Origin: Acarospora socialis
Lineage: Eukaryota; Ascomycota; Lecanoromycetes; Acarosporales; Acarosporaceae
NCBI GenBank assembly: GCA_025617375.2
Contig: JAMYGW020000011.1
Coordinates: forward strand, 434,001-498,000
Direction: 5' to 3'
Length of the DNA stretch: 64,000 nucleotides
Shown here: piece after piece, positions 1 through 64,000 of the stretch
Position numbering within the stretch: position 1 is the first letter of the stretch
Layout of the letters: every line of letters starts with the position of its first letter
The notes under the pieces: generated by a model
Databases searched by the model: none
What the model was told of the DNA's origin: nothing
What the model saw: the letters and a program-made list of their open reading frames with translations, nothing else
Position numbers and translations under genes: made by a program

Positions 1-478
1 ACTCTCCGCCAGTTCAAGACTCCGGCCTACCTGCTGGAAGACCCTTCAACATTTTGAATCTTTGCCAGTATGGCAACTTCTGAGACTTGGAACATTCTGT
101 TTGAAGATTTGGATAAGAGAGAAACACGGTGCTAGCTTGATTGTCAGAATCTATGTAATATCATTACTATGTACTGCGTGTGTACTCAAGGAGCAAAGTC
201 GTGGGATGGCAGAGAGTTTTTGCAAATCACCTTTGTACCACTGTGATGTAATTGCTTTCTGCGCAGCCCGTTCGCGCCAATGGTTGAGCCTCTGAATATC
301 AGGCAAGGCTGAGTGCAACATCGGGCTTGCACCCCGCCGGCTGGACCGAACACAGCCTCTATTGATGCGCTGGCGTCGAGAGGGATCATATAGATATGGA
401 GTCTAGCGAAGTTGTTCTCAGTATTTTCTGATTCATTTTACAACATCGATTAGGTCTGTAGCAATCTAATTTGCGAAG
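1..478. other. Intergenic, window start
   Basis: No gene supported. Open frames here are short and lack recognisable motifs. The last part is the upstream region of the ubiquitin fusion gene. Confidence 0.5.
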
Positions 479-3444
479 ATGAAGATGACCATCTATGTTG
501 AGTGCCGTAAGTCTCTAGCCAGACTTTCACATGTAACCCCTTGATGGTTCTGAGACTACATGTGGATGAAGTACTCCGCAAGTGTATGCATTTTTGTCCT
601 TTTAGATAAACTGTATTTTACTCTTCATAATTTTGTTAGGGAGGACCTCCATATAACACCGCCAGCTTTTCTTAAGAGTCAGATTAGTTGGTGTCTTGAT
701 GTATTGGAGTGCTCCATCGGCATTCACTTATGACCCAGAACTAGATGACAGTTGCGCTAATCTAGCCATGTTCAGTGGACGGCCACCGGCATGTTTTCGA
801 AGTGTGGCCCAGCGACACAGTTGAGAGCATCGCAGCAAAAGTTCAAGATAAAGACGGCACCCCCCCGGACGCGCAGCGCTTCATCTACGCTGGCAAGCAG
901 TTGGAGGTCTTCCGCACTCTCGACTCATACAACATTGGGCACGAGAGCACGGTGCACCTCGTTCTGCGCTTGAGAGGCGGACAGGCACCGGTGCTGCCTA
1001 TCCATGCTCCGAGGGAGAGTCTGTTTCAGACTGGGCAGGTAGCGTATGGGACGACGAGGGACTGGAAGGCCTTAGCGGATTTGGGGGGCTTTGACGCAGA
1101 CACCCATATCGTGGATCCGCAGGCGCATTATGCCGTTCTGGATTCACTCGAGCATACAATTGTGACGTCGTCGGAGTTGTATCGTTGTTCAGGGGTGTAC
1201 CGCCTAAGCACTTTCAGAGAGGCTGCAGATCTGTTAAGTTCCACACAGATGTCTAAGGCACCTGGATGGATGCAGAGACTCGTGCTTAACCTCCATAACG
1301 ACGGCGATGCAGGAGCGAGTGGCACCGTTGCCAACCTCTGCGAGACCTACTTCATCATGATTTTGGTCCTTGAAAGCTTCGATCTGCTAGTATCGAGGCA
1401 ATTTTGTACCTCATTCTTCAGTATTGTTGTGGAGCGATCCGACGGTATAGTCGCCGAAATTGTCAAAATCCCCAGGGAAGTCCTTATCGAGCTCATGGAG
1501 GCGCTTAAGGTAGCGATTAACGTTACCTGCGAAGAAAAGACGGATCCTGAAAGCGATCATGAGACGCTCAAGGACTGTGTTGGGCCGGCTGTTCAGGGGT
1601 TCATCGACTTACTCGACTATTCGCAGCTTGGAACATACGCACCTGTCAGCAATACTGTCCCTGAAATGCTAAATGTCTGGCGAATGGTGGCTTGTATTCT
1701 GGATCTAGGCTTGGTCTGCTATGTTGGATCTCATGGAACGCGGTTTGATACGGAATACTTCCGGCGGAATATGGATCCTTTGAGATTTGACCAGGGAAAC
1801 AAATTTTCCTTCGATTGTAGCTTGCGGAATCTAGCCTGCCTCGACAGCTTCCTCGATGCGAAATCAGTCTGGGTATTCCGAGCTGGGGTCAACCTCGCGC
1901 CAGCTTTGCCACAAGGCAAGAACCGGAAGAAGCTCTCCATCCTCACCACCATCGATGCCCTCGCCGATATCTGGGGCCCGGTGTGGGCCGAAGCCGCGGA
2001 CCAAGGCATCGTTGGCGAGAAACCTACACGTATCAAGAAATTCCATGTTTCAAAAGGGGTCATTCGACGTGTACAGGAAGGGGCCAAGCCTACTGTTTCT
2101 GGGGCGGTCAAATGCCACTGGTATAGCTGGACGCAAGATCATCGGCGGCGGTTCTCAACTCTGTTCACGAAACCCGAGGATCTGTCTATGGCGCTAGATG
2201 ATAAACTGCTTATCGGGAGCGACATACGAGTCAATCCCGGTTGTGCTTACACCCTCCAGGAGTACGAGATGAACTATGGTGACATGATAAGCAGCTTGGG
2301 TACGAAACCTTCCACGTGGAAGCTGGATAGCGCCGCCGTAACCGTGCAGTTAGCTGCGCCAAAGGTGGTTACTTTCCAGATCCAAGGAAATGTCAAGAAG
2401 ATCCCCGCCACTACGGTCAAGCAGTTCATATGGGAGAAGTGGAACTTCGAACCCGAGCGCGCGAACCCGGGGATGTTGAACAATTGCTTCGGCGTGGAAA
2501 TCAGCCACTGCACTGGCAACGCGAGGAGGATACCCATGAAGCAAATCTTCTTGATGGAGCCCATGCAGGAGTTGCTGGAGCGCCAGATACCGAACTGGCG
2601 GTACACACAATGGGGCACGGCCTTCCACGAAGCGCTACAGACCGAGTCCAATGACGCGATATTCCAGTTCTGGAACAGGCACACGGCCGAGCGGCGGCTC
2701 GTCGGGCAGCTAGTTCAGTCCGTCCTAGACGTGCTCGACAGCACAGGCAGAACCGACAGTGGCTTCCGCGCGGCGTTTATGCATCGGAACCGCGAGCTGG
2801 GCGTGGATCTCGAAATTGACAAGAACGAGTGGGCGGGGCTGCTGAAGGACTCGTATCTAATGGCCACTTACGCGGTCGTCAACGAGGTCTGCTTGGAGTG
2901 CCGGCGGCCGGACCATACGACTTCGATCTGCGGCGACGAGTCGCGGTACACCGTACTGCAGACGCAAATCGGGCTGAAGACGCAAAGACTGAAGAAAGGG
3001 AGAATCCTGACCGAGCGCCTGAAGATCGAACCGCACAGCCAGACGTACAAGAAAGTCGACGACGACGAAGCAGCGGGCGCGCCCTACTTCATGAACCTTC
3101 AGTCCTCTATCAAGTCCAAGTTTCTCCTGAACTACAATCTCGCCGTCGCGAAGGAACTGTTGATTCACCGACCGTACAACGGGAATTTGCACACGGCCAA
3201 GTTGATACTCCGCGCGTCGGCGAGGGGTTACGGAGGCATGAGTTATAAGCGCGATCGCACGCCGTTGAGCCGTGCTGGCAGTGGTGGTGCCGATGAGATT
3301 GACGAGACGGCGGCGGCGCAGGAGGCGTTGAGGCAGGTGGAGATGAGGGACATTGAGCCTATCAGAGAAGATGAGACGCAGGGCCAGGGAAATGTGATTG
3401 TTAGGTTTGGCAGGTGGAAGTGGTTGCAGTTCTTGGGCACTTAA
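479..3444 (+). CDS. Ubiquitin-like domain fused to large unknown protein
   Basis: Two exons, 479-506 and 776-3444, joined over a 269 nt intron (GTAAGT donor, CTAAT branch, TTCAG acceptor), giving 898 residues. The splice is supported because it completes the first beta strand of ubiquitin. Counted from the second Met (485) the N-terminal domain is exactly 76 residues, ends in RLRGG, and matches ubiquitin at about 48 of 76 positions by eye. The L8-I44-V70 surface patch and K29, K33 and K48 are kept; K6, K11, K27 and K63 are replaced. After the GG comes QAPVLP and about 820 residues that I do not recognise, with no membrane segments. One stretch near residues 455-560 (HWYSW, LLIG) looks conserved-domain-like. 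A deubiquitinase could cut after GG and leave an N-terminal Gln, but that is inference. It could instead act as an uncleaved integral Ub-like domain. Reading frame is intact. Confidence 0.8.
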
Positions 3445-4616
3445 TGATTGTAACGAGATGACGACAGCGACATTTGAAAAATTGATGTATGCTCATATTA
3501 AATGTACGTCATATACTTTATACTGCTTCTGAGTCCTGCCGTACCGGTTTGGAAAACAATATAGATCTGGTGTTAGAGCCATCTTACCACTTCCTACTTC
3601 GGCCGTCTTACTGGCTCACAATCTTCTGAGTTGCTACGAGTACAGCAGAGGGTTTTGCGATGATCAATCATAAAATTTTCAAAAAGTAGCAGAGCGAGGA
3701 GAAACATACGGCAACTGAATGCTGTTGATGCTTGCATAATGCATACCTTCTTGTGCAGAAGGCTGAGGCGCGTTTGCCGTTGTTCAGGCTCCACCTTGCC
3801 TTGCTCTGAGCGTGCTCAGGCGCTCAGGCTGAAAGCGGCAACCGCTCAGGTCCGAAGACGGAAACGGACTTTGGTAAGAACCAGTTTCGTAACAGACCAT
3901 AGAGATAAATAAGTAGGTGCGAAGTCGGCGCACAGAGACTTATGTCCACCGACTTCGTACTCGTACGGTAGTGGATGGGATGAAAGGATGCATGTCACGT
4001 GTTTATGGTGGGGTTATCTTGTTGTACAGAGTACACGTACGAAGTAGAGACATGCCCCGCTAGCTGAGGGATTGAGTATGCGAAAACCCTCACTACCTAC
4101 TCGTACCTCTCTTGGCTGGAGGTCTCCAGCGTTTGTAGTCGGAGGCGTTTGCTGGGACTTTAGTTCCTAAATCCGAGGGTTCTTGGAAATGCAGCTGCCT
4201 AGTCGGTGTTACGGAGATGAGTTCTGGTAGGCGGCGAGGTGAGAACTCTCTACTGTTGCACTCAAATTACGGGGGTTCCAGAGGTTTGTTTGTTAGAGTT
4301 TGAGTTCATGCAGGTAAGAGTAGTTTCAAGTGCCGCCTGATCATCGGTTGTACGGGGATGAGGTTTGTTGGGCAGGCAGTTACTGTTTGAGCATCAAAGC
4401 AACCACGAAGAACATATTGTAGTCTGCAAGAGAGTCTTATTCCCTAGTAGCTAGCCTCTAAAGAAGTAGAGTACAATGAGTCCGACGTAAGCCACCTAGA
4501 AACAGAGCAATACCGTTGCCGTCACGCCTCCAGCACGGATCGAGTCCGACACCCATGAGGTTGAACGATGATGATGTTCCCGATCGCTGGACTAGCGTTA
4601 TGCGTTGCGGAGAGCT
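3445..4616. other. Intergenic, 1.2 kb
   Basis: No coding or RNA gene supported. Holds the 3' flanks of two convergent genes. Short CAGGCGCTCAGG-type near repeats lie around 3810-3860. Confidence 0.5.
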
Positions 4617-5043
4617 CTAGTGCTTGGCAGCCTCCTTGTTGACGTCGGCCTTGGTCTGCAAGTAGCGGAATGGTCAGTATGCCGGTACAAACACGTGCGA
4701 TGAGGGTGGGAGGAGACGTACGTTGTGCGAAGTCTCGTCGACCTTGGCGCCTAACGCGTCCTTGGCAGCGGTGGCACGGTTGCCGAGGGAGGCATCGGAG
4801 TCTTTGGCGACCTCTGGTTTCGAGAACGAGACAAGTCAGAAAGGCTTCCTTTGAGAGGGGTGAGGGTGATGAACGAAGATGAGACGCACCGGTGTTGGCT
4901 CTCTTCTCGGCCCCTTTGCCGGCACCCTGGATGCTCTCGGACACGTAGTTGACGGCGTTCCTGTTTGACACGTGTCAGTTCGGTCTCGACGACAAACGAC
5001 ACAACGGTCAGGCGTGGGCAACGACATACTTAGCGGTCTCCAT
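4617..5043 (-). CDS. grg-1: Glucose-repressible protein GRG-1/CCG-1 homologue
   Basis: Four small exons on the minus strand: 5030-5043, 4890-4960, 4722-4813 and 4617-4655, with introns of 69, 76 and 66 nt. The spliced product is 71 residues, the same length as Neurospora GRG-1. It begins METAKNAVNYVSESIQGAG and ends NTKADVNKEAAKH, typical of this family of small hydrophilic, Ala/Lys-rich proteins. In Neurospora the gene is induced by glucose loss, stress and the clock and is among the most abundant mRNAs; the biochemical role is unknown. A TTTAAA box near 5176-5181, about 135 nt upstream of the ATG, may serve as TATA element. The first exon codes only four and two thirds residues, so automatic callers may miss it. 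Confidence 0.93.
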
Positions 5044-5675
5044 TGCGAAATTATATGTGTTTGAAGGGCTTAGAGGGAAGATGTGTTTGAAATTTGGCTT
5101 GAAAAGTCTGGTAGGTTGGAAGTTTGCGTTGTGTTGAGAAGGATGAAAAGTCTGGATGCGAGCAGCCCCGCCGAGCTTTTAAAGTGGCATGGAGGGGTAA
5201 AGTGGGCAGGAGCGCAGCCGCCCCACTACGCTTGCGAAAAGCGAAACAAGGGATGATGTCACGGTCACATGCCGAGGTCAGTACGCGCGGTAAGGTGGTC
5301 TGGTTCTGGAATGTGACGCCTTTCGGGGCGCTAAGGTAACGCTAAGATTAAAACGCTCAGCTGGCTTCGGTTACAGCCGGTTTCAGCTGCCTGTTCTGGA
5401 ATGTGACTGATCCTCGATCCTGTTATACGCAGCAGTGATTTAGGGCTGTGTACCACGTTGGACGAAGTATGTCTGTATATTGTGATAAAATAGGCACACA
5501 GTTGGACGATCATTTCATGGTAGGACTATACATCGTCTATGTACGAGTAGAAGGTTCGACAACGTGAAGCTTACTGTCCTAGAAAATGCTTCGGCAACAA
5601 CCGTAAAGATTCTTTCGCACCGCCAGCAATCACCAATTGGAGCACTCCAGAGGCAAGGCAAAGTATCTAGCAACC
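5044..5675. promoter_or_regulatory. Divergent intergenic between grg-1 and RPA49
   Basis: About 630 nt shared by two divergently transcribed genes. Apart from the TTTAAA box on the grg-1 side I see no clear motif. Confidence 0.4.
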
Positions 5676-7361
5676 ATGTCTGAGAAGAAGCGCAAACGTA
5701 CATCTGAGACAGTCGATCGTCCTGGGAAGAAGGTTGCTGTTGATGCTTCTCCATCTGTGGTAAAGGTCTCAGTGGTAGCGAGTAATGATGAACTAGCCCC
5801 AGTGATAGGTATGTCTGGTGAACCTGCTCACCACCAAGCCATATGTACATGTGCAGCTGCAATGGGTAGAGTACACAATGTTGATGCTGACGTTCTCCAG
5901 CATCCACACCAGGCCTCTCCCTTCCGACGAAGATTTCATTCCAACCCTACCGCAAGACGCAGCGTAATGCATCTATACGAACCCCAAGCAATAGACCTGG
6001 TAACACGTCTGAACTCCTTTTGCACTCCTCAACCCATCCCAAGGTCGATTACACCGGCCGCGAGGAAGAAGAAGGTGGCAGCAACAGCGTCCTCAAACAC
6101 TATGTCGGCATTTACGACCCTACGACGGGCGAGTTACAAGTCACGCCAGCACGGAAGCTAGTCGTTCGGGGAAGCGTGCGTCAAGAGGACACAATTGCTG
6201 CCGAAGATACAGGTGGTGATAATGGCATGGAATCTGCGCCCAAAGTACGCCTCTCCCTATAGCTGCCCTTTCCACACCTCTTCATAGCGCTAACGGCTAC
6301 CAGCTCTCCTCGCGCGCCGCTCTCGGTCTGTCCTTCGGTACCAAGAAATCCCAAAAAGCCATCCGCGCCCTCACTGAAAACGCCATCTCCCCCCGCAAGC
6401 CTCCTAACGGGACCACCACCTCCGCCTCCGCCTCCTCCAGCCAACCCCTCGACCCTCTCGCTGCAGCCGTCGTCGACTCGATGGCCAGCACGACCTCAAC
6501 CATGCCCACGCGCGAAGAACTCCAATCGGCCGTTGACGACGCCAAACCGCGGCCGAAACCAAACATGCAAGCGACTACTCCGTCAGAGGTCTACTCCGTC
6601 TCGGATCTGGTGGGTGGGGAGGAGACATTACGGCTGCTTGTGGTCAGAGATTGGCAAGACGCCGTAGCCGCCAATAAACCCGTGCACACGAAATCGCGGT
6701 TCGTGAGCAAGCGCCTGGCGAATCTGGCGCAGAGCGGAGACGTCAAGAGGTTGAAAACGCTTCGCTACCTACTAATCCTATTGGAGTTCTACGGCAGTCT
6801 CGGGTCTGGGCCGAAGGGTATCAAGAAAGTGCCACAGAGGGAAAAGCTTCGGAAAGCGATGGGGAACGCGAACGAAGGCATGACGGAAGGCGTGAGGAGG
6901 AGGTTCGCTGATAGCAAGTACGCGCCTCTAATTTATTCCTTTGCTCCGTCTGCGGATGGAATGAACTGAGACCGTTACCAGCACCCTCAACAAATGGCAC
7001 ACCGACAATCTCTTAACCCACATCACCGCCCTGGCCCTCACAATCGACCATTTCGACCTCGACCTCTTCGACCTCCGCGAAGACCTCAAACTCGACCAGA
7101 AAACGTACTTACTCTTTCCTTCTTCCCTTCTATTCTGGCGCTTGCTTTTCTCCAACATACCTGCAGACCCTCACTAATATGGAGCAATATAGTATGACGC
7201 AATACGCACACGAACTAGGCTGTAAGATTTCCGCACTGACGGAATCGGAACGCTCGAAAACGGGCCTGAACAAAACCGAAGCGGCGGCACACCGCATGGC
7301 GAGATTGAGGTTGCCGTTGGAGTTTCCGAAGACTAGGGTGCCGAAGGCGGGGAGGCGGTGA
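5676..7361 (+). CDS. RPA49: RNA polymerase I subunit A49
   Basis: Five exons: 5676-5808, 5901-6244, 6304-6917, 6982-7104 and 7193-7361; 460 residues. Start chosen at the ATG giving MSEKKRKR, preceded by in-frame codons without another ATG. A49 pairs with A34.5 and stimulates Pol I elongation and rDNA transcription. Family signs in order: an N-terminal dimerisation part with SELLLHSSTHPKVDYTGRE and HYVGIYDPTTGELQV, then ALGLSFGTKK in the linker, then a tandem winged-helix part with YLLILLEF, LLTHITALALTIDHFDLD, and a basic tail ending PLEFPKTRVPKAGRR that resembles the yeast C-terminus. All exon joins keep phase, and the last intron has a CTAAT branch site. Length fits the family (yeast 415). 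Confidence 0.92.
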
Positions 7362-8037
7362 GATGGACATGAAGGAATGAGGAGTGGCGGCAAGATAAAA
7401 GGGACGGGAGGAGTAGGGAATAGGTGGAGAGGAGGTAGAGAAGAAGCAGGGAAGGAGGCAAACTACTGCTCTGGAATAGTCATGAATACCGTGAGCGTCT
7501 ACGGTGGTGAGTGTAGTCGTGTGTACAATGTGTACAGTGATACATTGTCATGGATTACCTTATGTGCTCTCTGCTGGGCTCAGACAATACCAACTGTGCT
7601 TCAGATGGAGCCTCTCGAGGCAAGCAGTGTCTTAGGTAGTCTGTATCTAGCCTCTCCTCGAGTAGAGTAACCATTTCACGTGTTGGGGCATCGAGCATCG
7701 CACGCATATGAAGACAGACTTCAAGTTTACAATAACTAACAAATATGAGCTGAAGATCGTAAGCGTCAAGCCACTTTAGCAGCCATCAAATCCACTGCTG
7801 CAATACTCAAGAACACCCGTGAACTTTCGACGATGATATTGACCAGCACGCTTCCTTCGGCACGACCTGCAATCCGCCCTACCCACTCCACCACTTCCAC
7901 CCCCCTAACGGCGTAAAAGCAATTCGGACGGGACGTTTCGAGATAGCGTTATGAGATGAGACGAGTTGGTGGCAGTACTTTCATTGACTTGTCGTGACGA
8001 GAAGGCTGCAAGCTGGGATCGAAGAGTTGCGAGGTGT
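7362..8037. other. Intergenic, 0.7 kb
   Basis: 3' flanks of convergent genes RPA49 and RPL41. No gene supported. Confidence 0.5.
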
Positions 8038-8224
8038 TTACTTGCTGCAGGCCGAAAGACGATCAGCACGTGTTTGATCGCCCAGAACACAACTATGCCC
8101 ACAGCGACCGGGAAAGCCAGCAGGAAGCTGCAGGAAGAAAGGACATGACATACCTTCTCGCTCTGGTCTTTCTCCTCTTACGCTTGAGACGTCGGACGCG
8201 CTTCTTCCTCCACTTGGCTCTCAT
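8038..8224 (-). CDS. RPL41: Ribosomal protein eL41
   Basis: The 25-residue peptide is spread over exons 8154-8224 (71 nt) and 8038-8044 (7 nt), separated by a 109 nt intron with GTATGT donor and CTGCAG acceptor. The first exon reads MRAKWRKKRVRRLK followed by more Arg/Lys, which is the near-invariant eL41 sequence. Splicing adds the last Ser-Lys and TAA, giving the usual RARSK-stop end. This is a small basic peptide of the large ribosomal subunit at the subunit interface. Both exons are far below the usual size limits, so the gene is easily missed. No frame problem seen. Confidence 0.95.
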
Positions 8225-8593
8225 CTTCGATAACTTAGTGAACTGCTCATTCCAGCCGATCGGTTAGCCACTGACACTGCGGAGGTCGATGGAGGGATTC
8301 TTGAAGTGTCTGCTTCGTAGACGGGGAAGGTCGAGGTGGAAGGGGAGATGGAAATACGTACTCGTTATGTGGGATGAGTGTCGTGTTGGTGGAAGAGCTT
8401 GGGAGGAAGCTCAGGCGGGGTGGGAGATGTGTGCGCGGTCGCTTAAGCGAGATGGCGCTAAGGGCTACTGGCGTTCCCGTTCCGGTTTGGCTTAGTAAAG
8501 CGTATCGATTTCTACAGTATGACTCTATATAATGCTGAACTGGTGCGCATGTTGTATGTTTGGTGTTGGTTAGTGGGAGTTTGATGTGGCAGG
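8225..8593. other. Divergent intergenic between RPL41 and FHA kinase
   Basis: Roughly 370 nt serving as upstream region of both genes. RPL41 may have a 5' untranslated intron here, but I cannot place one. Confidence 0.35.
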
Positions 8594-11099
8594 ATGGACG
8601 AGGGGCTCGGAGCGGAGAGTAAGAGTCCTAGAAGAGTAGTTGGATATCTTCGTAGTTATGTCGATGGCTTTGACGAGCAACGTGAGTGTTGACTTTTGGA
8701 GATGGGCATGCACTGACTTCAAGATAGATGAGGAACCGATTTATGCGAATTTTAATCTACGTATGGGTCGAGACAAGAAAAGATGGTAACCGACATGAGC
8801 ATTTTCCGTATAGTCCAAGTATTAAACTCTCACAGCGATGTTGTTCTTGAAGATCTTACTGTTTCTAATCAACACATACGAATTTACTGTATTCAGTTCG
8901 AGCAGGAAGATGTGTCTGATATTCCGCCACTTGTCTATGCGGAAGACCTTTCTAGCAATGGTACCTACTGGAACGGAACCTTAATAGGCAGAGGCAACGG
9001 AGGTGTGCTCCTTAGCGATGGAGACGTGCTGCGCATCAGTCCACGCCTTTCGTTCAGCTACAGTGGAGCGGATCCATTACCACCTGAGCCTCGTGATGAG
9101 GTTCAGGAACGAGAGAAGAAGGTAGACTGTCTTAGCCAGGACGACCGACTTAAACACTAACTCGAGAAGCTATTCCAACGTCAGTATGTTGTTACCGAAC
9201 GCAAGATCGGTGCTGGGGGCTTTGGGGATGTTTATGTTGCGCTGGATAAGGCTAGGGGTCGACAGCTTGCGTGCAAGATCGTAAATTTACGGAAACTCAA
9301 GGTGAAGCATCTACAAGAATGTCATGTAAGTACGATTATTCTAGCAGCTACACACGAGGATGATAGGGTATCACTCACAAACATCTGTACCAGGTAAGGT
9401 CACTGCGGAATGAGACCCTAGTCGACCAAAAGCTCAAGAAGTACATGCGGGAAGCAGAGATATTAAGAAATCTTAGCCACGTGAGACATGCAAGAGATTT
9501 ATCGGAAGATTGTATGCTCAATGGGACGTAGCCTAACATCATCGCGCTGGAGAAGGTGTTCAAGACTGACAGTACGATGTAAGGCCCATTTCCCTGAATA
9601 TCAGGGGCTCACTAAATTTGTCCGGACTGTAGATATATCTTCGAAGATCTAATTACTGCTGGCGATTTGTTCTCGTATATCGGGTACAAAGGAGGGAAGC
9701 TGCAAGACGTGGAAGCAGCGGTGATAATCAGGCAGATACTCAAAGCGCTAGAATATCTACATGAGCGCGGTATCGTCCACAGAGACTTGAAGCCCGACAA
9801 TATTCTCGTTACCTCGCTGGCCGAAGGGTCGAGGGTGGTGCTGAGCGACTTTGGGGCTGCAACAGTTGTTAGCTATCAAAAAACTCAGCAGCAGAGGATG
9901 ATGACCCAGATCGGTACATTGGAGTACACAGCTCCGTAAGCACCAAACCCAGTTTCTCTTCTTAAGCTTGCACTGATTCTTCTGGATCCATAAGCGAAGT
10001 CTACGGATTCAACAACATGCAGACGGGCAAGAGCGGATATACGAAGGCTGTGGACATGTGGTCACTCGGTGGTGTTGCGGCTACACTTTTAAGCGGCACG
10101 TCTCTCTTTGCTGATTCCAAAGACGACAACTTCAAAACAAATCCCGATGAAGTCATCGCTAGGCTAGCGGCGGAATGTAACCTGGCGCACCTTGATCAGA
10201 GTCAAGACTGGCAGCATGTAGGCGAGCGTGCGAAGGACTTTGTCCGAAAGCTTCTGGTATTGAACGAGACGAAGAGGATGACAGTCAGGGAAGCACTGGA
10301 GCATCCGTGGTTCACCAACGAATACCACCGGAACGAGTTCGAGGCCGTATATCTAAGGGCAATCAGACACTGGAAGCCTCGACCAAAGAAAGCTGACATT
10401 ATCGAAATCTTGGACGTTAACAAAGCGAAGGAAGGCCCATCTCCGAAGCGCCAAAGACTTAGCCCTCTTCCACGGCCATCCAGCAAACGAGCACTCGTGC
10501 CATTCGAACCGCCCTACATCCCTTTTCACCGGCACATCAGCAAGTTGAGTTCTCCTAGGGCGGAATCTGGGTCGCTAGCTGCCTTAAACGATATTTCTCC
10601 AGCGCCTTGGAAGGCTCCCGTCGGATGGATCCGCTCACTTCACGATGCAGCTCTGCTTCAGGACAAACCCATAAGGACCGACCTGGCTTCTGTAAGGCTT
10701 CGGTGGCCCACAGCTTCGACACCTGTGACGCTGAAACGGAAGCTCGAAAGCAGACCGTCAACACCTCAAGCTTTGGAGTCAAGTAAGGCGCTCTACCCTG
10801 GTACGGAGACGGGCAGCATTCCGTGGAGATCTATTAGTTCCGACGCGGATGAGGATGAGGTAGCGCTTGTACCGACCTCATCATCGGGACGCAGTTTGTT
10901 AGCATTACTCGATGATATGTCAATGAGCGGCATCGCATGTCCCACGAATTCTGATAAGATTGAGGATGATGACTTGGCGCACGTGGAATCCTCAAGCACG
11001 ATAAGAGAAGTTGGTAGGCCAATCTTTCGAGAGAGCCAAAACGGGGACCACACAAGAGATGATTGTCCAGCTCGAGACGCTCTACGACGTTCGTACTGA
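8594..11099 (+). CDS. FHA-domain Ser/Thr kinase, Chk2/Rad53-like
   Basis: Eight exons: 8594-8681, 8728-8785, 8836-9121, 9185-9325, 9394-9480, 9532-9578, 9633-9935, 9995-11099; 704 residues. An N-terminal FHA domain (about 25-130) shows [12 protein letters not shown] and [11 protein letters not shown], the phosphothreonine-binding signature. The kinase domain starts near 145: GAGGFGDVY loop, CKI lysine, HRDLKPDN near 284, DFG near 307, APE across the last intron. Such kinases relay DNA-damage or replication stress signals after phosphorylation by ATM/ATR-type kinases. A single FHA and no second one, unlike yeast Rad53. The intron 9122-9184 is needed to remove an in-frame TAA and has a CTAAC branch site. 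The C-terminal about 250 residues are low-conservation and Ser/Pro rich. An alternative last splice near 11014 could give another C-terminus. Subfamily assignment is inference. Confidence 0.85.
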
Positions 11100-12317
11100 A
11101 GATGTTATGAATTCTATTGGTCAACCTGTCCAGAATCTCAAAGCAGGTGTCCTCGCTCTGGTGGACCTTGGTAGACCTAGCCGAATAGGGCTGACAGAAA
11201 GCTTGTTGCTACTGTTTGCGGGTATGTGGGTGAGACGACATCAGTTCGACTGATAGGAGCTGTGTTTTGACTCGATCCATAGAGTAGGATTCACCTGCTG
11301 CTGTGTCTCTGATGAAGCACAAGTATGACAAACAACCACTAGAGGTACGATCTGAATTAAGGTTCTTTGCGTCGCGTATCTCTTGCTCCTTGAGGTATCA
11401 GATTTAACTACCTATTGAGGAAGACGAATGCCCAAGAAAGCCACTCAGCTTGATTATTCAGTCAATCTGCATACAGGTATGCAGTCAAGTCCAAGTACTA
11501 TATGCTCAGATCCGAACCGAGCTCGAGCAATACAGCTGCAATGCTCGATAGCTGCCTAAGCATGTTACATTACATGTCATGAGCATGCTTGAGGGCGTGG
11601 CACTGCCACAGTTCTGGCTATTTGCAAAGTTATTTGGTGTGGTGCCGAACAATTCTTCAAGTCCACAGTATTTTTGAGGTACTCATTTGATGGCGGTGCT
11701 TAGTCAGATTCCGCGTTTCGCGCTGACATAATGAAAAAACATTGTATTACTACCTACCTTATATAGATGCTCTTCTTGGATTGAATGCTGACAGCGCACA
11801 TAACTTTATGCGTGGCGTTCCGGGCATGTTCACCGTTCTGGGAATTCCTCGTACGATACCTAGTCACTGAGTCCGAGTCTTCATCCGTCCCAGCTATTGG
11901 TTTCGCCGATACTGTTATGTGCGAACCGAGCGACCCCCAGCCGGCGAGGCAGACTGAACGGACGGCACGCACGTACACCAGTCAGATACTCTCACACCTG
12001 AATTGTCGTGGATTTCCTATCGTGACACAAGCGAAGGCTTCCTTTGCGTCTGCTGCTGAACATCATCAGCATGCGGTGGGGCCCGGTACCACGAATGTCA
12101 TCTTGCTGACTTACCTAGGGAGGCGGCTGAGTGTCATCGGTACTTCGGGATTTGCAAGCATCTTTTCCGTAGTCATTATTGAATTTTATAAGTTCAAGAA
12201 GCTTACTTCTTGACTGTTGCGATCTTATCAGCCCTCTTCAGATCTTTCACACTCTTTCTATGTTGCTCATCTCTACCGTAACCAATCCTCCACCACAGCT
12301 CAGTTGCATCCGGTCTA
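11100..12317. other. Intergenic, 1.2 kb
   Basis: No gene supported. A 142-codon frame at 11785-12213 has no recognisable motif or splice context. Confidence 0.45.
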
Positions 12318-13497
12318 ATGATGATACTATCCCTTTCCAGGGCCGGGCTCACGGTATGCATATGCCTCGGGAATGGCCCTGTTCGCTGGGAGGCCCTTCT
12401 AGCTGTAACATCCGCTAATCAAGCGTTTTCAAGGCACTTGCCTGGACCTTCACTGCTGTCGCTGCCGCGTTGACAGCCGGCCGTTTTGCTATTCGGATGA
12501 AAAGGCTAAACGGACTTCAAGTCGACGACGGTCTTCATGCCTTTGCGCTGGTCACTCTCGTTGTCTACACCGCCCTCTTTACCGCATCACTGCCAATGAT
12601 GTATGCTCTACGATCTTGGGTTGAAGAGCAAGGACCGGAACCTTCAGCGTCAACCCTGAAGCGATACCATCTCTTTGCAGTAGTGGCGTCCATCCACTTT
12701 TGGGTCTGCGTCTATGTTGTGAAGTTTGCCTTCTTGGCCTTTTATCGACATCTCTTTGGTATATCACGCAGCTTTCTGAAGGCCTGGTGGGCTGTCTTTG
12801 CTTGCACGTCGGTGGCGTTCTGTTACTCTACGGTGTCAAATCTCTTCACGTGTGGCACCAGCCCGGATGAACTCAGTAGGGCACCTTGTCTTCTTACCTG
12901 ACCCTACCGCTGTGAATGAGTGCTAAATATAGATCAGTGCACTGTCTATCAGGTCTTACAGCCCCCGTGACGATGATGAAGGCTCAGTGTGTGCTAAACG
13001 TAATGTCTGACTTAGCCAGTATGACCTCTCTCCGCCTGATGCTCTCCACCACTAACCTTTGCTGAATGACAACAGTTATGGTGTTACCGCTCTGGATGTT
13101 GAAGGGTTTACAACATATCCCACGGGCTCAGAAGATTGGCGTGGCAAGCCTTTTCTCCATAGCCACTGTCGTTATCATCGTCGACATCCTTCGGTTGATA
13201 TATTCTATCGGCATAGGAGTTCTTGCCATGGATAGCATATGGGACACGTTAGAGCCTTCCATCGCTGTGATGATCTCTGCCTTGCCCATTTACCGAGCCC
13301 TCTTTACTACGGGGAAGAAACGAGACACAAAGTCCTCTATGAACGTTGTTCGTACTTCGCACAACAGACATTTTCCCAAGCCTGTACACGAATTAGTTAG
13401 CATCATCGTCCCAGCAACGTCGCACACGACCAATATCACTCCCACACATCCGCCACCACCATACAGGCCGGTCATGGAGCCTACATTGCCTGGATGA
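12318..13497 (+). CDS. Rhodopsin-like fungal integral membrane protein, frame break
   Basis: Exons 12318-12353 (start uncertain), 12434-12875, 12933-13018 and 13076-13497. The product has the layout of the fungal rhodopsin-like seven-helix family near PTH11-type proteins: helix with ALAWTFTAVAAALTAGRF, a helix starting at VDDGLHAFALV, HFWVCVYVVKFAFLAFYR, WAVFACTSVAF, then NVMSDLAIMVLPLWMLK and later helices, with a Pro-rich cytosolic tail. The introns fit well (branch sites GCTAAA and CACTAAC). However exon 3 has phase that fails by one nucleotide around a CCCCC run near 12962-12966: upstream QCTVYQVLQP and downstream VTMMKAQC are in different frames. This is either a recent frameshift, a sequencing error, or a 29 nt intron that seems too short. 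Likely role in sensing or surface signalling is unknown. Confidence 0.62.
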
Positions 13498-14978
13498 ACC
13501 CCGGAGCTCGTTCAAGGTTTCATACGATGTAAGATATCCCGAGTGTGGAATTGATCCTGGTAGGAACCAGAAGTGTTGTTTCGGCCGAACAGCTGGCTAC
13601 AGTTTGAGACAGGCATGTGAAATTCGAAGAGACGGACGGCACACTTGACCCGGATGAATAAGCTTGAAGAAAAAGCACAAGTCGGGCCCAAACAGGGACG
13701 GTTGGCTTCTACAGAGCAGAGAGGGAAGCCGGATTGATGATCACTTCGGTCCCAGGTGTTGCCCGGCGTGGCCACTAGTTATATGTATATACATACGCCC
13801 ATCAAAAGTCCTGCCAATGTACTTACGCACTGCACTTGGTACTGATGGTAATGGCACCATCCAACAACGGGTATTCGGTACTGTGCTCGTCCTGCTTCTA
13901 GGCATGCTCGGCGTCGAAGCTAGGTGGCCGCCACGGGGAGCATACTTGTAAAAGAAGAGGTACTGGATCGCATCGGTCCGTGAGCATCCGAAGCAAGCAT
14001 ACATATCGGTATGTTGTTTGGAGCTATGACAGCCTCTTTTACAAACCGTCACCGCAACCGTCCGGCTGACATTCACGCCAATCCCAGCTCGCTATCATCG
14101 CCGCTGTCAGCATTGTTCACATACCACCATCTCAGCAGCCACTACTAATACCCATGATTATTGATACCGTCTACACCGCCACCGCACCCAGAAAGATGGG
14201 TGACCGAATGCCAACTTTGTCCGGTCTACCCTAAACGCGACCCCTCAGGTTCGAATAAGCCGAGCATGCCGAGTTTGACGCTTATCTTACTCAACCCTCT
14301 ACCAACACCGCGACAAACCAGAAAAACAGGCACCACATCTCGAGCTAAGATTGACTACACGATTCTACACTCTCTAACCAACTATCGGGACATCAACTAG
14401 ATCCTGGTCACCTAGATTCGAACCTTGATGGTTGTGAGGGATGCGAAACCATCGCAGCTTGGTGTCTACAGAAACAACCGCATTCCCAAAACAAACCACA
14501 AGAGATTGACACGCAATACAGAAGATAAGCAATAATAAGCGACCAAGAAAGAGCAAAACATACAACAGCGAGTATTCGTTGGTCGTCACCGACCCAACTA
14601 CTGATCCGTCGATCGAAGGTTTATGTACGGCAGAGCGGACGGGATGCCCAGCTGTCCTTCGTCTGTGGTCGTATGTGAAAGATCAGGTTCTCAATGTGGG
14701 ATAGAAGTCACCGTTAGGCTGCCTCCCGCGGGCGAGACACGGCAAGTTAGAGTGAGTCAATGTCCTGGCTTTGGTGTTTGAGCGGTTTTTGAAATTCGAG
14801 TAGAGATTGGATCTCTGTTTCCATGGAGGAGGTATATTGCACAGCGAAGGAGCCTCGTCCCTACATTCAGATATGTGGTCGACCGGGGTCTGCACAAGCA
14901 CTGTGGAAAGGTACAAAACACGTGCTCATGATGGTCATGAATTTCGCTTCCTTATTCCCACCAGCCCTTTTCTTCTCG
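13498..14978. other. Intergenic, 1.5 kb
   Basis: No gene supported. Open frames are short and without motifs. A GATTCGAACC string at 14413-14422 suggested a tRNA but no cloverleaf forms. Confidence 0.5.
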
Positions 14979-16793
14979 TCAATCAAACTTCAACCCCCGC
15001 CCACCCTCGCCCTCAACCCTCTCCTTTTCCTCCCTCTCCACACTCCCCCCCCCCACCCTCTCCTCATCCCCTTCCCCCTCCACAAACCCGTACTCGATCG
15101 CCTTCCTCTCAATCTCCTCGTCGCTCAAATACGGCAACTCCCTCGCGGCCCGCACATAACTCATCTTCTCCAGATACCCCTTGGCGAAGATCAGATCGAT
15201 CTCCTCGAGCGAGCGACGGGCCGTCTCGGGATAGAGGAAGTAGATGACGGGGATGAAACACGCGTTGACGACGGCGAAGAACAGGTACGTGCCCCAGCCG
15301 ATGCGGGTGATCATGATAGGCGTAATCATAACGATCAGGAAATTGAATAACCAATTACTGATCGTCGAGAAGGCGTTGGCTTTGGCGCGCGTTTTAATCG
15401 GATTGATTTCAGCGGGGTAGAGCTGGGAGGTATCTGTTAGGACTGGGGGTGGAGTGGGGTGGTGGTGGGTGCAGGCTTCAGGGAGGATGGGGAGGAGAGA
15501 GGAAGGGACGTACCCAGGGTAGTGGAAGCCAGGTTGCACCGAAGGACGCGATGTATGTGAAAAGACCGACGGCTGCACCCTTGGCGGCGGCGGGCGTGCC
15601 GGGAATCAGACAAGCGAAAACGAGGACCATGGACAGGCCTTGCCCGACCGTGCCCCAGAGGAAGAGCTTCCTGCGGCCGGCGCGCTCGATGATGAACCAC
15701 GATACGGTGGCGAAGATGGCGTAAACGATCATGTTGACGCCGCCGAGGAGGAGGGAGATGCTGTGGCTTTGCTTGATGGAAGACTCGAAGAGGATGGGGA
15801 AATAGTAGATCACTGCGTTGCATCCGCCGACTTGCTGCATGAATTGCGAGGATACGCCCAGCATCATGCGTCGGAAGTGTTGCGTCTTGCCGTTCGTGAA
15901 CAGGGCACGGAGAGGCGTGCCTTTGCGGCCTGCGTAGCCGGATGCCCGAATGCTGTCCATGATGATGGCTTTCTGCAATTGGGTTTCCTTGTCGTCGCGT
16001 TCGAGGCCCCGGAGTGCGGCGATGACCGTTTCGCCTTCCTCGTCTCGGCCGCGCGTGAGGAGCCATCGCGGTGATTCCGGGAGCCAGATCATGCCGATAC
16101 TGACGACGAGGGCGAAGACAATCTGGAAGGCGATTGGGAAGCGCCATGTCAGATCTGGCGGACCGAAGGATGCACCATAGTCGACCCAGTATGCCGTGAG
16201 GGAGCCAAAGGCGATCACACCCCCTTCGATGCAAATCAAGAGGCCCCGATTAGTGGTCCGCGAACACTCGGCTTGGTAAGTCGGAATCGTGGAAGTGTTG
16301 ATGCCGTTGCCAACGCCGGTGATGACTCGACCGACGATAAACTGGGCCAGGGGCGAGTGCCCGCTTTCCGAAGTAACTTGAATAATAACGCCGAGAATCA
16401 TAACGACACCTCCCATCATCATCGCTCTTCGCCGGCCAAGCCAGTCGCCGAAGGCAAGGATGAAAATTGCACCCATCAAACATCCTAGAGATCAGTTAGA
16501 GGCGCGACGACTTGACTAGTTCTTCGGTTCGGCGGACCTATCTCGTAGATGGCAGTCACGGTTCCTTGCATCGTGGAGTTATCCTTGGTTGCGGGGAATG
16601 TGTTGTTGAATGCTGGAGCAGTTATTATGCCAGACATAACGCCCTCTTGAAGTGCTCATTAGTATATCGCAGCGTTTGGGAAGTACAGTCTCATACGGTC
16701 GTAGCCAAACAGCACGAAGCCAGTCGTCGCAACCGTAGATACAGCGAGTGACAGAGGCCTGCCAGTGAGGCCCATGAACCTGGGTGGCGCCAT
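14979..16793 (-). CDS. MFS sugar transporter
   Basis: Four exons on the minus strand: 16697-16793, 16538-16645, 15514-16484 and 14979-15422; 539 residues. Start MAPPRFMGLTGRPLSLAV leads into helix 1 ending FGYDQGVMSG, the classic fungal sugar porter start. Further signs: GDWLGRRR (D-x-x-GRR loop 2-3), PESPRWLL after helix 6, QQVGGCNAVIYY in helix 7, ERAGRRKLF, and after the last intron LYPAEINPIKTRAKANA and YPETARRSLEEID. The acceptor at 15423 was chosen because it gives PLPWLYPAEI in phase. It carries a hexose, polyol or related sugar across the plasma membrane with protons; the substrate cannot be told from sequence. The C-terminal tail is acidic and Gly/Glu rich. Confidence 0.9.
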
Positions 16794-17954
16794 TGCTGAG
16801 GAAATTGTATTCTTCCAACTCAATTAAGCTCGAAATCAAGACTCGAGATCGAACAAGAAGATCATTGATGAAAGATCCGCGTCCAACGAAGCAGACAAAC
16901 ACAAGCTGTGGGCTACCACGGAGAAGAAATCTCTCCTCGAAGGAAAGCACATGATTAAGGTATGCAGTCTGACAAGCATGATAGCGATTGTCCGTGGTTG
17001 CATCTGCGGTGCTGCAACGCCAACCAGATATCCAACTTCACCCGCGCCTACCCGTGATGCTACATGACAGGCTTCTGCTGTTTCAACGGCATCTCGGTCA
17101 TTGATAGGACGGATTTATTCATGCCCAGCGTCCCAGATCAATGAGTGCCTGCAAAACATACTGCTGTTGATCCGCACTCGATCAAAGTAGGATGAGCAGC
17201 TCAGGCTGTGACTGCCCGAAGAGCAAATCTTCTTCCGTCGTTGCATTAGCGTCCAAACTTCGACCCCGCTGACATCATTCGCCAAGACCTCGCTGCCTCG
17301 GCACAACCGCTCGAGTATCGTAGCCGCTTCACTTTGATGGTCAACAACACTCGGAGTAAGGCTATGAGGCTCCACTTTCACTTCAAGAGCCACGGCATGG
17401 TGATATTAGTTGAAGAACAGGCCTTTGTTCATTCAGATATAATCCACGGCCGTGTCGGCATGCTATAGGTAGCCCTATTGCGTGATCACCCTCTCCGCAA
17501 CAGCAGGTTACTTCTTCCTGTCGTAAGTCAATATAAATCTCTTCAGTCATGGCGTGCCTGCTCTGGTATTCACAGCTGAATCATGGCATTCCGATCCAAA
17601 AGGGATACAACTATCTCCTTCTACATGTCGAATAGCGCTCCACCTTCTCCACCATAAAATCTCCGATAGGATCTCCGCGTTGGATTGGTCGATGGCAGAG
17701 TCCTATCGGTTGCGCATAGTAGAATATGCCAGCGCAAAAGCTTCCCGTCAATCTTTCCACAGCCATTATACTATGATCAATCCTGTGCCAATTGGAAACT
17801 CTTTTAGGGCCTCTGTTGAATTAGTGTGACGCCATGACTTCATGAAGCGAACACTGTTGACGCCCATGCTCTAGCTGGAGCGGCGGGTTCCTTCTCCAAT
17901 TGTTTGCTTTTTTTGTGTGTGATAGTTGCTCTGAGTTCATACAGCCTCGCAACA
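16794..17954. promoter_or_regulatory. Divergent intergenic, transporter / GT8
   Basis: About 1.2 kb between divergent starts. No extra gene or clear motif seen. Confidence 0.4.
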
Positions 17955-19088
17955 ATGACAGTAGCTTCAAACTTTGCTTGGGTCACTCTTCTGACTAGAT
18001 CTTCGTATCTTGCTGGAGTCATCATCCTCGCACATACGCTGCAGAAACACCAAACGAAGTATCCCCTCGTCGTCTTGATAACCGACACCCTACCTGAAGA
18101 ATGTGTCAAAGCTCTCGAAGCCGAAGGGCAACGGACTCACCAGCTCATTGTACGCAAGATCGACCCTCTCCTCCCTCCCGGAGATGTCAACCTCATTGCG
18201 GCTCGCTTCGAAGACACCTGGACGAAGTTACGCGTGTTCGAACTCACGTCCTACGACAAGATCACCTTCCTTGACGCCGACATGATGATATGCCGTAACA
18301 TGGACTCCCTCTTCAACTTCGCCCTCCCCGGCGTGGACTGGCTAGCTGCCAACCATGCCTGCGTCTGCAACCTTGACAAAGATCCCTGGGCACCAACAGA
18401 TTGGTGCGCCGAGAACTGCGCCTACACGCCCATGAGGCACCCTGACGCCCTAACCCACCCCACACCCGTCACCAAAGACAGCAGGCCAACATACCACCTC
18501 CTCAACTCCGGCCTCTTCACCTTCCGCCCCTCGCCCACCCTTTGGGACAACATCCTCCATTTCTTCCACACTTCCCCGAAACTAAAATCCTTCCTCTTCC
18601 CCGACCAAAACTTCCTTGACGAGTTCTTCCGCGAAAAATGGACGAGTCTGGGCTGGCAGTACAACGCCCTCAAAACTATGCGCTACTGGCACCCGGACAT
18701 GTGGCGCGACTCGGAGGTCATAGTCCTACACTACATTGTCGACAAACCGTGGCAGAAACGCATTGCAAGCGACGGGATAGCGGGGCATTTGGGACGAGAC
18801 GGCGTTACTCATCGTTGGTGGTGGGATGAATATGCTAGGTGGGCGAAGGAGAGGGAGGACGGTGGGGATGAGGAGACGTTGAAGGTTGTTGGGGAGTATG
18901 TGGCAAAACCGTTGGCGGAGGAGTCGGATAGGATACAGGTGCTGGAGAATAAAGATGCCGGGTTCCCAGTGCCGGTGCCGGGGAAGCCGGGGGTTTTGGA
19001 GGAGGAAGATGGCCACAAACCTGGTGGGCCGGTGATAAGGGCGAAGAGGCCTGGGGAGAGGGGCCATGGACCTGTTGTCAGGAATTGA
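17955..19088 (+). CDS. GT8 glycosyltransferase, galactinol synthase/glycogenin-like
   Basis: Single exon, 377 residues, starting at the first ATG; the upstream in-frame part lacks ATG. The N-terminal nucleotide-sugar fold shows FAWVTLLTRSSYLAGV, then LRVFELTSYDKITFLDADMM, where DAD near residue 107 is the metal-binding DXD. Later LLNSGLFTFRPS, DQNFLDEFF and HYIVDKPW (His and Lys-Pro-Trp) match family GT8 proteins that use UDP-sugars. It lacks a signal peptide, so it is probably cytosolic. The C-terminal tail after about 300 is Gly/Pro/Glu rich and not conserved. Acceptor could be a polyol, inositol or a protein; not resolved. There are no introns, unlike its neighbours. Confidence 0.87.
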   Translation: MTVASNFAWVTLLTRSSYLAGVIILAHTLQKHQTKYPLVVLITDTLPEECVKALEAEGQRTHQLIVRKIDPLLPPGDVNLIAARFEDTWTKLRVFELTSYDKITFLDADMMICRNMDSLFNFALPGVDWLAANHACVCNLDKDPWAPTDWCAENCAYTPMRHPDALTHPTPVTKDSRPTYHLLNSGLFTFRPSPTLWDNILHFFHTSPKLKSFLFPDQNFLDEFFREKWTSLGWQYNALKTMRYWHPDMWRDSEVIVLHYIVDKPWQKRIASDGIAGHLGRDGVTHRWWWDEYARWAKEREDGGDEETLKVVGEYVAKPLAEESDRIQVLENKDAGFPVPVPGKPGVLEEEDGHKPGGPVIRAKRPGERGHGPVVRN

Positions 19089-19306
19089 GTGTTAGATGGA
19101 ACAAGCGTTGATTAGATGTGCTTTCTGGCTTCTCAGACTGGCGACTGAGACAATGGTTCTAGTACTACGGAAGGGTAGAGACTGTGGGCAAATGCATTTC
19201 GAGGTCGAACATGGAATATATCATTCTATTCGGTGACACATAAACCCACGACATCTTTCTATACGATATCTCAAGCCATTAACCCATTTTATCGCTCATA
19301 TATGAC

Positions 19307-20243
19307 CTAATTAGTAACAGCCTGCACAATGGCCCCCGCATCGCCCATATCCAACCCATCTAATTTCTCCATATCCTCCTCACTCAACTCAAACCCATAC
19401 ACATCCGCATTCTCCTTGATCCGACTCTCGGTATCGCTCTTCGGCAGCGGCACCCAGTTCTTCTGCAAGCAATACCGGATCAAGACCTGCGCGGTCGTCT
19501 TGCTGTGCGCCTTAGCGAGCGAGAGGAGGGTGGAATCGTTGGCTTTGTGGTTGCGAACCAGCGGCGAATAGGCTTCGACGACGATGGAGTGGGAGTGACA
19601 ATAGGAGACTATGGTGCGTTGCTGGCACCATGGATGCAGCTGTATTTCTCGCAAGGTAAGCGTCAGCAAAAGATTGTCTTCGTACTCTACTCGAGCTTGA
19701 TACGAGGAGAGAAACGCAAACCTCAATCTGATTAACATGCGGCGGCCAGATCTTCGCCCATTCCCTCATCTCCTCGATATGCCCCACGCCATAATTACTA
19801 ACCCCAATACTCTTCGCCTTCCCCTCACCCACCAACCGCTCCAGCGCCTGCCACATCTCCTTCCGGCCCGCTTTCCCCCCGCTCGGACTGTGAATCAGGA
19901 ACAAATCCACATACCCCTCCTCACCGTCGATCTTCGCCACGCTCTCGCGACATTTCCGGTACGTCGCCTCGGGGCTGCCGCCCGCGGACAGGATCTTGGT
20001 CGTGATGAAGACGTCTTTGCGCGGGAGGCCGGATTGGCGGACCGCTTGGCCGACTTCGGACTCGTTTTGGTAGAATTGCGCCGTGTCGATGTGGCGGTAG
20101 CCGGTTTGCAGGGCGGTCAGGCATGACTTGGTGCATTGGCTGCTGTGCGATTGGTAGACGCCGAAACCGAGGCGCGGGATCTTGATGCTGCTGTTGGGGA
20201 GGGGGAGGAGGTCGGTGAGGGCCATTTTGGCGGAGGTGGCCAT
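19307..20243 (-). CDS. Aldo-keto reductase
   Basis: Two exons, 19722-20243 and 19307-19639, joined over an 82 nt intron in phase 0; 284 residues, near the usual barrel length. Catalytic residues visible: Asp and Tyr in DTAQFYQNE, Lys in ITTKI, His in DLFLIHSP. Further family signs are SIGVSNYGVGHIEEM, PHVNQIE just before the intron, and PLPKSDTESRIKENADVYGF near the end (NADPH-binding K-S-x-x-x-R-I). It reduces carbonyl groups with NADPH in the cytosol. It is transcribed away from the NRPS-like reductase with 471 nt between starts, which suggests shared control and maybe a shared pathway in which the aldehyde made by the reductase is further reduced; that link is inference. Confidence 0.9.
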
Positions 20244-20714
20244 GCTGGAGGATTGGGGGGTTTGCGGTTGCTGAGGTTGGAAGGAGTCGGGGAGGACCTC
20301 GTGGTGCGGGTGGATGTGTCTGTTTAGAGTATGGACTTAGCTTCAGTTCAATGGGTTGAGAGAAAAAGAGACAGATACATACTTTTGCATTAGTTTGATA
20401 CTGCTTGGTGTTTATTTGCTGCTGAAGAGACTTGACTTTGGTGTTGGAGGGGTTGATGGTGGGGTTGATCTTCGCGGATCGGCAAACATGCAATTCTCTT
20501 CAAGTGATGACTTCATCGTGCTACATCTTGCTAGCGATGGCTTGCAGAGGATGTGCGACTACCGAATACGTTATGATTGGAAGATCTGAAAGTGTGTAGA
20601 TTAAGTTCAGCTAGCCCTAGATCGTCAGGAGATGGAATTGCTGTTCTTTCCGCTGTCATCTCAGCCCTTTCCTCTATCATTTTAATCCACTTTACTTACT
20701 ACATAGCTGCAACA
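20244..20714. promoter_or_regulatory. Shared promoter region of AKR and NRPS-like genes
   Basis: 471 nt between the two divergent ATGs. No specific operator recognised. Confidence 0.4.
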
Positions 20715-23700
20715 ATGACAATTGAAGGGACTGTTACGCCTGAGACCAACTACTTTGTCTGTACCCTTGGCCAGGCTGCGTTGATCAACTCCAAGCATCC
20801 CCATCAATTCTCCAACATCAATGAGTTCCTTGACCTGCAAGCACGAGCAATTCCGGATGCACCAGCTGTCGGCTTACCGATTCCTTCAAGGGGAGATGAT
20901 AATCCCCAATGGAATCAGAGAATCATCAGTCCGTTTGCATTGGTCTTCTTTCGTCTGGAATACGGCTAAGGGACGTTTATAGGGTTTGGTGACCTCCAAC
21001 GAGGTTCTGTAGTAATCGCGGAACATCTGTTACGATTTATGTCCGCGCCCTCACATTCAAATCCCGACTCCGCTCAACCAGAATCTCGGTCGAGAGTTGT
21101 GGCCCTCTTATGCCCAAGTTCAGCAGACTTTCTCTTCGCCTGGCTAGGGCTTATGAGGAAGGGTTACTCAGTCCTGCTAATAGCGTATGTATCCCGGGGT
21201 GTGAACTCTTTCAAGCTATGTACAGCTGACCTGGATATCAAGGTTGCAGCCCGCAATGCCAACCTTCAGCCATAGCACATCTTTGCAAGACTTGTGGCGC
21301 GTCTACCCTGCTCTATGACTCTATCTACGAGTCTCTAGCCACAAGTGCAGCAACCATTCCGATGCTAGAAGAGAGACTTTGTCCCTTGCCCTTACCATGG
21401 ATGACGACCAAACACTCGGACATCTTCAGCTTCGTTGAGCAAGAAATGAATCAGACTTTAGTATCCAAGCCTCATTGGGACGTTTTAGAGACCGACGTAG
21501 CCTATCTACACCACACCTCTGGCACATCCACGGGTCTTCCGAAACCAATACCACAAACTTACCGTGCGGCGGTGGGAGTGCTACCATGCCTGGATGGCTC
21601 TCGGGAGGCGACCTTCACAACTACCCCATTGTATCATGGAGGCGTCGCTGATTGTTTTCGCGCGTGGACCAGTGGTGCATTGATCTGGTTATTTCCTGGG
21701 AAAGAAGTTCCTATTACCGCCGACAATATCATGAAGTCTCTGGCATGTGCAGACCGACTCGCAAAAAGTCACCCGGTTGCTAAGATCAAGTACTTCTCGT
21801 CCGTGCCGTATGTTCTACAGATGTTGGCGGCGGAGAAGGAAGGACTGAAGAAGCTAGAGGGGATGGAAATAGTTGGCGTAGGTGGTGCAGCGCTTCCGCA
21901 AGAAGTGGGAGATGAGTTGGTGCGAAAAGGGGTCAACTTGATTTCCCGCTTCGGAAGCGCGGAGTGTGGGTTTCTGATGTCGTCCCATCGAGACTATATG
22001 ACAGACAAAGAGTGGCAGTACTTACGCTCAAGTCAGGGCTCGAGAGATCTCAGGTTCGAACCACAAGCTGACGGGTTATCGGAGCTTGTGATATTACCAG
22101 GCTGGCCGCATATGGCGAAGAGAAACAGGCCAGATGGCTCATTCGCCACCGCCGACCTTTTCGAACCGCATCCTAGTATATTGAATGCTTGGAAATATCA
22201 CTCCCGGGCTGATTCTCAGCTAACCTTGATCACTGGCAAGAAATTTGACCCGGCACCGCTTGAGGCTGCTATTGCAATTTCAACACTGTTAGAGGACGTA
22301 CTTGTGTTCGGCAATGGCCAGCAGTATCCCGGAGCTCTCCTGTTCCGCTCGTCAAAAGCCTTGGATCTCCCGGACAGCAAGCTTCTGGATGAAGTCTGGC
22401 CGCAAATTGAAAGATTGAACTTAGAAGGCCAAGCACACACTCGCTTGTCGAGACCCATGCTCGTGGTTATGCCAGCCAACGCGCCGAGTCTGGAGAAGAG
22501 CAGCAAGGGTACGATCCTACGAGGCCAGGCTGAGAAGACGTTTGCTCGACAGATCAGCGACGCCTATAAAAACGCTAACAGAGCTATGGACGGCGACGCA
22601 CCCCATGACGATGTATACTCTTTCATAGACGACAACGAGATTCCATCGGCCGTGTTGAGTATAGTCAAGTCCGTTTTGAATACCGACGCTGAAGTTCCCG
22701 TTGATGTCGATCTCTTCTCGTTTGGGGTGGATTCTGTAGCATGCATGCAGATAAGGGGTCTTTTGCAGAAGGTAAGCAAACTATTACCTGGATCAGTCAT
22801 TCTGGCTATAGTTGAGGTTATAACTTAGAAATTTCTTTCTGGTAACTCGTCGAGTCTGCCTTTGAACGTTGTGTATGATTGCGGAACTATTAAGCGGTGC
22901 GTACATCCATACCTTATCGTTGTCCTCCACCTCTGTTTTTGCGCTGACAAGTGACAGTCTCTCAAAGTATATAACTGACTATCGTCATGGAAAAGTGGCT
23001 GAAACAGAGGATGAGATGAAACTCATGCTCAACCTTGTCGAGGAGTACAGTACCTTTGAAGACATTGTTAGGAAGACAGCATCGAACGATACACCTAATG
23101 GTTCAGGGAGTAGCCCGTATGGCGGACAGCTTGTGGCAAGTGCAACATATTGATGTCACTCCTTGCGGCTAGCGTCTAATTCGTAGCAGGTCCTCACCGG
23201 AGCCACCGGAGCTCTCGGCGCTCATGTTCTTGATCAGCTCCGTAGGAAAGATGACGTTTCGCAGATTCTATGCTTGGTTCGAGCTAAGGATTCTCATGCT
23301 GCTCAAGAGCGTGTTAGTAAGAGCTTGGTGCAACGAAAGAAAGGCCCTCTTAAAACCTCGGACGGAAAGGTTGCCTGTCTCGTGGCCAAACTTGGTGATA
23401 GACGACTGGGTTTGTCTGATGAACTATATAATGATATCGCCGGACGAGCGTCTATCATTATTCACGCTGCATGGGCTGTAAACTTCAGCACGAGATTGAG
23501 AAGCTTCGCCAAAGATCATCTTACCGGTGAGCGTTCAGCATAGAGGACAATCAAAAATCTATGCTTTGACTGACGTTCACAGGTATTCGCAACCTGATCA
23601 ACCTCGCTATCCACTTCCATCGCCCCACTCCGCCGTCATTCCTATTTTGCTCCTCTACCGCCAGTGTTCTAGGCCCTGACTCGACCTCCCCTATTCCAGA

Positions 23701-24449
23701 AACGATCTCCACCGACCCATCAACAGCTTCACCCCTGGGTTACTCCCGCTCCAAATGGGTCGCCGAAGCAATCTGCTCCCGCGCCCACGAAATCACTCGA
23801 CTCCGCAACCACATCGCCGTCCTTCGTATTGGCCAGCTCTGCGGTGACACCCAAAGCGGTGTCTGGAACGTGACCGAAGCATGGCCGCTTATGCTCTCAA
23901 GCGTCCAAGTCACGAATACCTTACCAAGTCTTGACGAGCCACTGTCTTGGCTTCCGGTCGATCTCGCAGCTCAGGCCGTACTACAGATCGCCTCTCGAAT
24001 GCAGCTACAGGAAGATGGACCAGATCTTCCGGTCTACCATATCCTCAATAACGATCACACTGTCAGGTGGTCGGATCTTCTAGGCTGGATGCAGCATGTT
24101 GCAGCACCGTTCGAGACAGTGCCAGCGAAGCAGTGGATCCAGCAGTTGGAGAATTTGAAGGGCGATGAGGCGAAGCATCCTGCTAGGAAATTACTCGGGT
24201 TGTGGAAGAATTCTGTATGTCTTGTTAATACTTTGGAAGCGTAGCGTGGCTGTTGCTAATGTGTTTTCACCATAGTATGGCGGCGAGGAGCAAAGTAGCG
24301 GGGTGCATAAGGAAGCCATCGATTTTGAGACGAAACGGACGGAAGAAGCGGCACCAATCATGGGCAATGTACGACCCATTAGTGAAGAGCATTTTTGTTT
24401 GATATGGCGGTGGATGGAGGAGGAGATGGTCAGTAAGGAACTGAAATAG
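20715..24449 (+). CDS. NRPS-like adenylating reductase (A-T-R)
   Basis: Eight exons: 20715-20928, 20983-21184, 21250-22771, 22829-22896, 22958-23135, 23190-23526, 23583-24214, 24276-24449; 1108 residues. Domains in order: adenylation (about 25-560) with HTSGTSTGLPKPIP, GGAALPQEVGDEL and RFGSAECGF; carrier domain with FSFGVDSVACMQIR, its phosphopantetheine serine near 633; thioester reductase from about 729 with VLTGATGALGAHVL (NADP loop) and YSRSKWVAEAI (Tyr-x-x-x-Lys). No condensation domain. Such enzymes activate a carboxylic acid, load it on the carrier arm and release it as aldehyde or alcohol. Substrate not predictable here. The intron 23136-23189 starts with GCAAGT after a G and ends CAG, a GC-AG intron, though a GT donor three nt earlier is also possible. 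Frame intact throughout. Confidence 0.92.
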
Positions 24450-25066
24450 AAGGGGCCGTGCTATAACATAAGACCGACATAGCACACCATTATCTCAGAT
24501 ATTAGAAATCAGGTCCTGGAAATCTGGAAACCTCCTGGTCAGTGCACCGCTCTACAGAACTATGGGTGATATCCTCACCCGACCACTTTTCCGGCTCAGC
24601 TGCTCGACAAAGCGAGCAACTCGAAACTGAAGGATAGTAGAAGGGCGGGGGAAGAGGAAGTTCACTTGTCTCTAGTTGCACGTTTGGGGCGTGCAGAATA
24701 GATACAATATGTGAGCAACATTCTTGTGCGAACGCAACCACCTCATCGTTACCCCAGGTTCCTCGTCTCATCATCATGTGTTTTTCTCGCCGCACGTTCC
24801 ATTTCTTTCAAGAACCTATCGCTAGTCTCTGTTCGAGGTAACTTGAGACAAAATGCGCAACGAAGGTTATGCTGCGTTGAATTGGCAATAGGGCTGGCTC
24901 CGAAGACCAATGCCCGGACTAGGCAAAGTCAATTTTACAACCTCCTCTCCCTATCTCTCAAGACGTTCGATCTCGTCAGTTTCTCAGTTCCTTCACAATT
25001 AAACCATTCATTCCTCGCCCTGGCCGCCATAAACAAACCTCTAGCTCAGCGAGCGAATCGGACTCA
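24450..25066. other. Intergenic, 0.6 kb
   Basis: No gene supported; upstream region of the first tandem membrane-protein gene. Confidence 0.4.
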
Positions 25067-25862
25067 ATGGAAGCCCTCAAGCAGTGCGATTGCAGCAACA
25101 CCCCGGACTACGACGAATTCTACAGGCTCTGCTTCAGTACTTTCGCCAGGCCCAATGACACTGCCCTTGTTAAGCCGTCGGATCCAAGCGGTACGTATAC
25201 TTTTCCTTCAATAATTTGTTATTGTGCTTATTCTTCTCCATTCTCGCTCGTCCAACTCCCTCTTGTCCCCAACAGTCACCTCCGTACAGCGAACTCCCGC
25301 TTCACGGGACCCGGAGAACTAGGAGCATGTCCACACTCTTTTTCGTTGCCGCCGTCGTCGTTTCCTTTGCCAAATCCAGGCACTGTCCAGCAACAAAGAC
25401 CCCCCGTCGCCCTCCCTTATCCTTGCACCATTTCCCACCTATCTTTTCCTTTCATATTCTCGCACCCAACTAACTTTTTCAACGGCTTCAACCGCAACAG
25501 TTATTCCCCTCCTCCTACTCCTCGACCTCTTTGCCGCCTTTCTTTGCACTCTATACATAACCTCCATTCGAGCCGATTTACAAAGCGACCCGGTCGTGTT
25601 GTGGCAGCGATTTGCCTGCTGGCTCGCCGTCTTCTTGACGATGACGATGATCAGCATTGCGGCTGTATGTCCGTCCATATTTGAGACTCTTAAGTTAGGT
25701 GGACTGATGGAGCGTGTTTGTAGTTGCTAAACTGAGTCGTGCCACCGCCCTTTGACGTGGACGCAGATCTACGTGCTTGTGGGTTTGAGAGGGTGGCTGA
25801 GGTCTTGGGTTATAGGCAGGGAGGAAGGGGATGAGAGCGAGGGCGCGGACTGTGTCAGGTGA
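25067..25862 (+). CDS. Small two-helix membrane protein, copy A
   Basis: Not a family I recognise. Model: exons 25067-25190, 25501-25664 and 25767-25862, 127 residues. The first part is hydrophilic with CDCSNTPDYDEFY; exon 2 brings a first helix (VIPLLLLLDLFAAFLCTLYI), a short polar loop and a second helix that runs through the exon 2/3 join (VFLTMTMISIAA then IYVLVGLRGWL), followed by an acidic tail. The 310 nt first intron ends CTAAC ... CAACAG; the second has TTGCTAAAC as branch site. The gene 700 nt downstream has the same architecture: a phase-1 first intron of similar length, an exon 2 of exactly 164 nt, and a third exon reading V-L-V-G-[LV]-R. That shared layout supports both models. 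Function unknown; membrane location is inference. Confidence 0.6.
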
Positions 25863-26579
25863 ACGTTATAGGGTAGCAGAGGGCTTCGGTGGTGGGCGAT
25901 GAGGGAGGAAGTCAGCTTGATCTCGGGTGTCTCCACATCCGATTGCGGGCGGCCCCCAGATAGTTTATTCGGGTTGGGCTGGAGCATGTGTACACTCCTT
26001 TTCCTTCTGCTGTGGTTGGATCTCAGGTATTGCTTGGTAAGTGAGGACATATTGAGCAGGGAGCAAGAGGTTAAGACTCTGCTCTTGATTTCTGGGGTAG
26101 TGGGAGGTGTAGAGCGAAACTGAAGGGTTGGGAGGCGGTAACAGGGGGTGGTCGAGAGCATATCGGGGAGGTTAGGACGAAGTGCAGAGGGATTAGGGAA
26201 GGGGTCTTGTCTGAGGAGAATCGAACTTCGGATTGAGGGACTGTTGGGAATTAGGTGCAGATCGGGAATGCATGTATGCGTAGACTCCGATTTGCCAAAT
26301 CTCGGGTTATCTGTGTAAATCGCTATATGTAATGTTTGGGGGGTATCTCTTAAGCAGTGAGACTTGAGTTCTATGGTGAGTTGGGTTGTCATGGGACTGG
26401 CAAAAATAGTTCAAGTTCGGACTAGCTCGTCCTTTCCTTGGCCATAGATCTGGGTACCCAGATATTCCGTGTCTTCTCTCTCTTCCTCCATTTTTTGAGC
26501 TTCGTGTTCTTGCTTTGCAAGATAGTGCTTAACGCTCTTTGATTGAACCCAAAGAAGAGCTTCGAGCTTCAAGAGCAGC
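25863..26579. other. Spacer between tandem membrane-protein genes
   Basis: 717 nt. A long minus-strand open frame exists but has no recognisable content. Confidence 0.4.
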
Positions 26580-27244
26580 ATGGAGAGTCCAAAGTTGACC
26601 TGGCGACCCCTGAGTGGCATCTCAGATCCCCGTACGTCTACCCTACTCCTTTTCTTGCGTCGTGACTTTCGTGTTCGCATTCGATATGAAATCGCAAGAG
26701 TCCGAGTCCTTCCTCCGCGCTGCAGAACTCTTCCAAACCTCCATGTGTGGGAGAGTAAAGCCACGTCTTTGCTCTCCATTGATATCCCACTGTCGTCAGT
26801 TCATACAAGGAAGGAGGCCGGAACAGAAGACTCGGCGTCATCTTGACCAAGCTCTCCTTACACCTTTCTTACCCCAACCAACTAACTCCTGCCCTTGACC
26901 GTCCATACAGGTCTCCTCCACCTCCTCATCTTCATCCTCCTACTCAGCTTCGTCTTCGCCCTCTGCACATCTCATTGGCTCGCCAAGCCACAGCCCAATC
27001 TCTCCCGACTGGCGATATACTTTGTCGGCTGGGTCGCCTTCTGGACTGTGTTCACCACATGGGAGATTTGGGTGGTATGTGTGCCTCATGCTGTCCTGTC
27101 TCGGTCTGTCTACTCCAATGCTGGACTAATGTCTGCTTGCCCTTTAGTTGCTTTATTGAAGAGGCTGTTGGTGTAGGACGTGTGCTTGTTGGGGTGAGGA
27201 AGTTTTGGCGCGGGGGGGCCGCTCAGAGTGGCCAGCTAGCTTGA
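26580..27244 (+). CDS. Small two-helix membrane protein, copy B
   Basis: Paralogue of the preceding gene. Model: exons 26580-26631, 26911-27074 and 27164-27244, 98 residues. A short N-terminus (MESPKLTWRP...) leads over a 279 nt phase-1 intron to a helix LLHLLIFILLLSFVFALC, a loop with SHWLAKPQPN, a second helix YFVGWVAFWTVFTTWEIWV, and a basic tail after GRVLVGVRKFW. Exon 2 is 164 nt, as in copy A. The last acceptor is the weakest part: an AG at 27146-27147 would give a stop three codons on, while the AG at 27162-27163 gives a tail matching copy A, so I prefer the latter. No function assigned. Confidence 0.55.
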
Positions 27245-28159
27245 TCACGTCTGGTAACGATACTGGCATCTGGAGATTGCATACAGGACGCTGTGGTGGG
27301 AGGATTAGACGGTTCTTGAAGTGTGCTTGGTCTTCGTTGTAGGTGTCTTTGGGATGTTGCGGAGGGGGCGGGCTGGATGCACTGCTTTTGCCCTCCTGTT
27401 CTGGCTTGAGTAATAGGACGTGTAATCGACCCCGGGGCGAGCAGAGATGTTTGCTTGATAGGAGCATCGAGGAGGTGAACGTATGTGCCGAAGATTACAT
27501 GCAACTTTGCCGTGCGTTAAGAAGGGATAGGATAGAATATAGCGGTGTTAGGTACGGAGAGTACGGAAGGGAGTGAAGCAGCTTACACAACACTGTTACG
27601 GGCGACTGCGGCCGGTATGCGTTATTTCTTTTGGGAGGCCCTCATTGCCTGGAAATAGTCAAATAAGCTATCGAGCTCTCGTCCACTGCGGCAACCAAGG
27701 TGGGATGGATGTAAAGTCGTTGTGAAGATGGAGACCTGAGACGCATTGACAATGATCACATTCTGGGTTACTCCACAAGCTATTGCAAACAAATCTTTAA
27801 AGAAAATCATATTTTGTGTGAGATTTCGCAGAGACCAAGCGGCCCATCTTCAAATTCGTGATTAAGTCATATCTGAATGAGGTGACGCAGCAGTCATCGG
27901 ACTCGACATGGTTTGCTCCCCAAATCTGGAAATGACACCAAGTGCCAGACTTTGGGAATAAACCCAATACGTGCATCGTCGGGTCAGCACATGTTCGCAA
28001 CGCACAACGCCCACATCCGGCCCGCAGCAGGAAGAATAAGCCGGTTGGGATCAACCCAAGGTTCAGGCTCGTTCGACTCGATCAGGTCCATCATGTTATG
28101 TGCGTTTGTTGCGGAGATCCTCGTGCTTTCCTTCAACAGGGCGTTATCCCGCCTCACAT
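27245..28159. other. Intergenic, 0.9 kb
   Basis: No gene supported between the convergent ends of copy B and the DUF3632 gene. Confidence 0.45.
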
Positions 28160-28933
28160 CTAAATCGCTCTTTCCAGAACGCCCATCTCTCCCTTTGCAA
28201 ATCCATCTAAACCTTTATAGAAGTCTTCAGGCTTTGCCGGCACAGGCTTCTTCGGCCCGGTGTCTGTGCGAGCTGCGTTGTGATAAACCATGCGTGCAGC
28301 ATGCAATATCCAGGTTGTTACTGCGGGGATATTGTCGTCCAAGGTAGCAATTCGTATCGGCGCTTCCAGTGCGCGAGATAGAAGCCAGATAGCGTAGTGC
28401 TCGAAGTTCAAAACAGAGGCAACAGTGAGTTTGGCGGCAAATGTGTGGAGGCGGACCCATACTTCTACCGAGAAGGGAGTCATCCACGGGCATCGTTTGA
28501 CAATCTCATAAAACGATGGAGGCCTCTCCCATGGTCCTTGATTCCATGTCTTCCGTATGTTGGCGCCTAGGATCGGAAGGTCAGTCCATAACCGGAAGCC
28601 GCAGTAATCCTCGAAGCTTTCGCGCTCTGGGTGAAGTGTAGCGGGCAAGTGCTTGATTGCAGTTAGCAGCTCGACGAGCTTGCCCTGCCATGGATGGTTG
28701 TTCGGCACTTGGCGAGCCACATTGATGAAGAGGTCCCATAGCAACCAGAGGTAATTCTCAATCGATCGTGGAATTGTGTTGGATGGGGGATTGTTAACGG
28801 GCGCAGTCAGCTCCACAGCAATGGTCGTAGTTTCAGAAGGGCCCTGTTCGAAATACTTGCGGAGGAGAAGAAAGGCATCGAGCATAGCTTGGTCTTCTCC
28901 AATCCACTTGGGTACTTCCAGAATCAAGGCCAT
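28160..28933 (-). CDS. DUF3632-type fungal protein
   Basis: Single exon, 257 residues, all alpha-helical in appearance. Signs of the fungal DUF3632 family: LWLLWDLFINVARQVPNNHPWQGKLVELLTAI near residues 62-95, FRLWTDLPILG, and a C-terminal helical part with NFEHYAIWLLSRALE. Members are common in Pezizomycotina and have no known activity. A TATATATA box at 28991-28998 lies 58 nt upstream of the ATG, a plausible core promoter position. No signal peptide or membrane helix. Reading frame is whole. Confidence 0.82.
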   Translation of the reverse strand: MALILEVPKWIGEDQAMLDAFLLLRKYFEQGPSETTTIAVELTAPVNNPPSNTIPRSIENYLWLLWDLFINVARQVPNNHPWQGKLVELLTAIKHLPATLHPERESFEDYCGFRLWTDLPILGANIRKTWNQGPWERPPSFYEIVKRCPWMTPFSVEVWVRLHTFAAKLTVASVLNFEHYAIWLLSRALEAPIRIATLDDNIPAVTTWILHAARMVYHNAARTDTGPKKPVPAKPEDFYKGLDGFAKGEMGVLERAI

Positions 28934-28990
28934 CAGGACAGAAAAGAGGAGTGAGTGTAACAGCGAGAAATTTTTGGACGGGATACGGAG

Positions 28991-28998
28991 TATATATA
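28991..28998 (-). promoter_or_regulatory. TATA box of DUF3632 gene
   Basis: Perfect TATATATA, 58 nt upstream of the start codon on the minus strand. Confidence 0.5.
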
Positions 28999-29726
28999 AC
29001 AGTATCTAGCAGATCAGTAAAACCTAGTCACTCATGCTTGCCACGCTCTTGCAATCGCTGAAGCTCCTTAAGCGTTCTCAATGAGTCAGTCTCCGCAGGC
29101 AGCAGGGCACAGCAAAACCAGTCGCCGAGACTGAGGTCGACGCGAGGCTGAATCAAAGTTAGCCATCAGCAATGACCTAGTTGATCGATAGAGGTAACAT
29201 ATTGCTGTGCCATCCTCCGTTTGATAACCTGCCAATCATAGTCAGAGGGCGGACGATATCAACACGTTATAGTGGCACAGTCTTTAGACAAACATGCATC
29301 TCGGAAGACACATTCACACATGACATCAAGTTGTATCGCGCTTTACAAATTAGCATTAGCGCTGGTCTAGCATTATGGGGTGGGTCTCGTCTATCCGTAT
29401 GCGGTATCCAGTAGCCCTATTTCTACTTACAAAGGAACCTGAATACACTCGTGTATCACTTGAGGAAGGGCTCAAGTGTGTAGATAGGATACGGTTATTC
29501 AATCGAACCAGCCTTCAAAGTAACAATCTGAGCCAGGCCGAGCATTCCTGACAGAAGCGACGTCTCCTTGCATTCCCCTCCCTCATTCTCGTCCTATCCC
29601 TCCCTTCTTTCATGTTTAAGCTCGCGACAACCCTGCTCACCTTCTCTATAATCGCAAACAAACAAAAACCCACCCACTCTGTCACTCCAATTCATTGAAG
29701 ACAAAGACAAAGTCAATAGTGCCAAG
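28999..29726. other. Divergent intergenic, 0.7 kb
   Basis: Upstream regions of the DUF3632 gene and the small Cys-tail gene. No further gene seen. Confidence 0.4.
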
Positions 29727-30100
29727 ATGCCCGAAATCACCCAACCCCGACCCGTCGAGAAACTGACAGCTCCCAAACCATCGACGTCGTATTCCAGCGG
29801 CAACGGAAGGGGCGTGTTGGTGGAGATCTCAACACAACAGCCGGTGCGTCCAAGCCTCTTTACTTTTTGAAAGCTATTCACTCTCTCCTCGCACTTCCCC
29901 ACTAGCCTATGCCTCTCTCTTGCGCGCTGTTGTTGTTCTCAGAAAAAAGCGCGTCGTTCTCCATCACATCAACGCCTCTCATCTCTATCGCCGTCCTTCC
30001 TCATCGACTAACAATGAGACAGAAGGCCCAACCGCCAATGGTCCCCTCGCCTCCTCTCCGCGGCGGCGGCAAAGACGGCGCACTCTGTTGCGGATGGTGA
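29727..30100 (+). CDS. Small protein with Cys-Cys tail (CYSTM-like?)
   Basis: Two exons, 29727-29843 and 30023-30100, with a 179 nt phase-0 intron that ends CTAAC ... GACAG; 64 residues. The N-terminus is Pro/Ser/Thr rich (MPEITQPRPVEKLTAPKPST) and the C-terminus is GGGKDGALCCGW followed by the stop. Short polar proteins ending in a Cys pair or cluster are typical of fungal CYSTM-like and palmitoylated tail-anchored peptides, but the hydrophobic stretch is much shorter than in true CYSTM proteins, so the family is not secure. The conserved-looking Cys tail and clean splice are the main support. Confidence 0.5.
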
Positions 30101-30851
30101 GCGAACCCTCAACCTTAACCTCCTCCTCTCCACCTCCTTCCTATTTTCACTCCCTCTTCTCTTCCCCATGCCGTTTGTTCGCGGGAGGAAGAGTGCTTCC
30201 CAACACCGTCCACCGTCCAATTTCACAGCTCCGTTTCAGCATCTCAAGGAGAAGCAACATACTCTATTCTTGACACACGCACCTGAGGAACCGCGACTGA
30301 AAGACAAGTCGATCCTCCGTCTAGCAATAGTGAATGCTCCACCCAGCACAACAAATACAACTGCTATGCTGTCTGTTGCCACGGTTGCCATGGTTGCGAC
30401 TGTCGCCACAGTTGTGACTGTTGTCACTGAGCTGAACTGAGCTGAGGTCGGAGGCCCACTCTCCTTGACTCGACGGCTTGCGGTGGGAGGGGCAGACCCG
30501 TTTGCGGATCGCTATAAGTTTTCCCAAGAGCGCAGCTGATCGCGTCTGTTGTCGTGTAGTTGTGCGGCGTGTCTTGCCTGCGAGGCGTTCGAGTGTTTCG
30601 AGTGCTGCAAAGGGCTGGCTGAGGAGGGCTGAGTTTAGACGGATCGGGACGGGGGATGGCGAAGGGCGACGGGCGGTGCTTGACAAATGGTGTAAACAGT
30701 GGCCCAGATAGACCCGGACCTGGCGGAGATGGTCTTTTGGCAGCAGTTTAAGACAGGAACGTCGAAACTCTCACGCTTCTCACTATGGCCTTGGTCGTTT
30801 TCTGCCGTCTTTCGCACAAGCATCCCAGTTTAGTTCTGTCTTGATAGTGGA
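30101..30851. other. Intergenic, 0.75 kb
   Basis: Convergent 3' flanks. Contains an imperfect GTTGCCA/GTTGTGAC repeat at about 30374-30428. No gene supported. Confidence 0.4.
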
Positions 30852-32706
30852 TCAAGGAGGTCTCTGCATTAAAAACGCATGCACAGACTGCAACGTCGCT
30901 CGACTCGGATTGATGTCCTGTTTGGAAGCGACGATCCAGCTGAGCCTTTGGCGGATGAACTGCTTGTCTATTGAGGAATTGTGCTGGGGCCCGGTGTAGT
31001 TGCCTGACTTCTCATTAGCCCAATCCAACTGAGCCGTAGAGTAGCGTAAAGTAGAGCTAGTCTGGAACGGTAAGGTTTACAGAAACGTACCATCACCGTC
31101 AAAGAATAGACACAGCACCGCGAGCGCGACGCCGACAGCCAAGTCATGACCGCTTGGACACGCGAAGAGGATCGCCGGGCTCGTCTTCTCGGATGGCACA
31201 CGCGAGGTTATGAATTTCGTAACCTTGGACAACTCTTTCCTCAAATCGCGACTACCCAACTTGCCCGTCCCGCAGTTCAAATGCAAGACCTTCTTACTCA
31301 TACTCTCATCCAGCCCCTCCAGCGCCATATCCGAGCACGCCACCACACAATCGTACCTTTCCCTACCAGCCGCCTGGATGTCGTCCAAGGTCCCAACATG
31401 CACTCCCTTCGTCGGCTTAACCAACGTAGCGCCCCCACCATAGCTCCTCGTATGCGTCTTCTTCACCAGCCGATCCATCATTAGCGCCAACCCTTCGTCG
31501 CCTTCCGTTCTCAGCAGTTCCTCGTAATTGTCCCAGAAAAGAGCCGGCGTGAGGCCGCGGGCCCAGTGCTCACTGTCGTCGCCAGCGCCCTGAACGTAGG
31601 CGTCGTCTGTTGCTTCGGACGGATCGACGCGGCGCGAGGCCGTGCAGCAGACAACCGGGTAGAAGTCGTCGAAGGAGGGCGGGTGCTCGAAGTTGCTGGA
31701 GTCTTGCGTCACCCAGAAGGGGCGGAGGGGCTTGGAGATTTTGGAGCGGAGGTCGGAGAGAGGGAGGTCGAGGGCCTAGGATCGCCATCTCTGTTTAGCC
31801 GGCTTCTGTATGTAGATGTATGGAGCAGGAGGGACAAGGGATGGATACCTTGAAGTCTCGCACGAACCCGTCGAGTCTCTCCTCGATCTGCGCGTGTTCC
31901 GACTCGCCCACGACCCGCGGCGGCGTGTGGATGGTATGTGCGTCCCGCCGTTCTGGGAATAGGGTGCGGTTCATGACGACGCACCAGATCGGGACCGTCT
32001 TCGATAACGCGTCCGGCATGCCTGCCAGCCTCCATCAGCTCCGATCCCCCTCTCCGACATGTTTCGCAGTATACATACTCTTCCCCCGTCTCGTCGAATC
32101 GACCACAACGCACCTACGCCACCTCTATCAGCCATGCAGCTACTTCTCCCTCAAACCCTTCCACCACCTCCAGGTCTCTCCATTGCCCTTTCCCAACCAA
32201 ACTGTAATCTCCACTCACCCCCCATACCTCCCCACAACCTCCAACACCCCCAAATTTAACCGCCGCGTACTAAACGCCCACTGCCCATGATGTCCATCCG
32301 TACTCTTGAAATACGCGCTGCCGAATTTACCCGAAGGAACCGAGGCCCGCAAAGAACCTGAGCGCAGCGAAGCATCTGGGGCCCGGGAAGAACCTGAAGC
32401 CGAAGAAGAGACCGAGGCCGAGTTGACCGGGAGTAAAGCCGACGAGATCGGAGGGGAAGGGTTAATATACCACGAGCCGCAGCGTTCGTTGGCGATGAGC
32501 CGGAGGGCAAAGGACTTGGCGACCGTGTCGGTAAAGACGGAGTCGAAGAGGATGGAGAGGAGTCGGTTGCGTGTGGTGGGTGGAGGGGTATGGGTGTGAC
32601 GGTCCTGGCGGGGGAGGTGAGAGGTGTTGGGGGAAGGAGAGACGAGGGGAGAGAGAGGGGCTTGGGCGGTTGTGAGGGCAGGGACCAGGGGGGATGTGGA
32701 GGTCAT
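30852..32706 (-). CDS. RIT1: tRNA A64 2'-O-ribosylphosphate transferase
   Basis: Five exons on the minus strand: 32219-32706, 32079-32113, 31849-32021, 31091-31775 and 30852-31003; 510 residues. RIT1 adds ribosyl phosphate to A64 of initiator tRNA-Met so that it is kept out of elongation. Motifs in order: RLIANERCGSWYI, SAYFKSTDGHHGQWAFSTRRLNL, VVVDSTRRGKSMPDALSKTVPIW, PLRPFWVTQDS, FYPVVCCTASR, ACPSGHDLAVGVALAVLCLFFD and INPSRATLQSVHAFLM. The 35 nt exon 2 is fixed by VDSTRRGK. Odd: between NERCGSWYI and SAYFKSTDGH, where most members have about ten residues, this copy has about 45 including a Ser/Ala/Arg-rich stretch. Phase is consistent at all joins. Confidence 0.93.
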
Positions 32707-33952
32707 GGTTGATGGGTGGGTGGGTGGAGGGGAGTGTGGTAGTGGGGAAGCTTCCAAGTCAGCTGATGCCCTGTTCGCTCAAGTAGGGTAACTTCTGACA
32801 TGACTTAGTCTTGTCATCAAACGCCCAGCTCACTCAACACTCTCCTGGAACTGCCACTTTAAGGGTGATTAAACCGAACATTGGGAAATCAGGGTTTGAC
32901 GATGCTATGAAGGAGCCGCTAGGAGCCTTTGGCATCCTGCGTTGCCAGCATCTGAGTAACATCCTTGGACTCTCGAGCAAGACGATGCCAAATCGGAGCA
33001 CACGATCTGGCCTGAAAGCTATGAATCACTAGCATGGGAATCGGATCTGGATTTGCTGATCACTTTTTGAGTCCCGAAGTTCACGGCATCATATAACTTG
33101 GATTGACCGCTGCCTAGCCCGCCAAAATGGATCCCATTTCATGTAGCTCGGAAATGACCTAAAATGGCTTTTTTGTTGTAGCCAGAAGTGGATGGATGCT
33201 TGTGCTGAAGGACAAGGTGCAGCAAGGAGGTTTGGGAACAAGGGGGCTTTTATCACGTGTCTCGACGAAGTCCTGTTCTTGAGAGGATGAAATCTGCAAC
33301 ATGCCTCAAACCTGGTAATTCGGGCTCTCCTAGGAAAGATGCCCTAGGAGAATCGTTCTGGGATAGTATGAGGTAGGTGGCTGTGGTGCTTCGCCACCTG
33401 GTAATCCTAATGGAGCCAGCTTGAAAGCTTGATCCTAAGACCAATCTCGGCCATGACAGTCACACAATGCTGCGTAAACCATGGGGATATCTTAGAATCA
33501 AGTTATGTGAGAAGAAAAGGAGATGGGGGCCATGGGTTTCTGGGTCAGAATACTAATGATATAGGTATGAAGTAATACCCTTCCGTAATGAGCCGGTTGC
33601 GGCTTTACTACTAGAAAAAGAATAAGGGCTAATTGTCTTCAAGGCTACCCTTATGTAAATGAGAGCTAGCTATATACCGATATTTCGAATAACAAACCCA
33701 ATCCCTTGCATCAAATATCAATTGGCTGTTGGCGAGCAACGTCAGAGGAAGAAAAAGAGCTCGTGATCTGATTGACTGAATGACTGACTGACTGATTGAT
33801 TGATCGATTGATAGGGCTCGTCAACAGGCCACCAAACTGTAATACCATACTATACCAGCGCATACTCCTAGGATGTGTTCCCTTCTTTTCCTTAAGCAAC
33901 GCTTGCCCTTGTCGAACCTTGCAAGCAAAGCAAGCAAGCAAAAATCAAAAGG
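32707..33952. other. Intergenic, 1.2 kb
   Basis: No gene supported. Contains a (TGAC/TGAT)n microsatellite at 33771-33813. Confidence 0.5.
33771..33813. repeat. (TGAC)n/(TGAT)n microsatellite
   Basis: Tetranucleotide TGAC passes into TGAT units over about 43 nt. Confidence 0.8.
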
Positions 33953-35144
33953 TCAGGCCTCTTCCCTCTTCAGGTCTTCCGGCCTTTGTCCGTAGACAAA
34001 GTGGATGATGTTGTACAGGTGAATCTCCCGATTGCAGAGCTCCTTTCTGACCTTGGCGGCCAAGACCTGACACTCTTCCTTGCTCCAACCGAGCATCCGA
34101 GTGAACAGGGCCATCGAATACGGCTCGATGGCGTCGCAGAACTGCACGACTTGATACCTTCCGACGTCTTTGAGCTTGGGATCTTTCGGCCAGATGCCGC
34201 AGGGCAACTGAGGTCCAATGTCAGCATCAACGTCAGCATCACCATCCGCGTCTCAGGATGCGGAGGGGATGGGGATCTCCGTACTTTGTAAGTGTCGTCT
34301 TGCACCTTGACGAAGCCAGCATCGATCAAGTGCTGCTTTTGGTCCGGAGCCTCATTCAGCTTCTTGCCGAACTTCTCGCTCGCCTCGTTGATGAGATTCA
34401 TGAATTGTTGGACGTATGGCGCCTTGTTGATGGAAGTGTCGTCTGATTGGATCACCGTTTCGTACTCCTGCATTTCGATCCACCCGCCGGGCTTCAGGTT
34501 CGCGTAAGCCTGAGCGTAGAGACGCTTCCAGTCTCGGATACTGCCTCCCATGCCGCGACCGTGGATGAAATCAAACGCTTCGCTCGGCCCGTACGCCCAC
34601 TCGCTCTCGACATCGTCGACGTAGAACCTGCACCCCGGCGGCACCCAGCTCGGCTGGATGGGGCTGAGATCCGTCCCGATGACTTCGGCGCCGGGAAACT
34701 CGTCGGCAAAGTCGATGGCCCAGATGCCGGTACCGGTACCGAAGTCGAGGACGCGCTGCGGCTTGCGGATAATGGGCGCCCGGAAGAGCCTTCCATCGAG
34801 CAGGACACGGAAGATGTGGTGCAAGAGGTCAAGGCGGTCCTGCTCCGTCTCGTCATTGGGGAGTATGTACTCTCCTTCGCGGTAGGCGTGGTAACGACGG
34901 CCGTTCTCGTACTTGTAGTTCTGGATCGACGACGTGACCGACGTGCTCCCGCTCGACACGTCCGAGCCTAACGCCGATTCGCCGTCGTCGTCAAGGGATG
35001 TCTGTGGGAGGGACCACAATCAGTCACCATTCCTTCGCGACAGAGGGAGCAATGTCACCAACTCACGTCTACCACGATCGCTGCGTTCACATCAGGCGCT
35101 GCGGGTTGGGAGACGTTCTGAGACGTTGCCACTGCGGCTGCCAT
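33953..35144 (-). CDS. LaeA-type SAM-dependent methyltransferase
   Basis: Three exons on the minus strand: 35067-35144, 34285-35001 and 33953-34207; 349 residues. N-terminus is variable, then YKYENGRRYHAYREGEYILPNDETEQDRLDLLHHIF, typical of LaeA/LAE1-like and UMTA-type fungal enzymes. The SAM site is VLDFGTGTGIWAIDFADEFP near residue 115, followed by GTDLSPIQPSWVPPGC, FDFIHGRGMGGSI and NLKPGGWIEMQE. LaeA relatives control secondary metabolism and development, but most paralogues have no known target, and this is one of many. No cluster gene adjoins it. A 46 nt AGT repeat lies 25 nt upstream of the ATG, in the likely 5' leader. Confidence 0.9.
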
Positions 35145-35167
35145 GTCGGCTGAGTTTTCAGGGAAAG

Positions 35168-35168
<1 letters not shown>

Positions 35169-35214
<46 letters not shown>
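35169..35214. repeat. (AGT)n microsatellite
   Basis: About 15 uninterrupted AGT units (ACT on the coding strand of the neighbouring methyltransferase), lying just upstream of its start codon. Confidence 0.95.
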
Positions 35215-35795
35215 ATCGTGGTATGAGTAATCCGTCAAGGCAATTTCTAAATGCAAAGTCGATGAGGTTTAAGAACGCACCACTTCACACTCTGTCTGCA
35301 TACCTACCGACAACCATTCTTGTCCACTGTTGTGGGAACTCAGCCTTCCTTATCAATTACCTTGTCACTTTCGCAATTTACCGCGAGCTCCTATTTAGTG
35401 AATCTTGTGAGGGGTCGAAGGGGAGAATGATTGGATCTTGATCGTCTCCGCTCTCCACACTTCCTGGTCTCCACCACACTGGGCGCCTTCCCTAGATCGA
35501 CTCTTGCTGCATGCGGCACAGGCTGGCCAGGTAGGTAGGTCAATGAGCTGTATCTACTACCTGGTCTACCTAAGGCGTACACTCGTACTCACAGGAAGGA
35601 AAAGAAACAACGAGGTGTGGAGTGGAGAGTGGGCTTGCGACTCGCGAGTAAGCGGACACCGGATCGCTTCGGTCCGCCCGGGTGAACAGGCTAATGTACG
35701 GCCTAATGCACTTGGTTAGTTGTAGAAGTGGCCAAGCTCAGCCAATAAGAATAGATACGAGTACTTGTCACCCCCACGTGATGAGACATGATATG
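35215..35795. other. Intergenic
   Basis: Upstream region of the methyltransferase gene. No gene supported. Confidence 0.4.
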
Positions 35796-36075
35796 GGGTA
35801 AAAGACTCCCATAATCCATGCGCCTGCATAAAAGACGCGGATAAACAAAAACACCAAGTTTTCAACGCAATACCCGATGGTGGTTAGGTCAGTTAGGTAG
35901 GTTAGGTTGGTTAGGAGCTTAGGCTGTTAGGGTCAGTAATAGAATGTATTTCGAAGCGTTTTGATAGTAAGATCTCGGTGGCAGTGAGGTTGTCATGTAT
36001 TACAGAAGTCTTTCTTCAGGCCGTTATCTATCCAAGTCTTTGTGCAGGCGCATGGATTATGGGGGTCTTTTACCC
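35796..36075. mobile_element. MITE-like inverted-repeat element, 280 bp
   Basis: The ends are inverted copies of about 40 bp: left starts GGGTAAAAGACTCCCATAAT and continues through CATGCGCCTGC to 35836; the right end at 36036-36075 is its reverse complement with about three differences. No coding content. Between the arms is a run of GTTAGG/GGTTAGG units (35883-35933). I cannot define a target-site duplication. Size and long inverted ends fit a non-autonomous DNA element of unknown superfamily; the arms are well matched, so it is probably fairly young. Confidence 0.65.
35883..35933 (+). repeat. Degenerate TTAGG-rich run
   Basis: About seven TTAGG/TTAGGT/TTAGGG units with irregular spacing inside the inverted-repeat element. 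Resembles telomere sequence but is too irregular for a telomere. Confidence 0.6.
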
Positions 36076-37900
36076 AATTATTATTGTCATGGATTGATTA
36101 TTCACAATCTAATTTGAATCCCTAACTTCTCCAATCCATATCCCTAGGGAACTATTTCGCCAGGGCAAATTCTAGCCTTCTTGGCTTTCAAGAGAGAAGA
36201 TCTTTGACTCTTTGCGCGTCTCCGCAACGCTCTGACCACCCCTGACGTCTGGCAATTGCAATTCCGACGATACCGGTACAGTGTGCCCCATGGGTCATCG
36301 CTCATATGGAGTCTGACCGGCGCTTTAGACCTCCGATGCGTGTAAATCTCGCAAAGCAGAGTGTAAACCTTCAACGCGATTGTCGAAAACCTTGGCTGAG
36401 TGCATCTGAAGGGTTTATGCCCAGGACGGTCTCATACCTAGTTGACACTGCCGGAATGGGAGCGTAAAACCTAAACTGAGGCAAGAGAGGGTGTGAGGGT
36501 CCACGATCTCAGAACCTCATCTCTCAAACCCGTGCTATACAAAGAGGATATTGCCAAGCCCAGCGGGCGCTCCTCCACGGTACGGGAAGGGGAGCACTGG
36601 CGTTTTGTGCTCATCGAGAAGCGTTTGCCTCTTAGCTCCCTGCCTGCCTGCTACGTCAATTGTGAACCGACAAACCATTGCCTGTTCCGCCTATATACCA
36701 AACGACGTCGGCTTGCTGCCACTTTTGTGATTCTGCCCTCTGGGAATGGGAACCTCTGTCACAAGGCAATGGAGACAGGTCGGCTTTTTAGATCGATTAA
36801 GGGGGCCGATCCCGGTCAGCTTTGGCTTGATATATCTGTCGCGCCCGTTGCCTGATATAAGGCTGGATGTATAAAGACCCGTTGCGGCCGTACCAGTATG
36901 TCTTCCCTGAACATAATGCATCGAGTCTATTCTCAAGTGTATGGATCTGAACCCCACCTTTCAAACCGAATGATTCCTATGGGGCTTGCCCATCACCCTG
37001 TCTGTATCCACCATGACCAGAAGTGGCAAGCAGACACTGATGACGGCAATGATGGCACATGTAGGAGGCAAAAAGAGCATCTATTGCTCAGTGTGTCAGA
37101 CGCAAGCCGATGAAGAGTGATCAGTACTGTCATGCATGGCCCGAGTTTCTGGTAGATAGAGGCCGGATTCACGGTTACTGTGACATGCACATGTGCCATC
37201 GGGATCCGTAGGTCACCCAGATGAGGTACGCTCATGCTCTACCTACTGTACGATATGGGTAGCGGGTTTTACCAGGTCAATGCGTCTCCGTTCACTTGAC
37301 CGGGAGCCAGATGTGTATGCAGAGGCGGCATTATTCGAGCGCTCTTTTGCACTGTCTCGTCAATGATAGTCCTCATCCACTTTACTCCATTACGACAAGA
37401 CTTGAGCCGATCATGTATCTCTGGAAACCATCGTAGATGTGCAAGTACAAGAAACACTCTCATCACAGAGGTCAATTCTGAGATGCAGACTAAAGAAGAT
37501 ATGGTGGAATGGAGAAAAGTGTATGCCCAAGGGGAATCAGAACTTTCTCTAACATTATATCTATGTGCACCGTCAGAAGTCCATCGCCAGGGTCCCGTCT
37601 CATAGAAAGGTAGAAGAGAACTCTTGTGGGATTGAATATGAACAAACTCAAGATCAAGTGGTTGTAACTGGATGAGAGGTTGCTGTGAATGGTGTTGACG
37701 CGAATAGTTCTTGCTGGGTGTATTCCTACCAGCTGAAAAGGAATCATTGACCATGCTCGACGGTGGCATGTCTCTCGATACTTCTCGTACACCAGGTAGG
37801 ATATTCGGGTCCTCCGACCTTGTAGCACTTGACCCTCGGAGCAATGGATATGCGATGATAGCGGGTTCATTTATCGAGACACTTCCTTCCTGGTCGATCC
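36076..37900. other. Gene-poor stretch, 1.8 kb
   Basis: Several open frames of 80-225 codons on both strands overlap each other (for example 37269-37946 minus and 36493-36855 plus). None has a recognisable motif. The part next to 37900 may be the decayed 3' end of the YDR124W-like gene. Confidence 0.4.
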
Positions 37901-37911
37901 TGACTTCGTTC

Positions 37912-38430
37912 TCAGAGCCTGGTTTCCAGTTGGTCAGTGCATGCATAGGCCAACATATTGAACAAGCCGAGACCTATCTCTCCTCTTGAATATTGCTCGA
38001 CGGCTCCGGCAACCTTGTAAACGTCTGTAAGCGGTGATTGACTCTTAGGCAAAAGCAGTGTGCTCTGACGACCTGTAGCACGTTGCAATTGTTTGATGGT
38101 GATGGGTTGCCTGAGATTGCGAAGGATATGCACAAGGAGGCCTATTCTCTTTGGACAACATTCAGTCAGTACAGTGTTACGTCTTGCAGTTGATGTCGGC
38201 AATACCGTGTTTTTTGATATGGTCGGGTTCCTTATGCCTGACAATTTGGGCCCACCAATCCGGCTTGTTTTTCCCGTTATACGGAAAACTGCAGATTTTG
38301 TCCGGCTCAATGACCTTAATTCAGATCCTGGCAATGACTTTGCAGCTGAGTTGCTGAATCTTTTCGCACTGTCCGCGAAAGAATTTGTCAAGGGCTGCAC
38401 TCTCCTCAACTTTAAACTGAAGCATGGTGT
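37912..38430 (-). pseudogene. YDR124W-like helical-bundle protein relic
   Basis: Minus-strand sequence split between two frames. One frame reads FRGQCEKIQQLSCKVIARI, a stop, IKVIEPDKICSFPYNG, PDWWAQIVRHKEPDHIKKHG and then more stops; the other continues with KRIGLLVHILRNLRQPITIKQLQRATG and VYKVAGAVEQYSRGEIG. Together these match the order of the fungal YDR124W-like helical bundle (DUF2841): Q-C-x-x-I-Q-Q-x-x-C-K, a W/IK-x-IEP segment, PYNG, P-D-W-W, RHKEPDH, L-L-V-H-I-L-R and the later L-x-x-A-T. At least one TGA sits where family members have Trp, which fits C-to-T change on the other strand (RIP-like). At least three stops and one frame change are visible. Upstream and downstream parts (to about 38720 and 37270) may belong to it. 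Overlapping plus-strand frame 38093-38500 is treated as antisense noise. Confidence 0.7.
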
Positions 38431-39073
38431 CAGAATTGGAGCAGATGGTCAGAGCTTACCAGATTTGTTTGAGTTGATCCTCAAGGACGAAAAGTCATGA
38501 TTCAATAGTGAAGATAGAAGCCAATACGACAAGTGATGCCGAGAAAGTTTGTAATGAAAGTGCCTGGGCATGCCTTTGGTGAAGTGTGGAACACCGTGCT
38601 TGCGTTGGTGAGCGAGCAAGTCACTGACTTGGAGTGATGGCTGATATCGCGCGACGGTAGGGCGGCGCTCACCCGATTCCCGACCGAGGGTGAGGCCGGC
38701 GCAGATTTCTGTCTTCAAGATTTCTGTCTTCTTGGTAGCTTGAGCTGCTTACAAAGTCACGAGTGTCACAAATGCACGATGGGAACGACGGAGTTTGTTG
38801 TACGTCATTGAGGCCTGTCTTGTAGCTAGAGCAAGGTCCGTCATCCGACCGAAGTAGAGCCATCCCGTCGAAAAGCAAGAGATCGTCTATGAATCAGCAC
38901 ACAAGCCACCATCATCCACATAATTGAAGATCATCACCATAAATCTCGCCGCCGCCGCCGAACCGGTAGTAAAGAAATTCGTCCCTTGCACCTCCGCCAG
39001 CGCCTCTCACCATACACGAATGACACACAAGCCCCCGATTCGTTAGACGTAACGTGACGAAAATGCGCCGCCA
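38431..39073. other. Intergenic, 0.6 kb
   Basis: Possible decayed 5' part of the YDR124W-like relic. Nothing else seen. Confidence 0.4.
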
Positions 39074-39796
39074 TCACCTCCAAGAACTATCGATCTTCAT
39101 CCTCGCCACACTCCTCCCCCTGCGCAACCCAACATGCCCCTCCCCAACCAGCTCCTTCCATCTCTTCCCAATACTCCCGCTATCCTTCCCCAACTTCCGC
39201 GCGCACTCGTTCCAATCGTCCTTTGTGAGCTTCAGCTTCTCGAGCACCAACTCCACCAACACGCGATCGTCCTCCGCGCTCCAATCCTCATCCTCAGCCA
39301 TGTTCTGATCCACCGAAGCGTCGTGCTTGGGCGATTCCAATCCCTCAAAATCCGCGCGCCGAATCCCGAGCGGCAGCTCCGGCGGCGCAAGGCGCGCGCG
39401 CTTCGGCGTCGAGAACTTCAGCTTTCCATCTTCGTTGGCCCCGACAGCCGCACGTCCGTCGTCGGCGACGTCCCTTCTTCGTTTGTTGATACCTCTAGGC
39501 GCCGATGCAGGTGTCATTTTCGGTTTCGGTTTCAAGCTCTTCTTGCTGACCTTCATGCGCGGCGCCATGGCGATGGGCGACAGCAGTGGCTCAGGCTTTG
39601 CGCTCGTCGCCGGAGCGGGCTTCTGCGTGCCCAGCAACGTCTGCAGGGCGCGACAGGTGTTGTAGAGGCCGCTGTTGGCTTGGGAGGCGACTTCATCGTC
39701 GGACGGCGGAGGCGTGGAGAAGAGGCGCGAGGACGAGAAGCGCGATCGCGGGAGCGACGGGCGCACGTCGCATGGGAGCGCGGATGGAAGCAACAT
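39074..39796 (-). CDS. Myb/SANT-like nuclear protein
   Basis: Single exon, 240 residues from the ATG at 39796; the frame extends upstream without better support. The first half has LYNTCRALQTLLG and basic Lys/Pro segments (MKVSKKSLKPKPK, NKRRRD) that look like nuclear localisation signals. The C-terminal part, about 172-225, reads DWSAEDDRVLVELVLEKLKL, WNECARKLGKDSGSIGKRW, a Myb/SANT-type helix-turn-helix with spaced Trp residues. Probably DNA or chromatin binding. Small Myb-like proteins of this layout are widespread in Pezizomycotina without known targets. GAGGT and GATGC repeats lie in the upstream region (39888-39910, 40001-40020). Confidence 0.75.
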   Translation of the reverse strand: MLLPSALPCDVRPSLPRSRFSSSRLFSTPPPSDDEVASQANSGLYNTCRALQTLLGTQKPAPATSAKPEPLLSPIAMAPRMKVSKKSLKPKPKMTPASAPRGINKRRRDVADDGRAAVGANEDGKLKFSTPKRARLAPPELPLGIRRADFEGLESPKHDASVDQNMAEDEDWSAEDDRVLVELVLEKLKLTKDDWNECARKLGKDSGSIGKRWKELVGEGHVGLRRGRSVARMKIDSSWR

Positions 39797-41068
39797 TGTC
39801 GCAATGGTCACAAGTATGACGCAAGTCTCTATGCTATTGCCAGATAGTGTGGTGGTTGAAGGAGGAGGCGAGCGTGGTGCGCGACGGGTGAGGTGAGGTG
39901 AGGTGAGGTCCGCGACAGTACTGCGCCGGATGATGCGCCGGGAGCGTAGGCAAGCGCAACAGTGAATTTGCAAACTTGAATGAAAGAGAATCGCACGATG
40001 GATGCGATGCGATGCGATGACGGGCAATGCGATGTCTCCCACAATGGTGGTGGTGGCGATCTGGTCGTGGAGAGATGTTTGCGACGAGGTAGTTTGTCGT
40101 GGCCCGTGGAGGTTTTAGGGTGGGTGGTTCCTGGAAACGAGAAAAGTGGGCTTTTTGCAGCGGACCCGCCCTCGGGCCTTCTTCGCGCTAGGTACGAGTA
40201 CCGTACGGTAACTTTGTCACTCCAGTCTCCACCAAGGCCCTAACAACGCCCCAGAAAAACTACTCGCCTCGATCTGTCGTAGTTGGAGAGCAGCTAGGCT
40301 GTGTCAAAGACAAATTGGCTGCAGCCCTTCCCGATCGTCACGACGTTGAAGAAAGGACGCATAGCCTATCAGTGGTAAGACGGAGAGTAATAGGGAGGAC
40401 GGAGGATTTGGCTCGAGTCTTGATGTGAAGATATTTATCAATCAATCACACCATCCATCAATACTTACTGTTATTGACAATGCATTCTAACTGTTCGCTC
40501 AATACACAATCCACTGTCTTCTGGCTCAGTATTGATTGCTCAATTGTATCTACGGTCTCAATCCCTAGCTTTTCGTATTGTCTACAGTCCAACAAGAGTA
40601 GCTGCCAATTGCTACGGGCCTGACCACCAAGCTATACGGAGTAGCACCCAGAAAAGGGGAGACCATGACGTCGGTGCCGCCTGTCACGGAGAAGTTAAAG
40701 GGCAGAAGCATCGATCGATGGCAACCATCAGTTTTCGCGGTCCGGCCTTCCTTCTCTGTAGTGCGAGACGCGTCAGAGGGAGGTTCCTGGATGTCGTTAC
40801 GTCCCTGCACGTGACACTTTCGTGTTGGCGCTAGCAAGGGTACTACAAGCCTGCCCTTACGAGTACGGTGTGTTACTCTCGGGCTTCATCACTAAGCAAA
40901 ACTAACAGCTCGATTCTCCGTCATTTAGAGATACAAGAAATTCTTAGACGCCCCGCGTATGAGTATGATACAATTGAACCACCCGACAGGCACCGAGCCC
41001 GGTCGCAACCCCGATGAAATCCCCTGTTCTAGAGGAGCTGGAGGCCTTGCGCTATGCACGTCTATGTT
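39797..41068. other. Intergenic, 1.3 kb
   Basis: Holds GAGGT and GATGC short tandem repeats near 39888-40020 and otherwise no supported gene. Confidence 0.45.
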
Positions 41069-44000
41069 TTAGATCCCACCCATACCCATATCGTCTTCGC
41101 CGTCCACGATCCGTAACCGTTCCTTGGTCGTCTTGGCCTTCTTGGAGGTCCCTTTGGCCTTGGAAGTGCTGCTCTTTTTCCCCTTCGCCGGAAGGTCCAT
41201 GGCTGAGACCGGAGTCGCCGCACCTGAAGGCTTGTTGCTGCCGTCGTCGAAATGCCCTTCTCCTGTGCGATCGTTAGTACCCAGGTTGCTTTTCTACATT
41301 AGGGAAGAGAAGTTGTGGCTCACCTTCATGGTACATGTCATCCAAGCTGACGTCTTTGCTCTTCTTCTTCGCCGCGCTCTTCTTACCCCGGCCTTTCTCG
41401 CCTTCTGCTCTCTGGGCGACTTCCTTCTCCTTCTTCTCGATCAACTCGGCCTGCTCGTCATCCGCAAGCCACATCGCGATATCTTTGGTCCTGTTCTCCT
41501 TGCTCCGGGTGTTGAAGTCTACACCCGCACCTGAACCTCCGGAGATGACGACGCGCTGGACTTCCTCCTTCTGTAGAGCCCGCTTGCGGATCCGCTCTTC
41601 AATTGTACCCCTCGTGATCATGCGATAAACTGTGACCTGTTTCGTCTGCCCGAGTCTGTGGGCGCGGTCCATGGCTTGCGAGTCAATGGTGGGGTTCCAA
41701 TCGGAGTCGTAGAAGATCACGGTGTCGGCGGATGTCAAGTTAATACCCAGCCCACCGGCGCGGGTAGACAAGAGGAAGATGAAGATCTCAGGTCGAGTCT
41801 GGAAGTCGTGGACAGTATCTCTACGGTCCTCAAGCTTCGTCGAGCCGTCCAGCCGAAGGTATTTGTAATTGCGATACGTCAGATACTCTTCCATCAAGTC
41901 GATCATCCGAGTCATCTGGAAGTAGAGAAGGACCCGATGACCATCGTTCTTGAGTTGTCGGAGAAGCTGGTCAAGCTTGGCAAGCTTGCCAGAGTCCGTG
42001 ACGAAGCGACGCATCGATGGCACGCGGATGTTAGTGTACCGCGCCTTCTCCGATACAGGCGGTGGAAGCAGCTGAGTGATAGGGAACATTGCTGGATCGA
42101 CCTTGGCGTCTAGAAGTAGTTGCTCCTCCCTCTCCGATATCCCATATAGACATCTCCGCATACGGATGTTGAACAGTGTGTCTTCTTTTTCAATCCTGGA
42201 ATCTTGATTGGAGCAACAAATCTCGATAGGAGGAGCGGAAGCTGCTGGTCTGGCACATTGCTCAATGACATTCAGCCCAGCATCTTCGAATGTATTTCTG
42301 GAAACATTGAATAGTTCATGCAGTCGGCCTTCATTAGTAACCTCTGCCGTCGGTTCGCGGTTGGTCCTGTCCACGATGCTGAACAAAGTGTGAGACAGCT
42401 TAGAATCAGAGTTGTCTTCTTCGTCATAGATAACATTTAGCCGTCCAAGTCGCTCTGGTCTCTGCTTCAGATTGACGGCTCGTTTGAAAATTCCTTGGTT
42501 GAAGGTAGTACAAGCTTCACCCGCGGATGTGTCTGCAAATCTTAGCCAAGAGAAAGCACTAGACTCTTCCGAACTGCGGTAAATGTTCTCAGGAGTCCAA
42601 ATATTCATCAGATGCCCTAGGTACTTGCTTCGGAAGCCAGCTTGCGCGTTTCCAGGACCAGGAACGTCGAGGCGGCCTTCTGGGCTGCAGACAAGTCGCG
42701 GAAGATCATATTCGATCAGATTTCGGGTGGAATAACCCACATTGACATTCTGTCCCTCCCGAAGAAAAGAAGCGGTCTCTGCATAATAAGCCATGGATAG
42801 TGGGGAAGTTGTCTCCGCTCTTTCAAACAGATCAGGATGATTGCAAACTTTCCTGAACTGCATCACCAGGTTCATCAGCGTCGCTGTATCCTGATCATCG
42901 CCCACAGCAGCTTTCTCGATGAGGTCCATGATGCTGATCCGATTCCTTAGATTGCCGTAGTATGCCCGTTGACGATATGTCAAGTCGCAGAAAACATCCT
43001 CCTCAATCTTATCCCCCAACTCCTTCTGTACATGTTTCTTTATACGGCGAAGCATGAAAGGCTTTAAGATCATATGCAGTCGCTTCAGTTGATCCTCGTT
43101 GAGCTTGGTATTGCTCTGTGCGTGACTCTCAATATCCTTGGAAAACCAGTCGCTGAATTCATCATGAGAATCGAACAAGCTGGGCATAATGAAATGCAAC
43201 AAAGCCCACAGCTCCTGCATGTTGTTCTGAATCGGTGTTCCAGTGAGTAGAAGACGATTCCGACAATGGAAGCCTAATAAACTTTTCCACCGTGAACTCT
43301 GCGACGACTTAATAGCCTGGGCTTCATCCAGAATCATGTACTGCCAGCGGATCTTCTGGAAGTATTGGGTATCTTGCACGACAAGCTGGTAGGAAGTGAC
43401 GAGAACATGGAATGGAGACTCCTTGGTGTAGGTTGGGTGCTTCCGATCCCAGAATTTCCGCAGGACTTTCCGATCCTTGGCAGTACCCCAATATGGCAGT
43501 ACTTTTAGATCAGGAACGAATCTAGAAATTTCTTGTTGCCAGTTGTGTAAAGTAGAAGAGGGCGCAATGACCAAGAACGGTCCCCATATATTATGCTTCT
43601 CGGCCAGATACGCCATGACCGATATCGATTGTACCGTTTTTCCAAGACCCATCTCATCCGCAAGGATGCCGTTGATGCCCTGCTCGTATAAGTTCACGAG
43701 CCAGTTGAGTCCTTTCAGCTGATATTCCTTGAGCTGCGCTGTAAGCATTTTCGGCTGGGACACATCGACGTCACCGAGGCTGGTTGGATTCTGGAAATTC
43801 ATCTCTCCTTCGTCGAACTGTGCCTGCAGCTGATTCTCCTCTCCATTGAACGCGCGCGCTCTATCCTGGGCCTCTTGGACGGCATTCTGTGCGTTGGCCA
43901 TTGCAGCCTGTTTCAATGCCGTCTCATCCTCGGCATCAAAGTCGAGGTCTTCAAAATTCTTGACCTTCGTACCAGGCTTACCAACACTGTCAGGGAGTGT

Positions 44001-46495
44001 AATCGTATGCATGCCATCCTTCCCGGGCCGCACCGTCTCCGCACTCACCGCCACCCCATCCGTATCAGTTGACCTTTCGACCTCATCGGTCTTGATCTTA
44101 CGCCCTATGAAATGGGAGTACAGTTCCGTCTGCGAAATGAGGAAGTTCAGTTTCCGCTTCTGCCGGTTGGCTTCTCGGTCCGCTTCCGCCCTCTTTGCAT
44201 GTTCTAGTTCTTGCTTCTCGGCTACTCGGCGGAGGTCTCGTTCTTCTCTTTCATTACGCTTCCAGAAAGACATCATCTCACGCATTGTCCTCTTCGCCCG
44301 TGCCTGGACATCCTTCATGCTTTTATTCGTTCGCAGCTGCCATCTCCTCGCTTCCTTCGACGCAAGCTGGGCGGTCTTACGCAAGTTGGATTGTTTGGTG
44401 GAGAGTGAATTCTCCTTGACACGATACACCTTCGGAATATCCTTGCGTGCGATGTCCCGCCAGATTTGATCGTAAATCTGATGGTAGCCTTTAGATTCGA
44501 GCGCCGAGTTGCTACTGGCTCGCGTTGCTTGTTTGGTCTCTCTCACTTCTTTCGGTTCTGGCACCGAGATCGGTTTCCGGGTATCCTCCTTCGGAGCGAT
44601 GAGAACCAATTCCTCCCTTTCCATCGCGGCGTAAGCGGCCTCCGCGGCGTCTTTCTCTGCTTGCTTCTTTTCTTTGGTCTTCTTGGGCCTGGTAGACCGT
44701 TCTCTGAGGGGTTTCTTTTTAGGTGGCTCGGGTGAGATATGCTCACCCGTCTGAAACTGGCTCATTGTGCCACCCTCAAGGTTCAGAGCGACCGGTGTGA
44801 CCTCCCTGATTTCTTCTGGAGCGTCACCACATTCCAGTATCCTCTTGGTCGTGACGGCCTTCTTCTCTGCCCGTTGAGCGTCACGGAGGTACTTATCCCT
44901 CTCGGCTTGATCTGCAGCTTGCTGAGCTTTCTCGAGAGCCTCTAATCGCTTCTGTGTCTCGGTTTGGACAGTCTTCTGTCGTCGCCGTATGCGCTGCATA
45001 TCCTTCTTGCGTTCCTTCTCGTCCTGTATCTCTTTGCGCTGGACCTCCTCTTGAGCTGCAGCTTGGTGAACTTGTCGGAAGCGGCTCTTGCCACCTTGTG
45101 CGTAAACTCCGATCTGATCAGACAGCTTCTTTATATATGCAACGCGTCGGCGCTTCAGGGACCAGGTCAGCCATAACCCCTATACCAATGTCATAACGAC
45201 ATGTGACTCAACGCACCTTTCGTTTGCCAGCCTCAACATTCTCGATTTCGAACACCCTCTTCAAGCTCCTCCGCTGGAAGTCCTCCTTCTCACGTGAAAA
45301 TCCAGGTACATCGACATCACTAAGGTCCATAGCATCGATCTCGGCCATTGCCTTGGCGACCTTTTCATTCTCCTTATCAGACATTGTCGATCCAATCTTG
45401 CCTACCGGAACGGTATGACGTTTTGAATCCACTGCTCCATTCGTACTCGGTTTCGAGACTGACTCGGTCAAAGGTGTGACAGGCCTGTTCGATGCTCGGC
45501 GAGGGACGTGTGAAGCGATAGCCTCATCAACTGCAGGAGATCTGTGTCGGGTTGATGGCTTCATCGACTTTATGGTTGGCTCCGATACACGCTGAGAATG
45601 GGACGCCGGAACTGGTGTGTCAGTATTTGGGTTCGATAAGATACTGGAGAAAGACATTGGATCGGCAGCTCTACTCGGCTTCTGCGAATCGGCTATTAGT
45701 TCTGGGGCCAATAAGTGAGAGTCTTGGCCGCTTACTTCGAGTGACATTCGACGATCCGTCGAAATCGTGCTAGGTTGCGTTGAATATCCGTTTGCCTCTT
45801 GATGCAATATCGGGGAACTGGTCGAACCGTGCAAAGGAGGTGGAGCGATGGAGTCGTATCGAGTCGGTGGATGAGCATGTGAAGTTGAGAAGATCGGGGA
45901 ATGCTGTGGAAATTGTGTTACCGTTGGCGAGTGATGTGCACTGTTCGCGGATCGTGGCTCTGAAGATTTCGCGCGGTAGTTGAACAAGTCCCGCGTCTGC
46001 TGATGAGTCAATTCAGCCTTGCGTTGACGTAGTCGCCACGACATAACGAGGCCTTGCCCATCAAGTGCTGTTCAAACGTACCTGAAGAGGAGACTGGTGG
46101 TGGGCTTGAGCGGACCGATTCCAATTCATATCCCTACCACCTTGATCTGACGTGGGATCATAATATGTAGACGCACCCTTGTCTCTTGTGTTATAGGCTG
46201 AACCATTTATAGGTGGTAGGTGATGTGCCGCCGGTGGGGACAAGGCCCTAAGGCGAGGACTTCCGTTCATCATTTGCGGCGGAGGGAGCGTTGTCGGTGT
46301 GGAGGCCTGGGTATGGTATTGATTGCTATAGCTGAGTCGTGGGCGTGGTCCATCGGTCGGTGAATAAGGTTTGTAATGTGCTTGCGTGGGCGAACGAGTG
46401 GTATAAGGTGGGAGATGCTGCGTGCTCATGTTGTCTCGTTTCGAGTGATCTTCCTCCTCGTTCGGAGACCGCTGCAACACCGGGGAGTGATACAT
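41069..46495 (-). CDS. INO80: INO80 chromatin-remodelling ATPase
   Basis: Four exons on the minus strand: 46082-46495, 45217-46017, 41324-45152 and 41069-41262; 1745 residues. The Ser/Pro/His-rich N-terminus is poorly conserved. From about 405 comes the DBINO region ([31 protein letters not shown], coiled coil). SNF2 motor: [10 protein letters not shown] near 902, DEAQAIKSS near 1013, [10 protein letters not shown], a long insert between the two lobes as expected for INO80, then [18 protein letters not shown] near 1476, [11 protein letters not shown] and [12 protein letters not shown]. The C-terminus is basic, ending MGMGGI. It slides nucleosomes and handles H2A.Z in transcription, replication and repair. 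The intron near the C-terminus is set by joining YHEG to EGHFDDGS. The start codon is the least certain part. Confidence 0.95.
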
Positions 46496-47837
46496 CGTAA
46501 GAAATATTATAGTCGCAATCAGGGCGACGAAACATATATCAGACGCCCGGCCATAGAGGATGCTCTCAGACAGCCGGCAGTATTAACGTATTCGGAAGCT
46601 GTCTCTCGAATGGAAGGATAAGGTAATAATGCAGATAGTCGAGGATTATATGGCTTTAGTCGAATGTTGCCATTGTCGGATTGTTGTGATTGCTGATGAA
46701 ACCGAGATCAAGGGTCGGCCTGACAGAGACACGCTGCTGAAAACTCCGTCACGCGCGATGCCTTGGACGGGGGATGCAACACGGAGGTTCGTACCGTTCG
46801 TGGTGGGATGGTGTGGATGTTTTGATTTTCGCCGTGGTTGTTCAGGATATGATGGCGATAATGATGAAAGGATGGGAAGGTTGGGTGTTGGAAGGGGAAC
46901 AAAAGGAAAGTGGTGTGCGACAGCTAAGTCCATTCTTGCGAGCGTTCCGGAAAGACGATGGGCGTTTTGGTGACTTTGATGATTAGATCCGGGTCTGACG
47001 CGAATGAATGAAAATGAGTACCCTCTTACGTCCACAAACTCCCTGAGAATCACTCAGTTTAGGTACCACTAATCAATATAAAATACCGAATTCAAGCAAA
47101 TTGATTTTGTTTGCCAGTGTAAATATATATTCCCCTTGAGAACACTCGAAAGGTTCTGATCTACTCCTATTAATAAAGAATCAATTACAGTGTTGGATGG
47201 ACTTCTCAAGGCTGACTGTGCGTATGCTGAGGCTTCATATCTCACATCAAAGGTAAAGGTACTCTACCTGTTTCGGTTGTAGAGCTGCTACCCCTAACTA
47301 AGGTATACCTGCGCTAAGAAGCCTCGGCAGCAGAGCTCGCACATGTCGCCCTGTCATTGGACGAGCTACCGGCTACCTCGCTAGTGTATTGACAGAATAC
47401 CAGTTGTGAGATGTACGCGCCATGAGACAAAGCCCAACGTAAGTGATATAACATTCGGACTGATTGATATACTTATATGAGTACAAGTTGACTGAGAGTG
47501 AGCGAGAAGCCAAAATGCGCTATGAATAAGCAAGCCATTACAGATGGTTATCTTAGACGGTCAGTTCGGCAAGGAGTCAGCTTCTGTGTCGATCGTCATC
47601 ACTCCCGATTACCTTAAAGAGAGCCGAATTCAAGATTGCTACCTTGGCTAATCAAAATGTGGTCAACTAGAATTCCTGGATCGGTCGATGCAATATCAGA
47701 GCCGGACCTATCTCCTGCTGAAGGGTTTTCCTTCCGTGCCTAAGTACAGCACCGCTCTACACCTAACGCCACCAAATGCGATATCCAGCAGGGAATTTGG
47801 TAACATGTCCAGCGTACTTCAAGAATAAAACCTATCT
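46496..47837. other. Intergenic, 1.3 kb
   Basis: INO80 upstream region and NHX1 3' flank. No gene supported. Confidence 0.5.
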
Positions 47838-50182
47838 CTATGAAGCGCTCCCACCGTGACCGCCTCCGCCTTTGCTCTGGTCCAGCAGGAGCTTCGGCTT
47901 GATAAAGTCCTCGTCCAGTTGTCGGAACCAGGCCGCATGATCCTCCGTGGTGCCAGAAAACAATTGACTGATGGCCCCCGTCGCAGTCAAGTGGCTCTCC
48001 CCACCCTCCCGATTGTTCGCCACTCCAGACGTTGGGTATGAGGAGGGCGCGGTAGACGCAAACGTCTCCCTGACGGGTCTTGGTGAAGCTCTTCTCTTCG
48101 GTGACCTTCGAGCAGCCGCGGGCGGGAGATCGCTGTCAGAATCCAAATCCTCCTCCTCGCTTGGGGTGCTGCTCCCCTGGCTGAGTAGGTTTTGTGTGGC
48201 CTTGTCTCTTTCCTTTACGTTCAGCGAAGAATTCTTCCTCGAAGCCATTGTGCCGTCAGGTCGGATTGGGGGGCTCTGGCTGTTGTTCCCACTGCTGTAA
48301 GTGGCGAACCCTGGACCAGCAACACCATTAGACCGGGTGTCGATATGACCGAGCGCCACTGAATGATCGCTGCGCCGCGGCGTGTGGCCTAGTGCCGTAC
48401 CAGCGCGCTTGTAATATGTGCCGTTGGTGGCAGTCTCAATGTCGAATTCATCGTCCGAATCAATCTCGTCCACAACGCCTGTACGGATGCCAAGGATTTC
48501 CAGCATACGTGCCGTTGTACCGCCGAAAATGATAACCGTAAGCACGACAACGACTAGCACTGTCGCTCGGAGAGCAGCTCCGTTTTCTCCGGTGAGACCT
48601 GCCGCGAGTGCCACTCCTACGGCACCACGCAAGCCAGCCCAGAAGAGCATCGCCTGATAAGACCCCGGTAGCTCGTCCGCCACGTCTTTGCCCCGTCGCT
48701 TCGCCCGGTACCTGATGAACCAGTTGATCGCCCTCGAAAGTGGAAACACTGCTGCCCATCTGGCGGCACAGATTCCCACAACTGTGATCAGTATGAAGAG
48801 AGGTTTAAACTCCAGCTGTGTTTCGGTGAACAGTGTCAAACCGAGGTAGATGAAAATGAAATTCTCCGAGAGCTGAGCGAGCACCTGAAAGAGATACTTG
48901 GTGGTGAGTTGCGTGCGACGAGACATGTTGTAGTATGCATAATGCTTGAGGGTGATGCCGCAAAACAGCAGAGATACGATGCCTGTTGAAGCCCCGTCAG
49001 CCAGCTGCACATGATTTTGATTGCTTGATAGAGAGCATACCCGACATGTGAACTCCGTTGGAAAAAAAGTAGCTTGCATAAGCGATCAGGACGACTAAAC
49101 AGCTTTCAATCTTAGGAAAGCGTCGCACAAGCGTATACTTGAGGCCCAGTGCAGTGCCGATACCAACAGCAACTCCAATCATCAGGCTGCCGAAGAATAT
49201 CAGTAGAAATATCCCTATCGCCTCGAACAGGCTAAGAATGCTCAAAGACCCTCCACCAGGACCTCCGGGTTTATATCTTTGTGCGGTTTCGAACAGTACG
49301 ATAGCTATAGCATCGTTGAGGATCGATTCGCCAAAGATGACGGTATAGAGTTTCGGGTCCACCTTGTAGGTATTGAAGATGGCGAGAATTGTGACAGGAT
49401 CAGTGGCCGAGAGGGTCGCGCCGACAGAGAAGGCTTCCACGAAAGAGATGCTCAACCCATCGAGAGGTATCCGTGTCCAAAGGTACAGAATAAGCCCTAG
49501 CACGACCGCAGAGATGAAAGTGCCGGCGAAAGCGAAGGTTAAGATAGTTCCGATATTGCGGAAGAAGTTGGCCTAGAAGCGCTTCAGCAGATTACCCTAC
49601 TCGACTCCATATGAGGCAGTATAGACGTACTTGGTGTAGCTCATACCCTGACGCCAAAATAATAGGCGGTAGTAGTAGGTTGAAGAAGAATTGGTAATCG
49701 AAGCTGACAGAGTCTTGGATCGACCGTCCGGGTGTAAGTCGTATGACAAGGCCCACGATCATCCCTTGGAACGTTCGCGATCAGCTACTGAAACAATTCC
49801 TCGTTCTACACGTGCAGCAGGCCATACCAGCAAAGATCGAGATGACCGTCTCATGTACCGCTTGTATCTTCTTCTGTTGCAGCATATAACTCGTAAACAA
49901 CGCCGTTATGAGTAGCATTATCAGTATAAAGAGGGCCCATGACGAGAAGATCTCCTTCTGGCCGGCTTCGGGTTCTGTTGTTGTCGTTATCAGTCCGCGC
50001 AACGTTGGTCAAGCAGGTGTAGGCCGGGCGGAATTGCTCACCATCTGGGTCTGCGTCTTCTGCTTCTCGTCCTATACGATTTGACGTCAGTGACTGCTCG
50101 GCGCAACAGACCGATCTCTGAAGACTCGAACTCGATACGTACTGAGAAGCTCGAAAGCAGCGGAACCTATGACGGAAGCCAT
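47838..50182 (-). CDS. NHX1: Endosomal/vacuolar Na+(K+)/H+ exchanger
   Basis: Six exons on the minus strand: 50143-50182, 50042-50071, 49828-49974, 49631-49764, 49041-49572 and 47838-48982; 675 residues. The 40 and 30 nt first exons are fixed by phase and splice sites. Family signs: WALFILIMLLITALFTSYML, HETVISIFAGMIVG, FFFNLLLPPIILASGYEL (amiloride-site region), NFFRNIGTILTFAFAGTF, GATLSATDPVTILAIFN with the ion-binding ND/TDP residues, FGESILNDAIAIVLF, and FWAGLRGAVGVALA. About ten to twelve helices, then a long Ser/Asp-rich cytosolic tail. It exchanges luminal protons for Na+ or K+ and sets endosome and vacuole pH. The assignment to NHX1 rather than a plasma-membrane NHA is firm. Confidence 0.94.
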
Positions 50183-51178
50183 TGTTATGTAGGGCCGACG
50201 GCGTTAGAGAAGGACGTTGGGAAATTTAGAATGACGCATATGCGATCTGCATAGAGGTTGGGCTCTGTAGGAACATCGCACGCATCCGTTTCAGCATGCG
50301 CGAGTGACTAGGATCCCACATGCAAGGTGTCTCTACTCTGTACAATACCTCAAGATACCTATTCTAGGCGCATTCGAAGGCGGCAGTTGCCGCCACTGAA
50401 AATGCTTCATACATGTACGAAGGCGAGTCAGAAGTAGTAGTCACAACATCCAAGTATATATGTCTAATACTCTGTCCAAAACATTTAGCACATTGAGCAA
50501 GGCTCTGAGCCAATTCCTCAGAGTACTTCATCCACTCATAAGGTTGCAATTTGTCTCACTCCTCCAAAACAGCTTGTTTCAAGACTTCTTTGTTAGTAAA
50601 TAGATGTTGGTTTTGTGAGACTTGAGTTTGACAGTTACATGACAGTGAACTTCATGAATTTATATGTGATAATGTGTATATAAAATTGTCAGGTAGTCTT
50701 CACAAAATAAAAATATATGTGCTTTAGCTAAAGTCCTCACAGCCTTTAACGAATCAGCAGCCTACAGACTCTAAGTCAACGCAGAGATCTTCTATACCAA
50801 CACCAACTGCGCCTTACACCAAGGAAAAAGACTTTGGCCCTGTGCAGGATCGCGGTGGAGATGAATAAGAGCGGGATAACACTAATAATACCATAGCACT
50901 CCTTAACAGCTCATTAGAAATAGTAATACGCATTCATCCCCCGGACTATGATGCTTGCCCGGCTATAGTAGATAACATGTATCAAGACATTATTATCGTC
51001 ATACCGTTGCTTTGAGTCTCTAATAGATAGTAATCTATCAGGTGATGCTTATAATCATAATATAAACTCATGAGATGTAGCTGAAGTCAGAGGACAATCA
51101 GCTACGCAATTCAGTATATCCATGAATGAACTGTGTGTCAAGTATTTCTGAAAGGAAAAAGACAGAGGGGGAAAACCC
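50183..51178. other. AT-rich intergenic, 1 kb
   Basis: Clear rise in A+T from about 50560. No gene or repeat structure recognised. Confidence 0.45.
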
Positions 51179-51183
51179 AAAAA
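51179..51183 (-). terminator. Pol III T-run terminator of tRNA-Lys
   Basis: Five consecutive T on the minus strand, five nt past the tRNA 3' end. Confidence 0.7.
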
Positions 51184-51187
51184 GGAA

Positions 51188-51327
51188 AGCCCGACGAGGG
51201 GCTCGAACCCTCGACCTTGGGATTTAGCTGAGATATTGCTAAGAGTCTGTGAATAATTAGTAGGGAGTCACATGTAGTTTAGTCTGGGCTTCATTACCCC
51301 ACGCTCTACCGATTGAGCTAGCCGGGC
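51188..51327 (-). tRNA. tRNA-Lys(CUU) with two intervening sequences
   Basis: Minus strand. The 5' part GCCCGGC-TA-GCTC-AATCGGTA-GAGC-G and the 3' part AGGTC-GAGGG-TTCGAGC-CCCTC-GTCGGGC form acceptor, D and T arms; box A (TAGCTCAATCGG) and box B (GGTTCGAGCC) are intact. The anticodon arm is rebuilt only after removing two segments: a 51 nt insertion at 51247-51297 between positions 30 and 31, and 16 nt at 51224-51239 after position 37, the standard tRNA intron site. The result is stem TGGGA/TCCCA around CTCTTAA with anticodon CTT, 72 nt plus discriminator. The discriminator would be T, unlike the usual G for tRNA-Lys. If the insertion is not removed, position 33 would not be T and no normal anticodon exists. 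Could be a working gene with an unusual intron or a silenced copy. Confidence 0.85.
51247..51297 (-). other. Spliceosomal-intron-like insertion inside tRNA-Lys
   Basis: 51 nt reading GTAATG at its start, CCTACTAAT as branch-like motif near 51257-51265, and TTCACAG at its end, on the tRNA strand. Exact excision joins GTGGG to ACTCTTA and restores a perfect five-pair anticodon stem. The element is in the size range of the protein-gene introns of this window (46-121 nt). A one-nt ambiguity of the ends exists because a G flanks both junctions. Confidence 0.75.
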
Positions 51328-51686
51328 GTGAATTCAGCACAAGCTATAAAGATATGTAAACCTGATTATGATCAATGTTTCAAAGCTGTTAAGCTTGGGG
51401 CCACATGTAACAAGGAGCACGCATTAAAACACTTCCACAACACTAAATTCAACTGCAATTGCATATAAAACCTAGTATTGAATCCACCAAACCTGATTGT
51501 TAAATGTGTAGCTCGCTAAAATCTGAAAATGGGCAGAGCATTGGGTATACAGAGTAAGTTAGTGTGATAATGGGGCACATTGAGATTTTGTGGTATTGCG
51601 CTCGTTTGTGTGTGCCACGAAAAGTGAGATGTGGTCTCATACAGAGGTAGTCTTTTGGTTCTAGCATAAGCAGAAGACTTTTATGA
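51328..51686. other. AT-rich spacer
   Basis: No gene supported between the tRNA and the MITE. Confidence 0.4.
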
Positions 51687-51694
51687 TATGAAAA

Positions 51695-52064
51695 AGGCCC
51701 CTGATACACGTAGACCCCTAAACTATATACATAAAACCCCTCATTTACTATTTGTAGACTCTTTCAGATTGGGAAGTAGTTTCAGGCTTCCATGCCTAAA
51801 TCCATGCCTGGACTCATGTCTCCACAATGCGTACTTGTCCTCTAAGTTTTACACCTTGTTAAGTCCTTTCTCAACATCCTCACTGTATTAGCTGTCCTTG
51901 CTGTCTTTTCTCAACACTCTCCACTGGTTTGGAGGTTGAGAAGTCTTGTTGGTTCGAATATTCAGTTTAGGCGTGAGTTTAGGCATGAAAGCCTGAAACT
52001 ACTATCCAATTTGAGGGGGGTCTCAGTATGTATATAGTTTAGGGGTCTACGTGTATCACAGGCC
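51695..52064. mobile_element. hAT-type MITE, 370 bp foldback
   Basis: Ends are inverted: left (A)GGCCCCTGATACACG, then GTAGACCCCTAAACTATATA; right end reverse complement GGCCTGTGATACACG followed by the same block. The inverted arms extend, with gaps, for about 110-130 bp each and include TAGTTTCAGGCT and CATGCCTAAA in both. Eight-base direct repeats TATGAAAA flank the element (51687-51694 and 52065-52072), the target-site length of hAT transposons. No coding capacity, so a non-autonomous copy. Well-matched tips and intact target duplication suggest a recent insertion. Confidence 0.85.
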
Positions 52065-52072
52065 TATGAAAA

Positions 52073-52197
52073 GTAAAGTTAAATGAACATGTGAAAGAGC
52101 CTCTTTCTCAGCATATCTCAAGAGTGAGGGCTAGATTGGCCTGACTCTCACTCTTGGCCCTGTGCGGGCTCTCAGGCTTCGTGTTCGCCTTCGACTG
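52073..52197. other. Spacer
   Basis: Short region between the MITE and the stop codon of the orphan frame. Confidence 0.3.
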
Positions 52198-54420
52198 CTA
52201 ACACTCGCTGGTTGCGCTTGATTTTGTCCGCCTTTTCCCGAATACTATTATCAAAACTCGACTTTCGTTTATTTCTTTGCGTCCTGTGGCAGGGTCAGCA
52301 ATCTCATTCAAGGGTCCACTTGACACCCCGGTGACATCATACTGCTCTTTGTTGTTCGATGGCCGTCTCCCTATCGAACAAAGCAATTCATAAGGGTTAT
52401 TAGTGTACTCGCCCTTCTGGACGAAACGTCTCAGCTGTGCTTTGGTATACTCGAGCGGCTTTCCCCATAGAAAATCCACGATCGTATTCAACTTCATTGT
52501 GTTGTAGTCACCCTGGAGCTTCCTCCATTCCACATGACGAGACTGGTCCTTTGAATCGATCCAAGAAAATCGAACACCCAAGGTGCAGGCCGGGTCGTCA
52601 GGGTAAGTATCCTGAGCACAGCGTTCTTCATGCACTTGTCTTTCATTGACCAAATCACAGAGAATGTGGAGGGACCCAACCTCACAGTCTTTGGGCCAAT
52701 TGAACTTCGCATCAAAGAATGACACCTGCCGATACGTTTTGGTGGTGCACTTCTCATCGTCTTTAGGGCTTCTGTATAGCTCTCCTTGGAGAAGTCTGAA
52801 CCTCAAAGCGCTCTGATAAGCTGACAGGTGAGTCGGCTTAACTGCTAGAGCTCTTGAGTTACATGCAGAGACCATCTTATCAGTGCTTATCCTTCGCAGA
52901 GGGTCTCGGGGCTGAGCAGCTCTCTCCTTTTGAAATTGATGGGTCCATTCAGGCGCTAAGTTCTGCTTCGGAACTCGATGAATGATGCGACCGTTATTCC
53001 TGAAGGCGATTCCTTCCTCTTCGAAATGGATTGTCACCTGTTTCCCGCTTCTGGCCAATAAGTAGGCCTCTTTTGTGGCTCTGATTCTCAGGGGTTGCTG
53101 GTATTGGTCGATGGCAAACCGTACAATACCATGGGAATCGGGGACAATGTGTTTGCCATGCCAGCAACCACCCGTAATCTTGTTGCTAATACGCTTGTTG
53201 GCAGCACGACGGCTCAATTCAGTCATACGGTGATTTTGCCGAGTACTAAAGTCACCATTCACTTCATGCAATCCCATTTCATGCCTAAAAAGGGTGTTGT
53301 AGGCCTTGTGAGAAATATGATCAGCCATGGCGTCTGGAACGGACTTCTTCGCTTGGATAAGATCCTCCAAACTTTCTGAAAGAACCCTCTGGGCCCAATT
53401 CCAGAACCTATCGTCAAAATGACCTCTCTCCAATACCACTCCACGCGCTCTCTCGATGCGTCGGTACTACCAGAGCTGAGCAACTGGCGACCAGTGTTCC
53501 ATCGCAATTGATTTATTCGGGGATAGCTTGCCTTGACGGTACTGTTCAAAGAATTTTTCATTGTGTGGCTGGCCAATGATCCAAAGGGAAAAGTTGAAGG
53601 TAGCATCAAGACTGATCGAACCATATGATGACCCATATGGTCGAAACCCAATGCAGCCAGGATGTACTGCATAGCAAGTAATTCTTCTAAGACCGCTCTC
53701 ATCAAATTCAAGCTCAAACGGAAGATTCTTCTTCCCCAGACCTATGGGTACCTCAACCGAAAGATGCTCACGGGATAGCGTTCTCCGATGACCTTTCATC
53801 GCACAGTTGCCGCAAACAATCAAAAACGGCATTGGAAGTTTTTTTAAAACGTCGAAGGATAGCTGATCATGTAGATCCCGTACATTCATTGGGTACTGGG
53901 TCATGGGACATGTCCCACGTCCGAAACAGCTCTTCTCTGCCCTCCAATGCCAATCAAAGCCAAACATAAACTCTTCTGATATTCCTTTTCCAGCAAGCAA
54001 CTGAATAGTTCGGCACTCAGGGTCCCAAAAATTGCGAGTGTGACAGGTTTCCCTCGTTTTGACGTGAAACATGAGTTTAAGCTTGGCGTCTGCAGGTCCA
54101 GAAGGAACTAGTAGTCGTGAGTTGTCCTCACCAGATAACTGAGATTCCTGGTCAAAGAAAGTAGCCAGGCGAGAGTCAAGTTCCTGGGAGAGCTCTTTGG
54201 TGTCGATTTTCCCAGGCCGGCAAAAGGATGCGTCAGTGAAGAAATGTTGCAATTCAGTTAATTTTTCTTTACTGAGTGATTTATTTGCACTTTCTGCGAA
54301 GCTGCGGGCAACCGATTCGCCGGAGAAAGGTGAACATGGGGATGGTTCTCCTTCAAGAGCACTTGAACGGTGCGCTTGGCGATAGCTTTGCATAGCTTTG
54401 AATAGACGTTCAGCTGCCAT
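52198..54420 (-). pseudogene. Orphan 740-codon frame with one internal stop
   Basis: One continuous minus-strand frame from the ATG at 54420 to the stop at 52198, broken by a single TAG at 53467-53469; both halves (317 and 422 codons) are otherwise open and in the same phase. I recognise no family. The N-terminal half has spaced Cys/His (RETCHTRNFWDPECRTIQLL, KSCFGRGTCPMTQYP, CGNCAMKGHRR, HPGCIGFRPYGSSYGSISLDATF); the C-terminal half has HEMGLHEVNGDFSTRQNHRM, NRALAVKPTHLSAYQSALRF-like and CTLGVRFSWIDSKDQ segments. The stop fits a CAG-to-TAG change. It could be a recently disabled accessory gene, or be read through; an intron at the stop is not convincing. It lies in the AT-rich island beside a MITE, which fits accessory DNA. 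Confidence 0.65.
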
Positions 54421-55293
54421 CGCCGATGCTGGAAGGAATATGTATAGCTTTTCAAATAGCAAAGAGGTCTGTATAGACGATATCTTTAATGGTGCGGGGC
54501 GACAGGATCATAGAGCACCGGCACCGATAGAGTGTAGATGAGTGAGAGAAGGTCTCGGGGCCGGCCAAGGGTCGCCGGTGAGCAGTTGGTTATAACGTTA
54601 TAGCCCAGCCTCATATAGCTTTTCGAGCTTCCTTCCTTAGGAATTAACGTCTTCTAGGATGAAACGAAAATGATGGACAAGCGAAAAGATACAAGGGTAT
54701 GATACTGTATCTTTACGATATTGGATTAAAGCAGCGTATGGAAACCAATCAAGTAGATGCGCACAGTAATCACTATACCTATTTGTACCTAGGTAGGTAG
54801 TTACGATTCGGTAGATACTCCGTAAGGTAGGCAGCTTTTGCCCGGACTTTAACCTCTTTTCCCCTGTTAGTTGGTGCCCTTCATGTGAATACTGTTTCGA
54901 CAGACCTTTGATAACACTCGCCTTTCTTTTCTCACTTACTCTACTTTCTCTCCGCATAATCAGGTACAGCAGCTACCTATAGCCGGGAGGATTTCTTCCA
55001 GATCGCCCAACGCCCCACGTGGCACAGCAGTCACCGCTTGATCCGGTCATGCTGCGCATGGAAGTATAACAGCCTGGTCATCAGAGGTTGACAAGAGATC
55101 ATGGACGACGCTTGCAACCATCAAATCAACCGGTAGATCTAAGCTCAGCACACGCAGATGACTGCTACCCATCGCCGCCATATAAAAGGGCCGTTCGCGA
55201 GAAGCAACCATTCCTCATAACCAGACATCTTGGAATAAGTTGGTGGATATACGCCTGGCTTTGGATCCTGTGCCGCCCTTTGTTCACCCTTCG
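54421..55293. other. Intergenic, 0.9 kb
   Basis: Divergent upstream regions of the orphan frame and the transporter. No gene supported. Confidence 0.4.
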
Positions 55294-57494
55294 ATGGCCA
55301 GCAAGCTGTCGGATTCCACTCCGACATATCGAGTGTCGAAAGAAAACCCAAGATATGATACTACGGAAGCAAGCCCTAGGCGACCGCCTCTGCATGTGAG
55401 AACGGTGAGGCCAAGCCGGTCGATCGATTTGATGGACGAAGAGTCACCGTTGCTGTCACCGGAGTCGTCGAACGACGACAAGAGTCCACCAAGAAGAGGG
55501 AGCATATTACGGCATATAGAGTCGAGTGGGGAGGGTGTACAAGAAACGAAGAGCACGTGGTATCTCTTTCTGCTCACTTTGAGTATAGGAGGGTGAGAGT
55601 ACTCTGCCCCAATCCCCGAGCATTTCCCATATTTGTAATCATGCTGACTCTCCGGGATGAAGACTTCAAATAGCATGGTCTGTAGAGTTATCACATGGCT
55701 CGGTAAGTCTGAACCTCTTCTTCGAAGCGAGGACACAATAGAGGCTGACTGTTGTCCTAACAGCCGTACCTACTATCGCTGGGAATGAACAAGTCGCTGT
55801 TAGCTTTTGTATGGATAGCGGGACCTTTGTCAGGGACGCTGGTACAGCCGTATGTTGGGATACGGAGCGATAACTGCCGGATATCATGGGGCCGACGGAA
55901 ACCTTTCATGCTTGCTGGCGGTGCCGCTACGCTGCTGTCCCTGCTGGCACTGGCTTGGGCAAGAGAGATAGTGAGGGGTACCCTCGGGTTGTTTGGTGCA
56001 GATCCACTGTCTCGCGGAGTGCAGGTGGTTACCCTGGTGTTTGCCATTTTCGCCGTGTACGTTCTTGATTTTGCCATTAACACCGGTAAGCCCGACGTCG
56101 CTCACTATATCTTGTAACTATGACTGAGAGTATGGATAGTCCAAGCCGGTATTAGGGCTTTCATCGTGGACAACGCACCGACGCATCAACAAGAGGACGC
56201 CAACGCCTGGGCTGGCCGACTCACCGGCGTCGGGAACGTACTAGGTTATCTCTCAGGCTACGTCGATTTGCCCGCAATCATACCTGTTTTCGGGGACACA
56301 CAATTCAAGGTCCTCTGCGTGATTGCATGCTTTACTCTCGGTGGGACCCTGATGATTTCGACCCTCTGCATCCGGGAACGAGATCCACGCCTCGAAGGCC
56401 CTCCAACCAACACCAATTCCGGCATCCTCTCATTCTTCACGCAAGTATTTACATCCATGAAACGCCTCCCGCCTCAAATCCGGCGGGTGTGCGAGGTCCA
56501 ATTCTTCAACTGGATCGGCTGGTTCCCGTTCCTCTTCTACATCACCACCTACATCGGCCAACTCTATGTCAATCCTATCTTCGAAGCTAACCCGCACATG
56601 ACGCCCGAGGAGATCGACGCGGAATGGGAAAAAGCCACGCGCGTCGGCACCTTCGCGCTCCTCATCTTCGCCATCACCTCCTTCTCCGCCAACATGTTCC
56701 TCCCCCTCCTCATCACGCCCTCGTACACGCCGCCCGAACTCGAACCCCAACCCGACGCGCACCACCCCCGCGCCTCGACCCCAGGCATACCCGGCACGCT
56801 CTCGGCCTCCATGTCCGAATACTTCGCCCCCAGCCCCACCACGAAAAAGAAACCCAACCGCCTCACGCACCTCCTTACAACCCTCCAGATCCCCGGCCTC
56901 ACCCTCCGCCGCGCCTGGCTCCTCTCGCACCTCCTCTTCGCCACCTGCATGGGCCTCACCTTCCTCGTGCACACCCCGACCGCCGCCACCGTCCTCGTCG
57001 CCGTCATCGGCATCCCCTGGGCCCTGACCCTCTGGGCCCCCTTCGCCCTCATCTCCGCCGAGATCTCCAAGCGCGACGCCCTGCGCCGCAACACGCTGCG
57101 CCTGCGGCCCCACTCCAACTCCAACTCCGTCCAGAACCTCGGCGCCTCCGGCACGCTGCAGGATCACGACGACGCCCTGAGCGAGCCCGGCGAGGACCAG
57201 GCCGGCGTCATTCTCGGCCTGCATAATGTCGCCATCGCCGCGCCGCAGATCATCGCAACGCTCATGAGCAGCGCCATCTTCCGCGCGCTGCAGAAACCGA
57301 GGGGCGTGGGCGGGGACGATAGTGTGGGCTGGGTGCTGCGCGTCGGCGGCGTGGCGGCGTTGGCGGCGGCGTATATGACGACAAGGATCGGGGAGGAGAG
57401 CGAGAGTGAGAGTGCGCTCGGGGACGAGGAGGAGGGAGGGGTGGTGGGAGCGGGGGTGGGGTTTAGGTCGCCGGAGGAGGAGGAGGATGTATAA
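55294..57494 (+). CDS. Sucrose/alpha-glucoside transporter-like (GPH/SUT type)
   Basis: Four exons: 55294-55592, 55663-55702, 55764-56085 and 56140-57494; 671 residues. After a Ser/Pro-rich hydrophilic N-terminus of about 85 residues, helices carry LQIAWSVELSHGSPYLLSLG, WIAGPLSGTLVQPYVGIRSDNCR and WGRRKPFMLAGG, the hallmark of plant SUT and fission-yeast Sut1-like proton symporters. Then RAFIVDNAPTHQQEDANAWAGRL, GVGNVLGYLSGYVDLP and FFNWIGWFPFLFY. A long polar central loop follows, as in the fungal members, then further helices and an acidic C-terminus. The 40 nt second exon is fixed by the SVELSHGS motif. The large last exon is strikingly rich in C/G at third positions compared with the first exons. 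The exact sugar is not predictable. Confidence 0.9.
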
Positions 57495-58274
57495 TATGAT
57501 CCGATAAAGTGGGACGGGGATATTGGGCAATGTATTGGATCGAAGAACAGAGGTCGGCTGTACCTTAGGGCGGTATCTTTCGCGCGAAGCATATAGCATG
57601 TTTTATCTTCCTCCGTCACCGCTGCCCACATAGAGGTAAAGCGCGATGATCTGACCGTGTCATATTCCCTCCAACCCTCCTCGAGACGGGACGATTAGCA
57701 ACCGGAGAAGATTGTTCTCTGCGGATACTATGTACAAGTATACCATAACCAAACCAAACAAAACCACCATCAGTCCCCAAACCAAAGCGAACCCGCAGCG
57801 CACGAAAAAACGTCGACATCACATCTTGCCGCACCCACCCACCTCCTCTCCCCTGCCCGTGCGACGATCGCCGTTTGCGAAATTCTCCCGTCTACTCCAC
57901 GAGTATCTCCAAGACCAACCGATCCTGTCACGAACCCTCGACGCCAGCCACATCCCCCTCCCCCCTTTCCTCCTTCCCTCTCCTCTTTGCCCACGCAGTC
58001 CGAAGGGCACACGGACACGAACACGGACGTTTTCGTTTTCGTCGTTGCGGACTACCTATACCTATACCTATATCTACTCTACTCTATTCTATCTCCGATG
58101 AGACTTCCTAGGACTCTGACCGAGGACGGGGACGGCGAGAAAATGCACGTTGAGAAACAGGATAGAGAGATGTACAGCGGATGTGTATGACGAACGTAAC
58201 GGCGCGTATGTCATGTCGAGCTGATAGGGCCTACCCGACACGTTGCTTGCCGAGCGGCACTGTGCTGTCCGCAA

Positions 58275-58307
<33 letters not shown>

Positions 58308-59397
58308 TGCGAGGAGGAGGGAGGGCGACGGGGTTTGTTAGAAGACGGTTAGCTCGGGATGGGGTTCGGGGGAAGATGCAGGTTGGTAAGCGTAGAGTGC
58401 TTTAGTTGCTTCAGGAGGGGAGAGGAGAGTATGGGATTGGGTGGGGATGGTGGGTGGTGGTTGATGATGTGCGGTCATGCTACATTACGCGGGCGATGTG
58501 TTGGGGATAAGATATGTATGGCACACTTTAGTCAGATAGGGGAAAGGTGAGAGCGGGAGTTGGAGGAGGATCGGGTGATGGTCATAGGGATATATGGAAG
58601 TTGGCGGCTTGCTGGTTTTGGTCTGTGGCTGGGGCGGCTTATACCCCTTACGACAGGAATGTCATGTTTCTGTTGATACCGGACAGTCGTCGAGGCAGGG
58701 TATAGTTTGATACCCTTCCTGATTCTATGCGTTACTGTTACCCTGATTGTCACCCTCTTTTGGGCCGATCGTCTGGATCAGGGTCGCAGGTCCAAGTCGA
58801 AGCCGCACGGATAGCCAACGGAAAAAATGCAAGAGATCCTGTGAGGCAAGATAGGTAGGGGTAGGTAGTATTGATAGATACATTGATTTCATTTCGAGAG
58901 GACATGACCCGTGCCTGTGTGTTCACCACTTAGAGCCTCGTCGAGTCAAGGTGTAAGGATAGGCCAATACAAAGAAAGTAAGACAAGAAGAGACGTTGTA
59001 TCACTGTAGTACGGATGGAACTAGAAGCAGAAAAGCAAGGAAAGTCATGTTGCATTTCGTTTCGTGGTAAGTAAGGCAAGACTCCGATGCTTGTGAGAAG
59101 CCGAGCCAGTTACCGCGTCCCGCCATGAGCCATTAGGAAAGCCGGTTGAGATCGGTCGAAGAGCTCGAATAATGGATTATAAGAATGGCAAGAGTCTAGA
59201 AATGTTCTTCTATATGGCGGAAGATAATTCGATAGATGGCGGTTGAGGTGTGAGGTGTGATTCGTGTCTCCCCGAGGTAGGTCGGTCGATGGAAACGGGA
59301 GACGAAGGGCGGATGAACGTGCGCTTCGGCGGTTTGACTGGAAGTTTTGCATAAGATCTAAAAGACACGATACTCGGACCAGCCGTGTTGTGATAGT
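57495..59397. other. Intergenic, 1.9 kb
   Basis: Convergent 3' flanks. Contains CTATAC-type short repeats near 58051-58086 and a (TG)n/(CGTG)n microsatellite. No gene supported. Confidence 0.5.
58276..58311. repeat. (TG)n/(CGTG)n microsatellite
   Basis: TG dinucleotides pass into GCGT tetranucleotides over about 36 nt. Confidence 0.9.
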
Positions 59398-61897
59398 CTA
59401 TATTGGTTGCTGAAGCATGTGTTGTGCTGAAATGAGCTGACTTGGTGCGGCCATCATCGTCCCACCCATGCCCATGGATGAGACCGGTATCGACGTAACG
59501 TTGGCCATGGTATTTTGCAAGCTGGTCTGCAAGTTGCTCTGAATGTTGCTTTGCATATTGCTTGGCATGTAGTTATGCTCGGCGGGCGGCGACACCTCTT
59601 CGAGCGAGCCATACTCGTTCTCGTCATTCTCGAGTTCCTCTTCGCTGTAGCTACCAAACTCTTCGCCATCAGGGCGTGCCTCGTGTGTACGACGATGCCT
59701 AAATGTATCTTTAGTAACAGAATCCAACATCCAATTAAACCATACGAAAACGTACTGTGCCAAGTTATCAGATCTCGAAAATGCTTTGTTGCAGTGTGGA
59801 CAGATGTATGGTCGTTCCTGGGTATGTGTCCGCACGTGCCTAACCGCCCGGATCAGTCAGCGGCTGCGGAGATTATGCACCGAAACAGCAACCACCAAAG
59901 ACGACCGACAATCAAGTCAAAGGCCAAACATACCGTTTCAGATGCTCTAATCTCTTGAATACGCGCCCACATGTCGGGATCGGGCAGGAATGCGACCTGT
60001 GTGGGTAGGGACCCAGCTCCATCATTGTCGCACTCCGCGCACGTCTCACCGGACCTGGCCGGTCGAATCGGGAAGCGGGAGTGGTCTGCACAGAATGTTC
60101 GGAGTAGTCACCATTAGTCAGGTTGGTGAGGTTACCAAGGCCGTCATGTGTTTGTACATGCGAGAGTGGATTTTGCGCCGGGCTCCCTTCCAGGGTTGGT
60201 AATGGAGTGCCATTGCGGGAGAGGTCGAGTAATTCTTTCTGTTGCGCGATCAAAGACGAATAGCTGTTCGTTAGACCGGGAGGTGAGTTGTTCCCGGACT
60301 CGTCACCCTCGGCGACAGGTACCACAGAGCTAGACACGGAACGTCGAAGGTCGCTTGGTCGATGAGCGGCATGCGTCGAGCCATTGGTGGCCGCATGAGC
60401 GGCGTTGGTCGCCACAGCAGCTGCGATGCCTGCCGGAATTGATGATCGTCGTCGCCGCTGCTTATAGGTTGGAGAGCCTTCGATGACCGAGTAAACGTTG
60501 CTTGATGGGTAGCTGCGTGCAGCTGTTGAGAACTGTGGACCGGCCAAGTTGGAAGGTGGCAATTGCATCATGCCGCCGAATTGTTGTGACGACCCAACGT
60601 CCGGGATAGCACTGTACAAACCCGTATCTTCATTTGCGATGTACGCCGGCTCAGCTCCTAGAGGTACCGCATGCTGAGGCGGAGTGATAGGCTCATATGA
60701 GATTCCTCGATTACTGTAGTCTTCATAGTGCGACGAGACGAATGACGGTGCGGGCGAATACTCCATGTACGTGGGCATTGACGTGTGACGCTGGTGTACT
60801 CGTGAAAGTGGGATGCCATTCCGATCGTATTGTGGTTGGCCAAAGTCTTGCTCACGCTTCATCAAGTTTGAAGCCATCGTATTTGGCATCGCGGCCGGCA
60901 CGGACATCTGACTGTACATGGCGGTCTGATTTAAATCTTCCGGGACTGATTGCATCGACTGCGGCACCATCTGCGGAGGAGGCATTGAATCCATCGCTCG
61001 CAGGACAGGTGAGGTTGAGTGTGAATAAGTGGCGCTGGCTTGAGCGGAGAATGAGGATGAGTTTGCTTGCTGAGCTCTGGTAAGCTGTTCGAACAGCGAC
61101 TGCGACGAGTCGAACTCAAAGGACAGAGCCGGCTCGTTGACCGCCACCGTTGTTGCCTCCTGGCCCATCTTTTCCCTCTTCAGGTCGCGCTCCAGCGCAT
61201 CGAGGAAGAGTCGATCATGAGGCACGCTGTACCAGTAGAATACCTTCTGTTTCTTCTGCGTCCGAATACAGTTGTTCTTGTACAAGAAGTCGAGGAATGC
61301 GCTCTTCGGCTCCTCCAGCGACGCGTCGGTCCCCGCCTTGAGATTCCGCAGGTCGGAGAAGATGCCTTCCTCGAACTTCTTCGAGTTCTTCACCGGACGT
61401 CCAAACGCTTGGAACCGAAACGAGAGGCATCGTACAATATCAGTACCGGATATGTGAAAGAGGTTATTCCTGGAGCGTGTCAGCGGTGATCCCTTGCGGA
61501 GGTGGGGAGCGCCTCAGCGGCCCCGGTAGAAGTGTCGGGAGCGCCGACGTACCAAAGCACACAGGAGACGTATTCGCCGGTTTGCAGCAGGAACCGACGG
61601 ATGTACTGATCGTCGGTCCAGTCGACGGGGGCAGAGATGAGGAAGTATTTCACTGTCGCAAAAGATCAGTCACATTCCCTGAGTTCGAGTTGTCACGGTC
61701 CGTCACGGCACCGCTACCTACAGAGCGACGACGGCAGCAACGGATGGACGCCGCGTGGAAATCTGGTACTTACAGTTGTCAACCTGTTGGAGAGCAACCT
61801 GTGCGTCCGGCGGTAGACTCTGTTGAGCTTCGTTGGAGAGCATGAAGGTCTCCGGCTTCTGCGGCGGCGCCATTGCCGAGTGATGTTGGGAATACAT
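59398..61897 (-). CDS. STE12: STE12-type transcription factor with C2H2 fingers
   Basis: Five exons on the minus strand: 61774-61897, 61553-61652, 59934-61469, 59756-59839 and 59398-59698; 714 residues. The N-terminal STE homeodomain-like region (about 40-155) shows [59 protein letters not shown] and [38 protein letters not shown]. Two C-terminal C2H2 fingers near 570-620 ([23 protein letters not shown] and [21 protein letters not shown]), present in filamentous fungi but not yeast STE12, are each split by an intron. It acts in the nucleus below a MAP kinase and controls mating, filament growth and host infection. The fingers' Cys and His ligands are complete. Introns inside finger codons may allow alternative splicing, as known for this family. 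Confidence 0.95.
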
Positions 61898-64000
61898 AGT
61901 AGCAGCTGCGAGCCCTACCAGGAGGAGTGCGACAACGAAGTGAATGTTTTGTTTCGAGCTGGGGTGATCGCGGAATCAAGTATTCGAGAAGTGGGATGTT
62001 TTTTGAGGCGGTGCTCGAGAAAAGACGGCTTGATCGGCGCAGCTTGGGTACGAGAACTTGTGACACGGGAGGGGTGGGATATAGATGCGATGCAATCTAC
62101 TGGAGGGACCTGATCGATTGACTTTTAATTGAAGATGTGAGGAAAATCCTTCACCCGATCGAGAAGGAAATAACAATTTCGATATCGAAAACGGATTGAT
62201 GAGGGTGATGTTGTCGGTGTTCTCGAGGTGCCTGCCTCGAAGCCTGTCGATGCCGACGCGAAAAGTGGTCGAGAGAGAATGGGATGTACAGGCCCGCCCG
62301 TGGAAGTGTCCAAGAACCGGTTAGTCTCACCAGCGAAATGATTAAACCTTTTGGGGATAGATAGAACGAATGAAGAAGAGAAAGAAGCCTCGATCTCGAC
62401 TGCCCTCTCCCGACCGATGGAGGCAAGTGTGACGGCGAAAGTGAGGACGGTGATTTTCTGGGGAATGGTATGAAACGTGCGACAAGAGAAGTGAAGGCGG
62501 GAGAAGGTAGGTATGAGGTATGTATGAGAGTTGGGTAAGATGTGTGTAAGCAAGGTGTGATGGGTGGGTGGGTGTAAGAGAAGAGGATTGGCAGACTATG
62601 TTTGAGATATGGGGGGATGGTGGGTGAGGAAGAGGTACGTAGGTAGATCGGAGGGAGGTTTGGGGTGTGGTTTGGAGTTTAGAGTTTGGGGAATGATTGG
62701 AGAGTGGACAGCGGAGTAAGAAGTACTATGTATCATACAGGGATATTCTGTACGGAGTACCTGTAACTTGTAAGGGCGGCGTGTGGAAACAGCCGCCAAA
62801 GGGGGGAAGTCCGACAAGGATGTCCGAAGTTCTCAGGTCGGTGATCCAGTCGATGCTTTGGTCTGCAAGCGCCTCGTACATGTAATTTTTCGAGAGTCTG
62901 GAGTAACAATCCTGATTTGGACTCTATGGGCCTCTCAGGAATGCGATGCTCTTCTCTGGACGGCTTGCGGGCAGGGAGACAGCGGTAAGGTAGATTATGA
63001 TTGTGCGAGCCAGTGGGTATTATTAGCGGTACACGTCCACACCTGTGTACCGAGTAATATGTGTAATACCTCCCCGGTAATGATGACCAGACTCGCATTG
63101 GCGGCCGCTGGATGGCCTTTGGAAGCAGTCCTAAGGTATACGGCAAGGCCAAGTAGGTACACGTATGTGTACTCCGTATACGTACAGTTTTGCACAGTAA
63201 GGTAAGGTACCTAAAGTACGGGTGGAGTACCTTAGGTCCTGCTTGATATGATCCCGGACAATTATAGGCCACGCTGACTCGTCACTGATTTCTACTATAG
63301 GGCGGAACAAAAGGCCCTGAGAAGCCGTTATGGGAGTTCACCGCGCTGGCCGCAGCCGCAGCCGCAACGCCGGAGCAGAGAAGTCGAGGCAATCCAAAGT
63401 CGTCCTTGATTTTCCGCAGCGAAGAAATGGGGAATTGATGTCGCGGGAACGATGACTGGATGGGTTATTTGGATGATGGAGTGGATCGATGGTGTATGAA
63501 TAATGTGGCGCCTCGGACAACTGGCAACCTGACCCACTGACCCACTGGCAAATGCCTCTCTCAGAGGGTCAGTCAGCCATTGTCGGCCGTGAGATGATAA
63601 TGATGATGACGATGATGATACAAATGATATGGTGGGGATAATGATTGATCTGGTGTCATTCCCTGCGTGGCTTTGTAGCGCGCAATTGTTTGCTCTAGAA
63701 AACCTGATCGATCCGTGGACCGATGAGTGATAATTTGATAAGCTGACTGATTTGAGTCCTCTCCGTCCCTCGGGATCCAATGATCCTCGAGGAGAAAGTC
63801 CAGGATCCAGAGACGTTGGTACCTTTTTCACGCAGAGCTCCAAGCCCGCATGAGGTGTGTTCTAATCCTGGTGGGCCGTGCATAAGGTACGGTCAGGTGA
63901 GTGAGCACCTTATGGTACGTACTACCTCAAGGGATGCAGAGTGGTGGGAAATGGTTTAGGTCGAAGCAAGCGGGAGCTCGTATCAGATCCTGAAACCGTG
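61898..64000. promoter_or_regulatory. Long upstream region of STE12, 2.1 kb
   Basis: No coding or RNA gene supported up to the window end. Runs of AAGGTAC/GTACCT occur at about 63198-63236 and again near 63886-63922. A (GAT)n run lies at 63592-63620. Confidence 0.45.
63592..63620. repeat. (GAT)n microsatellite
   Basis: Imperfect GAT units over about 29 nt. Confidence 0.8.

Follow-up and report, generated by a model that had tools for sequence, protein, structure and literature searches.

How does a nuclear tRNA gene come to hold, within its anticodon stem, a segment that looks like the intron of a pre-mRNA, and how would such a segment leave the transcript? The question is raised by a tRNA-Lys(CUU) gene in a 64,000-nt stretch of Acarospora socialis DNA (the window, to which all positions refer), where the initial annotation described a 51-nt insertion between tRNA positions 30 and 31 in addition to a usual 16-nt intron after position 37. 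The presence of the two insertions is confirmed, and the arrangement is not an ordinary one. The gene, for which no strand had been specified, is on the minus strand and consists of the following parts.

51188..51327, minus strand: whole tRNA-Lys(CUU) gene, 140 nt with both insertions (Rfam tRNA, 44.8 bits; the 73-nt product is Lys(ctt) by ARAGORN)
51247..51297, minus strand: 51-nt insertion at 30/31 (or 29/30), spliceosomal-intron-like, with GT..CAG ends and TACTAAT; scored, and its alternative placements enumerated
51241..51243, minus strand: anticodon CTT (CUU, Lys), which follows from the removal of 51 and 16 nt
51224..51239, minus strand: 16-nt intron at the canonical position 37/38, whose removal closes a 7-nt anticodon loop

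We read it as a nuclear tRNA-Lys(CUU) gene of the fungus. Its stems are complete (acceptor stem of seven pairs, one of them G-U, D stem of four, and T stem of five); after both deletions all stems are formed in the 73-nt product, and the minimum-energy RNAfold structure of the latter is the cloverleaf. After removal, the product has the complete cloverleaf, U33, and the anticodon CUU that a functional tRNA-Lys(CUU) would have. It is identical to a mammalian tRNA-Lys(CUU) at 66 of 73 positions; the anticodon arm is the same throughout, and the T-stem pair 50/64 differs but is compensated.

The Rfam tRNA model matches the gene end to end (1–71 of 71, cut-off 29 bits) when a 301-nt stretch is scanned by itself, while two Rfam scans of the whole window do not report a tRNA gene at this place. 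ARAGORN calls no tRNA here if introns are disallowed, and when introns of up to 300 nt are allowed it reports Ser(GCT) and places a 65-nt intron at 32/33. If the 51 nt are spliced, genes of this type would be liable to be overlooked or misnamed by widely used RNA and tRNA finders, as they were here by the Rfam scan of the whole window and by ARAGORN.

Deletions were enumerated between tRNA positions 26 and 44, where 84 nt are present and 17 are expected, with a five-pair anticodon stem and U33 as criteria. No single deletion in this interval gives a valid anticodon arm, and a single conventional intron with some other anticodon is thereby ruled out. When one of two deletions is kept at 37/38, 44 solutions remain, of which 12 have five Watson–Crick pairs; within that set of 12, deleting 51 and 16 nt is the only way to obtain the Lys anticodon CTT, and it appears twice in the list because of a one-base slide. 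The DNA boundary of the 51 nt thus falls at either 29/30 or 30/31, and it is the GT-AG convention that fixes it. The proposed pair of insertions (51297..51247 at 30/31 and 51239..51224 at 37/38, read along the gene) is therefore borne out, as is the claim that removal restores the anticodon stem and a Lys CTT anticodon. In the RNAfold structure formed without the 51 nt, UUAGC/GCUAA pairs the 16-nt intron with the anticodon side.

GT..AG ends are seen in two of the 44 solutions, the 51-nt one and a 14-nt one with the anticodon AAA. The alternative GT-AG reading (14 + 53 nt) was discarded on two grounds: 14 nt is less than a spliceosomal intron needs, and the reading would set Phe on a body that is Lys-like by comparison with the mammalian sequence. 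Two ARAGORN readings were rejected because their introns are not at 37/38, namely the Ser(GCT) call and Pyl(CTA), the latter obtained after removal of the 51 nt, with the 16-nt intron at 33/34.

Three signals of pre-mRNA introns can be recognized in the 51 nt, with scores given against 14 introns of the window.

51292..51297, minus strand: donor-like GTAATG, weak, with T at +5 and G at +6 (-0.5 bits versus 3.9 to 8.0 in the 14 introns)
51256..51262, minus strand: branch-site-like TACTAAT, the branch A being 10 nt before the last G (7.2 bits versus 5.1 to 9.2)
51247..51249, minus strand: acceptor-like CAG, in CACAG (6.7 bits, equal to the best of the 14, which range from 2.5 to 6.7)

The GT start, TACTAAT about ten nucleotides from the end, and the terminal CAG are all present as first described. 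The broader claim that the insertion looks like a pre-mRNA intron is supported: branch site and acceptor are within the range of the window introns, but the donor, which the initial annotation did not discuss, is weak and has no G at +5. The summed score of the 51 nt (13.4) is below that of all 14 introns (15.1 to 23.0), and the length is slightly under their range of 53 to 94 nt. Compared with U2-type introns, the GT..AG ends are present as GT..CAG, and the motif RCTRAY is present as ACTAAT, 10 nt before the acceptor, within the 6 to 36 nt taken from PMC5832005; the donor GTAATG is not near the fungal consensus GTRWGT, derived from fungal U3 introns in the same paper, and departs from it at two positions (+5 and +6). 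The U3 introns themselves have GTRWGT in 88 of 136 canonical donors, nearly all others being off at one position (PMC5832005).

The score matrices were built from the same 14 introns. Starting from 23 candidates, 17 were listed (six that are open without splicing were left out), and three of these were dropped: 21199, which overlaps 21185; 48592, antisense to the Na+/H+ exchanger gene; and 32117, by eye and by no rule. Seven of the 14 (6245, 21185, 59933, 49040, 41323, 35066, and 15513) overlap a Pfam-matched open frame; the other seven (19656, 23527, 24215, 26747, 46081, 50041, and 61721) rest on frame continuity. The selection rule demanded G at +5, so that the donor comparison is biased and harsher on GTAATG than is warranted. 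A relaxed search gave 191 uncurated candidate pairs with a branch motif.

A chance origin of these signals is unlikely. Scores as high as that of the insertion are reached by 10 of 127,898 51-mers of the window, both strands included, and GT..YAG ends with RCTRAY at 6 to 36 nt are seen in 14 of 127,900; both counts include the insertion and maybe real introns too. The latter test is passed by 77 of 1,000,000 mononucleotide shuffles and by 309 of 1,000,000 first-order Markov sequences. Control 51-mers thus carry such signals at about 1 in 3,000 to 13,000 (about 1e-4 to 3e-4), a case picked for its striking look being such that the figure of about 1e-4 overstates the significance if many inserted tRNA genes exist. 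Only one 51-mer of the window, the insertion, combines GT..YAG ends with an exact TACTAAY.

The gene also has elements like those associated with transcription by Pol III.

51309..51320, minus strand: A-box-like TAGCTCAATCGG (Pol III internal promoter), read off the sequence
51199..51209, minus strand: B-box-like GGTTCGAGCCC (Pol III internal promoter), read off the sequence
51179..51183, minus strand: T5 run, the first T-run of 4 or more past the gene and a likely Pol III terminator

TAGCTCAATCGG and GGTTCGAGCCC are so named for their resemblance to the A-box and B-box motifs, respectively. No T-run of 4 or more is found within the gene. Relative to the free ensemble, the cloverleaf costs 6.1 kcal/mol with the insertion and 0.5 without it, which suggests, by folding model, that the 51 nt would have to leave first. 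The effect is not specific to the 51 nt: among length-matched random inserts, 40 of 300 shuffles and 59 of 300 genomic pieces disfavor the cloverleaf at least as strongly.

The reading that we prefer, with a probability of roughly 0.45, is that the tRNA gene, transcribed by Pol III, has gained a spliceosomal-type intron, which perhaps leaves the transcript ahead of any cut by the tRNA endonuclease. In this reading, 51 nt resembling a short spliceosomal intron of the U2 type would have been gained in the anticodon stem at 30/31, beside the ordinary 16-nt intron. Pol III would transcribe the gene, in which A-box-like and B-box-like elements and a T5 run are present; the spliceosome would then take out the 51 nt, freeing the cloverleaf from the competing insert, and the tRNA endonuclease and ligase would excise the 16 nt afterwards. 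The more specific claim, that the Pol III precursor of a nuclear tRNA is spliced twice by two unrelated machines, at a spliceosomal intron and subsequently at an endonuclease intron at 37/38, is possible, if doubtful.

A dead or dying copy of tRNA-Lys ranks close behind a gained spliceosomal-type intron and is quite possible. One of several synonymous genes would here have received a random 51-nt insertion, with signals that are fortuitous or too weak to function. The weak donor and the summed score under all 14 window introns are in favor of such a copy, as is the 6.1 kcal/mol by which the insertion disfavors the cloverleaf. According to Yoshihisa's review, where a eukaryote has many synonymous tRNA genes and one of them bears a short insertion in its D or T arm, that gene is supposed to be a pseudogene (PMC4090602); this supports a dead copy by analogy only, the insertion here being in the anticodon stem. 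On the other hand, a dead copy would have to be young, given a complete tRNA body whose stems all form; and GT, branch site, spacing, and YAG would have met by a coincidence found in about 1 to 3 per 10,000 control 51-mers.

It is improbable that the tRNA endonuclease removes the 51 nt as a non-canonical tRNA intron of the kind seen in Cyanidioschyzon or nucleomorphs. Non-canonical tRNA introns are described in archaea, a red alga, and nucleomorphs; in these algae, introns at odd positions, several per gene, do exist, and 30/31 is a known archaeal intron site (PMC4090602). The A. socialis gene resembles the ectopic introns of Cyanidioschyzon, nucleomorphs, and Crenarchaeota in having a second intron outside 37/38, with 30/31 as the shared archaeal site (PMC4090602). 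It differs from the archaeal cases, which are cut at a bulge-helix-bulge, in carrying mRNA-type signals; no such motif was found at the junctions of the 51 nt by a strict or a loose scan, a null that carries little weight because the same scan missed the 16-nt control intron. The 16-nt insertion belongs with the canonical eukaryotic introns of tRNA genes at 37/38; the 51-nt insertion lies elsewhere. Also against the endonuclease is the view that the eukaryotic enzyme finds its splice sites by their distance from the tRNA body (PMC4090602), and the mRNA-type ends together with the branch motif would be a coincidence. Searches for non-canonical introns have used an archaeal model, according to PMC8450103.

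Splicing of the 51 nt only in a Pol II read-through transcript, e.g., in the 5' leader of the Na+/H+ exchanger gene, is very improbable. This gene (Pfam PF00999 at 47841-49572) does lie downstream of the tRNA on the same minus strand, the tRNA being in the stretch before it, but such a transcript would leave the exact restoration of the tRNA unexplained. An assembly or sequencing artefact is the least probable of all, since the window contains no N, and GT-AG ends with a branch site at just the tRNA-restoring point would not be expected from one.

Going upstream from the tRNA on the same strand, one first meets a pair of adjoining open frames, 345 and 422 aa long (52201-54504, minus strand), without a Pfam match at 0.01 and possibly one gene with an intron or a frame break. 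An INO80 homologue is encoded at 45179-41277 on the minus strand (1777.6 bits to INO80 chain 6fml_G and 1069.4 bits to chain 8euf_Q, which are presumably from Chaetomium thermophilum and S. cerevisiae, respectively), a difference in score that points to Pezizomycotina. The window also encodes a STE-type factor, in agreement with a fungus. A lone, full-length 5S rRNA gene is found at 14557-14676 on the minus strand (Rfam 57.5 bits, cut-off 38); filamentous fungi commonly have their 5S genes dispersed. At 766-3441 on the plus strand, an open frame of 892 aa, counted from stop to stop, has a diverged ubiquitin domain (PF00240) at residues 5–70, the remaining approximately 820 residues having no Pfam match at 1e-5.

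As to the origin of the insertion, we infer intron gain. Of the three explanations offered in the initial annotation, the captured intron of the spliceosomal type fits best; its mobile, introner-like aspect is unsupported, as the 64-kb window holds no clear similar copy of the 51 nt (best other match, E 0.29), and there are no direct or inverted repeats of at least 8 nt in 51100-51400. On the plus strand, 63076-63093 agrees at 16 of 18 bases with the insertion's first 17 nt and the tRNA base that precedes them (E 0.28); on reading that stretch, we took the match for chance and not for a copy. Exact and degenerate patterns of the 5' half of tRNA-Lys gave 0 matches in collections of virus and prokaryote contigs, which are uninformative on fungi. 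Equally uninformative on fungi is the comparison of a 191-aa piece of the exchanger with genome contigs of the same type, where 140 pattern matches were obtained and no relative was confirmed by tblastn.

In filamentous fungi, mRNA-type introns occur in nuclear ribosomal RNA genes. These, which also figure in a title cited by PMC11782384, resemble the intron proposed here as spliceosomal-type introns in a non-coding RNA gene, and differ in that the host RNA is a Pol I product and not a tRNA. Fungal U6 and U3 introns are the precedents. An mRNA-type intron is present in the U6 snRNA genes of S. pombe and other fungi, and this, too, is a spliceosomal intron in a small structured RNA transcribed by Pol III (PMC8917221, PMC5832005); however, the U6 snRNA is itself part of the spliceosome, while the intron proposed here would sit in a tRNA, beside an intron of the endonuclease type. 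The introns of fungal U3 snoRNA differ in their average length of 92 nt, in their stronger donors, and in the host RNA (PMC5832005). As of 2017, no small structured RNAs other than U3 snoRNA and U6 snRNA were known to contain introns often (PMC5832005). No tRNA with a spliceosomal intron is named in the available parts of PMC3978253 and PMC11782384, or in the titles and abstract openings among the matches listed in open-licence PMC; a report may exist elsewhere.

If the precursor is indeed spliced twice by two unrelated machines, tRNA would join U6 and U3 among the small structured RNAs in which spliceosomal introns are known. If the 51 nt are spliced, this would show that a tRNA precursor made by Pol III is accessible to the spliceosome and that tRNA genes are within reach of intron gain, and two different splicing machines would be needed for one tRNA. 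Cases of this kind are predicted if reverse splicing can target any nuclear RNA, and the gene may therefore also bear on how new introns arise.
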